From positions 434,001 to 498,000 of the forward strand of contig NZ_WMEX01000002.1 in assembly GCF_009856365.1 (NCBI RefSeq): 64,000 nucleotides of DNA, written 5' to 3'. A program made the translations under genes and the position numbers. This document shows positions 1-64,000 of the stretch, one piece after another; positions within the stretch are counted from its first letter, which is position 1, and each line of letters begins with the position of its first letter. This stretch comes from Vreelandella halophila (GTDB lineage: Bacteria; Pseudomonadota; Gammaproteobacteria; Pseudomonadales; Oleiphilaceae). Under the pieces are notes generated by a model that saw only the letters and a program-made list of their open reading frames with translations, searched no databases and had not been told where the DNA came from.

Positions 1-2
1 CG

Positions 3-149
3 CCGGCGCTGGCCCAGGAGGTCTTCAGCGACCTGCTCTATGGGGCGGTCTTTTCCCAGCTGCTTGCAGGCGATCGGGAATCGCGTGCGGAGCGGGCGGA
101 CGAAATCAGCGAATTATTGTTCAGGGGCATCCTCAAGCCCGAGAGCTGA
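3..149 (+). CDS. C-terminal end of a TetR/AcrR-type regulator (5' truncated by window edge)
   Basis: The frame open from base 3 gives 48 residues ending at TGA 147-149, with an amphipathic helix-rich composition and a closing stretch (SELLFRGIL) that resembles the last ligand-domain helix of TetR-family repressors. The DNA-binding half lies outside the window. It sits 56 bp upstream of an RND efflux operon on the same strand, the usual place for an AcrR-like local repressor, so a role in controlling that pump is inferred. The family call rests on a short C-terminus and on context, not on a visible helix-turn-helix. Confidence 0.6.
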   Translation, partial: PALAQEVFSDLLYGAVFSQLLAGDRESRAERADEISELLFRGILKPES

Positions 150-205
150 GCAGGCTGAACACAGCTTTTCCACACCGATTGAGACTTTGCGGAGAGAAAG
201 GAACC

Positions 206-1420
206 ATGAATCAGTTGACCCGGACAGAAGTCATAGGGGGCAGCCGAGCCCGTCGTATTGGCGGCGTCAGTACCGTGCTGGTGCTGACGTTGGGGCTGGC
301 TGCCTGTGGCGGCAATGGCCAGGGGCAGAAAGGAGCTGGGATGCCGCCGCCCCCGGTGTCGGTTACTGAGGTTCAGACCGAGGATGTGACCATCCGCGAG
401 GACTATGCGGGGCGTGTCCGGGGTGCCCGTGAAGTGGCTGTGCGGGCCCGCGTCGAGGGTGTTCTGGAAGAGCGCCTTTACGACGAGGGCAAGGTGGTCG
501 AGCAGGGTGAGCCCCTGTTCCGTATCGACCCGGAACCCTTTGAGGTGGCCCTGCAGGCCGCTAAAGCCCAGCTCCAGTCCGCGCAGGCGGATCTCAGCCA
601 GGCTGAGCGGGAATGGAACCGGGTATCCAGTCTCTACCAGAAGAACGCTGTGAGTGAGCGTGAGCGGGACAATGCGCAGTCCGCATTTGAGCTGGCACAG
701 GCCCAGGTTGCGGTTGCAGAAGCCGAGGTTGCCCGTGCCGAACTGGAACTGGGCTACACCGATGTGGAAGCACCCGTGACCGGTGTGACGGGCCTCGAGA
801 CCCAGTCCGAGGGCAACCTGATCGAGCGCGGTACCGAACTCACTCACATCACCCAGATGAACCCGGTCCATGTGCGCTTTGCGCTGCCGGAGAACGATGC
901 TGCGGCGCGCCGGCGGGCGCGGGAAGCCATGCAGTCGGATGGTAATGGCGATCACCGCAGCACCGCGAAGCTGATCCTGCCGGACGGCTCCGAATACGAA
1001 CACACCGGTACCATTGACTTCACGGCCAGCACCATCGATGCGGAGACCGGTACCGTTACCGCCCGTGCCGTATTCCCCAATGAAGAACAGCGCATCGTGC
1101 CGGGTCAGTTCGTGCGCATCCGGGTGAAGCTGAAGACGCTCGATGATGTGGTGACCGTGCCCGCCAAGGCCATAGGCGACGGCCAGAATGGCGGTCTGCA
1201 GGTCTTTGTGCTGACCGAGGACAACAAGGCGCAGCCACGCTCGGTTAAGACAGGGCAGGTGGTTGATGGTCGCCGCATCATCACGGACGGGCTTGAAGCC
1301 GGTGAACGCGTGGTGGTCGGCGGTATGGCCGGTATCCGTCAGCCGGGGATGAAGGTGAAAGTCGAAGGCGCCGGGAAGGATGGTCAGAAAGACGGCGAGA
1401 AAGGCGGGGAGAGTAACTGA
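206..1420 (+). CDS. RND efflux periplasmic adaptor, AcrA/MexA type (lipoprotein)
   Basis: The 404-residue protein joins an inner-membrane RND pump to an outer-membrane channel. I chose ATG 206 because GGAGAG/AAAGGA lies just upstream; an in-frame TTG at 179 has no such site. A signal peptide ends in the lipobox LAAC with Cys34, so it should be a lipid-anchored periplasmic protein. Residues about 55-110 and 185-215 form the split lipoyl domain, and about 115-183 are an Ala/Glu/Gln-rich alpha-helical hairpin. The C-terminal half fits the beta-barrel and membrane-proximal domains. Its TGA overlaps the ATG of the pump, so the two are translationally coupled. Substrate cannot be read from sequence. 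Confidence 0.93.
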
Positions 1421-4400
1421 TGTTCCGATTCTTCATTGACCGCCCGATTTTCTCGGCGGTCATCTCCATTATCATCCTGATCGCCGGCGCGGCCTCGCTC
1501 ATGGGGCTGCCGGTGAAGCAGTACCCGAACGTGGTGCCGCCCGAAGTCGTGGTTGAGGCCAGGTACCCTGGTGCAAGTGCTGAAGTTCTGGCCGACAGTG
1601 TGGCGGCGCCACTGGAGCAGGAGATCAACGGCGTCGACGACATGATTTATATGGAGTCGGGGAGCACCAACGCCGGCAGCGTGCAGATCACGGTGTCCTT
1701 CGAGGTTGGCACCGATCCGGACCAGGCCACCATCAACGTCAATAACCGTGTCCAGCGGGCCATGGCCAGCCTGCCCCAGGCCGTGCGTGATCAGGGCGTT
1801 ACCGTTGAGGCCCGCTCCACCTCGATTCTCCAGGTCGTGGCGCTGTCCTCGAAGTCCGGGGACACCGATACCATCGAAATCTCCAACTACGCGCTGCTGA
1901 ACGTCATCGACGAGCTGGTCCGGACCCCGGGTGTGGGTAACGCCTCTCTCTTCGGCGCCAAGGACTATTCCATGCGCATCTGGCTGCAGCCGGACAAGAT
2001 GGCGGAATACAACATCTCTCCGATGGACGTCGCCAGTGCCCTGCGTTCCCAGAACGCCCAGTACGCAGCAGGCCGTCTCGGTGGGCAGCCGGCGCCCGTG
2101 GATCAGGCGTTCACATTCAGTGTCTCCACACCGCAGCAGATGAGTGATCCCAGCGAATTCGAGGACATCATGCTGCGGACCACGAGCGATGGCGCTTCGC
2201 TGCGTCTCGGCGATGTCGCGCGGGTCGAGCTGGGCGCGCAGAACTATAACTTCACGGCCAGCTTCAACGGCCAGGCGGCGGTGCCGGTCGGCGTCTACCT
2301 GCAGCCCGGGGCCAACGCGCTCGAGACCGCTACCAATGTGCGTGAAGCACTCCAGAAGCTGGAGGATCGGTTTCCGGAGGACATCCAGTACGATATCCCC
2401 TACGACACCACCACTTTCATCAAGATGTCGATTCAGGAGGTTCTGATCACACTGGTGATCGCCCTGGTTCTGGTGTCGGTGGTGACGTTCATCTTTCTCC
2501 AGCACCTGCGTGCCACGCTGATCCCGCTGGCGGCCATTCCGGTTGCCCTGATCGGTACCTTTGCCGGGATGACGGTGCTCGGCTTCTCGGTGAATCTGCT
2601 TACCCTGTTCGGACTGATTCTTGCCATCGGGGTGGTGGTGGACAACGCCATCATTGTGATGGAGAACGTGGAACGGTTGATGCAGGAGCACGGCATGACG
2701 GCGTACGGCGCCTCCGTGGAGACCATGGGGCAGGTATCCGGAGCCGTGGTTTCCTCCACCCTGGTGCTGGTTGCCGTGTTCGCGCCCGTTGGGTTCCTGG
2801 GGGGGCTGACCGGTGAGCTCTACCGCCAGTTCGCGGTGACTATCGCGGTCTCCATCGTGATTTCCGGCATTGTGGCGCTGACGCTGACCCCGGCCATGTG
2901 TGCCCGGTTGCTGGATGGTGAACCCAAGGACGTCTCAAAGCCCTTCCAATGGTTCAATGCCGCCTTCGAGAAAATCACCAATGGGTTCGTGGGCGGTGTG
3001 ACCTGGATCCTGAATCATGCCGTGATTGGTGTGGCGCTTTTCTTCCTGTTCATCGGCAGTACCCTCTGGATGCTGGACCGCTTGCCCTCGGGACTGGTGC
3101 CCCAGGAGGACCAGGGCTATGTACTGATGGCCTCCTACCTGCCGCCGGCATCGGCGCTCGGGCGGACCGAGGCGGTGCGTGAGGAGCTGGTTGGTAATGT
3201 GCTGAATCTGCCCGAAGTCGAGAACGTTGTGGCCTTCGCCGGCTACGATCTTCTGGCCGGTGCCAGCCGTTCCAATGCCGGAATCGCATTCGTAACGCTG
3301 AAGGACTGGGCTGAGCGTCAGGGGCCAGGGCAGTCAGCGTCTGCCGTGTCCAAGAAAATCATGGGCATGGGTGCAGGAGTGGAAGAGGCGAATGTCATGT
3401 CGTTCTCTCCGCCGCCGATCCAGGGGCTGTCCCTCACCGGTGGCGTGGAGGCGTTTATTCAGGATCAGCGCGGCATGAGTACCAAGGAGCTCCATGCACT
3501 GGCCCAGAAAGTGGTGAAGGCCGCGAACCAGCATCCGGTGCTCACCAATGCCCGGACCGATCTGGATGTGAGCATTCCGCGCTATAAGGCCGAAGTGGAC
3601 CGTCAGAAGGCGAGGGCCCTGGATGTGCCCATCGGTGAGGTGTTCTCCGCCATGCAGAGTACCTTCGGCACCTTCTACGTGAATGACTTTACTATGCAGG
3701 GGCGTAACTGGCAGGTGAACATGCAGGCCGAGGGCGAGTTCCGCAGCCGGCCCGAGGATCTGCGCCGTGTCTTCGTGCGTTCCAACAGCGGTCAGATGAT
3801 CCCTCTCAGCTCGCTGGTCACACTGACCCGCGAGACCGGGGCCGATATCATCAACCGATTCAATGTCTACCCCGCGGCCAACATCGCCGCCGACCCGGCA
3901 CCGGGCTACACCACCGGCGATGCTATGAAGGCGCTGCGCGAGGTGGCTGACGAGAATCTGGGGGCCAACACGCCACTCGGGTGGATTGGCCAGGGTTATC
4001 AGCTCCAGGCTGCCGGCCAGGCCGGGACCATCGCGTTTGCTCTGGGCCTGGTCATGGTGTTCCTGATCCTGGCGGCGCAGTATGAACGCCTGACGCTCCC
4101 GTTGGCGGTGGCCACGGCCATCCCCTTCGGCGTATTCGGCGCGGCTCTGGCCGCCCTGCTGCGTGGCTTCCCCAACGACATCTATTTCCAGGTGGGGCTG
4201 CTGGTGCTGATCGGCCTGGCGGCGAAGAACGCCATCCTGATTGTGGAGTTCGCGGCCCAGAACCGCAGCGAGGGCCTGTCACCGAAGGATGCTGCGATTG
4301 CGGCAGCCCAGCAGCGTTTCCGGGCCATCATGATGACGGCGCTGACCTTCATCATCGGTTCGCTGCCACTGGTAGTGGCGACCGGCGCCGGTGCTTCCAG

Positions 4401-4560
4401 CCGGCAGGAGATCGGCACCGTGGTGGTTGGTGGCATGATCGTCGCCAGTACCCTGGCCCTGTTCTTCGTGCCGCTGTTCTACCGGCTGTTCGAGGAGTTC
4501 TCGATCTGGTTGAGCAATCGCGGGAGCAACAACAGCTCCAGAGAGGTTTCCGATGCGTAG
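1420..4560 (+). CDS. RND efflux pump inner-membrane transporter, AcrB/HAE1 type
   Basis: This 1046-residue protein has the usual AcrB length: one N-terminal membrane helix, a large periplasmic loop, helices 2-6, a second loop and helices 7-12. It exports hydrophobic compounds by proton antiport. The TM4 relay motif reads [14 protein letters not shown] with Asp408-Asn409, where AcrB has two aspartates (407 and 408). The TM10 lysine is kept ([12 protein letters not shown], Lys936). Its ATG overlaps the adaptor stop and its own 3' end overlaps the outer-membrane factor by 8 bp, so the three form one operon. The drug spectrum is not inferable. Confidence 0.94.
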
Positions 4561-5992
4561 GATACTGTTCGCAACACTGATGTTCCCTCTGCTCCTGGCC
4601 GGCTGTGCGGTCGGCCCAGCATACGAAGAGCCCCAGGTGGATCTGCCGGAGGAATGGCCGGACGAGGTCTTGCTGACCGGCGAGGAGCGTGCTGACTGGT
4701 CCAACTGGTGGCACCGGTTTGACGACCCTGTGCTCAACCGTCTGGTGGAACGGGCTCTGGACGACAACCTCAACATGCAGCTGCAGTACCAGCGGCTGCA
4801 GGAGGCGCGGGCGCGGCTGGGGCTGGCGGACGCCCAGCAGATGCCGACTGTCGAAGGCCAGGCCGATGCCGCCCGTGGGCGTGAATCCGGGGCGGCCAAC
4901 CCGCTGGGTGGCGGTACCACCAGCAACATGTTCTCGGTAACCGGCCTTCTGAGCTATGAGGTGGACCTCTGGGGGAAGCTCGAGAGTCAGAGCGATGCCG
5001 CCGAGGCGGCGCTGCAGGAATCGGTGTTCACCCATGACTCGGTGCGTCTGAGCACGGTTGCGGATGTGGTGGCCACCTACACCGAGCTGCGAGCGGCCCA
5101 GCGCTCCCTCGCCATCACCGAGCGCACTCTGGAGACGCGCGAGGAAACCGTGCGGATCGAGCGGGCGCGCTACGAGGGCGGCGATACCAATGAGCTGACC
5201 CTGCGCCAGGCGGTGTCCGAACTGGAAGCCACCCGTGCGCTGGTGCCCCAGCAGCGTCAGCGTGTCGCCCAGCTCAAGACGGCTCTGGGTGTGCTTGTGG
5301 GCATGACCCCGCGCGAACTCACCAGCGAGCTGGATTTCGGCGAAGGCAGCCTCAGTGACATCACCCTGCCTGAGGAAGTCCCGGAAGTGCTGCCCTCGGA
5401 TCTGCTGGAGCGGCGGCCGGATATCCGTGCGGCCGAGGCGGCCATCATTGCGGCGACCGAGGAGGTCGGCGTCGCCCAGGCGCAGCGCCTGCCCAGTTTC
5501 AATCTGCGTGGCTCCTTCGGCAGCGCGGCCATCGAGTCGGATGACCTGTTTACCGGTCCGGCGGAAACCTGGGAAATCGGCGCCTCCGTGCTCGGCCCCA
5601 TCTTCGACTTCGGCCGTAACAAAGCACGTGTGGAGGCGGCCCAGAGCCTGCGTGACCAGGCTGAAACCCAGTACCGGGTCACTCTGCAGCAGGCGTTCCG
5701 CGAGGTCCGCGATGCGCTGGCCGTGTATGAGGCCACGGATGAACGGGTAAGCCGGCTCCGGGATCAGGTCGAGGCGCTGGAGAAAACGCTGGAGCTGGCC
5801 GAGCTGCGCTACGAGGAAGGCCTCACGGACTTCCTGACGGTGCAGGATACCCAGCGGGTCCTGTTGGACGCGGAGCTGACCCTCACCAATGCCATCCGCG
5901 ACCGGCTCAACGCCACGGCCACGCTGTTCAAGGCGATGGGCGGCGGCTGGGCCGACGGCAAGGCGGTTGAGCCGGAGAGCGGAGACTCCTGA
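4553..5992 (+). CDS. Outer-membrane efflux channel lipoprotein, OprM/NodT family
   Basis: The 479-residue protein is an outer-membrane factor that should trimerise into the TolC-like exit duct of the preceding pump. A signal peptide ends in LLAGC (Cys18), the lipobox seen in OprM-like proteins. Two related halves rich in Ala, Glu, Gln and Leu coiled-coil segments follow (roughly 60-260 and 280-465), with motifs such as [13 protein letters not shown] and [18 protein letters not shown] that mark the family. It starts within the last codons of the pump gene behind a GAGAGG ribosome-binding site. No partner channel accompanies the second RND pair downstream, so it may serve both pumps (inference). 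Confidence 0.93.
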
Positions 5993-6079
5993 CCAGGGCT
6001 CTGTTTACAGGTTTGCCGGCCCGTGTAAGCGCGGAGCCGGCAGCCGCCACCTTCCTGCCAGGCCATGCGGGTGCTAGAC

Positions 6080-6106
6080 TTAAATATTAGGTTACACTAA
6101 ATTTAA
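6080..6106 (+). promoter_or_regulatory. AT-rich imperfect inverted repeat before the second RND pair (candidate operator/promoter)
   Basis: TTAAATATTAG and CTAAATTTAA are inverted repeats (one extra A in the left arm) around a short centre. They lie 10 bp upstream of the adaptor start, and an AAGGAGG ribosome-binding site immediately abuts the repeat. The AT-rich block stands out from the GC-rich surroundings and could hold the -10 region and a TetR-type operator. No protein can be assigned to it from sequence. Confidence 0.45.
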
Positions 6107-6116
6107 GGAGGCAGGC

Positions 6117-7106
6117 ATGCGCCGAGCCCTCATGATGGTTCTCTGCTTCTGCCTTTCGGGCGCAGTCCAGGCCGCCTCAGCACAGTGGGTGGATGTGAAG
6201 CGGGAAACGCTGACAGAAACCCTCCGCCTTGATGGCATGATCGAGGCTGTGCGGGAAAGCACAGTATCCGCCCAGACAGCGGGAGCCGTTGTCGAGCTGC
6301 CCTACGACGTCGACGACGCCGTTCCGGAGGGCGAGCTGATTGTCCGGCTTGAGGACAGTGATGAACAGGCTCGTGTGGAGCAGGCCCGGGCCAGCCTGGA
6401 CGAGGCCCGCGCCGACCTGACGGATGCCCGCCAGAACCTGGGGCGCGTGGAGCAGCTGCACGAACGCGATGTCGCCTCACAGCAGGAACTGGATCAGGCG
6501 CGGAATCGCTTTGATGCAGCCAGAGCCCGTGTCTCACGCGCCGAAGGCGCACTTTCCGAAGCACGGGAGCAGCTCAGTTACACCCGTGTACACGCCCCTT
6601 ACAGTGGCATCGTGACCGAGCGCATGGTCGAGGTGGGGGAATCCGTCTCGCCAGGGCAGCCGCTGATGCGGGGTCTGTCGCTGGAGCAGCTGCGGGTGGT
6701 GGTCTCTCTTCCCCAGCAGTACGCGGAGCGCGTGCGCTCTGAGCGTGAGGCAGTGGTTACCCTCAATGGCGGGGCACAGCTCGAAACCGATGGGATGACG
6801 TTCTATCCCTATGCGGATCAGCGTAGCCACAGCTTCCGGCTGAGGCTTGAGCTTGCCGACCCCGAAGCCCGTCTCTTCCCCGGTATGCTGGTGCGTGTGG
6901 GCATCCCGACCGATACGCGCGAGGCACTCTGGGTGCCCGAGTCCAGCATCTATCGGCGTGGTGAACTGCGTGCCGTGTTCGTGCGCGGCCCGGATGACGA
7001 GCCCCGTCTGCGCCAGGTGCGTCTCGGGAGCCGACGGGATGGGCTGGTGGAAGTGCTCTCCGGTGTCAGTGAGGGTGAATCCGTGCGTCGTGAGGCCCTG
7101 TACTGA
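6117..7106 (+). CDS. RND efflux periplasmic adaptor subunit (second pump)
   Basis: This 329-residue membrane-fusion protein is shorter than AcrA. It has a cleavable Sec signal peptide (residues 1 to about 22, ending VQAASA) and no lipobox, so it is probably soluble in the periplasm. A lipoyl half-motif comes near residues 45-80, a helical hairpin rich in Glu, Ala and Arg spans about 80-150, and the second lipoyl half contains YTRVHAPYSGIVTER. A strong AAGGAGG lies 5 bp before ATG. Its stop overlaps the start of the pump gene (TGATG). No outer-membrane factor is encoded with it. Confidence 0.92.
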   Translation: MRRALMMVLCFCLSGAVQAASAQWVDVKRETLTETLRLDGMIEAVRESTVSAQTAGAVVELPYDVDDAVPEGELIVRLEDSDEQARVEQARASLDEARADLTDARQNLGRVEQLHERDVASQQELDQARNRFDAARARVSRAEGALSEAREQLSYTRVHAPYSGIVTERMVEVGESVSPGQPLMRGLSLEQLRVVVSLPQQYAERVRSEREAVVTLNGGAQLETDGMTFYPYADQRSHSFRLRLELADPEARLFPGMLVRVGIPTDTREALWVPESSIYRRGELRAVFVRGPDDEPRLRQVRLGSRRDGLVEVLSGVSEGESVRREALY

Positions 7107-10100
7107 TGGCACCGAATGGCAGGTTGGGCCCATCCGGACAGATCGCGCGTGTCTTCCAGAACAGTCGCCTCACCCCTCTGCTTGCACTGATCGGGCTGCT
7201 GCTCGGTATTGTTGCCGTCATCGTGACGCCCAAGGAGGAAGAACCCCAGATCGACGTCACCATGGTGGACGTCATGGTGCCGTTTCCCGGGGCCAGTGCC
7301 CGTGAGGTGGAGAGCCTGATCGCCACCCCGGGCGAACAGATCCTGGACGAGATCCGGGGCGTTGAGGACATCTATTCGGTCTCGCGCCAGGGCCAGGCGG
7401 TCATTACGGTCCAGTTCGAGGTGGGGCTGCCGCGTCGGGAAGCCCTGGTGCGCATCCACAACAAGGTCCAGTCCAACCGCGACTGGTTCCCCGAGGGCCT
7501 GGGAGCGGGCGAACCCGTGGTCAAGCCACGGGGCATTGATGACGTTCCAGTCATGACCCTGACTCTCTATGACCCGCAGAGGCGCCAGAGTGGCGAAGAC
7601 CTGACCCGTCTTGCCCATACCCTGGAGACGGAACTCAAGCGGGTGCCCGGTACACGGGATATCTACACGGTCGGTGGTGTGCCGGATCGCATCGATGTGC
7701 GGGTTGAGCCCGCCAGCCTGGCCGGTTATGGCCTGGGCATCAGTGATCTCCAGCAGGCGGTCCGGGCCGCCAATGCCACCGGCCAGGAAACCAGGGTTAC
7801 GCGTGCGGGGCTGTCCATCCCGGTTCAGCCGGGGGAGCCACTCCAGCAGGTCGAGGAGCTCAGGTCGCTCGTTGTGGCGCACAGCAATGGGGCTGCCGTT
7901 CACCTTTCGGATGTGGCGTCGGTCAGCCGTGGCGGCACGGTACCGGATGCGTCGGTGCAGCTGGGCTTTGGCCCTGCGGGTGAGGGCCAACCCGGTCAGC
8001 GCTATCCGGCAGTGACGGTGGCCGTTGCCAAGAAAGCCGGCGAGAACGCCATTGATGTAACCGCCGCTGTTTCAGACCGGCTCGAACAGCTGCGGGGGCG
8101 GGTGATTCCCGATGATGTTGAGGTGCTCACCACCCGCAACTATGGGCAGACCGCCAGTGACAAGGCACGCAAGCTCATCTCGGACCTGATCATGGCCACC
8201 CTGTCCGTCATGCTTCTGGTTCTGGCGTTCATGGGGTGGCGCCAGGCCATGGTGGTCGGTCTTTCGGTGCTTCTGACCCTGCTCCTGACGCTGGTGTTTT
8301 CCTGGGCATGGGGCTTCACCCTGAACCGGGTATCCCTGTTCGCGCTCATCTTCGCCATCGGGATCCTGGTGGATGACGCCATTGTGATCGTCGAGAACGT
8401 CAACCGGCGCATCCATAACTCCGATGCCCCTGCCATCCGGGTGATCCCTGCTGCGGTGGATGAGGTTGGGACCCCAACCATCATGGCGAGCCTCACCATC
8501 ATGGCCGCCCTTCTGCCAATGGCATTTGTGACGGGGCTTATGGGCCCCTATATGAGCCCTATTCCCATCAATGCCTCGGCCGGGATGGTGCTTTCACAGC
8601 TCGTGGCGTTCATCCTTACTCCCTGGCTGGCACTGCGGCTGGTGCGTCCCCGGGACCGGGCGAAAGAGGCGGAGGGTGCTGAAGCGGAGGAAGTTAACCC
8701 CCGCCTCTACCGTCTCTTCAGCCGGGTTCTGACGCCCTTCATGGGCAATCACAGCTGGCGGCGCCATGGGCTGGCATCCGGGGTCATCGCGCTGACGCTG
8801 GGCGCTGCCGCCCTGCCGGTGTTCATGCTGGTGATCCTCAAGATGCTCCCCTTTGATGACAAGTCGGAGCTCCAGGTGGTGGTGGATATGCCTGAGGACA
8901 CCCCCATGGAAACCACCCAGAAAGTCCTGACGGAGATGGGTGGTTATCTGGAGAGTCACGAGGCTGTTACCAACTGGCAGGCCTATGCTGGTACGGCGTC
9001 ACCCATCAACTTCAATGGGCTGGTGCGCCAGTACTATCTGCGCCAGGAACCCTGGCAGGGCGATCTCCAGATCAACCTGAAGGACGAGCGGGAAAAGGCT
9101 TCCCACGATATTGCCCAGGCGATGCGTGAGCCCCTCACAGAGATTGGTGAACGTTATGGGGCTGCCGTGAAGGTGGTGGAGGTGCCGCCGGGGCCTCCGG
9201 TGCTGTCGCCGCTGGTTGCTGAGGTCTACGGCCCCAGTCCGGAGGTGCGTGCCCGGGAGGCGGCGTCACTGGCACGGCGCATGGAAGGTGTCGAGGGGCT
9301 GGTGGATATCGACACCACGGTGGAGGCCCCTGTGGAGCGCTGGCGTGTGGTGGTTGACCGCCAGCGGGCGGCCACGCTGGGCGTTTCCCAGGCCCAGGTG
9401 GTGGAGCTGCTCTCGACCACACTGGGCAAGCGCAATCTTGAATACTTCCACGATCCGAACGCCAAGTACGCTGTTCCGATACGGGTGATCCTGGATGAAG
9501 GCGACAGGGCTCAGAAAGCGGCGCTGCTGTCCCTCAAGGTCCGGAGCCGTTCAGGCGATAGGGTGCCGCTGGCGCAGGTGGCCTCAATCGAGCCCAGCAG
9601 CTGGCCCGGGGCGATCCATCACAAGAACCTGATGCCGGTTACCTACGTCACTGCCGACATGGCCGGCGACGTGGACTCCCCGCTGTACGGCATGTTCCGT
9701 ATGGCCGAGGACCTGGAAGACCTGCCCCAGTACTACATCCAGCAGCCGGAATGGCCGGGTGAGGCTGCCATCAAATGGGACGGGGAGTGGCAGATCACCT
9801 ATGAGACCTTCCGGGACATGGGGATCGCCTATGCCGTTGGGATCATCGCCATTTTCCTGCTTCTGGTGGCGCAGTTCGGCTCCTACGGGCTGCCGCTGAT
9901 CGTGATGATGCCCATCCCACTGACGCTCATCGGGATCATGCCGGGCCATGCGCTGTTGGGTAAGGAATTCACCGCGACCAGCATGATCGGCATGATCGCG
10001 CTGGCCGGCATCATCGTGCGCAACTCCATCCTGTTGGTGGTGTTCATCCGGGATCTGCTGCGCGAGGGGACACCGCTGGAAGAGGCGGTTGTGACGGCCA

Positions 10101-10294
10101 GCGCCGTGCGCATCAAGCCCATAGCGCTGACCGCCGTCTCCGCCATGCTGGGGGCCTTCTTCATCCTGACGGACCCGATCTTCAACGGTCTGGCGATCTC
10201 ACTGATCTTCGGGCTGGCCATGTCCACCCTGCTGACGGTGATCGTGGTGCCGCTGGCCTACTATCTGTTCATCGGTGAGCGGGAGGTGCGCTGA
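7106..10294 (+). CDS. RND family inner-membrane transporter (second pump)
   Basis: The 1062-residue protein has the 12-helix RND layout with two large periplasmic loops. TM4 carries the full Asp423-Asp424 pair (ILVDDAIVIVENVNR). TM10 has Arg972 where AcrB has the relay lysine (IIVRNSILLVVF), a pattern common in this adaptor/pump subfamily. It is translationally coupled to the adaptor. Its last 26 bp overlap the 3' end of the convergent hydrolase gene. It belongs with proton-driven export of small molecules; neither the sequence nor the neighbours identify a substrate. Confidence 0.92.
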   Translation: MAPNGRLGPSGQIARVFQNSRLTPLLALIGLLLGIVAVIVTPKEEEPQIDVTMVDVMVPFPGASAREVESLIATPGEQILDEIRGVEDIYSVSRQGQAVITVQFEVGLPRREALVRIHNKVQSNRDWFPEGLGAGEPVVKPRGIDDVPVMTLTLYDPQRRQSGEDLTRLAHTLETELKRVPGTRDIYTVGGVPDRIDVRVEPASLAGYGLGISDLQQAVRAANATGQETRVTRAGLSIPVQPGEPLQQVEELRSLVVAHSNGAAVHLSDVASVSRGGTVPDASVQLGFGPAGEGQPGQRYPAVTVAVAKKAGENAIDVTAAVSDRLEQLRGRVIPDDVEVLTTRNYGQTASDKARKLISDLIMATLSVMLLVLAFMGWRQAMVVGLSVLLTLLLTLVFSWAWGFTLNRVSLFALIFAIGILVDDAIVIVENVNRRIHNSDAPAIRVIPAAVDEVGTPTIMASLTIMAALLPMAFVTGLMGPYMSPIPINASAGMVLSQLVAFILTPWLALRLVRPRDRAKEAEGAEAEEVNPRLYRLFSRVLTPFMGNHSWRRHGLASGVIALTLGAAALPVFMLVILKMLPFDDKSELQVVVDMPEDTPMETTQKVLTEMGGYLESHEAVTNWQAYAGTASPINFNGLVRQYYLRQEPWQGDLQINLKDEREKASHDIAQAMREPLTEIGERYGAAVKVVEVPPGPPVLSPLVAEVYGPSPEVRAREAASLARRMEGVEGLVDIDTTVEAPVERWRVVVDRQRAATLGVSQAQVVELLSTTLGKRNLEYFHDPNAKYAVPIRVILDEGDRAQKAALLSLKVRSRSGDRVPLAQVASIEPSSWPGAIHHKNLMPVTYVTADMAGDVDSPLYGMFRMAEDLEDLPQYYIQQPEWPGEAAIKWDGEWQITYETFRDMGIAYAVGIIAIFLLLVAQFGSYGLPLIVMMPIPLTLIGIMPGHALLGKEFTATSMIGMIALAGIIVRNSILLVVFIRDLLREGTPLEEAVVTASAVRIKPIALTAVSAMLGAFFILTDPIFNGLAISLIFGLAMSTLLTVIVVPLAYYLFIGEREVR

Positions 10295-11189
10295 GCGCCT
10301 CCTGGATACGCTGGAACAGATCCCCCTGGAAGGGCCGGCTCAGGGGATAGAAGTGGCCGGAGTGGGGGAGCATGGTGAGTTCGGCATCAGGGAGTGTGGC
10401 GGCCAGGTGCCGGGCGTAGGCCGGGGGCAGGAGCTGATCCTCGGCGCCCTGGTGGACCAGTGTTGGTGTCCGGATGGCCCCGAGCCGGAATCCCCAGTCG
10501 CCCATCTCCGTGAGCAGGTCCGTGGCAATGGCGTGGGCGCCTGAGTTGAGGCAGGCCAGCTGGCTGGCGCGGAAGCGCCGGATCTGGCCAGGATCTCCCA
10601 GGATGGCGTGGTCCGCGTCGCTGAACAGGCTGCGTGCCCGGGCCATGTAGAAATCAGGCCGCCGCTGGGCAATGGCGGTGATCAGCGCGACGGTCGCCCG
10701 GAACAGGGCGGGACTGATATCCGCAATGACAGGCCCGGGCCAGAGCGTGCGCAGCAACAGTCGCCGGGCACCGGCCATTTCCCGGAAATGGGTATAGCTG
10801 GAGAGCAGTATCGCGAGCCGTATCCGCCCGGGCAGTTCATGGGCGGCAGCCAGGGTGCGGGATCCGCCACTGGACCAGCCCATGTGGATGCAGCGATCGA
10901 TCCCCAGGTGATCCAGGAACAGGGCCAGGTCCCGGGGGTAGTCGAGCAGCGTCCGGTCCTGCTGGTAACTGGAGCCACGGATGCCGGGCCTGTCCAGCGC
11001 CAGTATCCGGAAACCGGCTATCCGTGCCTGTTCATGGAAGAACAGAGCCTCCAGCGCTGAGCCGGGCATGCCGTGCGCGTAGACCACGGGTATGCCGTCT
11101 TCCGCGCCCGTTTCCAGGCCCACCAGTTGCCGGTTATCCGGTGTCCGCAGGGTATGGACCTGTGTAGGTTCCTCTATGTCGATGCTCAT
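10269..11189 (-). CDS. Alpha/beta-fold hydrolase
   Basis: The 306-residue protein has the alpha/beta-hydrolase core: an oxyanion-hole HGMPGS at 39-44, the nucleophile elbow GWSSGGS with Ser106, an acidic residue in a late VHQGAEDQLLP segment, and the catalytic His in LPHSGHFYPLS near residue 280. There is no signal peptide, so it is cytoplasmic. Its ATG overlaps the stop of the upstream EamA transporter gene, suggesting co-transcription. Ester, lactone or epoxide substrates are all possible. The gene is convergent with the RND pump and shares 26 bp with it. Confidence 0.88.
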   Translation of the reverse strand: MSIDIEEPTQVHTLRTPDNRQLVGLETGAEDGIPVVYAHGMPGSALEALFFHEQARIAGFRILALDRPGIRGSSYQQDRTLLDYPRDLALFLDHLGIDRCIHMGWSSGGSRTLAAAHELPGRIRLAILLSSYTHFREMAGARRLLLRTLWPGPVIADISPALFRATVALITAIAQRRPDFYMARARSLFSDADHAILGDPGQIRRFRASQLACLNSGAHAIATDLLTEMGDWGFRLGAIRTPTLVHQGAEDQLLPPAYARHLAATLPDAELTMLPHSGHFYPLSRPFQGDLFQRIQEALSAPPAHR

Positions 11190-12055
11190 GCCGCAGCGTC
11201 CTTCAGGTCAGGGCGGAAGTACTGGTTGACCCAGAGCGAAATCCCGATCAGTCCCCCGCCGAGAGCCAGCGCGAGCAGGTCCGCATCCCGGTTCCAGATC
11301 AGCAGGTTCACCAGCAGTCCCGCGGGCACCAGGGCATTGTTCATGACTGCCAGGGTGCCCGCATCCACTTTCCGTGCCCCCTGGTTCCAGAAGAACAGGC
11401 CGGCCCCGGAGGCGGCGAAGCCCAGCCAGCCCAGAACCAGCCACTGCCAGGGCGTGGCGGGCAGCATGGTGCGGTCGCCGAATATGAGGAAGGACGGCAG
11501 CGCCACCAGTATGGCGCCCAGGAAGAAGTAGCCGAACAGCCGCCAGGCGGGCGCCGTCAGCGAATAGCGCTCATAGAGGCGCCGGTACCCGACCTGGCCG
11601 GCGGCAAAGGCGAGATTGGCGCCCTGCAGCATGACAAAGCCGGTGATGTAGGACTCACTGAGCCCATCGTAGCGGATGATCGCCGCCCCCAGCGTGGCCA
11701 GTGCGGCAGCCATAAGGGCCACCGGGGCAAACCGGCGGTGGAGGGCGTCATCCATAAGCGTGATGTAGATGGGCGTGAAGACCGTGAACAGCAACACCTC
11801 CGGCACCGTCAGGAAGGCGAATGAGCGGTACAGCAGCAGGTAGGTGATGCCGAACTGGCTGGCGCCGACCAGCATCATCCCCAGCCGGAAGCCGCCTGGA
11901 ACGCCGCGCCAGCGCAGAAGCGGCAGGAACACCAACGCGCCGCACAGCACACGGGTCAGCACGGCGAAGTCGTTGTCCACGTTCCCGGCGAGATAGACGC
12001 CGATCAGGCTGAAGGAAAAGGCCCAGAGGATGGTGACGAGAACAAGGATGATCAT
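11186..12055 (-). CDS. EamA/DMT-family inner-membrane transporter
   Basis: The 289-residue protein is almost entirely hydrophobic, with about ten predicted membrane helices arranged as two repeated halves, as in EamA (drug/metabolite transporter) proteins. The first helix contains ILWAFSFSLIGVYLAG and helix-end signatures such as AASGAGLFFWNQGARK occur in the second half. Such proteins export amino acids or other small metabolites. It lies 9 bp downstream of the flavoprotein gene and overlaps the hydrolase start by 4 bp, so the three probably form one minus-strand transcript. Confidence 0.88.
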   Translation of the reverse strand: MIILVLVTILWAFSFSLIGVYLAGNVDNDFAVLTRVLCGALVFLPLLRWRGVPGGFRLGMMLVGASQFGITYLLLYRSFAFLTVPEVLLFTVFTPIYITLMDDALHRRFAPVALMAAALATLGAAIIRYDGLSESYITGFVMLQGANLAFAAGQVGYRRLYERYSLTAPAWRLFGYFFLGAILVALPSFLIFGDRTMLPATPWQWLVLGWLGFAASGAGLFFWNQGARKVDAGTLAVMNNALVPAGLLVNLLIWNRDADLLALALGGGLIGISLWVNQYFRPDLKDAAA

Positions 12056-12064
12056 ACGCTGCTC

Positions 12065-13246
12065 CTAGACCGCCTGGCCGGCGGCGACGCCGGAGGCCCA
12101 GGCCCACTGGAAATTATGCCCGCCGAGGTGGCCGGTGACGTCCACCACCTCGCCGATGAAGAAAAGCCCGGGCTGGTCGTGGACTTCCATGGTTTTTGAG
12201 GACAGCGAGCGCGTATCCACGCCGCCCAGGGTAACCTCGGCGGTCCGGTAACCCTCGGTGCCCGCCGGCGTCAACTGCCAGCCATTGAGGGTCTGTGCCG
12301 CCTGCGTCAGGTCTGCCCTGCTGAAATGCTGGAGCGGTTCCCGCCAGCCCTGGAGTTCCGAGAAGGCCTGGGCAAAGCGCTTCGGAAGTTCCTCGCCGAG
12401 GGCCCGTGCAGCGCTGCGGTTCGGGTGCTTCTGGCGCTGTTCCGTCAGCCACTGGCTCGCATCCTGATCCGGCAGCAGGTCGATCCCCAGGGCATCACCG
12501 GGTTCCCAGAAGCTGGAGATCTGCAGCATGGCGGGGCCGCTCAGCCCTTTATGGGTCACCAGCATGGGTTCCCGGAATCGTTCGCCGTTGCACGAGACCG
12601 CCACCGGGCAGCTGATGCCCGCCAGTGGCGCCAGCTGCTCCCGGAGCTCCGGCGCCAGCGTAAAGGGCACCAGGCCGGCCCGGGTGGGTATGATATCGAG
12701 CCCGAACTGGCGGGCCAGCTCATAGCCGAAACCAGTGGCCCCCATGGTGGGGATGGAAAGGCCGCCGCAGGCAACCACCAGGGCTTCCGCGTGGAATTCG
12801 CCAGCGCTGGTCGCCAGTGTATAGCCGCTATCGGAGGTGGCGACCGTTGCCACCGTCGTGCGCGTCATGACATCGACGCCAGCCCACTCGGCCTCGGTCA
12901 TCAGAAGATCCACGATCTCGCGGCTTGAGTCCTGGCAGAACAGCTGCCCCGCCGCTTTTTCCTCGTGCTCGATGCCATGGCGTTCCACCAGCTCAAGGAA
13001 GTGTTCGGGGGTGTAGCGCTTGAGGGCGGAAATACAGAACCCCGGGTTGTCCGAGAGAAAGTTCGCCGGGGTGCTGTTGAGGTTGGTAAAATTGCAGCGC
13101 CCCCCACCGGACATCAGGATCTTGCGCCCGGGGCGGCGTGCGTGCTCGATCACCAGCACACGCCGGCCACGGTAGCCGGCAGTCGCGGCGCACATGAGCC
13201 CGGCGGCGCCGGCGCCGATGATGATGACGTCATAGGTGGTGGGCAT
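12065..13246 (-). CDS. BaiN/HI0933-family NAD(P)/FAD-dependent oxidoreductase
   Basis: The 393-residue protein begins at the ATG encoding MPTTYDVIIIGAGAAGLMCA, which places the dinucleotide-binding GxGxxG motif at residues 9-14; the open frame further upstream does not look coding. Other family landmarks are GRKILMSGGGRCNFTN near 45 and the C-terminal FAD-contact segment around GEVVDVTGHLGGHNFQWAWASG. This family (HI0933, YhiN, BaiN) is widespread and its physiological reaction is mostly unknown. It is divergent from the FabR-like regulator across an 82-bp gap that must hold both promoters. Confidence 0.9.
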   Translation of the reverse strand: MPTTYDVIIIGAGAAGLMCAATAGYRGRRVLVIEHARRPGRKILMSGGGRCNFTNLNSTPANFLSDNPGFCISALKRYTPEHFLELVERHGIEHEEKAAGQLFCQDSSREIVDLLMTEAEWAGVDVMTRTTVATVATSDSGYTLATSAGEFHAEALVVACGGLSIPTMGATGFGYELARQFGLDIIPTRAGLVPFTLAPELREQLAPLAGISCPVAVSCNGERFREPMLVTHKGLSGPAMLQISSFWEPGDALGIDLLPDQDASQWLTEQRQKHPNRSAARALGEELPKRFAQAFSELQGWREPLQHFSRADLTQAAQTLNGWQLTPAGTEGYRTAEVTLGGVDTRSLSSKTMEVHDQPGLFFIGEVVDVTGHLGGHNFQWAWASGVAAGQAV

Positions 13247-13328
13247 GATGGGGGTGGCCTGTCCGAATGTGCTGCTGAGCGCGTATTCTAAGGCCCGTGA
13301 ACCCGAGTGAACCAGTGGAAAGAGGCCG

Positions 13329-13970
13329 ATGATCGGACCTGGCACCCAGTCCATCCCGGAAGGGAAGATGAAACTGCTCCAGGCATCGCTGCGCCTGGTG
13401 ACCAGCAGTCGCAGCATCAGTTCGCTGGGTATCCGGGAGCTGGCCCGTGAAGCCGGCCTCAATCCCAACACCTTTTACCGTCACTTCTCGGATCTGGATG
13501 ATTTCGGCCTGTTCGTGCTCGAATGCATCGCCTCCGAGGTCAAGCGTCAGGTCCGGCGTCTGCGCACAGCGGCGGCGACCTCGGACCAGGCAGCCCACGA
13601 TTCGGTCTATTTCGTGTACGAGTACTTCCGCGTTAACCCGGCGGTGGTCATGGTCGCGGTGCGGGAACTTCACGGGCCCTCACTGGTGCTCAGGCAGGCC
13701 CTGGCGCGGCAGCTGGAGGAGGCCGCCAGCGAGATGGCCGATGACGTGACCGAGCGGGAGCTGGTCCCCCAGGTGGACCGGACCACGGTGCTGGACATTG
13801 CCCGGACCGTGGTCCGGTTCATGCTGTTCCGCGGTATGGATTACATTGAGTACCCGGAGCAGCAGAAAGCCATCCAGAAGGAGACGGAGCGCTTCCTGCG
13901 CCGCCAGTTCATGGGGGCCATGGCCGAGATCCTTTCCCCGGGTCTGGATGCCAGGCTGGCAGGCTCCTAG
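13329..13970 (+). CDS. TetR-family regulator resembling FabR
   Basis: The 213-residue protein has an N-terminal TetR helix-turn-helix (about residues 33-60; LGIRELAREAGLNPNTFYRHF) and an all-helical ligand domain. The closest resemblance I recognise is FabR/YijC, the repressor of unsaturated fatty acid synthesis: FYRHFSDLDDFGL, VRELHGPSLVLRQALARQLE and the overall length match that family. AGAGG lies just before ATG 13329. The in-frame ATG at 13368 would remove the helix that precedes the HTH in relatives, so I kept the upstream start. No fab or des gene is adjacent, so targets must lie elsewhere. Confidence 0.85.
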   Translation: MIGPGTQSIPEGKMKLLQASLRLVTSSRSISSLGIRELAREAGLNPNTFYRHFSDLDDFGLFVLECIASEVKRQVRRLRTAAATSDQAAHDSVYFVYEYFRVNPAVVMVAVRELHGPSLVLRQALARQLEEAASEMADDVTERELVPQVDRTTVLDIARTVVRFMLFRGMDYIEYPEQQKAIQKETERFLRRQFMGAMAEILSPGLDARLAGS

Positions 13971-13975
13971 AGCAC

Positions 13976-15844
13976 TCAGGCCGGCTGCCCGTCGCCGTCG
14001 ACAGTGACCCGGTTGCGTCCGGAATGCTTGGCGGCATATAGGGCCTGGTCCGCGTCCTCAAACAGGCGCTGCGTGATCTCAACCGTCTCGGGAATCCGGC
14101 CGCTGATGCCGATGCTTACCGTCAGGTGGATGGTCTCCCGGGAGACCTGGAAAGGCGTTTCGGCCACCCGCCGGCGGATCCGCTCGGCCACGCAGCGGGC
14201 CCCTTCAGCCGTGGTATCCGGGAGCACCACCACGAACTCCTCGCCACCATAGCGGGCGACAATGTCCTCGGGGCGTGTCACCAGGTTGGCAATGCATTCC
14301 GCCACCATCCGCAGGCAGTCGTCACCCACCAGGTGCCCGTAACGGTCGTTGAAGGCCTTGAAGTGGTCAATGTCCAGGACCATTACGGACAGCGGCTGGC
14401 GGTAACGGAATGCTTCCACGCAATAGTTCGGAAAAACCTCTTCGAAGTAGCCGCGGTTGCGCAGGCCGGTGAGGGCGTCCGTTGTGCTGAATTCCAGCAG
14501 CTTGGCATTGGCGGCTTCCAGGGCCTCGGTACGCTCGTGCACCCGATGCTCCAGGCGTGTATTGGCCTCTTCCTGGACCCGCAGTGTCTCCGCCTGCGCC
14601 ATTCGGGCATTGCGCTCTTCCCTCAGGGCCTGTTGCTGAGCCTCCAGCGCCGCTTTTTTCTCCTTGTTGAGGCGATCCGCAATGGCGAATGAGAGCACAA
14701 TGACTCCGAGGCCCGAGCCCACCTGGACCGCGTTCTGGGTGAACACGGTGTTGGGCAGCAGGGCGAATTTGCTCAGGGCCAGGATGATGCCGCCGGCAAG
14801 CATCGCGAACCAGGCAACCGTATAGTAACGCGCTGCCTGTACTCCTTTGAGGAGACGGACAATCCCCACAAGAAGCATCAGGCAGCAGGCCACGAAGGCC
14901 ACGCCGATGCTCGGCAGTACAATGGTGCTGAAGGGCACGAAGAGGGCCACCAGGATGATGAGCAGGGCGGCAGCGATCAGGTTTGAGGTAGCCCGCAGCA
15001 GGAAGGGATGGTTGTCGCTGTTGATGGACAGGAAGCGGATGGTGAACAGGGCACCGAAGACCACCACGCTCATCAGGAAGATCATCATCAGCTGGTTGTT
15101 CCACCAGGTCGCGCCGGGCCAGAGGAACTGGTAGGCGAGGCCGCCAAGCGTGGCGAGGAACAGTGGCATGGCGGAGATGTAACCGATGTAGTAGAGGAAG
15201 GCCCGTTCGCGCACCGCGATGTAGACGAAGATGTGATAGAAGATCATGGCCACGGCAATGCCGAAATAGATGCCCTGGAACAGCAGGTCGGACTGTTCAT
15301 AGACCAGAAACGCTTCCGATTCCCAGAGGGTCAGCGGCACCTGCATGGAGCTGCCCGTCTCCACGCGCATGAGCACCGTCAGTGTTTCCCCGGGTGCGAG
15401 TTGCAGCGGAATCACGAAATTACGGTGTTCCAGCGGGCGCTGCCCGAAAGGCAGCTGATTGCCCATGGTCTGTGTCTGGACCGTCTCGCCACCACTGAGT
15501 ACATGCAGGTCAATGTGGTGCAGTGCGGGGTAACCGATTTCCAGATAGGGACTGAGCGGGGCGTCCGTGGGGTTGTGGATCCGGGTCCGGAACCAGTAGG
15601 GCTCATCCACATAGCCGTGGCTGATGGACGGCGGCTCTTCCGGGGTCCAGGCTTCACGCGGCAGGCTGCGGACGTCACCGAGGCTGGCGTCGCCACTGGT
15701 GTCGACCCACGACTGGGTATGGCCCTCAAGTGGGAGGTTCCGTTCGTTCCCGGACCACTGGGCAGTCTCTGCGGACGCGGGGCTTGCCAGCAGCAGGAGT
15801 CCGTAGAGTAGCAACCGAATCAGTATGCGGCTCATTATCAGCAT
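13976..15844 (-). CDS. 7TM-DISM sensor diguanylate cyclase (GGDEF)
   Basis: The 622-residue membrane enzyme should make c-di-GMP from two GTP. It has a signal peptide (LLLYGLLLLASPASA), a periplasmic 7TMR-DISM extracellular domain to about residue 165, seven membrane helices (about 180-385), a coiled coil rich in Glu, Ala and Gln (about 390-450) and a C-terminal GGDEF domain. The active site reads GGEEF at 533-537, and the product-inhibition I-site RPED sits exactly five residues before it, so both catalysis and feedback control look intact. ATG 15844 is used; ATG 15835 (three residues shorter) is equally possible. It ends 5 bp from the convergent regulator gene. Confidence 0.92.
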   Translation of the reverse strand: MLIMSRILIRLLLYGLLLLASPASAETAQWSGNERNLPLEGHTQSWVDTSGDASLGDVRSLPREAWTPEEPPSISHGYVDEPYWFRTRIHNPTDAPLSPYLEIGYPALHHIDLHVLSGGETVQTQTMGNQLPFGQRPLEHRNFVIPLQLAPGETLTVLMRVETGSSMQVPLTLWESEAFLVYEQSDLLFQGIYFGIAVAMIFYHIFVYIAVRERAFLYYIGYISAMPLFLATLGGLAYQFLWPGATWWNNQLMMIFLMSVVVFGALFTIRFLSINSDNHPFLLRATSNLIAAALLIILVALFVPFSTIVLPSIGVAFVACCLMLLVGIVRLLKGVQAARYYTVAWFAMLAGGIILALSKFALLPNTVFTQNAVQVGSGLGVIVLSFAIADRLNKEKKAALEAQQQALREERNARMAQAETLRVQEEANTRLEHRVHERTEALEAANAKLLEFSTTDALTGLRNRGYFEEVFPNYCVEAFRYRQPLSVMVLDIDHFKAFNDRYGHLVGDDCLRMVAECIANLVTRPEDIVARYGGEEFVVVLPDTTAEGARCVAERIRRRVAETPFQVSRETIHLTVSIGISGRIPETVEITQRLFEDADQALYAAKHSGRNRVTVDGDGQPA

Positions 15845-15896
15845 CCCTTTTCCGCTCAGTGTAGTGGCGGCCCCGGGATGCCGTGTTGCTCTCTGG

Positions 15897-16772
15897 TTAC
15901 CGACCGTAACCCACGAAGTCCGCCAGGTAATCAATGCCGGCGTCGGCCTGGCGGTACACCAGATACAGTGTCTTGTGGACCCCTTCCTCACCCAGGCGCC
16001 GGGTAGCGATGGGGTGGCTGTCGCGATAGCGTTCAGCCAGCCAGTCCGGCAGGGTACAGACCCCCCGGTTGGCCGCCACCAGCTGGAGCATGATCTCCAT
16101 GGCTTCCACTTCCTGCTGGTGAAGCGGTTCCAGCCCGGCCGGTGAGAGGAAGTGAGTGAACACATCCAGCCGTTCCCGGGCCACCGGGAAGTGGATCAGT
16201 CGTGTCTGGCTGAGGCGCTCCGGCGTGACGGCACCGCCGCCGGCAAGGGCGTGTTCCTGCGCGGCCACGAGCATGAGCTCGTAGTCAAAGACCGGTGTGT
16301 GGCAGAGGTCACTGCTGAACACGGGATCGCTGGTGATGAGGATATCGATCCGGTGCTGGGTCAGGGCTTCGAGGCCGTTGAAGCGGAACTTCTGGATCAC
16401 GTCCAGATCCACGTCCGGCCAGCGCCGCAGGTAGGGCTGGACAACCGTCAGCAGCCATTCGTAGCAGGGATGGCATTCCATGCCGATCCGCAGGCGGCCG
16501 CGCCGCCCTTCACCGAAGGCGCGCAGGGTCGCATCCGCCTCCTGCAGACGCGGCAGCAGCTGCTGGCCCAGTTCCAGCAGGTAGCTGCCGGCCTGCGTCA
16601 GCTGCAGGCGCCGGCCCTGCTTGGACCACAGCCGGGCCCCGCTCTGCTCCTCCAGCTTATGCATGGAATGGGAGAGGGCCGACTGGGTCAGGCAGAGGTG
16701 ACTGGCGGCTTCGCCAAGGGTGCCCTTTTCGTGCAGGGCCATGAGGATTTCAAGATGGTGCCGCTGAATCAT
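15897..16772 (-). CDS. metR: LysR-family regulator, MetR-like
   Basis: The 291-residue protein has an N-terminal winged helix (TLGEAASHLCLTQSALSHSM) and a LysR substrate domain. Segments such as RLRIGMECHPCYEWL, ILITSDPVFSS and FDYELMLVAAQEHAL match MetR, the homocysteine-responsive activator of methionine genes. In enteric bacteria metR is divergent from metE. Here the gene upstream is pldA, on the same strand, and no metE or metH is nearby. The window does hold metX-metW and many cobalamin genes, which feed methionine synthase. I see no clean TGAA-N5-TTCA site in the upstream region. Confidence 0.85.
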   Translation of the reverse strand: MIQRHHLEILMALHEKGTLGEAASHLCLTQSALSHSMHKLEEQSGARLWSKQGRRLQLTQAGSYLLELGQQLLPRLQEADATLRAFGEGRRGRLRIGMECHPCYEWLLTVVQPYLRRWPDVDLDVIQKFRFNGLEALTQHRIDILITSDPVFSSDLCHTPVFDYELMLVAAQEHALAGGGAVTPERLSQTRLIHFPVARERLDVFTHFLSPAGLEPLHQQEVEAMEIMLQLVAANRGVCTLPDWLAERYRDSHPIATRRLGEEGVHKTLYLVYRQADAGIDYLADFVGYGR

Positions 16773-16985
16773 GAGCAGAACTCACGGATCGAATAGAAAT
16801 AATCATTTTCCATCATCGATTGCCGTGAGTAAAGTGTAACCAGCATCAAGGCGCGGGTTCAGGGAAGAGCGGGTTTGCCCGTGCATTGTGATGCAGCCGG
16901 TTACCGGTCAGGCTCCTCGGCTGGCCGGCAGCCCCTTCCATGGGCAGGCGTCCGCCTGCCCATTCCTTTCCGATTCCGCTGTTGC
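16773..16985. other. 213-bp gap between metR and pldA; no gene seen
   Basis: There is no convincing coding sequence here. The part next to metR is AT-richer (around 16790-16820) and should carry the metR promoter. The part next to pldA carries a perfect 10-bp hairpin, listed separately. Confidence 0.6.
16940..16963 (-). terminator. Hairpin downstream of pldA, possible terminator
   Basis: ATGGGCAGGC and GCCTGCCCAT pair perfectly over 10 bp around the loop GTCC, 22 bp past the pldA stop codon. No good T-run follows on the minus strand, so it may be a weak or Rho-assisted terminator, or simply an RNA-stabilising hairpin. Confidence 0.5.
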
Positions 16986-17891
16986 TCAGAGCCAGTCGTT
17001 CAGGGAGACGCCCAGCCCGATGCGGTGGGTGCGTTCGTTGTAGTCGATGAGGGACTCACCGTAGCCGTTGTAGTACTGGATGTGGGCCTTGATGGACTCG
17101 CTTACCGGGAAGGACCAGTTGATCTCGACGGAGGTCCGGTTGTTTTCATCCCTCAGATTATTCATCAGCGAGATGCCGAGTGCGTGGGTTCCCGTGGGGT
17201 TGTAGACCGCGTTGAGCTCGCCATATCCGAGATACCGCTCAATGTCCGGGTTATCGTCTTCTGCCCTTGAGGGCTTGAGCCGGTACCAGGGCTCCAGGGC
17301 GATCGTCCAGTTGTCGGTTCTGTAGACCATGCCCGCCTTCACGCGGTTCCAGCTGCGCGAAAAAGGCTCTTCACGGCCATTCGATTCATGATTGAGACCG
17401 ATGATGAGCGTTTCGAGTTCGCCCGGGCCAATCTCCCACCCCAGGTTATGGGTCATGAAGATTTCGGGTTCGAAGTTGATCTCGCGGAACGGCGAGGATT
17501 CCTCGGTGTTGTACAGCTGCCAGAACGCCAGCTGGGTGTAGCCGAACCACAGCCGGTTGGGGCCTTCAAACACACCGGTCAGCAGGGGCAGGCGGAAGCT
17601 GAGCTGGAACTTGACCTCCTCCTTTTCCACCTGCTCGCCATGGGGTTGCGGCGTATAGGTGGGGGTGGTGGGTATCTGGTTGGGCGATCCCGTCCGCGTG
17701 GCCGGCAGCAGGTAGTTACGCCGGTGCGGCTGGAGGATGCTTGACTCGCCGAGCATGCGCTCCCGGGGGTGCGGTTCGGAGGTTGCCTCCGCTTCGCTGT
17801 CGGTGTCCTCATGAGGGTGTGCCGGGCTGGGGACCGTGTAGAGCCCGATCAGGAAGGTCATCAGCAGTGTCAGGTGGTGTAGTCGCTTCAT
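16986..17891 (-). CDS. pldA: Outer-membrane phospholipase A
   Basis: The 301-residue protein hydrolyses phospholipids that reach the outer leaflet of the outer membrane. A signal peptide ends near PSPA/H (residues 1-24). A variable His/Glu-rich linker follows, then a beta-barrel. The active-site motif LNHESNGREEPFSRSWNR gives catalytic His168 and Ser170 with Asn182. This is the same spacing as His142, Ser144 and Asn156 in the E. coli enzyme. The protein ends in a hydrophobic strand (LGVSLNDWL). Length is typical. Confidence 0.92.
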   Translation of the reverse strand: MKRLHHLTLLMTFLIGLYTVPSPAHPHEDTDSEAEATSEPHPRERMLGESSILQPHRRNYLLPATRTGSPNQIPTTPTYTPQPHGEQVEKEEVKFQLSFRLPLLTGVFEGPNRLWFGYTQLAFWQLYNTEESSPFREINFEPEIFMTHNLGWEIGPGELETLIIGLNHESNGREEPFSRSWNRVKAGMVYRTDNWTIALEPWYRLKPSRAEDDNPDIERYLGYGELNAVYNPTGTHALGISLMNNLRDENNRTSVEINWSFPVSESIKAHIQYYNGYGESLIDYNERTHRIGLGVSLNDWL

Positions 17892-17923
17892 AGTCGGAGT
17901 TTACGCCAGGCATGGGTCGCACA

Positions 17924-17951
17924 CAAAAACGCCGGGCACTGGGCCCGGCGT
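17924..17951 (-). terminator. Rho-independent terminator after acyl-CoA dehydrogenase gene
   Basis: Read on the minus strand, ACGCCGGGC pairs with GCCCGGCGT over 9 bp around a 5-nt loop and is followed by TTTTT. It begins 18 bp past the dehydrogenase stop, between that gene and the downstream pldA start, so pldA must have its own promoter or depend on read-through. Confidence 0.88.
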
Positions 17952-17969
17952 CGGGTGCGGCGTGATGGC

Positions 17970-19745
17970 TTACAGGGCCCACTGGTCGTCATCGAGGGCC
18001 ATAAGACTCTCCTTGCCGTCCACGATGTCCGCGAGCAGGGCATCCTTCTCCGGAAGAAGCTTGTCGAAGAAGAAACGCGCTGAGACCTGTTTGGCCTCAT
18101 TGAAGGCCTGGTTGCCCTCGCCACTGGCGATAGCCTGCCGGGCAGCCTCAGCCATGCGCACCCACATGAAGGCGATGACGGTAAGCCCCGTGAGTCGCAG
18201 GAAGGGCGTGGCCGCGGCACCAGCCTGCTCCGGGTCCTGCCGTGCGTTGGTGTTCAGCCAGTTGACGGCTTCCTCGAGGGTTGCCAGTGCGGCTTTCAGC
18301 TGGTCCCGGTGAGCGCAGTCGGGATGCTGTTTCAGGTAGTCGGTCATGTCTGCGAACAGGCTCTGCACCAGGCGGCCCTTGTGCAGGCTGAGCTTGCGTC
18401 CGACCAGGTCCATGGCCTGGATGCCATTGGTGCCTTCATAGATGCGCGCGATGCGACCGTCGCGCACGTACTGCTCAATGGGCCAGTCCTGGGTGAAGCC
18501 GGAACCGCCGAGGACCTGCAGGCCGGTGTTGGCGTTGGCGTAGCCCTCGTCCGTAAGGAAGGCTTTTACCACAGGGGTCATGATCTGGACGATGTCGTCC
18601 GCCGTCTGGCGGGTCTCCGCGTCCGGGTGGGCCTTGGAAAGGTCCAGCTGATGCCCGGCGTACAGGGCCATGGCGCGCATGCCTTCGTTAAGCACTTTCT
18701 GGCGCATCAGCATGCGGCGCACGTCCGGGTGGACAATGACCGGGTCTGCAGGGCCCTCCGGGTTTTTCGGGCCGGCCAGGGAGCGGCTCTGCAGGCGCTC
18801 CTTCGCGAACCCGAGGCTCACCTGGTAGGCGGATTCGGCCAGGCCAAGCCCCTGCATGCCTACCATCAGCCGGGCTTCGTTCATCATGGTGAACATCTGG
18901 CGCATGCCGTCATGGGGTTCACCCACCAGCCAGCCCCTGGCTTCGTCCATGTTCATGACACAGGTGGCAGAGCCCTTGATCCCCATCTTGTGCTCCAGAC
19001 CACCACAGAAGATGCTGTTGCGCTCACCGGTTTCGGGGATGACCTTGGGCACCACGAACAGAGAGATGCCCTTGGTGCCCTTGGGCGCGTCTGGCAGCTT
19101 GGCCAGCACCAGGTGCACGATGTTGTCTGTCAGGTCGTGCTCACCGCCGGTGATCCAGATCTTGGTGCCGCTGACCCGATAGCTGCCGTCGGCATCCGGT
19201 TGGGCCTTGGTGCGGATCAGGCCCAGGTCGGTGCCGCACTGGGGTTCGGTCAGGCACATGGTGCCGGTCCATTCGCCGGAGATCAGTTTCTCCAGGTAGG
19301 TGTCCTTCAGTTCCCGGGAGCCGTGCTCGTGCAGGGTGCTGATGGCGCCGTGGGTCAGCCCCGGGTACATGCCCAGCGACAGGTTGGTGGCGCACACCAT
19401 CTCATCGATAATGAACTTGAGGATGTGCGGCAGGCCCTGGCCGCCGTACTCGACTGGCGCGTCCAGCGAGGTCCAGCCGCCTTCGGAGAACTGGCGGTAG
19501 GCCTCCTGGAAACCAGAAGGCGTTGTGACGCTGGCATCGTCCGGATTGAACTGGCAGCCCTCACGGTCACCCGGCACATTGGTGGGTTCCATGATGTCCC
19601 GCATGAAACGCCCGCCTTCCTCAAGGATGGCGTTGATCAGATCCGGAGTGGCCTCGGCGTAGGGCTCAAGTTCGCACAGGCGATCGGCGCCGAGTACGTT
19701 GTAAAGGAGGAAGCGGTAATCGGTAACCGGTGCATCGTAGGCCAT
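17970..19745 (-). CDS. Acyl-CoA dehydrogenase (C-terminal extended type)
   Basis: The 591-residue flavoenzyme oxidises an acyl-CoA at the alpha-beta bond, passing electrons to ETF. It shows the FAD and substrate motifs CLTEPQCGTDLGLIRTKA and WITGGEHD, and the catalytic-base segment RIARIYEGTNGIQAMDL. It is about 200 residues longer than medium-chain enzymes. The extra N-terminal helical segment and the C-terminal domain (about 480-591) fit the larger subfamily often annotated as acyl-CoA_dh_C-containing. Substrate chain length cannot be assigned. A strong terminator follows. It lies downstream of the sigma/anti-sigma operon but is separated by 80 bp. Confidence 0.92.
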   Translation of the reverse strand: MAYDAPVTDYRFLLYNVLGADRLCELEPYAEATPDLINAILEEGGRFMRDIMEPTNVPGDREGCQFNPDDASVTTPSGFQEAYRQFSEGGWTSLDAPVEYGGQGLPHILKFIIDEMVCATNLSLGMYPGLTHGAISTLHEHGSRELKDTYLEKLISGEWTGTMCLTEPQCGTDLGLIRTKAQPDADGSYRVSGTKIWITGGEHDLTDNIVHLVLAKLPDAPKGTKGISLFVVPKVIPETGERNSIFCGGLEHKMGIKGSATCVMNMDEARGWLVGEPHDGMRQMFTMMNEARLMVGMQGLGLAESAYQVSLGFAKERLQSRSLAGPKNPEGPADPVIVHPDVRRMLMRQKVLNEGMRAMALYAGHQLDLSKAHPDAETRQTADDIVQIMTPVVKAFLTDEGYANANTGLQVLGGSGFTQDWPIEQYVRDGRIARIYEGTNGIQAMDLVGRKLSLHKGRLVQSLFADMTDYLKQHPDCAHRDQLKAALATLEEAVNWLNTNARQDPEQAGAAATPFLRLTGLTVIAFMWVRMAEAARQAIASGEGNQAFNEAKQVSARFFFDKLLPEKDALLADIVDGKESLMALDDDQWAL

Positions 19746-19825
19746 GAAACGCCTCGCTATGGTGAGGTGAATGGAGATTCAGGATGTACCAGTGATTACG
19801 GATGAGGCGGGCTGCTGGTTCAGGG

Positions 19826-20569
19826 TTACCAGGGAAGTTCCGAGCCATCCCAGCTCAGGAAGCGACCGCTGTCCTCGGGACCCAGCCCGTCCAAAACCGT
19901 CCACAGGTTGGCGGCGGTATCAGCGGGACTGTGCACCTTGAGGTGAGCCAGGGACTGTGGGAAGGGGGCGGTCAGGGCCGTTTCGGTGGTGCCGGGGTGC
20001 AGGGCCACCACGGTTGCGGGCCGCAGCCGGCGCTGTGTTTCGATAGCGAGATTGCGCACCGCCATATTGAGGGCGGCCTTGCTGCAGCGGTAGCCGTACC
20101 AGCCGCCATAGCTGTTATCGCCAATGGAGCCGACTTTGGCGGAAACCGCGGCGATCAGCTTGGCATCGCGGTGGCGCAGCCATGGGAGCAGCGCCTGTAC
20201 GGTGTTGAGGAATCCCAGCGTATTGACCCGGTAGCTGTGCAGCATGGCCTCCGGGTCCACGTCCTCCAGCCGTTTTTCCGGAAACAGCCCTTCGCCATGG
20301 AGCACACCAACGGCATAGAGAATGCGGGTAACCCGGGCATCCCCGGGTAAATGGTCAGAAAGGGCAGCATCCAGGGTGCCCCTCTCGGCCACATCCGCAT
20401 CCACCAGGCTGAGCCGCCCGGGAAAGGCCTCCGCCAGGGTGCAGGCCTCGTGGTTCCGGGAAGCGTTACGGCTCAGTCCAACCACATGGGTTTCGGGATT
20501 GCGCTGCAGCTCATGGGCCGCCAGCGCCAGGCCGATGCCACCACTGATTCCGGCAACCAGGGTATCCAT
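19826..20569 (-). CDS. Short-chain dehydrogenase/reductase in the rpoE-chrR operon
   Basis: The 247-residue NAD(P)-dependent oxidoreductase has the nucleotide-binding turn GISGGIG at residues 8-14 and the catalytic Ser143, Tyr160 and Lys164 (YGYRCSKAAL). It begins 11 bp after the chrR stop codon, so it is very likely co-transcribed with the sigma and anti-sigma genes. It would then be induced by the same stress. The substrate is unknown; the resemblance is to CsgA-like short SDRs. It ends 80 bp before the acyl-CoA dehydrogenase start. Confidence 0.88.
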   Translation of the reverse strand: MDTLVAGISGGIGLALAAHELQRNPETHVVGLSRNASRNHEACTLAEAFPGRLSLVDADVAERGTLDAALSDHLPGDARVTRILYAVGVLHGEGLFPEKRLEDVDPEAMLHSYRVNTLGFLNTVQALLPWLRHRDAKLIAAVSAKVGSIGDNSYGGWYGYRCSKAALNMAVRNLAIETQRRLRPATVVALHPGTTETALTAPFPQSLAHLKVHSPADTAANLWTVLDGLGPEDSGRFLSWDGSELPW

Positions 20570-20580
20570 CAGCCCCGGGG

Positions 20581-21222
20581 CTAGCGGATGAAGGGGTTGA
20601 GCAGCCGCGTCAGCCGGCCGGTGAGCTTCACGGGGGCGTCCATCACCGAGAGGGTGATGCAGTCCTCACCGTGCAGTGCCACCGGCTGGTGGTCGTGGTG
20701 CTGATCAAGGATCACGAAGTCCCCCTTGCTGAATACACCATTGGCATCGGCAAAGGCACCGGTCAGCACCAGTGTGGCCTCGGAGCCGTGGTGACTGTGG
20801 GAAGGGGCCCGTCCACCCGCGCACAGCTTCTGCAGGGTGACGCGCTCATCCCCGGGGAACCGGTCGCTCAGGTCATAGACGCTGACATCCGCCAGCTGGC
20901 GCTTCCAGGGCAGCTCCTGAAGGTCACTGCCAAGCAGCCGTTCGAGCGGGGAATCATGGGCGGGCTTTTCCGTCTCCGCCTCACGGGGCGCCGGTTCGCT
21001 GTCAATCTGCGCGACAATATTGTCGAAAAGATCGTCTGAGACCCGGCTGGCCTGTTGGCTGTGGTCGAGCATGATCGCGCCCAGACTGTTCAGCATGTCC
21101 AGCTGGCCGCGGCAATGGGAGCACCGGTCGAGATGCATACGCATGCACAGGGCCATGGGCTCGGAGAGCGTGCCCGCACTGTACTCCATCAGAAGGACTT
21201 CATCGGGATGATGGGTACTCAT
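20581..21222 (-). CDS. chrR: ChrR-family zinc anti-sigma factor with cupin domain
   Basis: The 213-residue protein holds its ECF sigma factor inactive until stress such as singlet oxygen. The N-terminal anti-sigma domain has the zinc ligands: His4 or His5, then His30, Cys34 and Cys37 (HLDRCSHC). After a linker (about 75-115), residues about 120-205 form a ChrR-type cupin with metal-binding histidines (PSHSHHGSEATLV and LDQHHDHQPV). Its ATG overlaps the sigma stop codon by 4 bp, as in Rhodobacter rpoE-chrR. Assignment is from domain architecture and order. Confidence 0.9.
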   Translation of the reverse strand: MSTHHPDEVLLMEYSAGTLSEPMALCMRMHLDRCSHCRGQLDMLNSLGAIMLDHSQQASRVSDDLFDNIVAQIDSEPAPREAETEKPAHDSPLERLLGSDLQELPWKRQLADVSVYDLSDRFPGDERVTLQKLCAGGRAPSHSHHGSEATLVLTGAFADANGVFSKGDFVILDQHHDHQPVALHGEDCITLSVMDAPVKLTGRLTRLLNPFIR

Positions 21223-21863
21223 AGATCCTGATCCTGAAGAATCACTTTCAGTTTGCCCAGTGCCAGACGGACGCGGCTCTTGACGGTACCGAGTGGAATG
21301 TCGAGATCCTCAGCCACGGCCTGGTGCGACTTGTGTTCGAGATAGACCTGTTTGAGCACGGTCAGCTGTTCCTGTGGCAGGTGTTCGAAGGAGTCCCGGA
21401 TACGCCGTTCGGCAATGATACGGTGAAGGGAGGGCACTGGATCCTTCTCATCGTCACCGGGGATCTGCCAAAGGTCTTCCGTTTCGATGGCCATCTCGGC
21501 GCTGCCGCGCTGGATCTTGCGCAGCATATCGATGCGCTGGTTACGGGCAATGGTGAAGATCCAGGTGGAGGCAGCCGCCTTGCGCCAGTCATAGGTGGAG
21601 GCGCGTCGCCAGATGGAGATCATGACCTCCTGGACGAGCTCTTCCGCCTGATGGGCGATGCCATTGGAAATGGCATAGTACTTGATCTGGGGACCGAAAT
21701 GCTCGAACAGCTCGTGGAAGGCCGCCCTGTCCTGATGACTGGCGACCCGCTCCAGAAGCTGGCTCCAGTGGTCCTTGCTGCGCTCGGCGCGCGAACTGTC
21801 CGGGGCTGTGGTCACGTTGCGACTCTTGGTTGCTGCCGTCTGGCTGCTTCTTATGAGTTCCAT
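21219..21863 (-). CDS. rpoE: ECF sigma factor, RpoE/ECF11-like
   Basis: The 214-residue sigma factor has region 2 (about 40-105; EELVQEVMISIWRRASTYD) and region 4 (about 150-210; HKSHQAVAEDLDIPLGTVKSRVRLAL). The gene is followed directly by chrR, the arrangement of the singlet-oxygen sigma factor of Rhodobacter and many marine proteobacteria. I started at ATG 21863 (MELIRSSQ); the longer frame begins with TTG and adds 11 residues that overlap the promoter region. A candidate self-recognised promoter lies 44-72 bp upstream. Targets beyond its own operon are not visible. Confidence 0.9.
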   Translation of the reverse strand: MELIRSSQTAATKSRNVTTAPDSSRAERSKDHWSQLLERVASHQDRAAFHELFEHFGPQIKYYAISNGIAHQAEELVQEVMISIWRRASTYDWRKAAASTWIFTIARNQRIDMLRKIQRGSAEMAIETEDLWQIPGDDEKDPVPSLHRIIAERRIRDSFEHLPQEQLTVLKQVYLEHKSHQAVAEDLDIPLGTVKSRVRLALGKLKVILQDQDL

Positions 21864-21906
21864 TGTAGGTGCCCGTTGCCATGTTGGGAAATCCAAACCT
21901 GGACAG

Positions 21907-21935
21907 AATTACGCGGGCGGTACGGGTACGGATCA
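21907..21935 (-). promoter_or_regulatory. Candidate ECF11-type promoter of rpoE-chrR, overlapping the speA stop codon
   Basis: On the minus strand TGATCC (21935-21930) is followed after 18 bp by TAATT (21911-21907). The published RpoE/ChrR consensus in Rhodobacter is TGATCC near -35 and TAAGA-like near -10 with similar spacing. The first three bases of the -35 element are the TGA stop codon of speA, so the promoter is embedded at the end of the upstream gene. Confidence 0.68.
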
Positions 21936-23822
21936 GTGGTCGGTGAGGTAAGTGTAGCTCCCCAGCCCCTGGCGGATCTGTTCCAGAAGCCGCAGACGCT
22001 CCTCGTCCGCCAGTCCGGCGGTCTCGATCCGGGATTCCAGCTGGCGGAACAGGTTCTCCGGGTCATGGTTGACCTGGCGCAGCACACTGGCCAGCGTCTC
22101 ACCCTGGGCCAGGTGGGTGACCTGGGCGTTGCCCGCGGCATCCAGGCTGACATCAGCGGCGTCCGTGTCGCCGAACAGGTTGTGCATGTCCCCCAGGATC
22201 TCCTGGTAGGCGCCCGTCATGAAGAAGGCGAGCTGATCCACGTCCGTGGCATCGGGCAGGGGCAGGGTGGTCTCAATCCCGTCGCCATCCACGTAGTGGT
22301 CGATGCGGCCATCGGAGTCGCAGGTCATGTCCCTCAGCACCGCCCGTCGCGTGGTCGGCTGGTCCAGTCCCTGCAGCGGCAGGATGGGGAATATCTGGTC
22401 AATGCCCCAGATGTCCGGCAGTGACTGGAAGATCGAAAGATTCATGAACAGCCGTTCCGCGCACTGTTCGTTAAGCTCATCAAGCAGGTCGCGGTGCACG
22501 CGGTTGCCGGGGTTGAGGCGGGTGCGCAGCCGCATGGCCACCTGGCGCTGGAGCTGTTCCGCCTGGGCGCGCTGCTGCAGAGAGAGCAGTCCATGGGCGA
22601 ATTCGGTCTGAACGTCCGCCATGGCCTGCGCCGCATCATGATGGATCTCGACGGCCGAGCGTTCGGGCCCGTCGCCGCTGAGCGCCTGATAATCCGCCCA
22701 GAGGCTGCGCAGTGGCGCCGGGGCGGTTTCGGGGACCGCTTCCGGGATGGCCGCCTCGGGCGCTTCCCGGTCAATGATGTTGGTCACCAGTACCGCGTGA
22801 TGGGCGGTCATGGCGCGGCCGGATTCGGTGATCAGGTGCGGGTGGGGCAGGTTGTTATGGGTGCAGGACTCGTGGAAGGTCTGCACCACCTGGCGGGCGT
22901 ATTCCTCCATGCTGTAGTTCATGGAGCAGGCACTGCGCGAACGGGTGCCCTCGTAGTCCACGCCCAGGCCGCCGCCCACGTCCACGGTATTCAGGGGCGC
23001 GCCCGCTTCGTGCAGGGTATGGTGAAAGCGTGCCGCCTCGCGCAGGCCGGTCTGGATGTCCCGGATGTTGGCGATCTGGGACCCCAGGTGGAAATGCAGC
23101 AGCTGCAGGCGATCCAGGGCATCGGCCTCACGCAGCTGCTCCACCACCGTCAGGACCTGCTGCGCGGAGAGCCCGAACTTGGACTTCTCGCCGCCGGTGT
23201 TCTGCCAGTTGCCCTCGCCAATGGTGGCCAGCCGCGCGCGAACCCCGATGAGAGGGCGGACACCCAGCCGGCGGGATTCGTCCAGGATCAGCGGCAGCTC
23301 CGAGGCTTTCTCCACCACGATGAAGACACGGTGGCCGAGGCGCTGCCCCATCAGGGCGAGGCGGATGGTCTCGCGGTCCTTGTAGCCGTTGCAGATGATG
23401 CGGGCATTGGGTGGGGCCAGAGCCAGCACCGCGAAGAGTTCCGGCTTGCTGCCGGCCTCCAGACCGATCTGGCCCTCTCCCGCGGCCGGTTCGCTGCGCA
23501 GGATCTCTTCCACCACGCGGCGCTGCTGGTTGACCTTGATGGGGTAGACAGCGGTGTAGCCTCCCTCGTAGCCAAGGTTCCGGATGGGCTCATTGAAAGC
23601 ACGGCACAGACGGTTCACACGGTGGCGGAGAATGTCGCTGAAGCGGATCAGCACTGGCAGGCGGGCGCCCTCGCGCTGCACCTGTGCCACGACCTCGGCG
23701 AGCGACACCCCTGGGCTCCGGGTATCGGGGTTGATGCGCAGCTCACCTCCGGTGCCGACCGTGACGTAGCCCTCGCTCCAGCGATCGATGTTCCAGGTGC
23801 GGCCAGGGGTATCACTGTGCAT
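21933..23822 (-). CDS. speA: Biosynthetic arginine decarboxylase
   Basis: The 629-residue PLP enzyme turns arginine into agmatine, the first step of one polyamine route. It shows the fold-III decarboxylase start (WNIDRWSEGYVTV), the PLP-lysine region AVYPIKVNQQRRVVEE, the glycine-rich VDVGGGLGVDYEGT, and ESGRAMTAHHAVLV. Length matches SpeA. It is divergent from spermidine synthase (speE) over 120 bp. No agmatinase gene (speB) is in the window, so agmatine must be handled elsewhere or be aminopropylated directly. Its stop codon forms part of the candidate rpoE promoter. Confidence 0.95.
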   Translation of the reverse strand: MHSDTPGRTWNIDRWSEGYVTVGTGGELRINPDTRSPGVSLAEVVAQVQREGARLPVLIRFSDILRHRVNRLCRAFNEPIRNLGYEGGYTAVYPIKVNQQRRVVEEILRSEPAAGEGQIGLEAGSKPELFAVLALAPPNARIICNGYKDRETIRLALMGQRLGHRVFIVVEKASELPLILDESRRLGVRPLIGVRARLATIGEGNWQNTGGEKSKFGLSAQQVLTVVEQLREADALDRLQLLHFHLGSQIANIRDIQTGLREAARFHHTLHEAGAPLNTVDVGGGLGVDYEGTRSRSACSMNYSMEEYARQVVQTFHESCTHNNLPHPHLITESGRAMTAHHAVLVTNIIDREAPEAAIPEAVPETAPAPLRSLWADYQALSGDGPERSAVEIHHDAAQAMADVQTEFAHGLLSLQQRAQAEQLQRQVAMRLRTRLNPGNRVHRDLLDELNEQCAERLFMNLSIFQSLPDIWGIDQIFPILPLQGLDQPTTRRAVLRDMTCDSDGRIDHYVDGDGIETTLPLPDATDVDQLAFFMTGAYQEILGDMHNLFGDTDAADVSLDAAGNAQVTHLAQGETLASVLRQVNHDPENLFRQLESRIETAGLADEERLRLLEQIRQGLGSYTYLTDH

Positions 23823-23942
23823 GCGGGCTCCGGGCAGATGGCTTTCCGGGGATTGTAAGGCCGCGGGCGTTTATGGAACAGGCTTCTGTCCGTTGCCGGC
23901 GGGTCGTACAATGATCCCTTTACCCAGGCGCAGGAGAGAGCC

Positions 23943-24830
23943 ATGAGCGGACTCGACGATAACTGGTTCACCGAGATCTACCCGGAGGAGTCCATTGCCT
24001 TCTCGCTCCGTATCAAGGGGAGGGTGCACGCGGAGCAGTCGCCCTACCAGAGCATCAGCATCTACGAGACCGAGACATTCGGGTATCTGATGGCGATTGA
24101 TGGCTGCGTCATGCTCTCCACCCGGGACAACTTCCTTTACCACGAGATGATGGCCCATCCGGTGCTGTTCACTCACCGCAATCCCAGGCGGGTCGCCATC
24201 ATTGGCGGTGGTGACTGCGGCACGCTGCGCGAGGTGCTGCGCCATGACGGTGTGGAAGAGGTCTGGCAGGCGGAAATCGATCAGCGTGTGACAGAGCTTT
24301 CCGAGCAGTGGTTCCCGGAGCTGTGCGAGGCGAATGAGGATCCGCGCGCGAATTTCTTCTTCGGCGACGGCATCAAGTGGATCCAGGACACGGATCCGGG
24401 CTATTTCGATGTCATCATCATCGACAGCACGGACCCGGTGGGCCCGGCGGAAGGGCTGTTCACGAAGGATTTCTACCGCGACTGCTACATGGCGCTGGGG
24501 GAGAACGGCCTGATGGTGCAGCAGACCGAGTCGCCGCTGATGGAGCGGCCGAAATCGATCATCCGCAAGGCGCATGAGGACATGAAAGCTGCGGGCTACC
24601 ATCACAGCAAGACGCTGGTGTTCCCGCAGCCCGTCTACCCCACGGGCTGGTGGAGCTGCACCATTGCGGGCAAGGTGACGCCGCTCGAACACTTCCGGGA
24701 GGCGGATGCCGGGGCGCGCCCCTTCCCGACCCGCTACTACAGCGCGGACGTGCACCGGGGAGCCCTGGCGACACCGCCCTTCCTGCAGGATATCATCGGC
24801 GAGGATCATCCCGTCGGCGGCGAAGGGTGA
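23943..24830 (+). CDS. speE: Spermidine synthase (aminopropyltransferase)
   Basis: The 295-residue cytoplasmic enzyme transfers the aminopropyl group of decarboxylated S-adenosylmethionine to a diamine. It has the N-terminal beta domain (WFTEIYPEESIAFSL) and the Rossmann motifs VAIIGGGDCGTLREVL and VIIIDSTDPVGPAEGLF, including the substrate-gripping Asp. GGAGAGAG precedes ATG 23943. Divergence from speA suggests coordinated polyamine synthesis. Whether the acceptor is putrescine or agmatine cannot be decided by eye. Confidence 0.94.
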   Translation: MSGLDDNWFTEIYPEESIAFSLRIKGRVHAEQSPYQSISIYETETFGYLMAIDGCVMLSTRDNFLYHEMMAHPVLFTHRNPRRVAIIGGGDCGTLREVLRHDGVEEVWQAEIDQRVTELSEQWFPELCEANEDPRANFFFGDGIKWIQDTDPGYFDVIIIDSTDPVGPAEGLFTKDFYRDCYMALGENGLMVQQTESPLMERPKSIIRKAHEDMKAAGYHHSKTLVFPQPVYPTGWWSCTIAGKVTPLEHFREADAGARPFPTRYYSADVHRGALATPPFLQDIIGEDHPVGGEG

Positions 24831-24873
24831 AGCCTCGACTGGAACCGGACGCAAACGCAAAGGAGTGCTCTGA

Positions 24874-26088
24874 ATGACCCGACAACAGCAACGTGTCTAT
24901 CTGCTGGCTCTGTGCCAGGCCCTGTTTCTGACCTGTGCGGTGGCCTCGGTGTCGGTCGCCGCGATTGTGGGCTCGGAACTGGCGCCCACCCCCTGGATGA
25001 CCACACTGCCCTATGGCCTGCAGTTCGCGGTTGTGATCCTGTGCGCCTACCCGGTCTCAAGGCTCATGGGGGCTCTGGGGCGGCGGCCCGTCTTCCTGAT
25101 GGGCGCCTGTTTCGCCATGGCGGCGGGTGTGACCGGCTATCTGGCCATCCGCGGTGGCTCCTTCACCGGGCTGATCCTCAGCCATGTGCTGCTGGGCATC
25201 TTCATTACCCACGCCAACTACTACCGGTTCGCCGCCACCGATGGGGTTGAAGCGGAGCTGAGAGGGCGGGCGGTGGCGCTGGTCACAGCGGGTGGCGTCC
25301 TGGCCGGCATCCTGGCGCCATTGCTCACGCTGGAAGCCGGGGCCCTGTTCGAAGGCCAGTCCTTCGCCCACAGTTACCTGATCTTCTCACTGGCTGGTGC
25401 GGTCACTTTCCTGGTCATGCTCACGGTGCCGGGGCTCAATGCCGGAGGGACAGCACCGGATGCAGGGAAGGCGGCGCCGGCGCCCGCCGTCCCACCCGCC
25501 ATGGCCGGCTTCGGAGCTTTTCTGGCCATGTACTGCGCGGGTGCCGGCTATATGGTCATGAACCTGCTCATGGTCCAGTCCACGCTGGCCCTCAACAGCG
25601 GGCCGGGCAGCCACACGCTGGTGGGCGTGGCCATCCAGCTCCATGTGGTGGCCATGTTCCTGCCCTCGTTCTTCACCGGGCGGTTGCTGGAGAGACTGGG
25701 GCATGGCCGTGTTCTGACGCTCGGTTTTCTGCTGCTGTCGTTATCCGCCCTCATCGGGATGCCGGGCAGGGCGCCGGTATTCGTGGTTCCGTCACTCATT
25801 CTCCTTGGGGTCGCCTGGAACTTTCTCTACGTGGGTGGCAGCGCGTTCCTGACGCTGTGCCACTCACCGGAGCGGGCGCACCGTATCCAGGGCATCAACG
25901 ATACGGTTGTCTCCGGCCTGGCCGCGGTGGGCGCACTGACAGCGGGTGCGCTCTATCACCTGCTGGGCTGGTCCGGGAGTCTGGTGCTTTCATTGCCGGT
26001 TGCCGGTGTGGGCCTGGCGATGCTGGTCTACTGGCAGCGGGCGGCCGCCGCTTCAGGGCTATGGACAGGGGAGGCCTCCGAATCATGA
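24874..26088 (+). CDS. Major facilitator superfamily transporter
   Basis: The 404-residue protein has about twelve hydrophobic helices in two halves with an MFS-type cytoplasmic loop after helix 2 (SRLMGALGRRPVF). An AAAGGAG site 8 bp before ATG supports the start. Its stop codon overlaps the start of the methyltransferase gene (ATGA), so the two are coupled. It follows speE by 43 bp on the same strand. Substrate is unknown. The pairing with a methyltransferase could mean import or export of the methylated compound or its precursor (inference). Confidence 0.88.
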   Translation: MTRQQQRVYLLALCQALFLTCAVASVSVAAIVGSELAPTPWMTTLPYGLQFAVVILCAYPVSRLMGALGRRPVFLMGACFAMAAGVTGYLAIRGGSFTGLILSHVLLGIFITHANYYRFAATDGVEAELRGRAVALVTAGGVLAGILAPLLTLEAGALFEGQSFAHSYLIFSLAGAVTFLVMLTVPGLNAGGTAPDAGKAAPAPAVPPAMAGFGAFLAMYCAGAGYMVMNLLMVQSTLALNSGPGSHTLVGVAIQLHVVAMFLPSFFTGRLLERLGHGRVLTLGFLLLSLSALIGMPGRAPVFVVPSLILLGVAWNFLYVGGSAFLTLCHSPERAHRIQGINDTVVSGLAAVGALTAGALYHLLGWSGSLVLSLPVAGVGLAMLVYWQRAAAASGLWTGEASES

Positions 26089-26942
26089 AACGACAGTCCG
26101 ACGACACCGCATCCATAAGCTTCACTGGCCTCTATACCGGGGAGGTCTGGCGCCGCAACGACCTGGCGCCCCAATGGCTTGGGTCCGGGGCGGGGCCCTG
26201 GCTGTACCGCGGGCTGGTACCCGTGGAATGGCTGAGTCGCACTCTGGGCGGCAGCAACCTGCGCACCATCCTGCTGCAGCGCCACCGCATCATGGACCAC
26301 CTTCTGGAGCACTGGATCCGGGAGGAGGGTGTTACCCAGGTGCTGGAGATTGCCAGCGGCCTGTCCCCCCGAGGCCACCGCTTCCGGCAGTGTTTCCCGG
26401 AGCTGACCTATGTGGAGACCGACATGCCGGGCATGGCCGAGCGCAAGCGCCGTGCCCTGGAGCAGGAGGGGGCCTTGAGCGAGGGGCATCAGGTCGTGCC
26501 GCTCAATGTCTTTCACCGGGAAGGGCCGGAATCCATGGAAAGCGTGGTTGAGCAGTGCTTCCGGCCCGGTGAGCCCATTGTGGTGATCACCGAGGGGCTG
26601 ACCAGTTACTTCACGCTTGAGGATATGGTCCCGTTCTGGGAACGCATAGCCGCTCTTGGTGCGCGCCATCCAGGCAGTCGATATCTCATGGAGACCTATC
26701 TTGTGCCACGCAGTGGCGCGTTCAGTCGGGCCATCCGTATGGGGGCGAACGCGCTGGGGCGGCTCAGTGACAGTGATGTGACCTTCCATTTCGCGGATGC
26801 TGGTGAGGTGGAGCGGGTATTCCGGGGGGCTGGTTTTGCCGGCGTGCGGGTCCATGACCCGGCGGAATACCGGGAATACGTGGAGCTGCCATCCAATCGT
26901 GGCGATGCGGTGGTGCGCGTGGTGGCGGCCGGTACTGGCTGA
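26085..26942 (+). CDS. LCMT-like S-adenosylmethionine-dependent methyltransferase
   Basis: The 285-residue protein begins at ATG 26085, overlapping the MFS stop; the longer open frame runs through MFS coding sequence and is rejected. The SAM-binding region contains VLEIASGLSPRGHRF, followed by YVETDMPGMAERKRRAL and VVITEGLTSYF, the pattern of the leucine carboxyl methyltransferase/O-methyltransferase family. The natural substrate of bacterial members is mostly unknown. It lies downstream of speE and an MFS transporter. Confidence 0.85.
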   Translation: MKRQSDDTASISFTGLYTGEVWRRNDLAPQWLGSGAGPWLYRGLVPVEWLSRTLGGSNLRTILLQRHRIMDHLLEHWIREEGVTQVLEIASGLSPRGHRFRQCFPELTYVETDMPGMAERKRRALEQEGALSEGHQVVPLNVFHREGPESMESVVEQCFRPGEPIVVITEGLTSYFTLEDMVPFWERIAALGARHPGSRYLMETYLVPRSGAFSRAIRMGANALGRLSDSDVTFHFADAGEVERVFRGAGFAGVRVHDPAEYREYVELPSNRGDAVVRVVAAGTG

Positions 26943-26948
26943 ACCATG

Positions 26949-26974
26949 AAAAAGGGCGCCCCGTGGGGGCGCCC
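26949..26974 (-). terminator. Terminator after amtB, shared with the convergent methyltransferase gene
   Basis: GGGCGCCCC pairs with GGGGCGCCC over 9 bp with a 3-nt loop. On the minus strand the stem is followed by TTTTT, so it is a good intrinsic terminator for amtB (stop at 27008). In the plus direction the tail is T-poor, so termination of the methyltransferase transcript would be weaker. Confidence 0.85.
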
Positions 26975-27007
26975 CTGTCTTCCCTGCTTTGTTACGCGTT
27001 GTCCGGA

Positions 27008-28252
27008 TCAGCTGGTGTGTTCGAACTCGGGGTAGGCTTCCATGCCGCACTCGGCAATGTCGAGGCCTTCGTACTCCTGCTCCTCGGTGACCCGGATGCC
27101 CATCACGGCCTTGAGGATGCCCCAGACAACCAGGCTGGCCACGAAGACCCAGACGAAGATGGTCAGGGCACCGATGATCTGGCCGCTGAAGCTCGCGCCG
27201 CCGTTGGTGATCGGCACCAGCAGCAGGCCCAGGAGACCCACAGTACCGTGGACGGAGATGGCGCCTACCGGATCGTCGATACGCAGCTTGTCCAGTGTCA
27301 CGATCGAGAAGACCACCAGGATACCGCCAAGGGCGCCGAAGAGCGTGGCAGTCAGCGGTGTCGGGGTGGAGGGCTCGGCGGTAATGGCAACCAGTCCGGC
27401 CAACGCCCCGTTGAGGAGCATGGTCAGGTCGGCCTTGCCGAACATCAGCCGGGAGACGATCAGTGCAGCCACGGCACCACCGGCAGCAGCGGTGTTGGTG
27501 TTGAGGAACACAATGGCTATGGAATTGGCGGACTCAACGCTGGCCGCTGCCAGCACGGAACCGCCGTTGAAGCCGAACCAGCCCATCCAGAGGATGAAGG
27601 TGCCCAGTGTGGCCAGCGGCAGGTTGGCGCCCGGAATCGCGCGCACCTCACCATTGGGACCGTACTTGCCCTTACGCGGGCCCAGCAGCAGAACGCCGGC
27701 CAGGGCAGCGGCCGCGCCGGCCATGTGCACGATGCCGGAACCGGCAAAGTCACTGAAGCCGAGGTCAGCGAGGTTGTACATGCCGAATACGGTAGCGCCC
27801 CCCCAGGTCCATGCACCTTCCATTGGATAGATGAAACCGGTCAGGACAACGGTGAAGGCGAAGAACGCCCAGAGCTTCATCCGTTCAGCCACGGCGCCGG
27901 AGACGATGGACATGGCGGTTGCCACGAACACGACCTGGAAGAAGAAATCCGAGGCCGGCGCGTAGGTCGAAACCGCTTCATAGGTGAAGCCTTCGGAGAC
28001 ACCGGGGTCCATGATGCCGGACAGGAAGGTGCCGCCGCCGTACATGATGGCGTAACCGCAGACCATGTACATGATGCAGGCGATGGAATAGAGACCAACG
28101 TTCTTGGTCAGGATCTCGGTGGTGTTCTTGGCCCGGACCAGTCCGGACTCAAGCATGGTGAAGCCTGCCGCCATCCACATGACGAAGGCACCACAGATCA
28201 GGAAGTAGAAGGTATCGAGCGCAAACTGCAGTTCGTTAACTGTGTTTTCCAT
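27008..28252 (-). CDS. amtB: Ammonium transporter AmtB
   Basis: The 414-residue inner-membrane channel has eleven predicted helices. The conserved pore histidines fall in GSGIVHMAGAAAAL and AISVHGTVGLLGLL. The AMT signature around DFAGSGIVH is clear. I used ATG 28252 (MENTVNELQ) with GGAGG upstream; the longer TTG frame adds seven unlikely residues. It lies 70 bp after glnK on the same strand, the standard glnK-amtB pair in which GlnK plugs the channel when nitrogen is plentiful. There is no long signal peptide. Confidence 0.95.
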   Translation of the reverse strand: MENTVNELQFALDTFYFLICGAFVMWMAAGFTMLESGLVRAKNTTEILTKNVGLYSIACIMYMVCGYAIMYGGGTFLSGIMDPGVSEGFTYEAVSTYAPASDFFFQVVFVATAMSIVSGAVAERMKLWAFFAFTVVLTGFIYPMEGAWTWGGATVFGMYNLADLGFSDFAGSGIVHMAGAAAALAGVLLLGPRKGKYGPNGEVRAIPGANLPLATLGTFILWMGWFGFNGGSVLAAASVESANSIAIVFLNTNTAAAGGAVAALIVSRLMFGKADLTMLLNGALAGLVAITAEPSTPTPLTATLFGALGGILVVFSIVTLDKLRIDDPVGAISVHGTVGLLGLLLVPITNGGASFSGQIIGALTIFVWVFVASLVVWGILKAVMGIRVTEEQEYEGLDIAECGMEAYPEFEHTS

Positions 28253-28322
28253 TGGAATAAGCCCTCCGCACAAGGCTTTTCAACTTCGGGAATGGTGTTC
28301 TGGCGTCTGGAGTGACCGGCCG

Positions 28323-28962
<640 letters not shown>

Positions 28963-29226
28963 ATGCCCCGTAGCCCCCAGGATCTTTTCAGCGAACTGCG
29001 TGGTCAACTGGACCAGTTCATGCCGGATATGGCCCGGGTGGCCCGGGACGACGTGGAGCAGCACGTGCGCATGGCGGTGACCTCGGTACTCGATCGACTG
29101 GATCTGGTAACGCGGGAAGAGTTCGATGCCCAGTCCGCCGTCCTTACCCGCACGCGGGAGAAGGTCGAGGCGCTTGAGAAGCGCGTTGCGGCGCTGGAAG
29201 AGCAACTGGGCCGCGACCAGCAGTAA
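28963..29226 (+). CDS. ubiK: Ubiquinone biosynthesis accessory factor UbiK
   Basis: The 87-residue protein matches the UbiK/YqiC (BMFP) family: a helical N-terminal half (QDLFSELRGQLDQFMPDM) and a C-terminal coiled coil (TRTREKVEALEKRVAALEEQL). UbiK binds UbiJ and aids the Ubi complex in making ubiquinone under oxygen. GAGGAGTGG precedes the ATG. It lies 33 bp before yifB on the same strand. Confidence 0.9.
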   Translation: MPRSPQDLFSELRGQLDQFMPDMARVARDDVEQHVRMAVTSVLDRLDLVTREEFDAQSAVLTRTREKVEALEKRVAALEEQLGRDQQ

Positions 29227-29259
29227 CCGCACAACACCACCAACAACAGGGATGTTGCC

Positions 29260-30771
29260 ATGAGTTTTGCCGTGATCCACACACGGGCAAGGGTGGGCGT
29301 GGATGCCCCCGCCGTTACCGTTGAGACCCACCTTTCCGGCGGCCTGCCGTCACTGTCCATTGTAGGCATGCCCGAGGCGGGCGTGCGCGAGAGTAAGGAC
29401 CGGGTGCGCAGTGCCCTGCTCAACAGCGGTTTCGATTTTCCCGCCCGCCGCATCACCATCAACCTGGCGCCCGCCGATCTGCCCAAGGAAGGCAGCCGCT
29501 TCGATCTACCCATCGCCCTGGGCATACTGGCCGCGTCCGGGCAGGTTGAGCCGGAGGCCGTGGCCGGGATGGAGTTCCTGGGAGAACTCGCGCTGGACGG
29601 CAGCCTGCGTCCATTGGAGGGCATACTGCCCGCCGTGATGGGCGCGCGCGGTATGGAGCGCACCATAATGGTGCCCGCAGGCAATGCCGACGAAGCAGCC
29701 CTTGCCAGCCAGGAGGATACCTTCGCCGCGGACCATCTGCTCGGCGTCTGTGCCCACCTCAAAGGCGAGCAGCGGCTGGCGGCCATTGCGCCCCGCGAGG
29801 CGGACGACCTGGGGCAGGGAGCGGTGCCGGATCTGGTGGACGTTCAGGGGCAGCACATTCCCAAGCGGGCCCTGGAGATAGCCGCTGCCGGGGGCCACAA
29901 CCTGCTGTTCCACGGTCCGCCCGGGACCGGCAAGAGCATGCTGGCGAGCCGCTTGCCAGGGCTGCTGCCACCGCTGGCGCGGGAGGTGGCGTTGGAGGTT
30001 GCCTCCGTGCACTCAGTGGCGGGCTCGTTCAGCCAGGCGCGGGGATGGCGCACGCCGCCCTACCGGGCACCCCACCATACCGCTTCGGCCGTGGCCCTGG
30101 TCGGGGGTGGCAGCAGCCCGCGCCCCGGTGAGATTTCGCTGGCGCACCGGGGTGTGCTCTTCCTGGACGAGCTGCCGGAGTTCGACCGCAAGGTTCTGGA
30201 AGTGCTGCGCGAGCCCATGGAATCCGGTGAGATTGTCATTTCCAGGGCGAATACCCGGGTGACCTTCCCGGCTCGGTTCCAGGTGGTGGGTGCCATGAAC
30301 CCGTGCCCCTGTGGCTATGAAGGGCACCCGGATATCGCCTGTCGCTGCTCGGCGCAGCAGGTGCTGCGCTACCAGAGCCGCCTCTCAGGGCCCCTTATGG
30401 ACCGCTTTGATATGCACGTGGGCGTTCCTGTTCAGGACGGGCGCACACTGCTCCGCCCGGAGAAGGGCGAGACCAGCAGTGCCGAGGTGCGTGACCGGGT
30501 CAGCCGGTTGCGCACCCTCCAGCACCAGCGTGGTGCACTGAACGCGGAGCTGGCGGGCGATGCCCTGCACCAGGCCTGTGCCCTCGACAGCGAGGGTGAA
30601 ACGCTGCTGGAGCAGGCCATGGGGCGGCTGGGGCTGTCCGCTCGGGCGCTGCACCGGGTGTTGCGGGTGAGCCGCACCATTGCGGACCTGGCCGGTGCGG
30701 AACGGGTGGAAAAGGCGCATCTGGTGGAGGCTCTGGGTTACCGATTGCAGTCCGGCGCCGAATCCGGATAA
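29260..30771 (+). CDS. comM: YifB/ComM family Mg-chelatase-like AAA+ ATPase
   Basis: The 503-residue protein has the N-terminal ComM domain (VETHLSGGLPSLSIVGMPEAGVRESKDR, shown here in part), a Walker A GPPGTGKSM near residue 225, a Walker B ending LFLDELPEF, a cysteine-bearing insert (NPCPCGYEGHPDIACRCS) and the C-terminal Mg_chelatase_C domain. ComM is a hexameric helicase that promotes branch migration during natural transformation in Vibrio and relatives. Despite the old name it is not a tetrapyrrole chelatase and should not be linked to the CobN gene here. Length is typical. Confidence 0.93.
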   Translation: MSFAVIHTRARVGVDAPAVTVETHLSGGLPSLSIVGMPEAGVRESKDRVRSALLNSGFDFPARRITINLAPADLPKEGSRFDLPIALGILAASGQVEPEAVAGMEFLGELALDGSLRPLEGILPAVMGARGMERTIMVPAGNADEAALASQEDTFAADHLLGVCAHLKGEQRLAAIAPREADDLGQGAVPDLVDVQGQHIPKRALEIAAAGGHNLLFHGPPGTGKSMLASRLPGLLPPLAREVALEVASVHSVAGSFSQARGWRTPPYRAPHHTASAVALVGGGSSPRPGEISLAHRGVLFLDELPEFDRKVLEVLREPMESGEIVISRANTRVTFPARFQVVGAMNPCPCGYEGHPDIACRCSAQQVLRYQSRLSGPLMDRFDMHVGVPVQDGRTLLRPEKGETSSAEVRDRVSRLRTLQHQRGALNAELAGDALHQACALDSEGETLLEQAMGRLGLSARALHRVLRVSRTIADLAGAERVEKAHLVEALGYRLQSGAESG

Positions 30772-30803
30772 TCCGTGGCCCAAACCCCAGAGCCGGAGGC
30801 CCC

Positions 30804-31508
30804 ATGACTGATTCCAGCGACGACCTGGCCCGCAGCAAGGAGCGATCCGTGCGCAGTTTCGTGCTGCGCGCCGGGCGCATGACCCGTGGTCAGCAGAATG
30901 CCTGGGACCGGCTCTGGCCGCGCTATGGGCTCAGCCTGGCGGATGGCCCCATCGACCGGGAACGGGTGTTTGGCCGTCAGGCACCGCTGAACCTGGAAAT
31001 TGGCTTCGGCATGGGCCAGTCGCTGGCCGAGATGGCCGAGGCGGCGCCGGAACAGGATTTCATCGGCGTGGAGGTGCACAAACCGGGCTGCGGTGCACTG
31101 CTGATGGAGATGGAAGCGCGCGGTCTGGACAACATCCGCCTCTACCGGGCGGATGCCCTGGACGTGCTCAGCGAGGCGATTCCGGAGGCCAGCCTGGACC
31201 GGGCGCTGATCCTGTTCCCGGACCCCTGGCCCAAGAAGAAGCACCACAAGCGCCGCCTGATCCAACCGGATTTCGTTGGGACATTGCACCGCTACATCCG
31301 CCCAGGCGGCCTGCTGCACATCGCTACGGACTGGGAGCCCTACGCCGAGCACATTCTGGAAGTCATGAACGAGGCGCCGGGCTACCGGAACCTGTCAGAG
31401 GATGGCACCACGGTGCCGCGCCCGGCGGACCGGCCACTGACCAAGTTCGAGAAGCGGGGCGAGGCCCGTGGTCACGGTGTGGCCGATATGCTGTTCGAGC
31501 GTCAGTGA
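30804..31508 (+). CDS. trmB: tRNA (guanine-N7-)-methyltransferase
   Basis: The 234-residue enzyme methylates G46 of tRNA. It shows the family start RSFVLRAGRMT, the SAM site LEIGFGMGQSLAEMA, the FIGVEVHKPG strand and LFPDPWPKKKHHKRRL, which is diagnostic for TrmB. The C-terminus ends with TKFEKRGEARGHGVADMLFER. It overlaps the 3' end of the convergent membrane-protein gene by 7 bp. Confidence 0.95.
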   Translation: MTDSSDDLARSKERSVRSFVLRAGRMTRGQQNAWDRLWPRYGLSLADGPIDRERVFGRQAPLNLEIGFGMGQSLAEMAEAAPEQDFIGVEVHKPGCGALLMEMEARGLDNIRLYRADALDVLSEAIPEASLDRALILFPDPWPKKKHHKRRLIQPDFVGTLHRYIRPGGLLHIATDWEPYAEHILEVMNEAPGYRNLSEDGTTVPRPADRPLTKFEKRGEARGHGVADMLFERQ

Positions 31509-32053
31509 CGCCAGTCTTCGGGCTGCACCGGCTGGCGCCGGGCGGCCCGGACCACCAGAAGACAGGCGCCACCCACCAGCAGCCCGGTGAACTTGACCAG
31601 GGTGGCGATGGCGGCCAGCTGTGGCCAGACTTCGGTTTCCGGCTGGTGGATGGCGGTGATCAGGAAGGCGTTCTCCGCCGCATCCCCCAGGGCACCGAGC
31701 ACCAGCAGAACCTTCGCGAGGCGTCCGGCCTTGCGTTCGCGGATCCCCGGGCGGTCGTACAGGAAGTGGTTGGCCAGGGCCACCAGGAAAACCGCATAGA
31801 GCCCGATGAACACGAAATCCACCCAGAGCGTGAGCTCCGGCAGGGGCGTGTGGTTGCGCTGCCACTGGCGGTGCAGCTGCTCGGCGCGTTCCGGCTCATC
31901 CGCCAGCTCATAGCTCATGACATGCTGGGGAATCTCAGGGGTTGCCAGGTACTGGTTGGTGAGCATCACCGCTACCAGTGCGGCACCGGTGAGCAGGGCC
32001 AGCCAGCGCAGCCTGTGCGACCAGGGTCGGGGTTCCACGCCGAAGAGTTTCAT
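31502..32053 (-). CDS. Small membrane protein of unknown function
   Basis: The 183-residue protein has about four predicted membrane helices (about 18-38, 75-97, 107-127 and 138-160) with a polar periplasmic or cytoplasmic loop at 40-72. I do not recognise the family. It starts inside the last codons of hemW (4-bp overlap), so it is co-transcribed with hemW, rdgB and the met genes upstream. It is convergent with trmB. Confidence 0.7.
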   Translation of the reverse strand: MKLFGVEPRPWSHRLRWLALLTGAALVAVMLTNQYLATPEIPQHVMSYELADEPERAEQLHRQWQRNHTPLPELTLWVDFVFIGLYAVFLVALANHFLYDRPGIRERKAGRLAKVLLVLGALGDAAENAFLITAIHQPETEVWPQLAAIATLVKFTGLLVGGACLLVVRAARRQPVQPEDWRH

Positions 32054-33210
32054 GGCACGAAGGCCTCCAGCACGTCGTTCAGGAAGCGCTGGCCCTGGTC
32101 GGTCACGGCCAGGCGCTGTTCATCCGCCACCAGCAACCCGCGCCTGCGGAGCTGTTCGAGCTGATCATGGATGCGCTCCAAGGGTAGGCCGGTTCGCTCT
32201 GGGAAGGAAGAGGTCGGCACACCGGCACTCAGCCGCAGGGTGTTCAGCAGGAACTCCAGCGGGCGATCCACGTGCTCCAGCTCCTGGCGGCCGGCAGTGC
32301 GGCTGCCGATGCGGTTGAGGTAGTCCTCGGGCCGGCGGGTCTTCCAGTAGCGTGTGATCTGGTCGGCCTCCGGGTCGGTCAGCTTGCCGTGGCCGCCGGC
32401 GCCGATGGCCAGATAGTCCCCGAAGCGCCAGTAGTTCAGGTTGTGCCTGCATTCCTCGCCAGGGCGCGACCAGGCCGAGACCTCATAGCGCTGCAGCCCG
32501 TGTTCCTGCAGGCAGGCTTCGCCGGCCTCCTGGATGGTGGCCAGGGTGTCCTCGTCCGGCAGCGTGGGCGGCTGCGAGTGGAATACCGTGTTGGGCTCGA
32601 TGGTGAGCTGGTACCAGGAGATGTGGCCGGTGTTGAAGGCCAGGGCGGTCTCCAGGTCTGCGACCGCCTGTTCCGGTGTCTGTTGCGGAAGGCCATGCAT
32701 CAGGTCGATGTTGATGCGCTCGAAGCCCGCGGCCTGGGCCGCTGTTACCGCCCGCGAGGCATCGTCACCGCCGTGGATCCGGCCCAGGCGCTCCAGGTGA
32801 TCCGGGTCGAAGCTCTGTACCCCGAGCGAGAGGCGGTTGATGCCTGCCCTGCGAAAGCCGGTGAAGCGCGCCTCCTCCACGGTGCCGGGGTTGGCCTCCA
32901 GCGTGATCTCGTCGAGCCGGGATAGATCCAGACGGCGTGCCAGCGCCTCGAAAAGGCGTTCGTAGAACCCTGGCGACATGAGTGAGGGCGTCCCGCCGCC
33001 GATGAAAATGGCTTCAATGGGGCGGGTTTCCGGTATCGTCAGGTCCGCATCCAGGTCCGCCAGCAGGGCGTCCAGGTAGTCGTCCTCCGGGATCGTCTGC
33101 GGCGCCGTATGGGAGTTGAAGTCGCAGTACGGGCACTTGCGCACGCACCAGGGCGTATGCACGTAGAGCGTCAGCGGCGGGGCGGTGAAAGCCTCAGGCG
33201 ACGCTGTCAC
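32050..33210 (-). CDS. hemW: HemW (oxygen-independent coproporphyrinogen oxidase-like), radical SAM
   Basis: The 386-residue protein has the radical-SAM cluster motif [13 protein letters not shown] near the N-terminus and a GGGTPS motif near residue 75. HemW proteins bind haem and [4Fe-4S] and deliver haem to respiratory enzymes; they resemble but are not HemN. I chose GTG 33210 (VTASPEAF) because GGGAG lies 8 bp upstream and it gives the normal length. The longer ATG frame runs through rdgB coding sequence. It overlaps rdgB by 17 bp. Confidence 0.9.
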
Positions 33211-33802
33211 CAAGGCGCTCCCTGAGCTCGGCCATGGCACGGCCGCGGTGACTGACCTGGGCCTTGCGCTGCGCTGGCAGTTCGGCGGCAGTGCAGCCGT
33301 CTTCCGGCACGAGGAACAGTGGGTCATAGCCGAAGCCACCACCCCCGGTCGTTTCACGGGCGATCCGGCCAGGCCACTGGCCGTGGCAGATCATGGGAAT
33401 GGGGTCCTCGGCGGAACGCATCAGCACCAGTACACAGTGGAAGCGGGCGGTGCGTTTGGCATCCGGCACGTTCGCCAGGGCATCCAGCAGTTTGCGGTTG
33501 TTGGCGTCATCGTCCGCCGGCTCGCCCGCATAGCGGGCGGAATAGACACCCGGAGCGCCGCCCAGGGCATCCACCGCCAGCCCGGAGTCATCCGCCAGTG
33601 CCGGCAGGCCACTGATGCGCGCGGCATGGCGGGCCTTGATCAGCGCGTTCTCCACGAAGGTGGTGGCGGTCTCCTCCGGCGAGTCCACGCCAAGGTCCTT
33701 CTGGGCGCTGACCTCAATGCCCCAGGGCTGGAGCAGCCGGTTGAACTCGGCGATCTTGCCGGCGTTGTTGCTGGCCAGCACCCAGTGCCGATCACTCGTC
33801 AT
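33194..33802 (-). CDS. rdgB: RdgB/HAM1 non-canonical purine NTP pyrophosphatase
   Basis: The 202-residue enzyme hydrolyses dITP, ITP and XTP to keep damaged purines out of DNA. It begins with the family signature [41 protein letters not shown] and [11 protein letters not shown] follow. ATG 33802 or the adjacent 33805 is the start; GGGAG lies upstream. It overlaps the DUF4426 gene by about 11 bp and hemW by 17 bp, a tight housekeeping operon. Confidence 0.94.
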
Positions 33803-34244
33803 CATAGAGCTCCCGGGAAAAACGCACCGGCAGGGTTGTGGAATCCCCGTAGGGGGCCGGCTCAAGCTCAAAAATCAGGAGCTCACCCTGGCGGTACTGG
33901 AACTGGGCGAGGTAATAGACGGCGTCACCCTCCTGCACGCGCCGGAAGGACAGCTCCTTGGTCTGGCGGGCCTCATTGGTGAAGGTGCCCTTGATCTGGG
34001 CCGTGATGGGCTTGGGGGCATCGTCCCCGGAGGTCCTATGGACCGCGACATTGAGAAGGCCAACGGAACGGCTGCGGGTCAGGTCATATTCACGGGCGAC
34101 CTTCTTTTCCAGGAAGGTCGAAGGGATGACGGAGTAGTGAACCCGGTAGTTGTCGAACTCGGTGATGCCCTGGTTCTCGTCGGGTAGCGCATTGGCGAGC
34201 GGGCTGGCAAGCAGCAGGGCAAGGGCCAGGAGACGTTTTACCAT
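33792..34244 (-). CDS. DUF4426 periplasmic protein
   Basis: The 150-residue protein has a signal peptide ([13 protein letters not shown], cleavage near residue 20) and a beta-rich domain with segments [19 protein letters not shown] and [18 protein letters not shown]. This is the DUF4426 family, which in gammaproteobacteria commonly follows metX-metW, as here. Its function is not known. It starts 12 bp after metW and overlaps rdgB. Confidence 0.85.
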
Positions 34245-34256
34245 GGATGACCTCCG

Positions 34257-34850
34257 TCAGCGGGTGACGCGATAGACCGCGATCTGCCCCAGGAAGTTGG
34301 GCCAGAGCCGATTGTACCAGCGGGAACGGTGGGCGTTGTCCACCACTGTCCGATCCTTGATACGGATCCGGTGCTCCTGGCACAGCGCCTCAAAATCGCG
34401 CACCGTGCACAGGTGGATATTGGGCGTATTGTACCATGTGTGCGGCAGGGTGCTGGACATGGGCATGCGCCCGTTCCAGAGCTGGTGCAGCCGCAGGCGC
34501 CAGTAGCCGAAGTTGGGGAAGGTCACGATGCCTTCACGCCCGAGGCGCAGCATTTCCGTCAGGGCGCGATCGGGGCGGCGCACGGCCTGAAGGGCCTGGG
34601 TCATGATCACGGTGTCGAAGGTCTGGTCCCGGAAGCTGTGCAGCCGGTCCTCATCCAGGTCCTGTTCGATCACGTTTACACCCTTGCGCACGCATTCCTC
34701 GATGTAGTCCGGGTTGATCTCCAGCCCGTAACCGACAACGCTCTTCTCGCGCTGGAGGTAGTCCATCAGAGTGCCGTCACCACAGCCCAGGTCGAGCACG
34801 CGGGAGCCGGGGGCCACCCAGGGTTCGATCAGCTTGAGATCAGCCCGCAT
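34257..34850 (-). CDS. metW: Methionine biosynthesis protein MetW
   Basis: The 197-residue protein has a SAM-methyltransferase-like fold with [15 protein letters not shown] and, at the C-terminus, [12 protein letters not shown]. MetW is found with MetX in many proteobacteria and is needed for full homoserine acylation; its exact role is unclear. It overlaps metX by 11 bp, so the two are co-translated. Confidence 0.93.
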
Positions 34851-35997
34851 CGCCGTGCTCCTTTGCTACCCGGTTCATGTAGGCCCGGAACAGGCTCTCG
34901 TAGCGCTCATTCGGCACCAGGAAGGCATCATGGCCCCAGTCGGAATCGATCTCCGCGTAGCTCACGTCGCGCCGGGCATCGACCATGGCGTTGACCAGCT
35001 TCTGGGAGTGCTCCGGGGCAAAGCGCCAGTCCGAGCTGAACGACAGCACCAGGAAGCGGCAGCGGGCCTCGGCCATGGCGCGGGTCAGGTCATTACCGAA
35101 CTCCCGCGCCGGGTCGAAATAGTCCAGGGCGCGCGTCATCAGCAGATAGGTGTTGGCATCAAAGGACTCGGAGAAGCGCACCCCCTGGTACTGCAGGTAG
35201 CTCTCCACCTGGAATTCGACATCGAAGCCGAAGTGATAGGCGTGGTCGCGCAGCTCCCGGCCGAACTTCTCGCCCATGGAGACGTCCGACAGATAGGTGA
35301 TATGCCCGACCATGCGTGCGAGCATCAGCCCGCGCTGGGGAATGGCGTTGTTCTCCAGGTACCGCCCCTCGTGGAATTCCGGGTCCGAGGTGATGGCGCG
35401 CCTGGCCACCTCGTTGAAAGCGATGTTCTGGGCGGTCAGCCTCGGGGTGGCGGCGATCACCACGGCATGGCGGATCCGCTCCGGGTAGTGGATGGCCCAG
35501 TCGAGCGCCTGCATGCCCCCGAGGGACCCGCCGATAACCGCGGCCCACTGGTCAATGCCGAGGCGGTCGGCCAGCCGGGCCTGGCTCTTGACCCAGTCAC
35601 GGACCGTGATCACCGGGAAATCAGGCCCGTAAGGACGGCCTGTATCGGGGTTTTCGGACGCCGGGCCGGTGCTGCCGTGGCAGCCCCCGAGGTTGTTGGG
35701 GCACACCACAAAGAACTTGTTGGTGTCGATGGGCTTGCCGGGGCCGATGCAGGCATCCCACCAGCCGGGTTTGCGGTCTTCACGGGAATGGTAGCCGGCG
35801 GCGTGATGGTGGCCGCTCAGGGCGTGACAGATGAGCACCGCGTTACTGGCATCCGCGTTCAGGGTGCCATAGGTCTCAAACACCAGATTGAATTCCGGCA
35901 GGGTATGGCCGGACTCCAGCCGGATGGGCTCCGGGAAGTGCAGGCTCTGTGGTTCGACAATGCCCACCGAGTCGGCGGCCTGGGATTCAGCAGCCAT
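34840..35997 (-). CDS. metX: Homoserine O-acyltransferase MetX
   Basis: The 385-residue alpha/beta-hydrolase-fold enzyme acylates homoserine at the first committed step of methionine synthesis. The nucleophile elbow is [26 protein letters not shown] and [12 protein letters not shown] follow family pattern, and Asp and His of the triad lie in the last third (SSDWRF and DWGHDAFL). MetX enzymes paired with MetW in gammaproteobacteria are often succinyl- rather than acetyltransferases, so the acyl donor is left open. Confidence 0.93.
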
Positions 35998-36066
35998 GAA
36001 TGCGAAAAGGATCCTTCGGTGATGGACGGTTCCGGTCAGGCCGGGCAGTGTATCGAGGGGCCGGCC

Positions 36067-38004
36067 CTAAGGCAACTGTGCGCCGGGCGGTGGGGCAATC
36101 CCTTCCTCCAGTTTGCGCGCCACGCGCAGCTGCTGGTCCAGGGTCTCGCGCTGCTGTCGCAGCTTGTCCGCTTCGGCCTTCAGTTCCTTCTCGTCGTCCA
36201 CGATATGGCGCAGCCGCTGGAACTGGGTCTCAAGGCGCTGTTTCTGCTGCTGGGTGTGCTGCAGCAGGGGCATCAGGGCTTCGCCCGGCCAGCGGTCAAT
36301 GTCCTGCATGGTGCGGTGGATGATCTGGCGGGCCTCACTGACAATGGTGGTCAGGAACTGCTGGATCAGCCGGCTTTGCTGCATCAGCAGCGAGCGTGGG
36401 TCCCTGCGGAAGCGATCAGCGCGGCTGCGCAGGTCGCGCAGGGCAATCAGGTGCCTGCCCAGGCGCAGCGGCACCGGCTCCAGCGTGCGGTCATCGTCGC
36501 CGCTGGTATGGCGGCGGTAGATGGATCCCACCATCTTCTCCGCCCGGCGGCCTTCCGCCATCAGGTTGTTGAAGTCATTCTCCAGCACCTCGAAAAGGGC
36601 ATTCATGGCACTGGCCAGCCCCGGGGTGGTCCAGCTGCCTTCCAGGCGCTGGCGGGTGCGCTCAGCGTGCTGCTCAAAACGCTCGGGGTTGAGAATGCGC
36701 CGCAGCATATCGCCCTGGGAGGCCATGAGGCGCCGGCTGGATTTCAGGGTGATCAGCCGACGGTTGAAGAAGTCATAGTCGTGCCGGGTCTTCTCCGCCA
36801 GCTCTGCGATTTCCTGGCGGTCGGTGCCCTGGGCCTGCAGGAGTTCAAATTCCGCATCCAGTGATGCCTTCTGGTTCTCCAGCTCCGCCTGGTTGTCGCG
36901 GATCATGGAGCGCAGATCAGAGACCAGCTCGCTGCTGATCAGCTGTTCCCGGCGCCCGAGGATGCGTTCACTGACCAGCTCCTCCAGTTGCGCCACGCCG
37001 CTTTTGCGGCGCAGCCCGTCGTCATCGCGGATGCGAGCCAGCAGACCCTGTTTGGCGGAGACAGGCAGCACATCCTCCATGCCGAGGCCGAGCTGGCGGG
37101 CGGTGGTCTCGCGCACACGCTCGATGGCATTGCCGGTGTGGTCGTTGCCGGACGGGTCATCCCAGAGGACATCGATCTTGTTGAGGATCGCGAAACGCCC
37201 GGCGCGGTGATCCGCATCCCGGGTGTCGATGTGTTCATTCCATATGGTCATGTCGCTGGCCGTAACGCCGGCATCCGCCGCCAACAGGAAGACTACCGCC
37301 TGGGCTGAGGGCAGCATGGAGACGGTCAGCTCCGGTTCCGAACCCAGCGCATTGAGGCCCGGGGTGTCCAGGATCCGCAGGCCGCGCTCAAGGATCGGAT
37401 GCTGGAGGCTGATCAGGGCATGGCGCCAGGCGGGAATGAGCACCTGCGCGGGGTCGTCCGGAGAGGCATCAAGCATGGCATCGTTGAAGCCCAGATCCGC
37501 CGCCTCGGCGCGCGGGACAGTGCGTGTCTCTGCAACCCGGGCCAGTGTGGCCGCCATGGTCTCCGTGTCGGCCGGGTCAAGTGTCACAGTCTCCCAGGCA
37601 CCCGACTCGTGACGCAGCTGCTGCAGGGACATGGCGCCGTTCCGGGTCTCGATGGGCAGCAGCATCAGGTAACTGGTGCGGGCGTGCCGGTCGTAGAACA
37701 GCTCCGTGGGGCACATGGTGGTGCGTCCGGCCTCAGATGGCAGCAGCCGCTGACCGTGACCGGCGAAGAAAAGGGCATTGATCAGCTCGGTCTTGCCCCG
37801 GGAATATTCGCCCACAAAGGCGATGGTCAGTTCGTCCTCCACCAGGAGGCGGATGCTGCGCTGGAGGTGGCGTTCAATATCCCCTTCAAGCAGCTCGTTG
37901 AACTGGAGCCAGCGCCGGTAACGTGTGATGTTCCGGACCAGTTCCTTTTTCCAGCTGTGGTAGGCCTCAACCTGATCCGTGAGGGTAACTGCATCTGCCA
38001 TCAT
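36067..38004 (-). CDS. Bacterial dynamin-like GTPase
   Basis: The protein of 645 residues (from ATG 38004; 38001 is also possible) has an N-terminal dynamin GTPase domain. The P-loop is FVGEYSRGKTELINALF, the switch threonine region RTTMCPTELF, G3 is LDTPGLNALG and G4 is LNKIDVLW. Two long helical regions follow (about 335-450 and 480-640) with heptad Leu/Gln/Arg patterns. Bacterial dynamins tubulate or fuse membranes under stress. It stands alone here, without the tandem partner seen in some species. No transmembrane paddle is obvious by eye. Confidence 0.85.
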   Translation of the reverse strand: MMADAVTLTDQVEAYHSWKKELVRNITRYRRWLQFNELLEGDIERHLQRSIRLLVEDELTIAFVGEYSRGKTELINALFFAGHGQRLLPSEAGRTTMCPTELFYDRHARTSYLMLLPIETRNGAMSLQQLRHESGAWETVTLDPADTETMAATLARVAETRTVPRAEAADLGFNDAMLDASPDDPAQVLIPAWRHALISLQHPILERGLRILDTPGLNALGSEPELTVSMLPSAQAVVFLLAADAGVTASDMTIWNEHIDTRDADHRAGRFAILNKIDVLWDDPSGNDHTGNAIERVRETTARQLGLGMEDVLPVSAKQGLLARIRDDDGLRRKSGVAQLEELVSERILGRREQLISSELVSDLRSMIRDNQAELENQKASLDAEFELLQAQGTDRQEIAELAEKTRHDYDFFNRRLITLKSSRRLMASQGDMLRRILNPERFEQHAERTRQRLEGSWTTPGLASAMNALFEVLENDFNNLMAEGRRAEKMVGSIYRRHTSGDDDRTLEPVPLRLGRHLIALRDLRSRADRFRRDPRSLLMQQSRLIQQFLTTIVSEARQIIHRTMQDIDRWPGEALMPLLQHTQQQKQRLETQFQRLRHIVDDEKELKAEADKLRQQRETLDQQLRVARKLEEGIAPPPGAQLP

Positions 38005-38069
38005 AGGCCCCTGAGCTTCCGGAATCCGTTTGACGGGATTTTGCGGAAGTATAGAACGTCCCTGAACAA

Positions 38070-38086
38070 GGGGCATGTAATGCCCC
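38070..38086 (-). terminator. Short hairpin downstream of yggT, possible terminator
   Basis: GGGGCAT pairs with ATGCCCC over 7 bp around a 3-nt loop, 37 bp past the yggT stop, and is followed on the minus strand by TTGTTC. The stem is compact, the tail only moderately T-rich. The dynamin gene starts just beyond it. Confidence 0.5.
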
Positions 38087-38122
38087 TGTGCCTTTATGTT
38101 TCGGTTTGAATACGCGGGTTCG

Positions 38123-38683
38123 TCAGAACGGCATGCCCGCCGCCTGCTGGAGGCTGCTCATCACCACCTGGACCATGTTCAGCACCAGGAAGACCAGGAT
38201 CGGCGACAGGTCGAGCCCGCCCATGGGGGGCAGCAGGTTGCGGAACGGCGCCATGATGGGTTCGGTGATCTGGTGGATGATCTGGATGCCGGGGTGCGGA
38301 TTGCCGGGCGCCAGCCAGCTGATCACGATCATGCCGATGATGGCGAAGAAGTAGATGGTCAGCACCAGGCTGATCACCTTGAGCAGCCCCCAGACCAGCA
38401 GTGCCAGCGGCGGGAAGGCGTAGCCGGCGAGGCTGAGGATGATCAGGTACATGAGGGCCTGGAAAAGGATGGCAACAATCAGCGAGGCGCCGTCAAAGCG
38501 CTTGACCGGCGGGACCACCTTGCGCACGGGATCGGTGACCGGATTGGTGGCCTTGGCGATGAACTGGCTGATGGGGTTGAAGAAGTCCACCTGACAGAGC
38601 TGGAACAGGAACCGGAGGATCAGCAGTGTCAGGTAGAAGGTGGTAAGCATCTGGAGGGATGAAACCAGGATTTCGGTGCCCAT
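38123..38683 (-). CDS. yggT: YggT family membrane protein
   Basis: The 186-residue protein holds two YGGT repeats, each with two membrane helices joined by NPISQFIAKATNPVTDPVRK and HPGIQIIHQITEPIMAPFRN. Members are found beside proC and yggS in many proteobacteria and have been linked to osmotic or ion stress and to cell division. It follows proC on the same strand, but a 112-bp structured repeat lies between them. Confidence 0.9.
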   Translation of the reverse strand: MGTEILVSSLQMLTTFYLTLLILRFLFQLCQVDFFNPISQFIAKATNPVTDPVRKVVPPVKRFDGASLIVAILFQALMYLIILSLAGYAFPPLALLVWGLLKVISLVLTIYFFAIIGMIVISWLAPGNPHPGIQIIHQITEPIMAPFRNLLPPMGGLDLSPILVFLVLNMVQVVMSSLQQAAGMPF

Positions 38684-38732
38684 TGTGTTGTTTACTCCAG
38701 TTGGGTGCTTTGGGTCGTTGTCTCATTCAGAC

Positions 38733-38844
38733 GAGGAGAGGCCGGGAGTGCTGTATGGGAAACGCTGTGAATACATCCCTGTACGCTGCTCTTCCGCCAT
38801 CCATGGCTCCAGAGCTTCCCATACAGCACTCCCGGCCTCTCCTC
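38733..38844 (-). repeat. Structured 112-bp repeat, copy 1 (perfect 29-bp stem, 54-nt interior), upstream of yggT
   Basis: Bases 38733-38761 and 38816-38844 are perfect inverted repeats of 29 bp. The 54-nt interior, read on the minus strand, carries GCC-ATGGAT-GGC and TACA-GGGA-TGTA mini-hairpins. Copy 2 at 40523-40634 has the same length and an interior differing at three positions, while its stem differs at eight positions, all compensated. The element sits between proC and yggT in the sense direction of yggT. Short frames across it (such as NTSLYAALPPSMAP) are by-products of the repeat, not genes. Confidence 0.92.
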
Positions 38845-38867
38845 TGTGTTGTTGCCAGTTGGTTGGA

Positions 38868-39713
38868 TTATAAAGCTTTTTTCAACTGCTCCGACAGCTC
38901 CGCCGAACGCGTCTTCGCCGCGTTGAACGCCTTTTTCACGATGTCCCTTATGCCGCCTTTCTCGAGGGCATCCACCGCCTGTTCCGTGGTACCACCGGGG
39001 GACATGACGTTACGCCGCAGCTGCTCCGGCGCCTCGTCGCCACGGGAGCACATCTCCGCCGCGCCCGCCATGGTCTGGATGGCGAGCTGGCGGGCGGTGT
39101 CCGGGTGGACGCCAGCGTCGATCGCCGCCGCCTCCATGGACTCCACCAGCAGATAGCAGTAGGCGGGCCCGCTGCCGGAGAGGGCGGTGACGGCGTGCAT
39201 CTCTTCTTCCCGCTCGAGCCAGACGGCGAGGCCGATACTGCTGAAGATATCCGTCACGGTGTCACGCTGTTCCCGGGATACGCCGTCCGTGGCATAGAGC
39301 GCGGTCGCGCCCTTGCCGACCAGTGACGGCGTGTTGGGCATGCAGCGGACCATGGGCACGTCACCGCCGAGCCAGTTGCCGATGGTTTCCGAATCCAGCC
39401 CGGCGGCGATGGATACAGCCAGGGGGCGGGTGTTCTGGACCACGCTGGCGATGTCCTGGCAGGCCTCCGCCATGATCTGGGGCTTCACCGCCAGGATCAG
39501 GATGTCCGCCTGGCTGGCGCAGTGGCGGTTGTCCGTGGTGGTATAGATACCGAAGTCGTCGCGCAGGCTCTGAAGGTGCTTGTCCTCCGGTGCGCTGGCC
39601 CAGATCCGCGAGGGGTCATAGCCGTTGGCGACCAGGCCGCCCAGGATGGCGCGGGCCATGTTACCGGCGCCGATGAACGAAATGGCGGGTTGCTGCGGAT
39701 CCTGTTGCATCAC
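38868..39713 (-). CDS. proC: Pyrroline-5-carboxylate reductase
   Basis: The 281-residue enzyme makes proline from pyrroline-5-carboxylate using NAD(P)H. It starts with the Rossmann motif ISFIGAGNMARAILGGL, has ILAVKPQIM and VRCMPNTPSLVGKGATALY, and carries the C-terminal ProC signature around MSPGGTTEQAVDALEKGG. ATG overlaps the stop of the upstream yggS by 4 bp, the conserved yggS-proC-yggT order. Confidence 0.95.
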   Translation of the reverse strand: MMQQDPQQPAISFIGAGNMARAILGGLVANGYDPSRIWASAPEDKHLQSLRDDFGIYTTTDNRHCASQADILILAVKPQIMAEACQDIASVVQNTRPLAVSIAAGLDSETIGNWLGGDVPMVRCMPNTPSLVGKGATALYATDGVSREQRDTVTDIFSSIGLAVWLEREEEMHAVTALSGSGPAYCYLLVESMEAAAIDAGVHPDTARQLAIQTMAGAAEMCSRGDEAPEQLRRNVMSPGGTTEQAVDALEKGGIRDIVKKAFNAAKTRSAELSEQLKKAL

Positions 39714-40414
39714 TGAGCCTCGTAGTCGCGGGGTCCGAAAAGGGCGGTGCCCAGGCGCACGATGGTCGCGCCCTCGGCGATGGCGGCCTCCAGGTCGCCG
39801 GACATGCCCATGGACAGAGTGTCCAGAACCCCATTATCCACGCCGCGCCTTACCTCAGCCAGCAAACCGGCCAGTTCACGGAAGCGCTCACGCTGCACCG
39901 CCGCCGGATTGGCCGGATCCGGAATCGCCATCAGCCCCCGCAACCGGCACCCTTCAAGCCCATTCAGCTCCTGCGCCAGCCCCGGAACCTCCTCCGGCCG
40001 AACCCCCGACTTCGTCGGCTCATCATCAATGTTCACCTGGATGCAGAGGTTCAGCGGCGCCATCCCCTCCGGGCGCTGCTCGCTCAGCCGCCGCGCCACC
40101 TTGGTGCGGTCAATGCTGTGCACCCAGCTGAAATGCTCCGCCACCGGCCGCGTCTTGTTCGACTGCAGCGGCCCGATGAAATGCCACTCCAGATCCGGCA
40201 GATCCGAAAGCGCCTCAATCTTGTCCAGCGCCTCCTGAATGTAGTTCTCCCCAAACGCCTTCTGCCCCGCCTCGGCGGCCTCCCGGAGCAGTTCCGCCGG
40301 CTTGGTCTTGGACACGGCCAGCAGCTGCACGCCTGCCGGATCCCTTTCAGCCTCCTCGGCTGCGGAACGGATGCGCGTGGCTGCCTTTTCGAGGTTCTCT
40401 GCTATGCTGATCAT
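39710..40414 (-). CDS. yggS: YggS/PLPBP pyridoxal phosphate homeostasis protein
   Basis: The 234-residue PLP-binding protein has the alanine-racemase-like barrel without decarboxylase or racemase activity. Lys36 in LLAVSKTKP holds PLP; FGENYIQEAL, WHFIGPLQSNK and GLMAIPDP are family motifs, and the C-terminus has LSMGMSGDLEAAIAEGATIVR. It buffers free PLP in the cell. It is coupled to proC and divergent from pilT. Confidence 0.94.
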   Translation of the reverse strand: MISIAENLEKAATRIRSAAEEAERDPAGVQLLAVSKTKPAELLREAAEAGQKAFGENYIQEALDKIEALSDLPDLEWHFIGPLQSNKTRPVAEHFSWVHSIDRTKVARRLSEQRPEGMAPLNLCIQVNIDDEPTKSGVRPEEVPGLAQELNGLEGCRLRGLMAIPDPANPAAVQRERFRELAGLLAEVRRGVDNGVLDTLSMGMSGDLEAAIAEGATIVRLGTALFGPRDYEAQ

Positions 40415-40675
40415 TGGCTCTGCCCGGGGGAATGTGACGGCTCATAAAGTAACGTCTGCCCCTGTAAAAACCAAGCTACGACCAGATTCAGATTGCCCTG
40501 ACCGCCGTGTATAAGGTCTGAAGCTGGGAGGTGGGGAGTGCTTTGCGGGAAGCTATGGAGCCATGGATGGCGGAATAGCAGCGTACAGGGATGTATTCAC
40601 AGCGATTCCCGCAAAGCACTCCCCACCTCCCAGCAGGCACGGAGTCAGAGGCTTCCAGAACGACCGAGGCTGTAC
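40415..40675. other. 261-bp divergent region between yggS and pilT
   Basis: No gene is seen here. Almost half the interval is copy 2 of the structured repeat. The bases next to yggS (about 40415-40520) are left for the yggS promoter. Since the repeat lies 41 bp before the pilT start, any pilT transcript initiated upstream of it would carry the hairpin in its leader. Confidence 0.65.
40523..40634 (+). repeat. Structured 112-bp repeat, copy 2, upstream of pilT
   Basis: Bases 40523-40551 and 40606-40634 form a perfect 29-bp inverted repeat around a 54-nt interior nearly identical to copy 1. The arms share the central GGGAGTGCT and GGGAA but differ elsewhere. Orientation relative to the downstream gene is the same as in copy 1. 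Confidence 0.92.
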
Positions 40676-41710
40676 ATGGATATAACCGAACTGCTTGCGT
40701 TCTCCGCCAAACAGGGCGCATCCGACCTCCACCTCTCCGCCGGCCTGCCCCCCATGATCCGGGTGGACGGCGACGTCCGGCGAATCAACCTGCCGCCCAT
40801 GGAGCACAAGGAAGTGCACCGGCTGATCTACGACATCATGAACGACAAGCAGCGCAAGGACTACGAAGAGTTCCTCGAGACCGACTTCTCCTTCGAGGTC
40901 CCCGGTGTCGCCCGCTTCCGTGTCAACGTCTTCAACCAGAACCGCGGCGCCGGCGCCGTCTTCCGGACCATCCCCTCCAAGGTCCTGACCATGGAAGACC
41001 TCGGCATGGGCCAGGTGTTCAAGGACATCTCCTCCAACCCGCGCGGCCTGGTGCTGGTCACCGGCCCCACCGGTTCGGGTAAGTCCACCACGCTGGCCGC
41101 GATGATCGACTACATCAACGAAACCCGGTACGACCACATCCTCACCATTGAGGACCCGATCGAGTTCGTGCACGACTCCAAGAAGTGCCTGATGAACCAG
41201 CGGGAAGTCCACCGCGACACACTCGGTTTCAACGAATCCCTGCGTTCCGCGCTGCGTGAGGACCCCGACATCATCCTGGTCGGCGAGCTGCGGGACCTCG
41301 AGACCATCCGTCTGGCCCTGACCGCGGCTGAGACCGGCCACCTGGTATTCGGCACCCTGCACACCACCTCCGCCGCCAAGACCATCGACCGCGTAGTGGA
41401 CGTATTCCCGGCTGAGGAAAAGGCCATGGTACGCTCGATGCTGTCGGAATCCCTGCAGGCGGTGGTCTCCCAGGCACTGCTGAAGAAAAACGGTGGCGGC
41501 CGGGTTGCCGCGCACGAGATCATGATCGGCAACTCGGCCATCCGGAACCTGATCCGCGAGGACAAGGTGGCGCAGATGTACTCCGCCATCCAGACGGGCG
41601 GTCAGCTGGGCATGCAGACCCTGGACCAGCACCTGCAGAACCTGCTGCAGAAGGGCACCATCTCCCGCGAGGAGGCCCAGGCCAAGGCCAAGATGCCGGA
41701 CAATTTCTGA
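40676..41710 (+). CDS. pilT: Type IV pilus retraction ATPase PilT
   Basis: The 344-residue hexameric ATPase powers pilus retraction. The start is ATG 40676 (MDITELLAFSAKQGASDLHL) with GAGG upstream; the longer frame runs through the repeat element. The N-terminal PAS-like domain is followed by Walker A GPTGSGKST near residues 129-137, the Asp box TIEDPIEFVH, Walker B IILVGELRD and the PilT-specific AIRNLIRE motif. pilU follows after 21 bp. Confidence 0.95.
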   Translation: MDITELLAFSAKQGASDLHLSAGLPPMIRVDGDVRRINLPPMEHKEVHRLIYDIMNDKQRKDYEEFLETDFSFEVPGVARFRVNVFNQNRGAGAVFRTIPSKVLTMEDLGMGQVFKDISSNPRGLVLVTGPTGSGKSTTLAAMIDYINETRYDHILTIEDPIEFVHDSKKCLMNQREVHRDTLGFNESLRSALREDPDIILVGELRDLETIRLALTAAETGHLVFGTLHTTSAAKTIDRVVDVFPAEEKAMVRSMLSESLQAVVSQALLKKNGGGRVAAHEIMIGNSAIRNLIREDKVAQMYSAIQTGGQLGMQTLDQHLQNLLQKGTISREEAQAKAKMPDNF

Positions 41711-41731
41711 TAAGGGGCGGGGAATACGGTC

Positions 41732-42856
41732 ATGGAACTCGAAAAGCTGCTCAAGGTTGTAGTCGATAAAAACGGCTCCGACCTGTTCATCACCACCGGT
41801 GTGCCGCCGAGCGTCAAGATCAACGGGCGCATCGTGCCGGTCACCAAGGAACCACTGACGCCGGAGAAAACCCGGGAGCTGGTGTACGGCTCAATGACGG
41901 ACAAGCAGGCGCGGGAGTTCGACGAGAACAACGAATGCAACTACGCGCTCAGTGCCCGGGGTATCGGGCGCTTCCGTGTCAGCGCCTTCTTCCAGCGCAA
42001 CCTGTGCGGCATGGTTCTGCGCCGGATCGAGACCGAGATTCCACAGCTGGACGACCTGGGCCTGCCCGACATCATCAGTGAGCTGGCCATGACCAAGCGG
42101 GGCCTCATCATCTTCGTGGGTGCCACCGGTACGGGTAAGTCCACCTCGCTGGCGGCGATGCTCGGCTACCGCAACCAGAACAGCCGCGGGCACATTGTCT
42201 CGGTGGAAGACCCCATCGAGTTCATCCACCAGCACCGCGGGTGTATTGTCACCCAACGCGAGGTGGGGGTGGATACGGACTCGTTCGAGACCGCGCTCAA
42301 GAACACCCTGCGCCAGGCGCCGGACGTCATCCTCATTGGCGAGGTGCGTACCGCCAAGACCATGGAATACGCCGTCACATTCGCCGAGACCGGCCACCTG
42401 TGCCTGGCCACCCTGCACGCCAACAACGCCAACCAGGCGCTGGACCGGATCATCAACTTCTTCAACCCGGAAGTGCACAACCAGATCTGGATGGACCTGT
42501 CGCTCAACCTCAAGGCCATCGTGGCCCAGCAGCTCATCCCCACGCCGGACGGCAACGGCCGGGTCGCGGCGATCGAGGTGCTGATCAATACACCGCTGGC
42601 CCAGGACATGATCCGCAAGGGCGAGGTGGACAAGCTCAAGGACCTGATGACCAAATCCGGCGAGGCGGGCATGCAGACCTTCGATCAGGCGCTGTACCAC
42701 CACTACGCCGACGGCCGGATCACCTACAAGGATGCCCTGGCCCATGCGGACTCGGCCAATGACCTGCGCCTGATGATCAAGCTCGGGGCCGATGCGGCCA
42801 CGGCAGACGAATTGTCCAGCTCGGTGGACAAGCTCTCCATCCAGGACGATGGGTAA
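41732..42856 (+). CDS. pilU: PilT-dependent retraction ATPase PilU
   Basis: The 374-residue paralogue of PilT has Walker A GATGTGKSTSLAA, the Asp box SVEDPIEFIHQH, Walker B VILIGEVRT and a longer acidic C-terminus, as in PilU of Pseudomonas and Vibrio. PilU assists PilT in retraction under load. The last 8 bp overlap the start of the BtuC-like gene, so pilTU and the cobalamin genes could share a transcript. Confidence 0.93.
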   Translation: MELEKLLKVVVDKNGSDLFITTGVPPSVKINGRIVPVTKEPLTPEKTRELVYGSMTDKQAREFDENNECNYALSARGIGRFRVSAFFQRNLCGMVLRRIETEIPQLDDLGLPDIISELAMTKRGLIIFVGATGTGKSTSLAAMLGYRNQNSRGHIVSVEDPIEFIHQHRGCIVTQREVGVDTDSFETALKNTLRQAPDVILIGEVRTAKTMEYAVTFAETGHLCLATLHANNANQALDRIINFFNPEVHNQIWMDLSLNLKAIVAQQLIPTPDGNGRVAAIEVLINTPLAQDMIRKGEVDKLKDLMTKSGEAGMQTFDQALYHHYADGRITYKDALAHADSANDLRLMIKLGADAATADELSSSVDKLSIQDDG

Positions 42857-43676
42857 CGCCCTGCTGGCGGAGCTGCTGACCGGGTTTGCCGTTGGGGGCA
42901 TGCTGGCCATGGCGGGTGTGCTCATGCAGGTGCTGCTGCGCACGCCCCTGGCGGAGCCCTATGTGCTCGGTGTTTCCGGCGGGGCCGCCAGTGCCGGTCT
43001 GGTCTGCATGCTGCTCGGGCTGGGCGGCTGGTGGATCTCCGGTTCCGCGTTGGTGACGAGCCTCTTCTCCCTGGCAGTGGTGTTTCTGGTCGGCGGCGGT
43101 GATGCCCGGGTGCCCCGGGAACGGCTGCTGCTGACCGGGGTCGTGATGGCCGCTGGCTGGAGCACCGTTATCAGCTTCCTGCTGGCGATGGAATCCAGCG
43201 CCTCCGTGCACGACATGCTCTACTGGTTGATGGGCGACCTGACCCGTTCCATCTCCCCCTGGTGGGGCCTGGTCGCCCTGGCGCTGGCACTGGTGGCCGG
43301 CTGGGTCATGGCACCGGCACTGGATCTGCTGGTGCGTGGCGATGAACAGGCTGCGGTGCTGGGCGTGGAGGTGCACCGGGTGCGCCTGGTGTGCTATGTC
43401 CTGGCGGCGGTACTGACAGCCCTGGCGGTGACGCTGGCCGGGCCCATCGGTTTCGTCGGTCTGGTGGTGCCGCACCTGGTCCGGCTCCGTGTCGGCGCGC
43501 GCCACCGCATACTGCTGCCGTTCTCGGTTCTGGTGGGCGGTATCTATCTGACGGGCCTCAATGCGATCGCCGGTCTGCCGCTGATCCCGGGGTCGATTCC
43601 GGTTGGCATTCTCTCGGCGATCGTGGGCATTCCCGTATTTCTCTACATGCTGCAGCGCACAAGGATCGGTGGCTGA
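42849..43676 (+). CDS. Short FecCD/BtuC-type ABC permease (N-terminus missing relative to family)
   Basis: The 275-residue inner-membrane protein belongs to the FecCD family of cobalamin and siderophore permeases. Conserved PLAEPYVLGVSGGAA, LLTGVVMAAGW, YWLMGDL and GPIGFVGLVVPHLVRL are all present. It begins at about the helix that contains GGMLAMAGVLMQ, so the first membrane helix and the usual lRaPR segment are absent. The paralogue at 60156 has about 68 more residues before this point. The upstream in-frame sequence is polar pilU DNA and offers no replacement. An ATPase gene is coupled, but there is no binding protein. It may be reduced or non-functional. Confidence 0.82.
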   Translation: MGNALLAELLTGFAVGGMLAMAGVLMQVLLRTPLAEPYVLGVSGGAASAGLVCMLLGLGGWWISGSALVTSLFSLAVVFLVGGGDARVPRERLLLTGVVMAAGWSTVISFLLAMESSASVHDMLYWLMGDLTRSISPWWGLVALALALVAGWVMAPALDLLVRGDEQAAVLGVEVHRVRLVCYVLAAVLTALAVTLAGPIGFVGLVVPHLVRLRVGARHRILLPFSVLVGGIYLTGLNAIAGLPLIPGSIPVGILSAIVGIPVFLYMLQRTRIGG

Positions 43677-44461
43677 TGGCATCACTGCAGCTGGATGGGC
43701 TTGTGTTCGGGCATCGCGGCCAGGCGCTCACCAGGCCGGTGACGGTGGAGGCCCGATCCGGGGAATTCTGGGCCGTCCTGGGCGAGAACGGCTCCGGTAA
43801 GAGCACGCTTATGGCCACCCTGGCGGGGCTTGTGCCGCCGCTGGCAGGACAGGTTGCTGTCGACGGCGTGAACCTCCGGCGCATGCCGCGCAAGGTCCTG
43901 GCCCGCCGGCTCGGTCTGCTCCTCCAGCACCAGGACGTGGCTTTTCCCTATTCCGTGCGCGAGACGGTCAGTGCCGGGCGCTATGCCCACAGGCCGCCGT
44001 GGCGGCCGCTGCGCCGGGAGGATCACGCCGCGGTTGAACGCGCCCTGGAGGAGACCGGCCTGCTGGAGCTCGCCGAGCTTCGGGCGGACCAGGTCTCCGG
44101 CGGCGAGCAACGCCGCGTGGCCATTGCCACCCTTCTGGCACAGGAGCCCGGCGCCCTGCTTCTGGATGAGCCCGTCAACCACCTGGACGTGCGCCACGAG
44201 GTGGCCCTGATGGACCGCTTCCGGGACTATGCGGACGACGGGCGGCTGATCATGGTCTCGCTGCACGATGTGAATCTTGCCAGCCAGTACGCGGACCGCC
44301 TGCTGATGCTGTACGCTGACGGCACCTGGGAGGCCGGTAATACGGCGGAACTGCTGACCGAGGACCGGCTGGAACACCTCTACGGGGTTCCCCTGAAGGA
44401 AGTGGGCTCGGACGAGACGCCCTTCTGGGTGCCACTGGGCCACCGCAAACGGAGCCGATGA
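43676..44461 (+). CDS. ABC transporter ATPase, FecE/BtuD type
   Basis: The 261-residue protein has Walker A GENGSGKSTL, the Q-loop LLLQHQD, the signature VSGGEQRRVAIA, Walker B ALLLDEPVNHLD and the switch His in VSLHDVNL. It is 1 bp overlapped with the short permease stop (TGATG) and 4 bp with cobU, so it is translated in the same chain. It should energise the permease beside it or share with the second BtuC. The start at ATG 43676 is clear. Confidence 0.9.
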   Translation: MASLQLDGLVFGHRGQALTRPVTVEARSGEFWAVLGENGSGKSTLMATLAGLVPPLAGQVAVDGVNLRRMPRKVLARRLGLLLQHQDVAFPYSVRETVSAGRYAHRPPWRPLRREDHAAVERALEETGLLELAELRADQVSGGEQRRVAIATLLAQEPGALLLDEPVNHLDVRHEVALMDRFRDYADDGRLIMVSLHDVNLASQYADRLLMLYADGTWEAGNTAELLTEDRLEHLYGVPLKEVGSDETPFWVPLGHRKRSR

Positions 44462-45003
44462 TGAGCAACCGGACACTGATCCTGGGCGGTATCCGCTCAG
44501 GCAAGAGCGCCCTGGCCGAAGCCGAGGCGGCTGCCTGCGGCCGGCCTGTGGTGTACGTGGCCACAGCCACTGCTGATGACGGCGAAATGGTCGACCGGAT
44601 CGCCCGTCACCAGCAGAGGCGGCCGGATGACTGGGGGCTGGATGAGGAGCCGGTGGCGTTGGGCGGCGTCCTGGCAAGACACCGGGAAGAAGCACCCTGC
44701 CTGCTGATTGACTGCATGAGTCTCTGGCTGGGCAACCTTCTGGGAGAAGAGGAGGGCGCGCTGGAACGCGAGCGCGAGGCCTTTCTGGCCCAGCTGGAAC
44801 GCTACCCCGGGCCGCTGGTGATCGTCAGCAACGAGGTGGGGCTGGGCGTGATCGGCATGGACGCACTGACCCGCCGCTTCTGCGATGAAATGGGCTGGCT
44901 CAACCAGGCGCTGGCCCAGCGCTGCGATCAGGTGGTGCTGTCGGTGGCCGGGCTGCCCCAGGTTCTCAAGGGTTCCCCGGCTGGTGGGCAATCAGGCAGC
45001 TGA
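44458..45003 (+). CDS. cobU: Adenosylcobinamide kinase/guanylyltransferase
   Basis: The 181-residue enzyme phosphorylates adenosylcobinamide and adds GMP to give adenosylcobinamide-GDP, activating the lower-ligand arm. It has the P-loop LILGGIRSGKSALAE, VVYVATATADDGEM, the His-containing RIARHQQRRP and SNEVGLGVI, as in CobU/CobP. The gene is convergent with cobC and shares its last 38 bp with the end of that gene. Confidence 0.94.
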   Translation: MMSNRTLILGGIRSGKSALAEAEAAACGRPVVYVATATADDGEMVDRIARHQQRRPDDWGLDEEPVALGGVLARHREEAPCLLIDCMSLWLGNLLGEEEGALEREREAFLAQLERYPGPLVIVSNEVGLGVIGMDALTRRFCDEMGWLNQALAQRCDQVVLSVAGLPQVLKGSPAGGQSGS

Positions 45004-45598
45004 GCCACTCGCTGGTTTCTGCGATCCGGTCCATCCGGATCCGGCTGCGGCAGGCAAAGGGCACGGACACGGCACCCATGGCATGCTCCAGCGGCGTTGC
45101 CATGACCATCCCCAGGATCATGCGGATAACCCCGCCATGGCACACCAGCAGTGTACGCTGACCCTCCAGCTGTTCCCGCCAGTGCATCATGGCGCCCTCA
45201 ACCCGCCGGTAGAAAACGCCGATGTTCTCACCCCCCGGCGGAGGGCAGTGGACCGGATCCCGCCAGAACGCCTGCAACGCTTCCGGGGTCTCCCGGGCGA
45301 TCGCCTCCGGCGAGTGCCCGTCCCAGTCACCAAAGCTCATCTCGCGCAGGTCCGGCTCCTCCAGCAGGGGCAGGCCCCGGGCCTCGGCCACCGAGGCGGC
45401 AAAATCGGCACAGCGTTTCAGGGGTGAGGTCAGAACCGCATCCCATTGATCCGACTCAAAAACCTGCGCCTGCATCTGCTGCCAGCCCTGGTCACTCAGC
45501 GGGTCATCGATCAGGCCGCGGTACTTGCGGCCGCCTTCCGGCTCGCCATGGCGGATCAGGTCGAAAAAGGTGCCCGGTTGCTCGGCGCTGTCAGCCAT
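44966..45598 (-). CDS. cobC: Alpha-ribazole phosphatase-type histidine phosphatase
   Basis: The 210-residue phosphoglycerate-mutase-fold enzyme has the catalytic [10 protein letters not shown] and a second histidine in [29 protein letters not shown] and [12 protein letters not shown] match CobC, which removes the phosphate from alpha-ribazole phosphate or the last phosphate of cobalamin. Position between cobU and cobT supports the choice over a general phosphatase. It starts within the last bases of cobT. Confidence 0.87.
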
Positions 45599-46640
45599 CG
45601 CTTACTCCCGCTTCCGTGAAGGTTGCCATCTCATTGTGGAGCGCACAGGCAGAGCGTAGCACTGGAACGGCCACGGCGGCACCGCTGCCTTCGCCCAGGC
45701 GCATGTCCAGGTCCAGAACCGGCGTGGCCCCCATGGCGTCAAGCAGGTAGCGGTGACCGGACTCACGTGACTGGTGGGAGAAATGCAGCCAGGTCATCAG
45801 GTTCGGGCTCAGGTGCGTTGCGGCCAGGGCGGCCGCGGTAACGATGAAGCCATCCACCAGGACCGGGATCCCCCGGTGGGCCGCACCGATCATGGCGCCG
45901 GCAAGCGCGGCGATCTCAAAGCCGCCGAGCGAGGCGAGGGCATTGAACGGGTCCGTGTCGCTGCCGTGGCGCTGCAGGGCCGCCCGGATGCGGCGGGCCT
46001 TGCGGGCCACGCCAACCTCATCCAGCCCGGTTCCCGGGCCGACGAGCTCCTCCACACGGGCCCCGAGCAGCAGGCTGGCCAGAGCGGAGGCACTGGTGGT
46101 GTTGCCGATGCCCATGTCACCGCCGATGAACAGTTCCGCCCCAGCTTCGGAGGCGCGTGCCGCCGAGCGGTCGCCAGCCTCCAGGGCCTGTTCCAGCTGC
46201 TCCGCCGTCATGGCGGGTTCCTTCATGAGATTGCCGGTGCCTGCCGCAATCCATTCGTCCGTCACGCCCCGATCGTCCGGCAGCGGGTGGGCCACGCCCA
46301 GATTGACCACCTCCAGTGAGGCGCCCAGCTGGCGGGCCAGAACGCTGATGGCCGCGCCGCCGGCGGCAAAGTTGGCCACCATCTGGGCCGTCACTTCCTG
46401 GGGAAAGGCCGAGACCCCGTCGGCCGCAATGCCATGGTCCGCGGCGAAAACCGCCACATGCACCCGGTCCACGGCCGGGCGGTCGCGGTGCTGCTGGGCA
46501 CAGAGGTGGCAGGCCAGTGCTTCCAGCTGCCCGAGTGAGCCCGGTGGCTTGGTCAGCTGCTGCTGGCGGGCCAGGGCCCGGTCATAGTGGGCGCGGGAAG
46601 GTTGCGGAAGGGGCAGCTGCCAGAAGGGGTCGGTCATCAT
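45591..46640 (-). CDS. cobT: Nicotinate-nucleotide-dimethylbenzimidazole phosphoribosyltransferase
   Basis: The 349-residue enzyme makes alpha-ribazole phosphate from the lower-ligand base. Family motifs are [39 protein letters not shown] (given in part), [16 protein letters not shown] and the C-terminal [13 protein letters not shown] with the catalytic Glu. It is divergent from azlC over 130 bp. This CobT is the transferase, not the CobT chaperone of the aerobic CobNST chelatase. Confidence 0.95.
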
Positions 46641-46706
46641 TCAGTATCGCATTGCTGAAATGGGTGCACCTTACTCCGAAGACTGCGGGAGTGCCAGGGT
46701 GGCGCC

Positions 46707-46735
46707 TTTACCGGGCACTGTCCGGGCTATAGAAT
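46707..46735 (+). promoter_or_regulatory. Candidate sigma70 promoter of azlC-azlD-cbiB-cobD
   Basis: TTTACC (46707-46712) and TAGAAT (46730-46735) are separated by 17 bp, with a start expected near 46742, about 30 bp before the azlC ATG. The interval is too short for a cobalamin riboswitch, and none is seen. Confidence 0.55.
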
Positions 46736-46770
46736 CCCCGTTCGATCCATCCGATTGCCCGGGACACCTC

Positions 46771-47493
46771 ATGGCCACTGACGCGAAGACGGACACCTAT
46801 CGGCTCAACCCCGATCAGGTGAAAGCCGAGTTCTTCCAGTTATTGCCCATTGCGGTTTTCGTAACCGTATTCGGTATCGCGTTCGGTCTGGCGGCCGGGC
46901 AGGCGGGGCTGCTGCCGTGGCAGGCGGGCCTGATGAGTGTCACCGTCTTCGCCGGTGCCGCCCAGTTCGCGGCTTTGGGGCTCTGGGGGCAGGAGGTCTC
47001 GCTGATCCCCCTGGTCGCCATAGTGCTGGCGATCAACTCCCGTCACATCCTCATGGGCGCCTCGCTCTACCCCGTGCTCCGCAAGCTCCCGCCGGCGCGG
47101 CGTTACGGCATACTGCTGGTGCTGACCGACGCCAACTGGGCGCGCTCCTTCCAGCAGTATCAGGCCGGGCGCGAGAATCTGGAAGCCATCCTCGGTGGTG
47201 GTCTGGTGCTTTGGATGGCCTGGGTGGCGGGTACCCTCTTCGGTGGCTATTTCGGCGGGCTTGTTCAGAACCCGGAAGCCTTCGGGCTGGATATGGTGCT
47301 GGGATGTTTCCTGTTGACCATGGCACTGGGCGGGCCGAAATCACGGCGGATTCTGGTGGCATGGACGGTGGCGGGCATCTCGGCGGTGCTCGCCTGGCGA
47401 TGGCTGCCGCCGCACACCCATGTGATCGTGGGCGCGCTGGCCGGCGGCGTTGTGGGTCTCTTCTGGCTGGAGCCGCATCATGACCAGTATTGA
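46771..47493 (+). CDS. azlC: AzlC family branched-chain amino acid exporter subunit
   Basis: The 240-residue membrane protein has about six helices and the AzlC motifs ALGLWGQ, INSRHILMGASL and TDANWA. Known AzlCD pairs export branched-chain amino acids or analogues. The start is ATG 46771 (MATDAKTD); the upstream extension overlaps the promoter. azlD starts inside its 3' end. The pair lies in the middle of a B12 cluster, divergent from cobT and coupled to cbiB. Confidence 0.9.
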   Translation: MATDAKTDTYRLNPDQVKAEFFQLLPIAVFVTVFGIAFGLAAGQAGLLPWQAGLMSVTVFAGAAQFAALGLWGQEVSLIPLVAIVLAINSRHILMGASLYPVLRKLPPARRYGILLVLTDANWARSFQQYQAGRENLEAILGGGLVLWMAWVAGTLFGGYFGGLVQNPEAFGLDMVLGCFLLTMALGGPKSRRILVAWTVAGISAVLAWRWLPPHTHVIVGALAGGVVGLFWLEPHHDQY

Positions 47494-47794
47494 GACCACA
47501 ACCCTCGGCATCCTGGCCATCATTCTCATCATGTCTCTGGTGACCCTGGGCACCCGTTTCGGGGGCGCCTTCCTGATGGCACGGGTCCCCCTGAGCCGCC
47601 GGGTGGAGAGCTTCATCAATGCCATGGCCAGCTCCGTTCTGATCGCCATTGTCGTGCCCATGGCCTTCGCCGGGGATCTGGGTGCCAAGGCGGCGCTGCT
47701 GACCACGGCGGTGATCATGGTTGCCACGGGCCGCTCCCTGCCGGCCATCGGCGCAGGGTTCGTAGCGGCGGCTCTGGTGCGGCAGTTTCTGTGA
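47480..47794 (+). CDS. azlD: AzlD family transporter subunit
   Basis: The 104-residue protein has about four helices, with GTRFGGAFLM and RRVESFINAMASSVLIAIV typical of AzlD. It begins at ATG 47480, 14 bp inside azlC. Its TGA overlaps the ATG of cbiB (TGATG), so its translation is linked to a cobalamin enzyme. Confidence 0.88.
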   Translation: MTSIETTTLGILAIILIMSLVTLGTRFGGAFLMARVPLSRRVESFINAMASSVLIAIVVPMAFAGDLGAKAALLTTAVIMVATGRSLPAIGAGFVAAALVRQFL

Positions 47795-48732
47795 TGGCAG
47801 TGGCGCTTCTGAGCTGCCTGCTGGCCCTCGTTCTGGATTTTCTGGTGGGCGAGCCCCGCCGGTGGCATCCACTGGTAGGCCTGGGCTGGTATGCGGACCG
47901 TATTGAAGCTGCGCTGAATCCCTGTGGGCGGGGGGGCATTCTGGCTGGCGGGCTGGCAACCGTGCTGGTGGTGCTGCCGGTGATCGGCGTTGCCCTGGTG
48001 GCGTCGGCGCTGCCGTGGCCCTATGGGCTGGTCGTGGCGGTGATTCTTCTGTGGGTCTGCATCGGCCACAGCAGCCTGGCGGAGCACGGTATGGCGGTTT
48101 ACCAGCCACTGATGGATGAGGATCTGGAGACGGCCCGTGAACGTGTGGGCATGATGGTCAGCCGCAATACCCGGGGGCTGGATGAAGAAGCCATCGCCAA
48201 GGCTACGACGGAATCCCTGCTGGAGAATGGCGCGGATGCGATCTTCGCGAGCCTCTTCTGGTTCCTGGTTGCCGGTCTTCCGGGGCTGTTGCTGCATCGG
48301 GCCGTGAATACACTGGACGCCATGTGGGGCTACCGCAGCGACCGGTTCAACCGCTTTGGCAGGGTGGCGGCCCGGCTGGATGATGCCCTGAACTGGGCTC
48401 CCGCACGGCTGACCGCGCTGGGGTACGCGCTTGCGGGCCGCACGCGGATGGCACTGAGGTGCTGGAAAACCCAGGCCCGGGCATGGGAGAGCCCCAATGC
48501 CGGCCCTGTGATGGCAGCCGGCGCGGGCGCGCTGGGCGTACGGCTTGGCGGGCGTGCGCCCTATCACGACGGCTGGCGTGAGCGGCCGCTGCTCGGCTAT
48601 GGCGAGCTGCCCGATGCGCTTACCATCCCATCCGCCATCACGCTGATCCAGCGCAGTCTTGTGCTCTGGATGCTTGCGGTGGCCATCGTGACGGTGCTGG
48701 TGGAAGCTCTGGGCCGGGGAGGGCTGTGGTAA
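47794..48732 (+). CDS. cbiB: Adenosylcobinamide-phosphate synthase CbiB/CobD
   Basis: The 312-residue membrane enzyme joins the aminopropanol arm to adenosylcobyric acid. It has VLDFLVGEPRRWHPLVGLG at the N-terminus, RNTRGLDEEAIAKATTESLLENGADA in the cytoplasmic loop (given in part) and NAGPVMAAGAGALGVRLGG near the end. There are about five membrane helices. It is coupled to azlD upstream and to the decarboxylase downstream (TAATG). Confidence 0.95.
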   Translation: MAVALLSCLLALVLDFLVGEPRRWHPLVGLGWYADRIEAALNPCGRGGILAGGLATVLVVLPVIGVALVASALPWPYGLVVAVILLWVCIGHSSLAEHGMAVYQPLMDEDLETARERVGMMVSRNTRGLDEEAIAKATTESLLENGADAIFASLFWFLVAGLPGLLLHRAVNTLDAMWGYRSDRFNRFGRVAARLDDALNWAPARLTALGYALAGRTRMALRCWKTQARAWESPNAGPVMAAGAGALGVRLGGRAPYHDGWRERPLLGYGELPDALTIPSAITLIQRSLVLWMLAVAIVTVLVEALGRGGLW

Positions 48733-49718
48733 TGGCAACACACGGTGGCCGACTGAACCAGGCGGTACAGCAGTGGGGGATTCCCCGCGGCCAGTGGGTG
48801 GACCTTTCGACTGGCATCAACCCCTGGCCGTGGCCGGTTCCAGCGGTGCCGGCTGAAGTCTGGCAGCGGCTCCCGGAGGAGGACGACGGTCTACCGGCTC
48901 AGGCACGGCACTGGGCCGGTGCGCCGCCAGATGCCGGATGTCTTCCCGTGGCCGGAACCCAGGCCGCGATACAGGCCCTTCCCCGATTAAGGGCCCCGGG
49001 GCGCATCGGCGTGCCGGACCCGGGCTATGTTGAACACGCCGAAGGGTGGCGGGCTGCCGGGCATGAGGTTATCCCGTTCACGACCCTGCCCAGCGATGAG
49101 GAGCTGGCCGCGCTGGATGCGCTGGTCTGGATCAATCCCAACAACCCCACAGGGGAGCCGGTGATGGCCCGTGATCTGGTGGCCTGCCACGAGCAACTGG
49201 CGGCCCATGGGGGCTGGCTGGTGGTGGATGAAGCCTTTATCGACGCGGAGCCGACTCAGACATTGGTGCCTGAGACGGGACGTGAAGGACTGGTGGTTTA
49301 CCGTTCCATGGGCAAGTTCTTCGGGCTGGCAGGCCTGCGGGCCGGACTGGTGTTCGGACCTGGCGGGCTCTGTGGCTCGCTTGGTGAGCTGCTTGGCCCC
49401 TGGGCTGTCAGCCACCCTGCGCGCTATCTGACGCAGCAGGCCCTGTCGGATACGGCCTGGCAGAAAGCCGCTGCAAGCCAGCTTCATCACGGGCACGACC
49501 GCCTCGTCGCACTGCTCAGGAGCGCCGGCCTGGCTCCCCGGGGCAGTGCGCCGTACTTTGCGTACTGCCCCCATGATGAGCCTGGGCGGGTCGCAGAGGC
49601 GCTGGCCGCGCAGGCGGTGCTGGTGCGTGTGTTCGAGGCGCCGCCCGCCCTGCGCTTTGGCCTGCCTGGGGCAGAGCCCGAATGGGAACAGCTGGCGCGT
49701 GCGCTCCAGACCCTCTAG
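48732..49718 (+). CDS. cobD: L-threonine-O-3-phosphate decarboxylase (CobD/CobC type)
   Basis: The 328-residue PLP aminotransferase-fold enzyme makes aminopropanol phosphate, the linker used by CbiB. It shows HGGRLNQAVQQWG, DLSTGINPWPWP, WINPNNPTGEP and the PLP Lys195 in RSMGKFFGLAGLRAGL. The start ATG 48732 overlaps the cbiB stop; an in-frame GTG at 48726 is the alternative. Its last 4 bp overlap the convergent sulfatase gene. Confidence 0.93.
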   Translation: MATHGGRLNQAVQQWGIPRGQWVDLSTGINPWPWPVPAVPAEVWQRLPEEDDGLPAQARHWAGAPPDAGCLPVAGTQAAIQALPRLRAPGRIGVPDPGYVEHAEGWRAAGHEVIPFTTLPSDEELAALDALVWINPNNPTGEPVMARDLVACHEQLAAHGGWLVVDEAFIDAEPTQTLVPETGREGLVVYRSMGKFFGLAGLRAGLVFGPGGLCGSLGELLGPWAVSHPARYLTQQALSDTAWQKAAASQLHHGHDRLVALLRSAGLAPRGSAPYFAYCPHDEPGRVAEALAAQAVLVRVFEAPPALRFGLPGAEPEWEQLARALQTL

Positions 49719-51589
49719 CGGTAGAACCGGGACATTTCCTGGAGCACTTCCTTGATAGTGCGGGGATCCGGCCGGAACTCCGGCGCCGGATTGAGCTCAT
49801 CGTCCACGGTTTCCACCCGGCCTGAGGCATACTGAACGATCCGGTGATCGTCCAGTAACACCGCGTAGTCCATGTAACTGTGGGCAATGCTCCAGTCCCG
49901 TTCGCGCTTCTGGAACAGGCCGTTGCCGGTGGCATAGGTCTCCGGGGCCGTGGCGCCGCAGCCAAGGGCCCTGCCCATGAGCGTAGGGGCAACATCGAAG
50001 TTCTCAGTGCGGTACTCGATGGTTCGGCTGTCACGTCCCGGCCAGTGCACGATCATGGGGGTGTGCAGCTGGTACTGCCCGAAGTTGCTGCCGTGGCCCC
50101 AGTAATTCTTTCCGTATTCGTTGAACTCCTGGCCATGGTCCCCGGTGATCATGACGATGGTGGAATCCAGAAGGTCCCGGTCACGGAGGTCGGAAAGCAC
50201 GCGCCCGACCTGATTGTCCACGAAATGCAGGGTGGACTTGTAGTTGTTGCGCATCAGTTCCGGGTTGAAGTCCGGGCCCAGGGCCAGCTTGTTCACCGGA
50301 TCCCAGTATGGCTGGAATTTTACCGGATAATCGTCCGGCACCCGGTGGTTGTGTGGTGTGTCGTAGAACAGGAACCCGAAGAATGGCTCACCGGTGCTGG
50401 CCTCACTGTGCTGCGCAGTGAAGTCCAACCAGTCATTGGTGATGCGGGTGTCACGGTCCCAGGGTTTGTCCCCGGGTGTTTCCAGGCGCAGATCGTCCAC
50501 AGAAGCGAAGACGTTCTTGGTGAACGCGGGGCTGATCAGCGGCGCGGAGCTCAGGATCTTCATCCGGTAGTCCAGTTCCTGCATGCGCGTAATCATCACC
50601 GGCGGCTGTTTGGCGGTGGTGAACGCCTCCCAGTAGCCGCTGGGCAGTGAATAGAACAGGGTGAAAATGCCCGGCTTGGTGGCATTACCATTGCTGTAGT
50701 GATCCGTGAACTGCAGGCTCCTGCCCGCAAATTCATGGATGTTCGGCATCCACCGGGGATCGACCATGTCGCCGCGGGCGCCGTCTATCGCGATCACCAG
50801 CACGTTGGGGCGTTCGGCCGGCCTTTCACAGCTCAGGGGCTCGGTGGGGTAATCCAACTGGCCACCGCCGCCGCCAGTGGTGAGCGCGCTGGCAGCGCTC
50901 TGTTCCCGGATGGCCTCGGGGTCCACCAGTCCGTTCTTTTCCATGAAACGCTTGGCGGTTGCGCCGTAATACAGCGGCATGGCCCGGGTGATTGAGGTAA
51001 TGCGGCTGTCGTGGTTGGCATCCGCCCAGGCGTGCCAGCCGTGCACAACCAGCTGGCCGGCAAAGACGGTGGCAATACCGAGTGCCAGCCAGCGCCCCCG
51101 TGGCCGCCGCCGGAACAGGAAGATGCCCATGACCAGCTCCAGAAGCAGCAGCCCGAGCGTCGCGCCGCCGGCTATGGCCCACATCTGCCAGGGAAAGGCA
51201 AAGATCTGGGTGCCACCCTTAAGGGCCATATCCAGAACAAACCCGGAGAGATGGAAACGGAACTGGGCATAGGTGACGGTATCAATCAGCAGGAGCCCGA
51301 GAGCGCCCGTTGCATACACCGTCCCCAAAGCGATGAGCAGCCGGCGGCTGGGGATGAGTCCGATCACCAGCAGCGGCAGGCCGGCGACCAGTGCCAGCAG
51401 CGGGAACTGCGCCAGGTACAGGAAGGTGACATAGATGCCGGTGGTACCGTCTGGAATGGTGATCCAGGGCAGATAACGCAGGCCAACCAGAAGAGCCAGT
51501 ACGCCATTGGCTAACAGAAACCAGCCGGTCCAGCTCAGGCGTTGCCCGAGTTCCCTGAGTTGAGTTTTCAGCAAATCCCTTCCATCCAA
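49715..51589 (-). CDS. PbgA/YejM-like inner-membrane sulfatase-fold protein
   Basis: The 624-residue protein has about five membrane helices (to about residue 195) and a periplasmic sulfatase-fold domain (about 265-590). Motifs such as VIAIDGARGDMVDP, HYSNGNATKPGIFTLFYSLPS (given in part), ITGDHGQEFNEYG and NYWGHGSNFGQYQLHTPM match YejM/PbgA (LapC). That protein senses periplasmic lipopolysaccharide and controls LpxC degradation through LapB. It is usually non-enzymatic although it keeps the fold. No lap genes are beside it. Confidence 0.88.
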   Translation of the reverse strand: MDGRDLLKTQLRELGQRLSWTGWFLLANGVLALLVGLRYLPWITIPDGTTGIYVTFLYLAQFPLLALVAGLPLLVIGLIPSRRLLIALGTVYATGALGLLLIDTVTYAQFRFHLSGFVLDMALKGGTQIFAFPWQMWAIAGGATLGLLLLELVMGIFLFRRRPRGRWLALGIATVFAGQLVVHGWHAWADANHDSRITSITRAMPLYYGATAKRFMEKNGLVDPEAIREQSAASALTTGGGGGQLDYPTEPLSCERPAERPNVLVIAIDGARGDMVDPRWMPNIHEFAGRSLQFTDHYSNGNATKPGIFTLFYSLPSGYWEAFTTAKQPPVMITRMQELDYRMKILSSAPLISPAFTKNVFASVDDLRLETPGDKPWDRDTRITNDWLDFTAQHSEASTGEPFFGFLFYDTPHNHRVPDDYPVKFQPYWDPVNKLALGPDFNPELMRNNYKSTLHFVDNQVGRVLSDLRDRDLLDSTIVMITGDHGQEFNEYGKNYWGHGSNFGQYQLHTPMIVHWPGRDSRTIEYRTENFDVAPTLMGRALGCGATAPETYATGNGLFQKRERDWSIAHSYMDYAVLLDDHRIVQYASGRVETVDDELNPAPEFRPDPRTIKEVLQEMSRFYR

Positions 51590-51703
51590 TGTCCAGTGTT
51601 AATCGTCAGGCGGCCTATGATAGCCAGCGCCAGGTGGAAGTCCAAGCCGCCCGTCATCCGTACTTCCCGTGCCCGGTGGCTGGTTCTGGCATTCATGACT
51701 GAG

Positions 51704-51732
51704 TTGACCCGGTCATGGGCCCTTGGTAGGGT
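51704..51732 (+). promoter_or_regulatory. Sigma70-type promoter of the riboswitch-btuB operon
   Basis: TTGACC (51704-51709) and TAGGGT (51727-51732) are spaced by 17 bp, so transcription would start near 51738, directly before the conserved riboswitch core. The 114 bp between the sulfatase start and this promoter (51590-51703) hold no gene and should carry the divergent sulfatase promoter. Confidence 0.7.
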
Positions 51733-51737
51733 TCGAT

Positions 51738-51933
51738 CCACTTTCAGGTGTCCCTGCTGTGGCAGGGATGAAACGGGAAGCCGGTGAGCTGCATGACGCA
51801 GCGAGGCCGGCGCTGCCCCCGCAACGGTGATTGAGTCAAAGGCGGCCATCACGCCACTGTGCCGGAGAAGCATGGGAAGGCGGTCGCTGGGGATGCCATG
51901 GGCATCCGCTCATCAGCCCGTAGACCGGCCTGA
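51738..51933 (+). ncRNA. Cobalamin (adenosylcobalamin) riboswitch
   Basis: The leader has the conserved cobalamin-aptamer blocks in order: TTTCAGGTG, GATGAAACGGGAAGCCGGTG, GCTGCCCCCGCAACGGTGA, the B12-box region CACGCCACTGTGCCGG, GGGAAGGCGG and the 3' closing CATCAGCCCGTAGACCGGCC. It lies about 170 bp before the btuB start, with no gene between. A CGTTGC/GCAACG hairpin at 51947-51963 may belong to the expression platform. It should repress the whole downstream operon when cobalamin is plentiful. Confidence 0.95.
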
Positions 51934-52101
51934 AGGGATCGCCATGCGTTGCGGAGGGCAACGACAGGCCGGCCGGATCTTCCCCCGCGGCTCACGCTGC
52001 GCACTATTCAACCTCCCGCCGCCTGTCACCCTGAGTCTGCCCCCGCGACGCGTCCAGCAATGCTGTGCGGGGAAGCGCAGCAGGCAACAGGGAGTTACAC
52101 C

Positions 52102-53976
52102 ATGACCAACCGACAGGCCATTCTGCCTCTGGCAGCTGCAATCAGTCTTAGCGCATCCGTTTCTACGGCTCAGACTGCTGATGGGATCACTCAGGTTTCC
52201 TCGCTGGAACTTAATCCGCTTATCGTTACTTCTTCCCGGATGACAGAGACCGCCGACGAGGCGCTTTCGGCCGTTTCCGTCATCGATCGCGAAGAGATTG
52301 AGCAGCGCCAGCCCCAGTCAACGTTTGATCTTCTGCAGACCGAGCCAGGTGTCGACGTTGCCCGTAACGGTGGGCGTGGCGCCAACAACAGCGTTTTTCT
52401 GCGCGGCACCGAATCGGACCACACACTCGTCCTGATGGATGGTATGCGGGTGTCCTCGGCAACCACCGGCCAGTTCGCCTGGCGGGCCCTGCCGCCGGCC
52501 AGCGTCGAGCGCATCGAGATTGTTCGTGGTCCGCGCGCGAGCCTCTACGGCTCGGACGCCATCGGTGGCGTGGTTCAGGTGTTCTCCCGGGAGCCGGACG
52601 AGCCCTACCTGAGGCTGCGCGGCGGCAGTAACCGGACCCGCCAGGTTGAAGCGGGTTTCGGCGATGACGGCCCCGTGCGCTATGGCCTGAATGTTGGCTA
52701 TGAGGCGACGGACGGATTCCCTTCCCAGGAGGAAGGCGCCGGTGTTCAGGAGGATCATGGGTACCGGGGGCGGACCGTATCCGGCTTCGCCTCCGCACCC
52801 GTTGCCGCAGAAACCCGCCTGACCGGCCGTGTCTGGGCCAACAGCAGTGCCGTGGAGTTCTCCACCACCAACAGCCAGGGCGAGTTCGAGACTGGAGAGC
52901 AGGATACCCGCAACCTGAGTTCGCGGGTCTCGCTGGAACAGTCGCTGATGGCGGCCTGGGATCATGAGATCGGTGTGGGCTATTCGGAAGATCAGCTGGA
53001 GAACTTCGGGGCCCGCAGTGACGACGTCCATAACCTCATCCGCACCCGCCGTACCACCGTTGACTGGCGTCATGACGTGAGCGTCACCGAGAGCCAGACG
53101 GTGCAGTTCGGCGCGGATTTCCGCGAGGCGAATGTTCTCTCCGAGGACCGGATAACCGGGACCGAGGATTTTGACAAGACACTCGGCAACACTGGTGTCT
53201 ACGCGCTCTGGCGCGGCATGTTCGACGGCCTGGACACAGAAGCTTCCGTGCGCCACGACGACAACCGGGATTTCGGCAGCGCCACCACATGGCAACTGGC
53301 CGGAGGCATTCCTGTTGAGCAGGGTGTGCGCCTCAGAGCCTCCCTGGGCACGGCCTTCAAGGCGCCCAGTGCCAACGAACTCTACAGCCCAGGGTTCTTT
53401 GGCGGACTCTACGCTGGTAACCCTGATCTTGAACCCGAGGAGTCCCGCAGCGGTGAGCTCGGAGTGCGTTTCCGGGACCAGGGCGGCAGTGAACGGGCGG
53501 AGGTGAACCTGTTCGTGACCCGCATCGATGACCTGATTGCGTACCAGGGGCAGGATTTCCAGGCGGTGAACGTGGATGAGGCCGAGATTCAGGGGCTGGA
53601 GTTCATCTACGGTCGCTCCCTCCAGGACTGGCACCTGGATTTCAGTGCCACTTTCCAGAAGGCCGAGAATCGCACCACCGGGGAACGTCTGGCACGGCGG
53701 CCGGATGAGAAAGCAAGCCTGGTGCTTGGGCATGACCTCGACAACCGGACACGGCTCTCCGTGGAAGCGAAAGTCGCCGGTGAACGCCCGGATGGGAGTA
53801 CCACCCTGGCCGGCTACGGGGTCGTGAATCTGGCCGCAACCCGTCAGCTCCGCGAGGGCCTGAAGCTCGAGGCGCGCGTTGAGAACCTGACCAACAGTGA
53901 CTACCAGCTCGCGAACACCTACAACACGCGCGATCTCTCCGCGTTTGTCGGTATCCGCTGGGAGCCGTGGCAATGA
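52102..53976 (+). CDS. btuB: TonB-dependent outer-membrane receptor, BtuB-like
   Basis: The 624-residue receptor has a signal peptide (residues 1 to about 23), a plug domain (about 40-155; TFDLLQTEPGVDVARNGG, VFLRGTESDHTLVLMDGMRV, IVRGPRASLYGSDAIGG) and a beta-barrel. The riboswitch and length indicate a corrinoid receptor. GGGAG lies 8 bp before ATG. The frame stays open upstream to 51949, but that sequence belongs to the RNA leader. The stop overlaps the start of the CobN-like gene. The cargo could be cobalamin or a cobalt-free or incomplete corrinoid. Confidence 0.93.
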   Translation: MTNRQAILPLAAAISLSASVSTAQTADGITQVSSLELNPLIVTSSRMTETADEALSAVSVIDREEIEQRQPQSTFDLLQTEPGVDVARNGGRGANNSVFLRGTESDHTLVLMDGMRVSSATTGQFAWRALPPASVERIEIVRGPRASLYGSDAIGGVVQVFSREPDEPYLRLRGGSNRTRQVEAGFGDDGPVRYGLNVGYEATDGFPSQEEGAGVQEDHGYRGRTVSGFASAPVAAETRLTGRVWANSSAVEFSTTNSQGEFETGEQDTRNLSSRVSLEQSLMAAWDHEIGVGYSEDQLENFGARSDDVHNLIRTRRTTVDWRHDVSVTESQTVQFGADFREANVLSEDRITGTEDFDKTLGNTGVYALWRGMFDGLDTEASVRHDDNRDFGSATTWQLAGGIPVEQGVRLRASLGTAFKAPSANELYSPGFFGGLYAGNPDLEPEESRSGELGVRFRDQGGSERAEVNLFVTRIDDLIAYQGQDFQAVNVDEAEIQGLEFIYGRSLQDWHLDFSATFQKAENRTTGERLARRPDEKASLVLGHDLDNRTRLSVEAKVAGERPDGSTTLAGYGVVNLAATRQLREGLKLEARVENLTNSDYQLANTYNTRDLSAFVGIRWEPWQ

Positions 53977-56900
53977 AGCGCCTGCTGGTCGCATGCTTCA
54001 TCCTGGTGGCTGCACCGGCGCTTAACGCCGCCACCATCGTCGGCATCGTCTCGGACCGCTCCTCCGCCGAAATGGCGGCGGGCGCCGAGGAGCATTTGGC
54101 CGCGTTCCCGGAACACGAGATCGTGCTGCGCACGCCCGAGCAGCTGAAGGATCTTCCCGACGAACAGGTTACGGACCTCTGGAGCGACGCGGACGCGCTC
54201 ATCCTGGCCGCCGTTTTTGGCGAGGAGTCGGGCCGCATCCGCCGGCTGGTGCGTGACCAGGGGCCGGGGGCGGACGTGCCCATCATGGCCATGAACAGCA
54301 AGCGCGGCATAACCCGCCTTTCCCGGCTCGAGGGCGAGCGCGTGATGGCGGATCTCTCGGACAGGACCATCAACGAGATGGTCGCGAACCCTGAACCCGG
54401 CGAGGACCCCGCCGCGCACCTGGATGAACGCCGCAAGCAGTACCCGGAGCAGGCGGAATGGCTCACCGGCCGCGCCTTCTACCAGGGCCGCAGCCCCGAG
54501 CACATGGATGGCCTCTTCCGCTGGGCGCTGGCCCAGGCCGGGTATGACATCGAGGTGCCGGAACCCAAGCCCCGCGAGCCCATCCGGTACTACCGTAATG
54601 GCGAAGCCAGTGCCGATCCGGATTCCCTCAACCTGGAGGAAGGCCCGGCCGTGGCCCTGCTGGACCTGGATTCGGGCGACCGCCCCGGCGATCGGGACCT
54701 GCTGGACGCCGCCTGCGAGCAGATGGAAAAGCGCGGCATCCAGTGCTTCACCATCCTGGCCCGTTGGGGTGGGGCGAGCGTTGAAGCGGTGAAGACGCTG
54801 GAGGAACGGATCCAGCCGGCTACGCTGTCCGGCATCGTCAGCCTGCAGTATTTCACCGTTGGCGGTGGCGATGGCCGCGAAGCCGTGACCAAAGCGTTCA
54901 ATAACCTGGATGTGCCGGTCATCAAGGGGATCCGCATCTCCAAGCTCACCAAGCCCGAATGGTTGCTCTCCGATGAAGGGCTGCCGTGGGATTCGGTGCA
55001 TTACCAGCTCGCCATGCCCGAACTCCAGGGCATCAGCCAGCCCATGGTGCTGGCGGTGGCCGAGCCGCCGCGCATCGATGAGGAAACGGGCGTGGAACTC
55101 ACGCTGACCACGCCGGTGGCCGAGCGCGTCAACGCCCTCGCGAACCGGATGGATCGCTGGGTCACGCTCCAGACCAAGGAGAACTCGGACAAGCGTGTTG
55201 CGGTGGTCTACTACAATCACCCGCCGGGCCGGCAGAACATCGGCGCGGACAAGCTCAACGTCCCGGAATCCCTGTTCGAGATCCTGCAGCGGCTCAAGGC
55301 TGAGGGCTACAAGACGGGCGAGCTTCCCGAGTCCCCGGAAGCCCTGCTGGATGAGATCCAGGATCGTGGCGTGAACCTCCCGGACCAGCAGTCCGGACTG
55401 GAAGATCTGGCCGGCAAGGTCCCCTCCGTGAGTAAGGAAACCTATCTGGAACGGTTCAAGCAACTGCCGGAAGCAGTCCAGGCGGAGATGCAGCACGGCC
55501 CCGTGGGCTACCTCCACGCCCAGCTGAAGAACGCCGCCAACAACGGCCATACCAAGCTGGGTAACGACCTGCTCAAGAACGGCGTGAAGGACCTGCGCCA
55601 CATGCTGCGCAACTACGAGCACGACGCCACTCAGCGCGCTCTGGACCTGCTCGACCAGTACCAGACCGGCTGGCGCGCCGTTCTCCGCAATGAGCAGAAC
55701 TCGACGGAGAAGGTCACCAGCATCCGCGATGCCCTGATCCGCACCGGCATCCCCGGCCTCTCGGGCTGGGGCGAAGCGCCGGGCCGCTCCATGGTTCACG
55801 AAGGCGAGATGCTGTTCCCCGGCATCCATTTCGGTAACGTCTTCATCGGCCCGCAGCCGCCGCGTGGCTGGGAAGTGAGCGAGGAACTGCTGCACGCCAA
55901 CACCACCTTCCCGCCCACCCACCAGTACGTCGGCTTCTACCAGTGGCTGCGCAAGGACTTCAACGCGGACGCGCTCGTCTACCTGGGCCGCCACTCCACC
56001 CGCGAGTTCCTGCCCCGGCGCCGCGCGGGCCTGGCCGAGGACGACTACCCGGAGCTGCTGGGCAAGGATCTCCCGCTCATCTACCCCTACATCGTTGACG
56101 GGGTGGGCGAGGGCATCCAGGCCAAGCGCCGCGCCATGGGTGTAATGATCAGCCACCTCACGCCGCCGCTGGAAACCACCAAGCTCTACGACAACCTGCT
56201 GGAACTGCGCCAGCTCGTCGAAACCTGGGAGTCCTCCAACGATCCGGATTCCTCCTCGCGCGACCGTGCCGTGAAGGAACTGCGCAAGCGCCTCAGGGAA
56301 CTGGACATGGTCCAGGATATCGAGAAGGAACTCGCCGCCGAGCACCACCACGGTGAAGAAGAGCACAACGAGGAGGAAGGCGAAGAAGAGGGTAAGCACG
56401 AAGAGGGCGAGGTGCACGCCGAGACCGAACATCACCACAAGCATGAAGACGTCGAGGCGCCGGAAGAGGGCGGCGAGCACGCCCACGCCCATAAGCATGA
56501 GGACGGTGACGGGCATGGCCACGAGCACCACCACGACGAGGAAACCGTCCACCTGGAAGACGTGGATGACGAACTCCTGGTGCACGAGGTGGGCCACTAC
56601 CTGACCACCATGCAGGAAAGCTTCATGCCCCTCGGCCTGCACGTCTTCGGGCGTGACTGGGAACAGGAAGGCATCGAAACCATGCTCAACTCCATGGCCG
56701 GTGACGACGAGGAGCCGAAGCCCAAGTGGCGCGAGAAGCTCAAGGCCTCCCCCGGCGAAGAGATGGACCACCTCATGGCCGGCCTCGACGGCCGCTTCGT
56801 CCCGCCGGGCGAGGGCAACGACCCCGTGCGAACCCCGGCGGTACTGCCCACCGGCCGCAACTTCCACGCCCTGTCCAGCGACCTGGTCCCGACCCGCGTC

Positions 56901-58517
56901 GCCTGGTCCCTGGGCGCGGAAATGGCCAAGGACGCCCGCAACAAGGGTGACCCCAAGGCCGAGGGCAGCGAGGCCATCGTCCTCTGGGCCTCCGATACCG
57001 TCCGTGACGAGGGCGTGATGATCGCCTTCGGCCTGGACATGCTCGGCATCAAGCCCAAGTGGAATTCCCGTGGCATCGTGGAAGGCCTCGAGCGCATGCC
57101 GCTGGATGAGCGCAACCGCCGCCGCGACGCACTCTTCACCACCTCCGGCCTGTTCCGGGACCTCTACGAGGACCAGCTGGTGCTGCTCGACCAGGCCTCG
57201 CGCCTGGCCCTGGATGGCGCCTACAAGACCATCATGAACAAGCACCCGCAGCTGGACCGCGCCCTGGAAGCCGCCATGGAACCGCTGCCCGAGGAAATGC
57301 GCGACCCCGGCAGTGAAAGCCTCGCGAAGAATGACGTGGCCGCCCGCTGGGTCGCCGATACCAAGGCCATGATGGCCAACGGCGCCAAGGCCCAAAAAGC
57401 CGGCTCGGATGCGGCCCTGCGCGTCTTCGGCACTGCCCCTGGCTCCTACGGCGCCGGCGTCAACCGCCTCGCGGACCGCTCCGGCGCCTGGGACGACCGC
57501 GGCAAGGTCGCCGACGCCTACACCCGCCGCATGGGCTACGCCTTCGGCGGCGACAAAGAGGGAGGCCGCCCTGCGCACGATGCCTTCAAGGATCGTCTGG
57601 ATGACGTCGGCCGCACCTATCTCGGCCGCGCCAGCCACGTCTACGGCCTGCTCGACAACGACGACGGCTTCGACTTCCAGGGCGGGCTCTCCATGGCCGT
57701 GGAACACGAAACCGGCGAGGCCCCGACCAACCGCGTGCTCATGCATGCGGATCCGGACAACCCCAGGGTCGAATCCCTGCAGCAGGCCCTGCTCAGCGAG
57801 CTGCGTGGCCAGAACCTGAACCCGCAGTGGATCAAACCGCTGATGGAGCAGGGTTACGCCGGCGCACGCACCATGTCCGCGGACTTCCTCGACAACCTCT
57901 GGGGCTGGCAGGTGACGAGCCCGGACGTGGTGAAATCCGCCGTCTGGGACGACATCAACGAGGTCTACTTCGAGGACCGTCACAACCTGGGTCTCGATAA
58001 GTTCCTCGAGAAGGACCACAACGTCCACGTCAAAACCCACATGCAGGCGATCACACTGGTGGCCGCGCATCGCGGCTTCTGGAAGCCCGACGAGGAAACC
58101 CTCAAGAAACTGCGCCAGGAGTTCGCCCAACTCGTCGTCGAGAACGGCCTGCCCGGCAGCGGCCACACCCGCCCGGACCACCCCACCATGCAGTGGGTGG
58201 CCGAGAACCTGAGCGATGCCGAGCTGAAGAAAGACTTCAGGGCCGTCCTCGATGCCGCGCGCATGCAATCGCCGGAGTCCGGCAAGGCCCAGCCGGTGAG
58301 CATGCGCGAAGTCACTATGAAACAGAAACCCAAGCAGCAGGAAGCCGAAGAGAAGGCCCAGCAGCAATCGGAAAAGAAAACGGAACAAACGTCCGAGCAA
58401 CCCGATGCGCAAAAGGCCTCGGCCGAGGGCGGACAGGTCCTGCTTCCGTGGTTCATCGGCGGTGGTGTCCTGCTGCTTCTCGGTGGTGGTGTCGTCGCCG
58501 GTCGACGCCTCTCATAA
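53973..58517 (+). CDS. Exported, membrane-anchored CobN-like chelatase with His-rich insert
   Basis: The 1514-residue protein belongs to the CobN/BchH/HmuS superfamily but is longer than the roughly 1200-1300 residues of cytoplasmic CobN. It has a Sec signal peptide (ACFILVAAPALNA), CobN-type core segments (WASDTVRDEGVMIAFGLDML, then FTTSGLFRD), a Glu/Asp-rich insert with about 20 histidines at residues 790-866, a charged Gln/Lys/Glu linker (about 1440-1485) and a C-terminal membrane helix (about 1490-1510) ending RRLS. The usual HGTxEfLPGK active-site region reads GRHSTREFLPRR around His674. ATG 53973 overlaps the btuB stop. Topology implies a periplasmic enzyme held in the inner membrane. 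Cobalt insertion, cobalt removal or another tetrapyrrole reaction are all possible. Confidence 0.85.
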   Translation: MKRLLVACFILVAAPALNAATIVGIVSDRSSAEMAAGAEEHLAAFPEHEIVLRTPEQLKDLPDEQVTDLWSDADALILAAVFGEESGRIRRLVRDQGPGADVPIMAMNSKRGITRLSRLEGERVMADLSDRTINEMVANPEPGEDPAAHLDERRKQYPEQAEWLTGRAFYQGRSPEHMDGLFRWALAQAGYDIEVPEPKPREPIRYYRNGEASADPDSLNLEEGPAVALLDLDSGDRPGDRDLLDAACEQMEKRGIQCFTILARWGGASVEAVKTLEERIQPATLSGIVSLQYFTVGGGDGREAVTKAFNNLDVPVIKGIRISKLTKPEWLLSDEGLPWDSVHYQLAMPELQGISQPMVLAVAEPPRIDEETGVELTLTTPVAERVNALANRMDRWVTLQTKENSDKRVAVVYYNHPPGRQNIGADKLNVPESLFEILQRLKAEGYKTGELPESPEALLDEIQDRGVNLPDQQSGLEDLAGKVPSVSKETYLERFKQLPEAVQAEMQHGPVGYLHAQLKNAANNGHTKLGNDLLKNGVKDLRHMLRNYEHDATQRALDLLDQYQTGWRAVLRNEQNSTEKVTSIRDALIRTGIPGLSGWGEAPGRSMVHEGEMLFPGIHFGNVFIGPQPPRGWEVSEELLHANTTFPPTHQYVGFYQWLRKDFNADALVYLGRHSTREFLPRRRAGLAEDDYPELLGKDLPLIYPYIVDGVGEGIQAKRRAMGVMISHLTPPLETTKLYDNLLELRQLVETWESSNDPDSSSRDRAVKELRKRLRELDMVQDIEKELAAEHHHGEEEHNEEEGEEEGKHEEGEVHAETEHHHKHEDVEAPEEGGEHAHAHKHEDGDGHGHEHHHDEETVHLEDVDDELLVHEVGHYLTTMQESFMPLGLHVFGRDWEQEGIETMLNSMAGDDEEPKPKWREKLKASPGEEMDHLMAGLDGRFVPPGEGNDPVRTPAVLPTGRNFHALSSDLVPTRVAWSLGAEMAKDARNKGDPKAEGSEAIVLWASDTVRDEGVMIAFGLDMLGIKPKWNSRGIVEGLERMPLDERNRRRDALFTTSGLFRDLYEDQLVLLDQASRLALDGAYKTIMNKHPQLDRALEAAMEPLPEEMRDPGSESLAKNDVAARWVADTKAMMANGAKAQKAGSDAALRVFGTAPGSYGAGVNRLADRSGAWDDRGKVADAYTRRMGYAFGGDKEGGRPAHDAFKDRLDDVGRTYLGRASHVYGLLDNDDGFDFQGGLSMAVEHETGEAPTNRVLMHADPDNPRVESLQQALLSELRGQNLNPQWIKPLMEQGYAGARTMSADFLDNLWGWQVTSPDVVKSAVWDDINEVYFEDRHNLGLDKFLEKDHNVHVKTHMQAITLVAAHRGFWKPDEETLKKLRQEFAQLVVENGLPGSGHTRPDHPTMQWVAENLSDAELKKDFRAVLDAARMQSPESGKAQPVSMREVTMKQKPKQQEAEEKAQQQSEKKTEQTSEQPDAQKASAEGGQVLLPWFIGGGVLLLLGGGVVAGRRLS

Positions 58518-58536
58518 GGCCTGAAGGAGGCAAGCA

Positions 58537-58983
58537 ATGTTTACATCCGCAACCCTCGACATCATGGACTCCATGGTGAGCTTCCTCCTGGAGCCGGTGA
58601 TCATCGCGCTGCTGGCGCTGATCGCCCTGGCGCTCTGGGAAACTGGCCTGGCCATCGGTGAACGCACCGGCGGCCTGCGCCGGATGATCGAACGCGGTGA
58701 TACGGAATCCCTCGCCGCCCGCGCCCAGCGCCGCATTGACCGCGCCGACCTGATCGCTCGTGTCGGCCCCATGATGGGCCTCATGGGCACCCTGATCCCG
58801 CTCGGCCCGGGCCTGGCCGCGCTCGGGCGCGGTGAGCTCGACGTGCTGGCGGAGGCGGTGACCGTGGCCTTCAACACCACCGTCCTCGGCCTGCTTGCCG
58901 GCATCATCGGCTTCCTGCTCGGGCGCATGCGCCGCCGCTGGTACGATGGCGCCATGGCCCAGCTGGAGGAGGCCGCGGCATGA
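58537..58983 (+). CDS. MotA/TolQ/ExbB-like proton-channel protein
   Basis: The 148-residue protein has three predicted helices (about 15-38, 75-100 and 108-130) and the family motif ARVGPMMGLMGTLIPLGPGL, equivalent to the second helix of ExbB/TolQ. GAAGGAGG precedes ATG. It is shorter than ExbB, with a reduced N-terminal and cytoplasmic region. It is coupled to the DUF2149 gene by a 4-bp overlap and lies 19 bp after the CobN-like gene, so it may energise that protein or the receptor. Proton conduction is inferred from the family. Confidence 0.88.
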   Translation: MFTSATLDIMDSMVSFLLEPVIIALLALIALALWETGLAIGERTGGLRRMIERGDTESLAARAQRRIDRADLIARVGPMMGLMGTLIPLGPGLAALGRGELDVLAEAVTVAFNTTVLGLLAGIIGFLLGRMRRRWYDGAMAQLEEAAA

Positions 58984-59282
58984 GTGTGCCCGAGTACCGC
59001 CGCAGCCGTTTCGACATCACCGACGAGGACCCCATGGGCCCGCTGGCGAACCTGGCTGATATCATGTTGGTATTCGCCGTTGGCCTGATGGTGGCGCTGG
59101 CCGCCTCCGAAAGGGCCAACGATCCGCAGCAGAGCGGCGTGGACGTGAAGGCGGGCCGCGAGATGCCGGAACTGCCCGAGGGCGCGGGCGAATCCGGTGA
59201 AGGCTTCCAGCCCATGGGCCAGGTCTACCGGGACCCGGAAACCGGGCGCATGATCATGATCGACAAGGGGAACAGCCAGTGA
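58980..59282 (+). CDS. DUF2149 protein, ExbD-like
   Basis: The 100-residue protein has a short cytoplasmic N-terminus, a single membrane helix about residues 22-43 (PLANLADIMLVFAVGLMVAL) and a polar C-terminal tail. An Asp at the start of the helix is placed as in ExbD/TolR (PLIDVMLVLL-like), where it carries protons with ExbB. DUF2149 proteins occur beside CobN-like and MotA/ExbB-like genes in other genomes, including haem-acquisition loci with HmuS. Role here is inferred from position and the Asp. Confidence 0.84.
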   Translation: MSVPEYRRSRFDITDEDPMGPLANLADIMLVFAVGLMVALAASERANDPQQSGVDVKAGREMPELPEGAGESGEGFQPMGQVYRDPETGRMIMIDKGNSQ

Positions 59283-60169
59283 TCCGGATGCTGCACCGAC
59301 TCACCGCCGTCGCCCTTCTCTTTCTGGTCGCCACCACGACGGCCCACGCGGAAGTCTGTGCCACGGATGATCGTGGGAAGGAGGTCTGCCTGGACAGCCC
59401 CGCTGAACGCATCATCAGCCTCTCGCCCGGCGCCACTGAGCTGCTCTTCGCCGCCGGCGCCGGGGACGACGTGGTGGGTGTGGTCAACTACAGCGACTAC
59501 CCCGAGGCCGCCAGGGAACTGCCCATCATCGGCAGCCTCAAGCGGCTGGATGTTGAGCGAATCCTGAGCCTGTCGCCGGATCTGGTGATTGTCTGGGTGA
59601 CCGGTAACCCCAAGGAACAGACCGAGCGGCTGGAAGAGCTGGACCTCACCCTGTACTACCTCGAGCCCAGGGATTTCGAGGGCATCGCCAGCGCCATCGA
59701 GCGCCTCTCGACCCTGGCGGATACCAAAGAGGTGGGCTACAGGGAAGCCGATCGGTTCCGCGCCGGGATCGAGTCGCTGCGTGATGAATACGGTGATGCC
59801 GATCCGGTGCCAGTGTTCTACCAGGTCTGGGATCAGCCGCTGATGACGGTTAATGGCGAACACTTCATCCACGAAGTGATTGAACTGTGCGGTGGCGAAA
59901 ACATCTACGCGGAGCTCGATCGGCTGGTGCCACGCATCGACCGGGAATCCGTTCTGGCCGGCAACCCGGAGGCGATCGTCGCCGGCGGTATGGGCGAGCA
60001 GAACCGGGACTGGTTGCAGGAATGGAAACAGTACGGCTCGCTGACCGCCACCGAGCGGGGCAACCTTTTCTTCGTGCCGCCGTCCACCCTGCAGCGGCCT
60101 ACACCACGCCTGCTGGAAGGCGGCGCCACCCTGTGCAAGAAACTGGAGACCGCCCGTGAACGCCGCTGA
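59279..60169 (+). CDS. btuF: Cobalamin ABC transporter substrate-binding protein BtuF
   Basis: The 296-residue periplasmic protein has a cleavable signal peptide (ending TTTAHA) without a lipobox and two lobes joined by a long helix (YREADRFRAGIESLRDEYG). Segments RIISLSPGATELLFAAGAG and VVGVVNYSDYPEAARELP match BtuF. GTG 59279 overlaps the DUF2149 stop; ATG 59288 is an alternative. The gene overlaps btuC by 14 bp. Confidence 0.92.
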   Translation: MIRMLHRLTAVALLFLVATTTAHAEVCATDDRGKEVCLDSPAERIISLSPGATELLFAAGAGDDVVGVVNYSDYPEAARELPIIGSLKRLDVERILSLSPDLVIVWVTGNPKEQTERLEELDLTLYYLEPRDFEGIASAIERLSTLADTKEVGYREADRFRAGIESLRDEYGDADPVPVFYQVWDQPLMTVNGEHFIHEVIELCGGENIYAELDRLVPRIDRESVLAGNPEAIVAGGMGEQNRDWLQEWKQYGSLTATERGNLFFVPPSTLQRPTPRLLEGGATLCKKLETARERR

Positions 60170-61178
60170 GGCCGTCGCACACCGGGCCAGCGCCTCCATG
60201 GCCATTTCCGCCTGGCGTCCCTTTCTGCCGCTGGTGTGGTTGGCATTGCTGGGGCTGCTGGCCCTAATGATGGCCGTCGCCATCGGCAGCGTGACCATCG
60301 CGCCGGGCGAGTTCTGGGCGGTGATCCTGGGCGAGGGCAGTGAACTGCACCGCACCCTCATCTTTGAGCTGCGCGCGCCGCGCGCACTGGCCGGGTTCGC
60401 CACCGGGGGCCTGCTGGCGGTGGCCGGGGCGCTCATGCAGATCCTGCTGCGCAACCCGCTGGCGGACCCCTACGTGCTCGGTGTCTCCGGCGGTGCCTCG
60501 GTGGGTGCGCTCGCCGCCATGCTTGCCGGAACCGGCACCGCCGTGCTCTCCGGTTCCGCCTTCGCGGGCGCGCTGCTGTCCACCTTCCTGGTCTTCGGCC
60601 TCGCCCACGGCACCGGCAGCTGGACCCCCGCGCGGCTGCTGCTTACCGGCATCGTGGTCGCCTCCGGCTGGGGCGCGGTGATCACACTGATGCTGGCCAT
60701 CGGCCCGACGGACAAACTCCCGGGCATGCTCTACTGGCTCATGGGCGACCTCACCTACGCCCAGACCCCCTGGCCGGCGCTGATCACGCTGGCGCTGGTC
60801 TGCTTGCTGGTCATTCCCCTCGGGCGCAGCCTCAACGTCCTCGCACGTGGCCCGCTGCAGGCGGCGGCGCTGGGCGTGGCCGTGCGCCCGCTGGAATGGA
60901 CCATCTACGTGCTCGCCAGCCTGCTCACCGCACTGGCCGTGACCACTGCTGGGAGCATCGGCTTTGTGGGGCTGGTGGTGCCGCACATGCTCCGGCTGGT
61001 GCTGGGCAACGACCAGCGCCTCATCCTGCCGGCCTGCGCGCTGGCCGGGGGCGCACTGCTCACGCTGGCGGACACGCTCGCGCGCATCGTCATCGCCCCC
61101 GAACAGCTCCCCGTGGGTGTGATCACCGCCCTGCTGGGCGTGCCGACCTTCCTCGTGCTGCTGTACCGGAGTCGCTGA
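60156..61178 (+). CDS. btuC: Cobalamin ABC transporter permease BtuC
   Basis: The 340-residue protein is full length for FecCD permeases with about ten helices. It has ELRAPRALAGFATGG, LLRNPLADPYVLGVSGGAS, LLTGIVVASGWGAVI, YWLMGDL and GSIGFVGLVVPHMLRL. It carries the N-terminal helix missing in the paralogue at 42849. It is coupled to btuF and btuD. Confidence 0.94.
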   Translation: MNAAEAVAHRASASMAISAWRPFLPLVWLALLGLLALMMAVAIGSVTIAPGEFWAVILGEGSELHRTLIFELRAPRALAGFATGGLLAVAGALMQILLRNPLADPYVLGVSGGASVGALAAMLAGTGTAVLSGSAFAGALLSTFLVFGLAHGTGSWTPARLLLTGIVVASGWGAVITLMLAIGPTDKLPGMLYWLMGDLTYAQTPWPALITLALVCLLVIPLGRSLNVLARGPLQAAALGVAVRPLEWTIYVLASLLTALAVTTAGSIGFVGLVVPHMLRLVLGNDQRLILPACALAGGALLTLADTLARIVIAPEQLPVGVITALLGVPTFLVLLYRSR

Positions 61179-61942
61179 TGGCCGTGCTTGAAACCCGGGA
61201 ACTCATCATCGACATCCCCGAGCGCGCGGACGGCCGCCCGCTCAGCCTGCGCATGGAACCGGGCCAGACCTGGGGCATCCTCGGCCCCAATGGCGCCGGC
61301 AAGAGCACCCTGCTGCACACCCTCGGCGGCCTCAACCGCCCGAGGAGCGGGGAAGTGCGGATCGACGACACCCCATTGCGCCAGATGCGGCGCAGCACCA
61401 TCGCCCGGCAGCTCGGCCTCGTCTTCCAGGAACGCCAGGACGGCTTCCCCGCCACCGTCCTCGAAACCGCCCTGATCGGAAGGCACCCCTTTTTGTCCCC
61501 CTGGCAGCTCGAAGGCGGCGACGACCTCGAAATGGCCGAAAAGGCCCTGGAACGCCTGGAACTCAGCGACCTGGCGGATCGTTCCGTCAGTACCCTATCC
61601 GGTGGCGAACGCCAGCGCGTCGCCCTGGCCACGGCCCTGACCCAGAGCCCCAGCATCTGGCTCGCCGACGAACCCACCAACCACCTGGACCTCCGCCACC
61701 AGGTGGCCGTGATGGAACTGCTCTCGGAACAGGCCAGGGCAGGGCACACTGTCGTCATGTGCCTCCACGACCTCAACCTCGCCGCCCGCTGGTGCGACCA
61801 CCTCCTGCTCCTGTACCCGGACGGCGAAGCCTGCTGGGGCGAGGCCGAAAGCATGCTCAAACCCAAAGCCCTCGAACAGCTCTACGGCCAGCCCCTCACG
61901 TGGGCGGAGGTGGATGGGGCTCCCGTATTCGTGCCGTCATGA
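61178..61942 (+). CDS. btuD: Cobalamin ABC transporter ATPase BtuD
   Basis: The 254-residue ATPase has Walker A GPNGAGKSTLL, signature LSGGERQRVALA, Walker B IWLADEPTNHLD and MCLHDLNLAARW. The ATG overlaps the btuC stop (TGATG). It completes the BtuFCD importer in the riboswitch operon. A REP pair 27 bp after its stop marks the end of this tightly packed block. Confidence 0.94.
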   Translation: MAVLETRELIIDIPERADGRPLSLRMEPGQTWGILGPNGAGKSTLLHTLGGLNRPRSGEVRIDDTPLRQMRRSTIARQLGLVFQERQDGFPATVLETALIGRHPFLSPWQLEGGDDLEMAEKALERLELSDLADRSVSTLSGGERQRVALATALTQSPSIWLADEPTNHLDLRHQVAVMELLSEQARAGHTVVMCLHDLNLAARWCDHLLLLYPDGEACWGEAESMLKPKALEQLYGQPLTWAEVDGAPVFVPS

Positions 61943-61968
61943 CGGAAAGAACCCCCAAAAATGACCCC

Positions 61969-62054
61969 CCTGTAGGAGCTTGCTTGCAAGCGATCCAAGC
62001 GATCCAGACAAAGCAAGCGATAAAACAATCGCGAGCAAAGCTCGCTCCTGCAGG
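61969..62054. repeat. REP pair (BIME-like) between btuD and cobB
   Basis: CCTGTAGGAGCTTGCTTGCA (start of the left unit, 61969-61994) and the inverted right unit (62028-62054; reverse complement starting CCTGCAGGAGCGAGC) are two copies of a REP-type motif in opposite orientation, separated by 33 bp. The GTAGGAGCxxxCTTxxxxGCGAT pattern is well known from REP sequences of Pseudomonas and other gammaproteobacteria that are moved by RAYT proteins. No tyrosine transposase is in the window. The pair could fold in RNA and protect the 3' end of the btu transcript. Confidence 0.85.
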
Positions 62055-62081
62055 GAACAGGACTAACCGAGGCTGAATTCA

Positions 62082-63395
62082 ATGAACACCCAGACCATCA
62101 CAGGCACCACCGCCGCCGCCATGATCACAGCCCCGGGCTCTGGCCACGGCAAATCCATGGTCACCGCCGCCCTGGCACGCCTCCACAAAAACGAAGGCCG
62201 CAACGTCCGCGTCTTCAAGCACGGCCCGGACTACCTCGACCCCATGGTCCTCGAAAGAGCCTCCGGCAATCCGGTTTACCAGGTCCACGGCTGGATGACC
62301 GGCATGGACGAAGTCCGCTGGCGCCTCGCCGAAGCCGCCCAGACCGCTGACCTGATACTGGTCGAAGGTTCCATGGGTCTCTTCGACGGCGACCCCAGCA
62401 CCGCCGACATGGCCGTCGCCTGCGGCATCCCCGCGCTACCGGTCATCGGCGCCAACGCCATGGGCCAGACCTTCGGCGCGATTGCTCTGGGCCTCGCCCG
62501 CTACCGCGATGATCTGGAAGTGAAGGAAGTCATCGCCAACCGCACCGGCAGCGGCTACCACGCCCACCTGTGCAGGGAGAGCCTGCCCGAAGACATCAGC
62601 CTCCTCGGCGCCATCCCGAGGAATGAGGCCTTCGACATCCCGGACCGCCACCTCGGCATCGTCCAGGCCGACGAAATCACCGACCTGGATGAACAACTCG
62701 ATGCCGCCGCCGAGGTCCTCAAGGAAGCCGGCCTCGACCAGCTCCCGGCCCAGGTCACTCTGGAAGCAACAACACCCGAACAACCGCCAAGGCTCCTCGA
62801 AGGCACCACCATCGCCATCGCCAAAGACGCCGCCTTCGCCTTCATCTACCGGGCCAACACGGAACTCCTGGAAGCCATGGGCGCCCCCCTCAAGTTCTTC
62901 TCCCCACTAACGGACAAAGAACTCCCGAACGCCGACGCCCTCTGGCTCCCCGGCGGCTACCCCGAACTCCACGGCCAGACCATCGCCGACAACAAAGAAA
63001 TGAAAGCCGCCATCCAGGCCCACCACCAGGCCGGCAAACCCATCTACGCCGAATGCGGCGGCCTGATGGCCTGCACCGAAACCATGATCGACCCGGAAGA
63101 CGGCACCGAACACAGCCTCTATGCCCTCATGCCCGGCAAAGTCTCCATGGCCCCCAAGCTCAAGGCACTGGGCATCCAGTCCCTGAACACCGACAATGGC
63201 GAACTCCGCGGCCACACCTTCCACCACTCCGAACTCGAAACGGAACGGGAGCCGGCCATGAGAACGACCAAGAAAAACGGCAGCGAAGGGGAACGCGTGT
63301 TCAAACAGGGCTCACTCACAGCGAGCTACTTCCACGGCTACTTCCCCACGGCCCCCAAACTGGTTGCGGAACTTTTCAAAGGCCAGGAGCAATAA
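62082..63395 (+). CDS. cobB: Cobyrinate/hydrogenobyrinate a,c-diamide synthase
   Basis: The 437-residue enzyme amidates the a and c side chains of cobyrinic acid (CbiA) or hydrogenobyrinic acid (CobB) using glutamine and ATP. The N-terminal dethiobiotin-synthetase-like domain has the P-loop variant APGSGHGKSMV, then FKHGPDYLDPMVL and LVEGSMGLFDG. The C-terminal glutamine amidotransferase domain has the nucleophile Cys in IYAECGGLMACTETM and a late His (GHTFHHSE). Which corrin it uses depends on whether the pathway is aerobic or anaerobic, which the window does not settle. Confidence 0.92.
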   Translation: MNTQTITGTTAAAMITAPGSGHGKSMVTAALARLHKNEGRNVRVFKHGPDYLDPMVLERASGNPVYQVHGWMTGMDEVRWRLAEAAQTADLILVEGSMGLFDGDPSTADMAVACGIPALPVIGANAMGQTFGAIALGLARYRDDLEVKEVIANRTGSGYHAHLCRESLPEDISLLGAIPRNEAFDIPDRHLGIVQADEITDLDEQLDAAAEVLKEAGLDQLPAQVTLEATTPEQPPRLLEGTTIAIAKDAAFAFIYRANTELLEAMGAPLKFFSPLTDKELPNADALWLPGGYPELHGQTIADNKEMKAAIQAHHQAGKPIYAECGGLMACTETMIDPEDGTEHSLYALMPGKVSMAPKLKALGIQSLNTDNGELRGHTFHHSELETEREPAMRTTKKNGSEGERVFKQGSLTASYFHGYFPTAPKLVAELFKGQEQ

Positions 63396-63397
63396 CG

Positions 63398-64000
63398 ATG
63401 CGAGAGAACGCAAAAGACCCGGAACGCCATGCCCAGCGCATGGCCCGCAAGAAAAAGGTCATGGAAGAACGCATGGCCAACGCCCAGAAAGACCATGGCG
63501 TCCTCCTCGTGAACACCGGCAACGGCAAGGGCAAAAGCTCTTCCGGCTTCGGCATGGTTGCCCGCAGCCTCGGCCACGGTTTGCAGGTCGGCATCGTCCA
63601 GTTCATCAAGGGCAAGATGCAGACCGGCGAGGAACGCTTCTTCCGGGACCAGGCCAACGTCGACTACCACGTCATGGGCGACGGCTACACCTGGGACACC
63701 CAGGACCGTGAAAAGGACGTTGAAGCCGCCGAGAACGCCTGGAAGGAAGCCGCGCGCATGCTCTCCGACGAGCGCTACAGCCTGGTGCTGCTCGACGAAC
63801 TCAACATCGCCCTGCGCTACGAATACCTCGACCTCGACCGCGTCCTGGATGACCTCCAGAACCGCCCCGAGATGCAGCACGTCGTGGTCACCGGCCGGAA
63901 CGCGCCGAAAGAGCTGATCGAGCTGGCGGACACCGTGACCGACATGACCATCGTCAAGCACGCGTTCAAGGATCTCGGCGTCCGTGCCCAGAAAGGCGTC
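63398..64000 (+). CDS. cobO: Corrinoid adenosyltransferase (3' end just beyond window)
   Basis: The frame from ATG 63398 is open to the window end (201 codons), about the full length of CobO/BtuR, so only the last few residues are missing. It has an N-terminal helix rich in Arg and Lys, the P-loop NTGNGKGKSSSGFGM (relatives usually have GKGKTT), VGIVQFIKGKMQTGE, LVLLDELNIALRY and VVVTGRNAPKELIELAD. It transfers the adenosyl group from ATP to cob(I)alamin or cobyrinate diamide, directly after the CobB step. It begins 2 bp after the cobB stop. Confidence 0.94.
   Translation, partial: MRENAKDPERHAQRMARKKKVMEERMANAQKDHGVLLVNTGNGKGKSSSGFGMVARSLGHGLQVGIVQFIKGKMQTGEERFFRDQANVDYHVMGDGYTWDTQDREKDVEAAENAWKEAARMLSDERYSLVLLDELNIALRYEYLDLDRVLDDLQNRPEMQHVVVTGRNAPKELIELADTVTDMTIVKHAFKDLGVRAQKGV

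Follow-up and report, generated by a model that had tools for sequence, protein, structure and literature searches.

Group-3 CobN proteins form a clade of their own, the third in the CobN/ChlH/HmuS superfamily tree and a well-supported one (SH-aLRT 100), and the member studied here is an exported protein encoded behind a cobalamin riboswitch. Our analysis points to the possibility that in certain bacteria the B12 ring receives its cobalt outside the cytoplasm. In the reading that we prefer, to which we give something close to an even chance, the exported CobN would carry out motor-driven insertion of cobalt into metal-free corrins in the periplasm, followed by import of the product, where the substrate, the direction and the energy source are what we infer.

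The operon lies in the stretch of 64,000 nucleotides that was analysed (the window), with the following features, all on the + strand where a strand is given:

51729..51947, +: cobalamin riboswitch aptamer RF00174 (covariance model, 110.3 bits, gathering score 31.5)
52102..53976, +: BtuB-like TonB-dependent outer-membrane receptor (PF07715 and PF00593; TIGR01779 394.3 bits, under the equivalog cut-off of 599.7)
53973..58517, +: exported CobN-like class I chelatase subunit, group 3 (PF02514, 786.8 bits)
58537..58983, +: ExbB/TolQ/MotA-like channel subunit of 148 aa (PF01618, 40.6 bits)
58980..59282, +: DUF2149 protein, ExbD-like single-span subunit (PF09919, 41.2 bits)
59279..60169, +: BtuF-like periplasmic binding protein (NF002894 173.6 bits, under the cut-off of 234)
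60156..61178, +: BtuC-like permease (PF01032 276.6 bits; NF003001 224.8 bits, cut-off 334)
61184..61942, +: BtuD-like ATPase (PF00005, 120.6 bits)
62082..63395, +: CobB/CbiA, a,c-diamide synthase (NF002204 396.8 bits, above cut-off)
63398..64000, +: BtuR/CobO adenosyltransferase, continuing beyond the window (TIGR00708 223.6 bits, above cut-off)
about 14137-15585 of locus L004: cobQ, after btuR and just beyond the window

The initial annotation had described a riboswitch followed by seven genes with mostly overlapping starts and stops, and this was borne out, as four of the six junctions from btuB to btuD overlap and the other two are gaps of 19 and 5 bases. A gap of 139 bases separates btuD from cobB, and the transcription unit very probably extends past btuD into cobB, btuR and cobQ. 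The corrinoid-dedicated role claimed at that time is also supported, since a cobalamin riboswitch was present at 29/29 group-3 loci scanned, compared with 0/7 of the group-2 loci. Three RF00174 matches over the cut-off occur in the window's genome, the operon-leading one included. C13 of the same genome offers a weak riboswitch candidate (23.9 bits). Elsewhere in the analysis, loci L164, L173, L258, L259 and L261 yielded little and L262 was left out.

Within the CobN-like protein, the relevant features are:

53973..54029, +: probable signal peptide (MKRLLVACFILVAAPALNA; hydropathy 2.30, with similar N-termini in relatives)
55992..55994, +: His674, the superfamily metal-site His equivalent to HmuS His538 (invariant in 19/19, and in 41/41 group-3 rows)
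56340..56561, +: His-rich insert, 20 His in 74 aa (aa 792-865, numbered from the GTG at 53967)
57663..57665, +: Asp1231, aligned with HmuS His1209 (Asp in 41/41 group-3 rows and 30/31 canonical CobN rows; His in HmuS)
58440..58514, +: C-terminal membrane anchor (...LLPWFIGGGVLLLLGGGVVAGRRLS), a hydrophobic segment and then GRRLS (hydropathy and inspection by eye)

The N-terminus is Sec-type and hydrophobic and ends in ...ALNA, as judged by hydropathy and by eye, and the CobN-like domain is predicted to be periplasmic, in agreement with the earlier proposal of a signal peptide, a C-terminal anchor and a periplasmic domain. At the positions of HmuS His538, His1209 and Glu1212, the alignment has His, Asp and Asp in all 41 group-3 rows. 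At one of these positions ChlH, too, carries Asp, so the residues alone are insufficient to fix the substrate. The His-rich insert, a feature absent from the initial annotation (here counted as at least 12 His in 60 aa), is found in 19 of 80 related loci, and in the window's lineage it may collect Co(II). We rejected this loop as a marker of de novo producers, as genomes G123 and G252 encode CobG and have no loop.

The superfamily tree also bears on what kind of enzyme this is. HmuS, represented by pieces only, groups with g2_L044, L059 and L060, away from group 3, and the scores against the NCBIfam CobN equivalogs fall under their cut-offs (TIGR02257, 483.6 against 822.05; NF004645, 598.9 against 1619). 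The assembly, 96.86% complete, contains exactly one PF02514 gene. A search of this genome with ChlI/ChlD models found no partner of that type over the cut-off (best 35.7 bits against 779.45; none at E 1e-30), and its best AAA match is a MoxR-like protein (PF07726, 205.4 bits). That this assembly harbours an overlooked canonical CobN or ChlI/ChlD was rejected, none being over the cut-off. Similarly, a ChlI/ChlD partner occurs in 0/24 genomes with group 3 only, compared with 59/60 canonical ones. The previous suggestion of a version apart from both HmuS and canonical CobN is supported, and so is the presence of an ExbB-type motor where the ChlI/ChlD ATPase is missing. The window's genome also encodes, away from the cob loci, a CbiX-family protein (PF01903, 36.9 bits, cut-off 22, 47 of 106 positions) that has no NCBIfam match and that could be another chelatase.

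The solved relatives could point in a different direction, as the top-scoring one is HmuS (9d26, 345.6 bits), followed by CobN (9uk9, 333.0 bits). The gene trio is the same as hmuS-hmuU-hmuV, and HmuS is a heme de-chelatase that works without ATP, according to the available text of PMC12583661. The group-3 protein could be a de-chelatase that frees imported corrinoids or porphyrins of a metal, such as cobalt for reuse or, in proofreading, a wrong metal. We regard this as unlikely: repression by B12 would be a strange arrangement for a gene whose product destroys B12, Asp and Asp stand where HmuS has its second axial His and Glu1212, and cobalt resists removal from corrins, which is hard to achieve without destruction of the ring (PMC6771967, available text). 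Heme acquisition by a proteobacterial HmuS, which would share the trio and the superfamily, is very improbable indeed in view of the riboswitch control, the BtuFCD and cob neighbours, the other clade and the other active site. Membership of HmuS itself was rejected, as the active site (no bis-His), the tree position and the regulation all differ.

The ExbB-like and DUF2149 proteins have the features of an ExbB-ExbD-type motor, that is, a PF01618 channel subunit with conserved Thr and a partner with an intramembrane Asp. Thr85 and Thr115 of the ExbB-like subunit are invariant across 24 homologues, as are Asn24 and Asp27 of DUF2149, at the start of its predicted helix; we take Thr85, Thr115 and Asp27 to be proton-path residues. 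A first count, followed by close reading of the misfits, showed that the CobN anchor and the motor accompany each other in 76/78 named loci; one misfit, L190, has the anchor and no motor gene within 1.2 kb downstream. In Marinobacter, 20 loci encode an exported CobN with neither motor nor anchor, which indicates that proton-motive force is not always needed.

These same loci allow a further reading to be weighed, namely that ExbB/DUF2149 energise the BtuB receptor as its own dedicated Ton motor, unconnected with CobN. This is the published reading for HmuU/HmuV (PMC10100974 and the figure legend of PMC12583661, as far as the available text goes). We nonetheless consider it quite improbable here, since BtuB is kept in 20/20 motorless Marinobacter loci (19 above 200 bits, while L228 is a contig-edge fragment of 84 bits) and what is missing besides the motor is the CobN anchor. 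Moreover, the genes of the operon showed no tonB, and DUF2149 has about 100 aa and one helix, as predicted by a low-confidence model (mean pLDDT 64.9). Because motor and anchor were lost together while BtuB was retained, the motor probably serves the chelatase.

Our preferred reading, periplasmic insertion, can be laid out as follows. A CobN-type (class I) chelatase would have been relocated to the periplasm, where it would act as a corrin metallase and insert cobalt into a metal-free corrin at the hydrogenobyrinic acid level. Its C-terminal anchor would couple it to the ExbB/DUF2149 proton motor, which would replace the cytoplasmic AAA+ ATPase (ChlI/ChlD or CobS/CobT) because the periplasm has no ATP. 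The cobalt-corrin product would then be imported, through BtuFCD where present, and amidated and adenosylated in the cytoplasm by CobB, BtuR and CobQ, which act from hydrogenobyrinic acid onward and alongside which CobN is kept in the Marinobacter loci. The ring could come from metal-free corrinoids scavenged via BtuB and, possibly, from the cell's own synthesis in late-pathway producers. To our knowledge, nothing indicates that corrinoids without a metal are widespread in free form. Cobalt-free corrinoids are produced by some purple sulfur bacteria (PMC6771967, available text). The substrate of canonical CobN is the a,c-diamide, according to the accessible part of PMC7689651, which would place CobB before CobN, against the order proposed here.

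An exported CobN could also do without any chelatase chemistry, as a periplasmic corrinoid or cobalt carrier that takes corrinoids after BtuB and hands them to BtuFCD, together with the motor where present. Such a carrier would fit the many loci in which CobN neighbours BtuB and BtuFCD, as well as the retention of CobN without a motor in Marinobacter. We consider it rather unlikely, since the protein has an invariant His at the metal site and an Asp of the CobN type, and since 17 of the 47 motor loci for which 9 kb of upstream DNA was covered have no same-strand BtuB match above 200 bits, a count in which receptors unlike the window's escape detection. A carrier would also leave unexplained the sole CobN beside CobG genes in Thioalkalivibrio.

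In that genus, the group-3 protein is the only CobN in 12/12 genomes, and CobG late-insertion genes together with an ABC-2 exporter pair lie directly downstream in 7/12 loci; in four loci, no late-pathway genes were found in the locus DNA examined. The window's genome itself carries CbiD, CobH, CobI, CobJ, CobK, CobL, CobM and CobG. CbiC is missing from 18/25 group-3 genomes, which weighs against the preferred reading; it is also missing from two genomes with the Marinobacter loci that keep CobN alongside CobB, BtuR and CobQ, which speaks for that reading. The CobG late pathway with group 3 as the only CobN found, in the window's genome and in part of Thioalkalivibrio, suggests that group-3 CobN may also serve de novo B12 synthesis. 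Of the earlier idea, the link to corrinoids stands, while the restriction to salvaging imported corrinoids may be too narrow.

The ABC-2 pair is also present in the window's genome, where the permease is 64% identical to that of Thioalkalivibrio and 45% to E. coli YadH, and the ATPase 60% identical to that of Thioalkalivibrio and 53% to YadG. A chance insertion was rejected, as the same pair stands among the Thioalkalivibrio cob genes with identities above those to YadGH. It is tempting to speculate that a late step of de novo synthesis is periplasmic, with hydrogenobyrinic acid from the CobG pathway exported by the YadGH-type ABC-2 pair, whose genes lie within the cob operon, cobalt inserted by the proton-motive-force-driven CobN and the cobalt-corrin re-imported. 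We hold this full cycle to be doubtful, though worth serious consideration; the lack of the pair in G123 and G252 counts against an obligatory exporter. If periplasmic insertion is true, it would spare the cell the import of toxic cobalt, and the scavenging of metal-free corrins made by other bacteria would come along with it; Marinobacter would have kept nothing but this side benefit.

Were this mechanism to hold, B12 cobalt insertion would not be limited to the cytoplasm, and an ExbB-type proton motor could power a class I chelatase in place of an AAA+ ATPase. This would give a possible role to DUF2149 and to exported CobN-like proteins annotated as 'cobaltochelatase', and it predicts that bacteria trade metal-free corrins among themselves. 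Moreover, the shared disappearance of anchor and motor raises the possibility that HmuU/HmuV, whose published task is to energise the heme receptor, in fact drive HmuS.

Several known systems resemble parts of this module. Canonical late CobN, which works with CobS/CobT or ChlI/ChlD, shares the superfamily, the Asp at the second axial position and the late-insertion pathway genes; it is cytoplasmic and ATP-driven with AAA+ partners, whereas the window's protein is exported and anchored, with no ChlI/ChlD over the cut-off. In Pseudomonas aeruginosa, PA1922-PA1925 combine TonB receptor, CobN-like, ExbD-annotated and hypothetical genes in one operon, but, compared by description only, they are Zur-regulated under zinc-starvation control (PMC4542158 and PMC8531726, available text). 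A further one is HmuS-HmuU-HmuV of Bacteroidota, which the available text of PMC12583661 and PMC13227078 describes as a membrane-anchored CobN-superfamily protein, predicted to be extracytoplasmic and needing no ATP, with ExbB-like and DUF2149-like genes after it and a TonB-dependent receptor ahead. The protein studied here shows the same trait, being exported, anchored and followed by ExbB-like and DUF2149-like genes. The literature presents complete hmu operons as serving heme and treats the riboswitch-led ones as exceptions. The hmu system differs in serving heme, in having a second axial His and a Glu in place of Asp and Asp, in its separate clade and, in the text available, in being described without BtuFCD, CobB, BtuR and CobQ. 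In the literature text available to our search, we found neither the proteobacterial module nor periplasmic cobalt insertion in any paper. BtuS was named in 2003 by Rodionov et al. (per PMC6460266), and the group-3 protein fits BtuS as described there, a comparison by description only; similarly, an hmu-like operon lies behind a cobalamin riboswitch in Bacteroides fragilis (PMC10100974). Those described in the available text of the two papers belong to Bacteroidota; the proteobacterial clade, the link to the CobG pathway and the exporter, the Asp site and the loss of the anchor along with the motor do not appear in that text.

The operon in the window is led by a cobalamin riboswitch (RF00174, 110.3 bits, 51729-51947), as the initial annotation had placed it, and all seven genes listed there were recovered at their positions, with four of the six junctions overlapping. 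After btuD, a 139-base gap leads to cobB; then come btuR and, in the 2.4 kb of contig beyond the window, cobQ, so the operon probably comprises ten genes. The N-terminus of the CobN-like protein is hydrophobic, its last residues being ALNA, and the C-terminus has a hydrophobic span (the anchor) with a basic tail; these features would place the body of the protein, some 1,400 residues long, in the periplasm and agree, at the level of sequence, with the exported, C-terminally anchored CobN proposed initially. The protein has, in addition, an insert rich in His (20 His in 74 residues), and its closest named relatives are from Vreelandella utahensis, Halospina and Halovibrio. Immediately upstream of the operon, on the opposite strand (49715-51589, minus), lies a gene for a YejM/LapC-like DUF3413-sulfatase membrane protein.

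PF02514 matches were found in 102 of the 293 genomes of the order, and we sorted these genes by score and frame into three classes. Canonical CobN/ChlH-type proteins (more than 1,080 bits, in one piece) occur in 61 genomes, perhaps five of them being ChlH/BchH; group 2, mostly adjoining strong DUF2149 genes, occurs in 17, five of which are common to other sets; and group 3, which matches in three pieces like the window's protein, occurs in 25, one of which also has a canonical gene. Fragments and weak matches in five genomes (G011, G033, G091, G145 and G164) were excluded, and some loci of the order sample recur among the named ones (e.g. L239/G102, L247/G210), so that counts are not fully independent. 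In a 72-row tree, a quick one with long branches and with HmuS, CobN and ChlH included as pieces, group 3 (41 rows) forms a single branch (SH-aLRT 100), separate from canonical CobN (100; 11 of 31 canonical rows included) and also apart from HmuS, the heme de-chelatase of Bacteroidota; group 2 is not monophyletic. Three proteobacterial CobN-like proteins (L044, L059 and L060) cluster with Bacteroides HmuS, the second axial His being retained in L060, and are possible heme de-chelatases outside Bacteroidota.

The metal site described for HmuS consists of His538 and His1209, with Glu1212 (PMC12583661). The equivalent of His538 is His in all 41 group-3 rows. The His1209 position is Asp in 41/41 group-3 and 30/31 canonical proteins, and His (11/17) or Asp (5/17) in group 2; the Glu1212 position is Asp throughout group 3 (41/41) and Gln in all 31 canonical proteins, while ChlH has His and Asp at these two positions. 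Thus, judged by its residues, the group-3 site is closer to the cobaltochelatase kind, which shares the Asp at the His1209 position, than to HmuS, with a second-shell Asp of its own.

At E 1e-30, a ChlI/ChlD partner is present in 59 of the 60 genomes that carry canonical CobN/ChlH but not group 3, in 0/24 with group 3 and no canonical CobN, in 0/12 with group 2 only, and in G173, the sole genome with both group 3 and canonical CobN. Among 80 named loci, 78 include the CobN 3' end: 54 have both the anchor and the motor (ExbB-like plus DUF2149), 20 have neither and four are apparently mixed. Two of the mixed loci, L196 and L249, have a split CobN frame whose second piece ends in a hydrophobic span, and the L249 sequence stops within ExbB; a third, L217, is marginally below the threshold used. 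The fourth, L190 on an Aquisalimonas MAG contig, has a group-3 CobN with an anchor and a His-rich loop but neither an ExbB nor a DUF2149 gene over the next 1.2 kb, and is a real misfit unless its motor is encoded elsewhere. All 20 loci lacking both are from Marinobacter, so the joint loss was probably one event and not twenty; BtuB is kept in all of them (in one only a fragment, lying at the edge of a contig), and two relatives, G093 and G210, yielded no DUF2149 gene in the whole genome. In L231, one of the 20, CobN is broken and its second piece is likewise anchorless; this locus (Marinobacter salarius R9SW1, CP007152) has split frames for CobN, BtuF, BtuC and CobQ alike, either from true gene decay or from errors in the sequencing. 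The most economical interpretation is that the motor acts on CobN via the anchor, CobN standing in TonB's place in a Ton system. In DUF2149, Asn24 and Asp27 are invariant, both where its single helix begins, and the ExbB-like protein has two invariant Thr.

Cobalamin riboswitches were present at every group-3 locus scanned: RF00174 was found at 29/29 (the window, 7/7, 8/8, 6/6 and 7/7), out of 105 such loci, including Billgrantia, Marinobacter relatives, Halospina, Halovibrio, Thioalkalivibrio, Duganella, Cognatazoarcus, Methylobacillus, two sphingomonads and one Myxococcota MAG. L197 has an extra frame between riboswitch and CobN, and in L071 (genome G259) CobN is divergent from the ExbB-DUF2149 pair, each having its own riboswitch, the one before CobN a partial match. 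No cobalamin riboswitch was detected in the seven group-2 loci scanned (22 fetched).

The window's genome (3.34 Mb, 19 contigs, completeness 96.86%) has a single PF02514 gene, a single DUF2149 gene and three cobalamin riboswitches above cut-off; no ChlI/ChlD partner exceeds the cut-off, the best AAA match being MoxR-like. On its contig C15, a second locus with its own riboswitch encodes CbiD, an ABC ATPase, an ABC-2 permease, CobH, CobI and CobJ, with CobK, CobL, CobM and CobG nearby. All eight cob proteins exceed their curated cut-offs, and together they make up the late cobalt-insertion pathway leading to hydrogenobyrinic acid; the exported CobN is the only CobN found that could complete it. 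Two further features lie on C15:

L155:976-1956, minus strand: 327-aa protein, matched in part by CbiX (36.9 bits, cut-off 22, 47/106 positions) and by no NCBIfam model
L041 about 6347-9876 (C15:61347-64876), minus strand: riboswitch-led pair, TonB-dependent receptor and PepSY_TM protein

The first, away from the cob loci, is possibly another chelatase, of class II. The second is divergent from the CbiD operon, its receptor matching TonB-B12 weakly. PepSY homologues are also close to group-3 CobN genes in L062, L077, L192, L216 and L226, and it is conceivable that they are reductases for Co(III)-corrinoids.

Group-3 CobN is the only PF02514 protein in 12/12 Thioalkalivibrio genomes tested; a second PF02514 gene occurs in one of 12 other genomes, Teredinibacter (completeness not given for either set). 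The gene order in T. versutus AL 2 runs riboswitch, BtuB, PduO-type transferase, exported CobN, ExbB, DUF2149, BtuR, CobB, SUMT, CbiD, ABC ATPase, ABC-2 permease, CobG, CobH, CobI, CobJ, CobL/CobK, CobM. CbiD, the ABC pair and CobG lie downstream in 7/12 Thioalkalivibrio loci (L184, L187, L191, L211, L222, L223 and L248), and L237 ends after CbiD. The link to the late pathway is not general even in Thioalkalivibrio, since L183, L219, L220 and L232 have none of the three within 4 to 7 kb past the last cob gene. The window's genome and T. versutus share 63% identity in CobH, 59% in CbiD and 35% in CobG; for its ABC-2 permease the identity is 64% with the T. versutus counterpart against 45% with E. 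coli YadH, and for the adjacent ATPase 60% against 53% with E. coli YadG. YadGH-family ABC-2 transporter genes stand among late-pathway cob genes:

L041:11544-13087, plus strand: window's genome
L191:19354-21068, plus strand: Thioalkalivibrio

Because the ABC pair accompanies the late pathway in genomes whose sole CobN lies outside the membrane, it suggests that the corrin ring is exported for metallation, with the pair as putative exporter; over the 20 kb searched, the canonical late clusters L163 and L176 have no such pair. Against this, G123 and G252 have CobG and only a group-3 CobN, yet no ABC pair in the cob cluster, and none of the 12 Thioalkalivibrio loci has BtuF, BtuC or BtuD matches. 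Since E. coli YadGH is annotated only as putative, this placement may hint at the class of its substrates. In three other group-3 genomes (G023, G259 and G291), the cluster that holds CbiC gives no CobG match, and these may use another chelatase.

Most group-3 owners salvage, as CbiC is absent from 18/25 group-3 genomes; G093 and G210, members of the window's family placed in Marinobacter, have none. The exported CobN is paired with BtuFCD, CobB, BtuR and CobQ in 18/20 Marinobacter loci; of the other two, L229 stops after BtuD and L245 has no BtuC/BtuD. In L160, BluB is next in gene order. CobB and CobQ have no evident use in cobinamide or cobalamin salvage; their presence argues for an intermediate at the level of the ring, and that of CobN for one that is metal-free. 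Cobalt-free corrinoids are described as products of some purple sulfur bacteria short of cobalt, and corrins as resisting cobalt removal unless the ring is destroyed (PMC6771967).

This kind of CobN-related system is already known: according to PMC6460266, BtuS was proposed by Rodionov et al. 2003 as a third CobN-related type, for salvage; Bacteroides hmu-like operons led by a cobalamin riboswitch are described as 'perhaps' for cobalamin (PMC10100974); HmuS is reported as an NADH-dependent heme de-chelatase requiring no ATP (PMC12583661); and a P. aeruginosa operon is under Zur control (PMC4542158, PMC8531726). What our work adds to these is a corrinoid clade in Proteobacteria, the association of that clade in some lineages with the late pathway and an exporter, and evidence as to which protein the ExbB/DUF2149 motor serves.

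What the first reader, a model, noticed from the sequence alone, without database searches (positions are those of the whole stretch)
51704..61942. Riboswitch-led corrinoid operon joining a TonB receptor, an exported CobN-like chelatase, ExbB/ExbD-like subunits and BtuFCD
Seen: a cobalamin riboswitch, then seven genes with mostly overlapping start and stop codons. The CobN-like protein has a signal peptide and a C-terminal anchor, so its large domain should be periplasmic, between receptor and importer. Known: cytoplasmic CobN works with the AAA+ proteins CobS and CobT; neither is in the window. In Bacteroidetes the CobN-like HmuS, with MotA/ExbB-like and DUF2149-like partners, acts in haem acquisition. 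Inferred: this is a corrinoid-dedicated version in which proton-motive force, not ATP, drives a metal or ring reaction on an imported corrinoid before BtuFCD uptake. That would be a distinct salvage step.
Basis: partly seen in the sequence, partly recalled or inferred. Interest (0 to 1): 0.92.

Follow-up and report, generated by a model that had tools for sequence, protein, structure and literature searches.

The report
Exported cobalt-inserting enzyme for vitamin B12
A salt-loving bacterium and its relatives appear to export the enzyme that normally puts cobalt into vitamin B12 inside the cell, which would mean that part of B12 assembly happens outside the inner membrane; this is inferred from genomes and untested.

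Summary
In detail: a cobalamin riboswitch (110 bits) leads TonB receptor, CobN-like, ExbB-like, DUF2149, BtuF, BtuC and BtuD; cobB, cobO and cobQ follow. The CobN-like protein belongs to a conserved exported clade, apart from cytosolic CobN. Signal-type N-termini occur in 77 of 81 rows. A C-terminal anchor and the ExbB/DUF2149 pair occur together (54 loci) or are both absent (19, all Marinobacter). At the second active-site position it has Asp, as 8 of 10 CobN rows do, where HmuS has His.

The whole genome changes the reading. It also holds a late-insertion (CobG, CobI) B12 ring pathway, but no CobT, no CbiK, and no class-I chelatase except this exported one. In all nine surveyed CobG-type carriers no second class-I chelatase and no full CbiX match was listed. 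In 14 of 14 such clusters an ABC-2 export pair lies among the ring genes, against 0 of 13 other B12 clusters and 0 of 40 carriers without ring synthesis (CobN locus only).

Best explanation: cobalt is inserted in the periplasm, into a metal-free corrin that ring-makers export and re-import and other carriers scavenge. Transport direction, chemistry and proton coupling are inferred. A divergent CbiX/SirB-like protein, and no BtuFCD found near clusters outside Halospina relatives, are the main weaknesses.

The parts
51729..51947 (+). cobalamin riboswitch aptamer (RF00174)
   Evidence: 110.3 bits
52102..53976 (+). TonB-dependent receptor, BtuB-like
   Evidence: start ATG at 52102
53973..58517 (+). 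exported CobN-like class-I chelatase, 1514 aa
   Evidence: PF02514; only PF02514 protein found in the genome; exported clade
53973..54029 (+). predicted signal peptide (about 19 residues)
   Evidence: read from the sequence; conserved hydrophobic N-terminus in 77 of 81 family rows
55992..55994 (+). His674, equivalent of HmuS His538, invariant
   Evidence: 82 of 82 rows; alignment to HmuS
56343..56552 (+). His/Glu-rich insertion, about residues 791-860
   Evidence: 20 His in an 84-residue segment; 19 of 82 rows have 8 or more His there
57663..57665 (+). Asp1231, where HmuS has His1209
   Evidence: 82 of 82 exported rows Asp
58437..58499 (+). C-terminal transmembrane anchor, positive charges on its far (cytosolic) side
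   Evidence: charge bias in 53 of 54
58537..58983 (+). ExbB/MotA-like subunit, 148 aa
   Evidence: PF01618; T85 and T115 in 68 of 69; MotA 6ysl E 2.6e-4
58980..59282 (+). DUF2149, ExbD-like single-span subunit
   Evidence: PF09919; Asp in the transmembrane span in 67 of 67
59279..60169 (+). BtuF-like periplasmic binding protein
60156..61178 (+). BtuC-like permease
61178..61942 (+). BtuD-like ATPase
62082..63395 (+). CobB, (hydrogeno)byrinic acid a,c-diamide synthase
   Evidence: NF002204 396.8 bits, over its cut-off
63398..64000 (+). CobO adenosyltransferase (runs a few bases past the window); cobQ follows outside the window

Best explanation
The CobN-like protein is a periplasmic cobalt-inserting chelatase. 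In this organism and other halophiles with the CobG-type pathway, the corrin ring is made metal-free in the cytosol and exported, probably by the ABC-2 pair encoded among the ring genes. Cobalt is inserted in the periplasm by the exported protein, anchored to and probably energised by the ExbB-like/DUF2149 channel instead of the AAA+ CobS/CobT motor. BtuFCD then brings the cobalt corrin back for CobB, CobO and CobQ. In relatives without ring synthesis the same enzyme would metalate metal-free early corrins taken up by the TonB receptor. Shown by sequence: export-type N-terminus and anchor, conserved operon, riboswitch, sole class-I chelatase in this genome, co-occurrence of the ABC-2 pair with late-type ring synthesis. 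Inferred: substrate, direction of transport, cobalt insertion, proton coupling.
For: Sole class-I chelatase found in G000, with no CobT and no CbiK; the genome is 96.9% complete. Ring genes of late type: CobG 267.2 bits over cut-off 234.8, CobI (precorrin-2 type) and CobH over cut-offs. In a survey of 80 genome handles CobG exceeds its cut-off in 9; all 9 carry the exported protein and CobH, and the listed PF02514 pieces of each lie in that one ORF (the piece list is capped). CbiX: no match in 4 of the 9, only 20.7-27.2 bits in 5. CobT and CbiK were searched for only four of the nine, the window's genus. ABC-2 ATPase and permease beside cbiD and cobG/cobH in 14 of 14 genomes (the nine and five more Thioalkalivibrio loci), against 0 of 13 other B12 clusters within the stretches fetched and 0 of 40 CobH-negative named carriers, searched within the CobN locus only. 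In G018 a CobW-like gene and a cytosolic CobN occupy the place before cobG where the exported type has cbiD and the ABC-2 pair. CobW-, CbtAB- and ChlI/VWA-like genes: in 0 of 22 exported+CobG loci, but CobW in 5, CbtAB in 4 and a ChlI-type ATPase in 7 of 10 contrast loci from 8 genomes (loci only, not whole genomes). Asp1231 in 82 of 82. His-rich insertion in 19 of 82. CobB lies in the locus of 27 of 40 CobH-negative named carriers, which suggests early corrins as substrates.
Against: No experiment. A divergent CbiX/SirB-like protein (36.6 bits to PF01903) is encoded in the genome and could in principle insert cobalt early. In Thioalkalivibrio, Thiohalospira and Thiohalorhabdus no BtuFCD was found in the stretches fetched, and whole genomes were not searched for it, so the return route is open there. 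By the tree the protein sits on the HmuS side (a de-chelatase), not with CobN. Marinobacter lacks the anchor and the ExbB/DUF2149 pair. At least six carriers outside the nine have a second PF02514 protein or copy. Homologues of the ABC-2 permease are common and the substrate is unknown. The CobG-type carriers are about four genera of halophiles and may have shared one operon by transfer; the Fisher values ignore relatedness. His at 1231 is not a clean porphyrin mark: of three BchH-type rows one has Asn, and 2 of 10 CobN rows have neither Asp nor His.
Confidence: 0.5

Rival explanations
1. Salvage only: the exported protein metalates (or re-metalates) metal-free corrins taken up from outside, before BtuFCD import, and the cell's own ring pathway gets cobalt in some other way.
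For: 48 of 61 exported-type handles lack CobH; TonB receptor and BtuFCD lie in the operon; CobB is in the locus of 27 of 40 CobH-negative named carriers.
Against: Leaves nine CobG-type genomes without any recognised late cobalt chelatase in the matches listed and does not explain the ABC-2 pair inside the ring operon.
Confidence: 0.25
2. De-chelatase like HmuS: it strips cobalt or another metal from imported tetrapyrroles, as a metal source.
For: Same exported, ExbB/DUF2149-linked side of the tree as HmuS; His674 conserved; HmuS shown to be a de-chelatase (PMC12583661, abstract, passages and sections 13, 14, 21 part 1).
Against: HmuS His1209 is Asp here in 82 of 82. In carriers without ring synthesis, a B12-repressed enzyme that destroys scarce corrinoid would defeat its own regulation (inference). 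That cobalt is very hard to remove from a corrin is recalled, not searched.
Confidence: 0.1
3. Energised corrinoid relay with no metal chemistry: the chelatase fold binds corrinoids in the periplasm and the ExbB/DUF2149 channel drives hand-over from receptor to BtuF.
For: Position between TonB receptor and BtuFCD; anchor and channel pair found together or both absent.
Against: Active-site residues invariant in 82 of 82; His-rich insertion in 19 of 82 suggests metal handling; does not explain the missing chelatase in ring-makers.
Confidence: 0.1
4. Early insertion by the divergent CbiX/SirB-like protein supplies cobalt to the ring pathway, and the exported protein is unrelated to de novo synthesis.
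For: The protein is in G000; weak CbiX matches in 5 of the 9 CobG-type genomes.
Against: It lies beside a weak siderophore-synthetase match (52 bits) and a panE-type gene, with no cob gene seen in the 8 kb fetched. Among its best 120 homologues many are named sirohydrochlorin chelatase in Halomonas-type bacteria, and the five Halomonas-type genomes surveyed (L080, L083, L088, L099, L102) lack CobH. 4 of 9 CobG-type genomes have no CbiX match. CobG/CobI-type ring genes imply the metal-free route. A cbiX-annotated enzyme of Paracoccus is the siroheme ferrochelatase (PMC4063343, abstract and passages).
Confidence: 0.1

Closest known systems
CobN of the cobaltochelatase CobNST (late cobalt insertion)
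   Same: PF02514 domain; conserved chelatase His; Asp at 1231 as in 8 of 10 CobN rows; same metal-free ring genes around it in CobG-type genomes
   Different: Exported and anchored, no CobT in the window's genome, no CobW/CbtAB/ChlI-type genes in its loci, separate clade, below the cut-off of every CobN model it matched
HmuS haem de-chelatase of Bacteroidota (hmuYRSTUV)
   Same: Exported, membrane-linked CobN-like protein in an operon with TonB receptor, MotA/ExbB-like and DUF2149 genes (PMC12583661; PMC10434189 passages; PMC13227078 passages)
   Different: No HmuY and no gene between chelatase and ExbB here; B12 riboswitch; His-rich rather than Met-rich insertion; Asp for His1209
[quoted passage not shown]
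   Different: Genetic tests that I saw are of B. fragilis haem use; Rodionov 2003 itself is not held, so how much of the B12-linked set it covered is unknown to me
CobN of Geobacter (Trichlorobacter) lovleyi plasmid pSZ77
   Same: CobN-like without CobS/CobT, beside TonB, ExbB, ExbD and DUF2149 genes and B12 genes (PMC3403914 passages: 'exact biochemical role is unknown')
   Different: Separate lineage in the tree; an additional DUF2162 gene
Periplasmic CbiK-type cobaltochelatases (Methylobacterium homologue beside a TonB receptor; Desulfovibrio CbiK-P)
   Same: Cobalt chelatase placed in the periplasm next to TonB-dependent uptake (PMC2773004 passages; Desulfovibrio CbiK-P recalled)
   Different: Unrelated class-II fold acting on sirohydrochlorin (recalled)

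Membership tests
CobN (CobNST) | PF02514 chelatase domain | tested here: met
   E 4.6e-236
CobN (CobNST) | scores over a CobN equivalog cut-off | tested here: not met
   best 598.9 bits of 1619 needed; TIGR02257 483.5 of 822
CobN (CobNST) | cytosolic, no signal peptide | tested here: not met
   hydrophobic N-terminus in 77 of 81 family rows; by a hydropathy script, not a dedicated predictor
CobN (CobNST) | CobT partner in the genome | tested here: not met
   PF06213 not found in G000 and its 4 congeners, one of them 68% complete; CobS was not searched
CobN (CobNST) | same clade as known CobN | tested here: not met
HmuS | exported and membrane-anchored | tested here: met
   (sequence criteria)
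HmuS | operon with MotA/ExbB-like and DUF2149 genes | tested here: met
   both in 53 of the 73 loci with near-complete chelatase ORFs, one more is cut after ExbB
HmuS | HmuY and HmuT genes in the operon | tested here: not met
   every gene between the riboswitch and cobB is assigned to another family; the rest of the genome was not searched
HmuS | LSLDHxxEFMGG motif with His1209 | tested here: not met
   Asp in 82 of 82
HmuS | methionine-rich insertion in domain IV | tested here: not met
   His/Glu-rich segment instead; whether it is the same site is not shown
HmuS | Met79/His254 haem ligands | not tested
   not examined
HmuS | removes iron from haem | not testable with these tools
   needs assay
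ExbB/ExbD/MotAB proton channel | channel family domain and conserved Thr in two spans | tested here: met
   PF01618 40.6 bits; T85, T115 in 68 of 69; MotA match E 2.6e-4; that these Thr matter in ExbB is recalled
ExbB/ExbD/MotAB proton channel | ExbD/MotB-type single span with Asp | tested here: inconclusive
   Asp in 67 of 67 DUF2149, but no significant PDB sequence match; likeness to ExbD is recalled
Late (CobG) B12 pathway | CobG, CobH, CobI, CobJ, CobK, CobL, CobM in the genome | tested here: met
   CobD and nucleotide-loop genes not searched

The most novel reading that the evidence does not exclude
A B12 biosynthesis route with a periplasmic middle step: metal-free corrin made in the cytosol is exported by a dedicated ABC-2 pair, receives cobalt from an exported CobN driven by an ExbB/DUF2149 proton channel, and is re-imported, so that neither cytosolic CobNST, CobW nor a cobalt importer is needed.
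Probability: 0.38. Interest if true: 0.94.

Novelty: new variant of a known kind. Interest (0 to 1): 0.8.

Why it matters
It would move a central step of vitamin B12 assembly across a membrane, give a function to the exported CobN-like/ExbB/DUF2149 module outside haem use, and supply a chelatase for CobG-type genomes that otherwise have none recognised. It makes the question of the power source of class-I chelatases testable (proton force against AAA+ ATPase), and bears on who shares which corrin intermediates in the sea and in salt lakes.

Tried and rejected
Filing it as an ordinary CobN: rejected on location, partners, equivalog scores and tree. Filing it as HmuS: rejected on the His1209 position, operon and regulation. 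Early guess that the weak CbiX match was HemH: wrong; Pfam shows a CbiX/SirB-like protein. CobG as a clean marker: 4 of the 8 over-cut-off matches in the class sample (L185-L188) lie on contigs where no reference cob gene was matched; the one scanned, L185, is NirA nitrite reductase (872.8 bits); the other three were not scanned. Structure prediction of residues 560-1440 gave mean pLDDT 56.7 and pTM 0.35, too poor to use, so no fold search was run and the second job was not spent. DUF2149 profile against PDB: only one chance-level match, E 1.8. Script flag: L072 and L073 were printed as 'pair present, outside'; I count them as inside because the pair lies between cbiD and cobG and the locus ends soon after. 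Rows dropped: 7 short ORFs in the anchor table; 8 short ORFs and one without an anchor in the signal count; L202 and ORFs under 1000 residues in the tree and alignment.

Papers: PMC12583661 outline, sections 13, 14 and 21 part 1, passages; PMC6460266 outline and passages; PMC10434189, PMC10846266, PMC7689651, PMC3403914, PMC8620254, PMC545781, PMC13227078, PMC9227772, PMC2773004, PMC4063343: passages; PMC10206600: abstract and outline. Others: search listings only. Rodionov 2003 is not held and was not read. That the export route and the sole-chelatase reading are not in print rests on searches only.


Full report
1. What is there. The window holds a cobalamin riboswitch at 51729-51947 (110.3 bits) followed by a BtuB-like TonB receptor, a 1514-residue CobN-like protein, an ExbB-like protein, DUF2149 and BtuF-, BtuC- and BtuD-like proteins. 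cobB, cobO and cobQ continue the run.

2. The protein is exported, as far as sequence can tell. In 90 loci examined, 82 had near-complete ORFs and 81 could be anchored on the family profile. In 77 of these 81 a strongly hydrophobic 12-mer (mean Kyte-Doolittle at least 1.9) precedes the mature domain; the other four reach 1.76-1.85. Of 15 cytosolic-type CobN and BchH rows, 14 stay below 1.9 in their first 60 residues (two of these lack their true N-terminus); one CobN (G309) reaches 2.05. The C-terminal anchor carries its positive charges on the far side in 53 of 54, as expected for a periplasmic body. These are script measures, not a signal-peptide predictor.

3. Anchor and channel go together. 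Of 80 named loci, 54 have both the C-terminal anchor and the ExbB/DUF2149 genes (in L031 the contig ends after ExbB), 19 have neither, none is discordant and 7 short ORFs were dropped. All 19 are Marinobacter, so this is probably one loss. DUF2149 has an Asp in its only span in 67 of 67, and the ExbB-like protein has Thr85 and Thr115 in 68 of 69; its profile finds MotA in the PDB at E 2.6e-4.

4. Relationships. In a 44-row tree (quick method) the 26 exported B12-linked proteins are one side of a branch (SH-aLRT 100). With them, on the side away from cytosolic CobN and BchH (99), are HmuS of Aureibacter and the DUF2149-linked proteins of Trichlorobacter and Comamonadaceae and a Pseudoalteromonas protein; these four are long branches whose place is unsure. 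The catalytic-loop His674 is invariant, 82 of 82. At the position of HmuS His1209 the exported family has Asp, 82 of 82. Aureibacter HmuS has His; of three BchH-type rows two have His and one Asn; of ten CobN rows eight have Asp, one Gly and one Thr (an eleventh has a gap). A segment with 8 or more His occurs in 19 of 82: four Halospina relatives, twelve Thioalkalivibrio, and three MAGs, one of them Aquisalimonas.

5. Regulation. A riboswitch-like hit lies upstream in 70 of 80 named loci; 7 of the other 10 hold under 3 kb of upstream DNA (model trained on these loci). Rfam confirmed 13 of 18 loci submitted, with one more about 7 kb away and four without.

6. The rest of the genome. The window's genome (G000, 96.9% complete) carries a second cluster on contig C15, led by a riboswitch-like hit: cbiD, an ABC ATPase and ABC-2 permease, cobH, cobI, cobJ, cobK, cobL, cobM and cobG. 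CobG, CobI (precorrin-2 type), CobH and CbiD exceed their NCBIfam cut-offs, which marks the route in which cobalt enters late. Yet the genome shows a single PF02514 protein, the exported one, no CobT and no CbiK.

7. Survey. I chose 80 genome handles: 61 with the exported protein (two are the same genome) and 19 for contrast. CobH was found in 13 of the 61 exported handles. CobG exceeded its cut-off in 9 of 80, all of them exported-type with CobH: G000, three Halospina relatives, two Thioalkalivibrio, and G126, G158 and G273. CbiX gives no match in four and 20.7-27.2 bits in five. CobT and CbiK were searched only for the window's genus among the nine. The other four CobH-positive carriers (Duganella, Zoogloea) have CbiX domains beside their ring genes. 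Carriers outside the nine with a second PF02514 ORF or copy include G333, G335, G338, G339, G340 and G348. In an even sample of 274 Gammaproteobacteria, 10 have the exported type, G000 among them (a 285-residue fragment in G141 is undecided), and 8 exceed the CobG cut-off; 4 of those 8 are in cob clusters and all 4 are exported-type.

8. The export pair. In 14 of 14 CobG-type exported genomes (the nine, and Thioalkalivibrio L034, L037, L072, L073 and L097, judged by similarity to the window genome's CobG) an ABC-2 ATPase and permease sit between cbiD and cobG or cobH (two were flagged outside by the script, see Tried and rejected). None of 13 other B12 clusters (cytosolic CobN or CbiX type) shows the pair in the stretches fetched; a very divergent exporter would have been missed. 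None of 40 CobH-negative named carriers has it within the CobN locus, and 27 of those 40 have CobB there. In Thioalkalivibrio, strains with and without ring synthesis can be compared: L041 and L061 have ring genes and the pair; L033, L069 and L070, whose genomes lack CobH, keep riboswitch, TonB, chelatase, ExbB, DUF2149, CobO and CobB and show neither (read to about 8-10 kb past the chelatase). So the pair follows ring synthesis, while the chelatase does not. Among the best 120 permease homologues the first 50 have 56-95% identity, and their named members are Thioalkalivibrio, Thiohalospira, Thiohalorhabdus and Aquisalimonas; the rest lie at 45-54%.

9. Contrast in partners. Azospirillum shows the order cbtB-cbtA-cobW-cobN-cobG-cobH-cobI, and G018, of the window's own family, has a CobW-like gene and a cytosolic CobN directly before cobG. 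CobW-, CbtAB- and ChlI/VWA-like genes were in none of 22 exported+CobG loci (these include overlapping stretches of the same genomes) and none of 73 other exported loci, but in several of 10 contrast loci from 8 genomes.

10. Reading. One function fits both settings: cobalt insertion into a metal-free corrin in the periplasm. Ring-makers would export their own; the rest would use corrins from others, for which CobB in their loci is a hint. Removal of cobalt fits badly, because many carriers cannot make the ring and the riboswitch should turn the operon on when B12 is short. The enzymology paper on CobNST finds the cytosolic cobalt gradient unfavourable without CobW (PMC10206600, abstract); a periplasmic step would avoid that problem (inference).

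11. What speaks against it. Nothing was assayed. The divergent CbiX/SirB-like protein cannot be excluded as a chelatase. BtuFCD was not found in the fetched stretches of the non-Halospina ring-makers. The tree puts the protein nearer a de-chelatase. Marinobacter manages without the channel. Homologues of this ABC-2 permease are widespread. The fold model failed. Fisher values take no account of kinship; the CobG-type carriers represent about four genera.

12. Prior work. HmuS (PMC12583661) and BtuS (PMC6460266) are the known exported relatives; the G. lovleyi plasmid CobN without CobST was noted in 2012 as of unknown role (PMC3403914, passages). My searches (listed in Tried and rejected) found no report of an exported chelatase as sole cobalt chelatase, nor of an ABC-2 pair in the ring operon, but the library lacks most subscription papers, including Rodionov 2003.

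Noticed in passing
L019:3348-7077 (own genome, contig C15): A second riboswitch-like hit, pointing the other way, leads a TonB receptor and a PepSY_TM protein next to the ring cluster; possibly cobalt or cobalt-chelate uptake into the periplasm.
   Followed up: partly
L125:3090-4118 (own genome C15): Divergent 343-residue CbiX/SirB-like protein beside a weak siderophore-synthetase match and a panE-type gene; many close homologues in Halomonas-type bacteria.
   Followed up: partly
L061:9308-9862: A PduO-type cobalamin adenosyltransferase (PF01923) lies between the TonB receptor and the exported CobN in Thioalkalivibrio.
   Followed up: no
L110:8224-13297 (Comamonadaceae plasmid): ExbB-like, DUF2149 and an exported CobN-like gene with no TonB receptor or B12 gene annotated around them; substrate unknown.
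   Followed up: no
window 49715-51589 (-): DUF3413 plus sulfatase protein, related to the LPS regulator YejM/PbgA (267 bits, cut-off 825), upstream of the operon.
   Followed up: no
L162:15344-16150 (-): Nitroreductase-family protein in the B12 cluster of G273 (Thiohalorhabdus-type), perhaps BluB (BluB is my guess).
   Followed up: no
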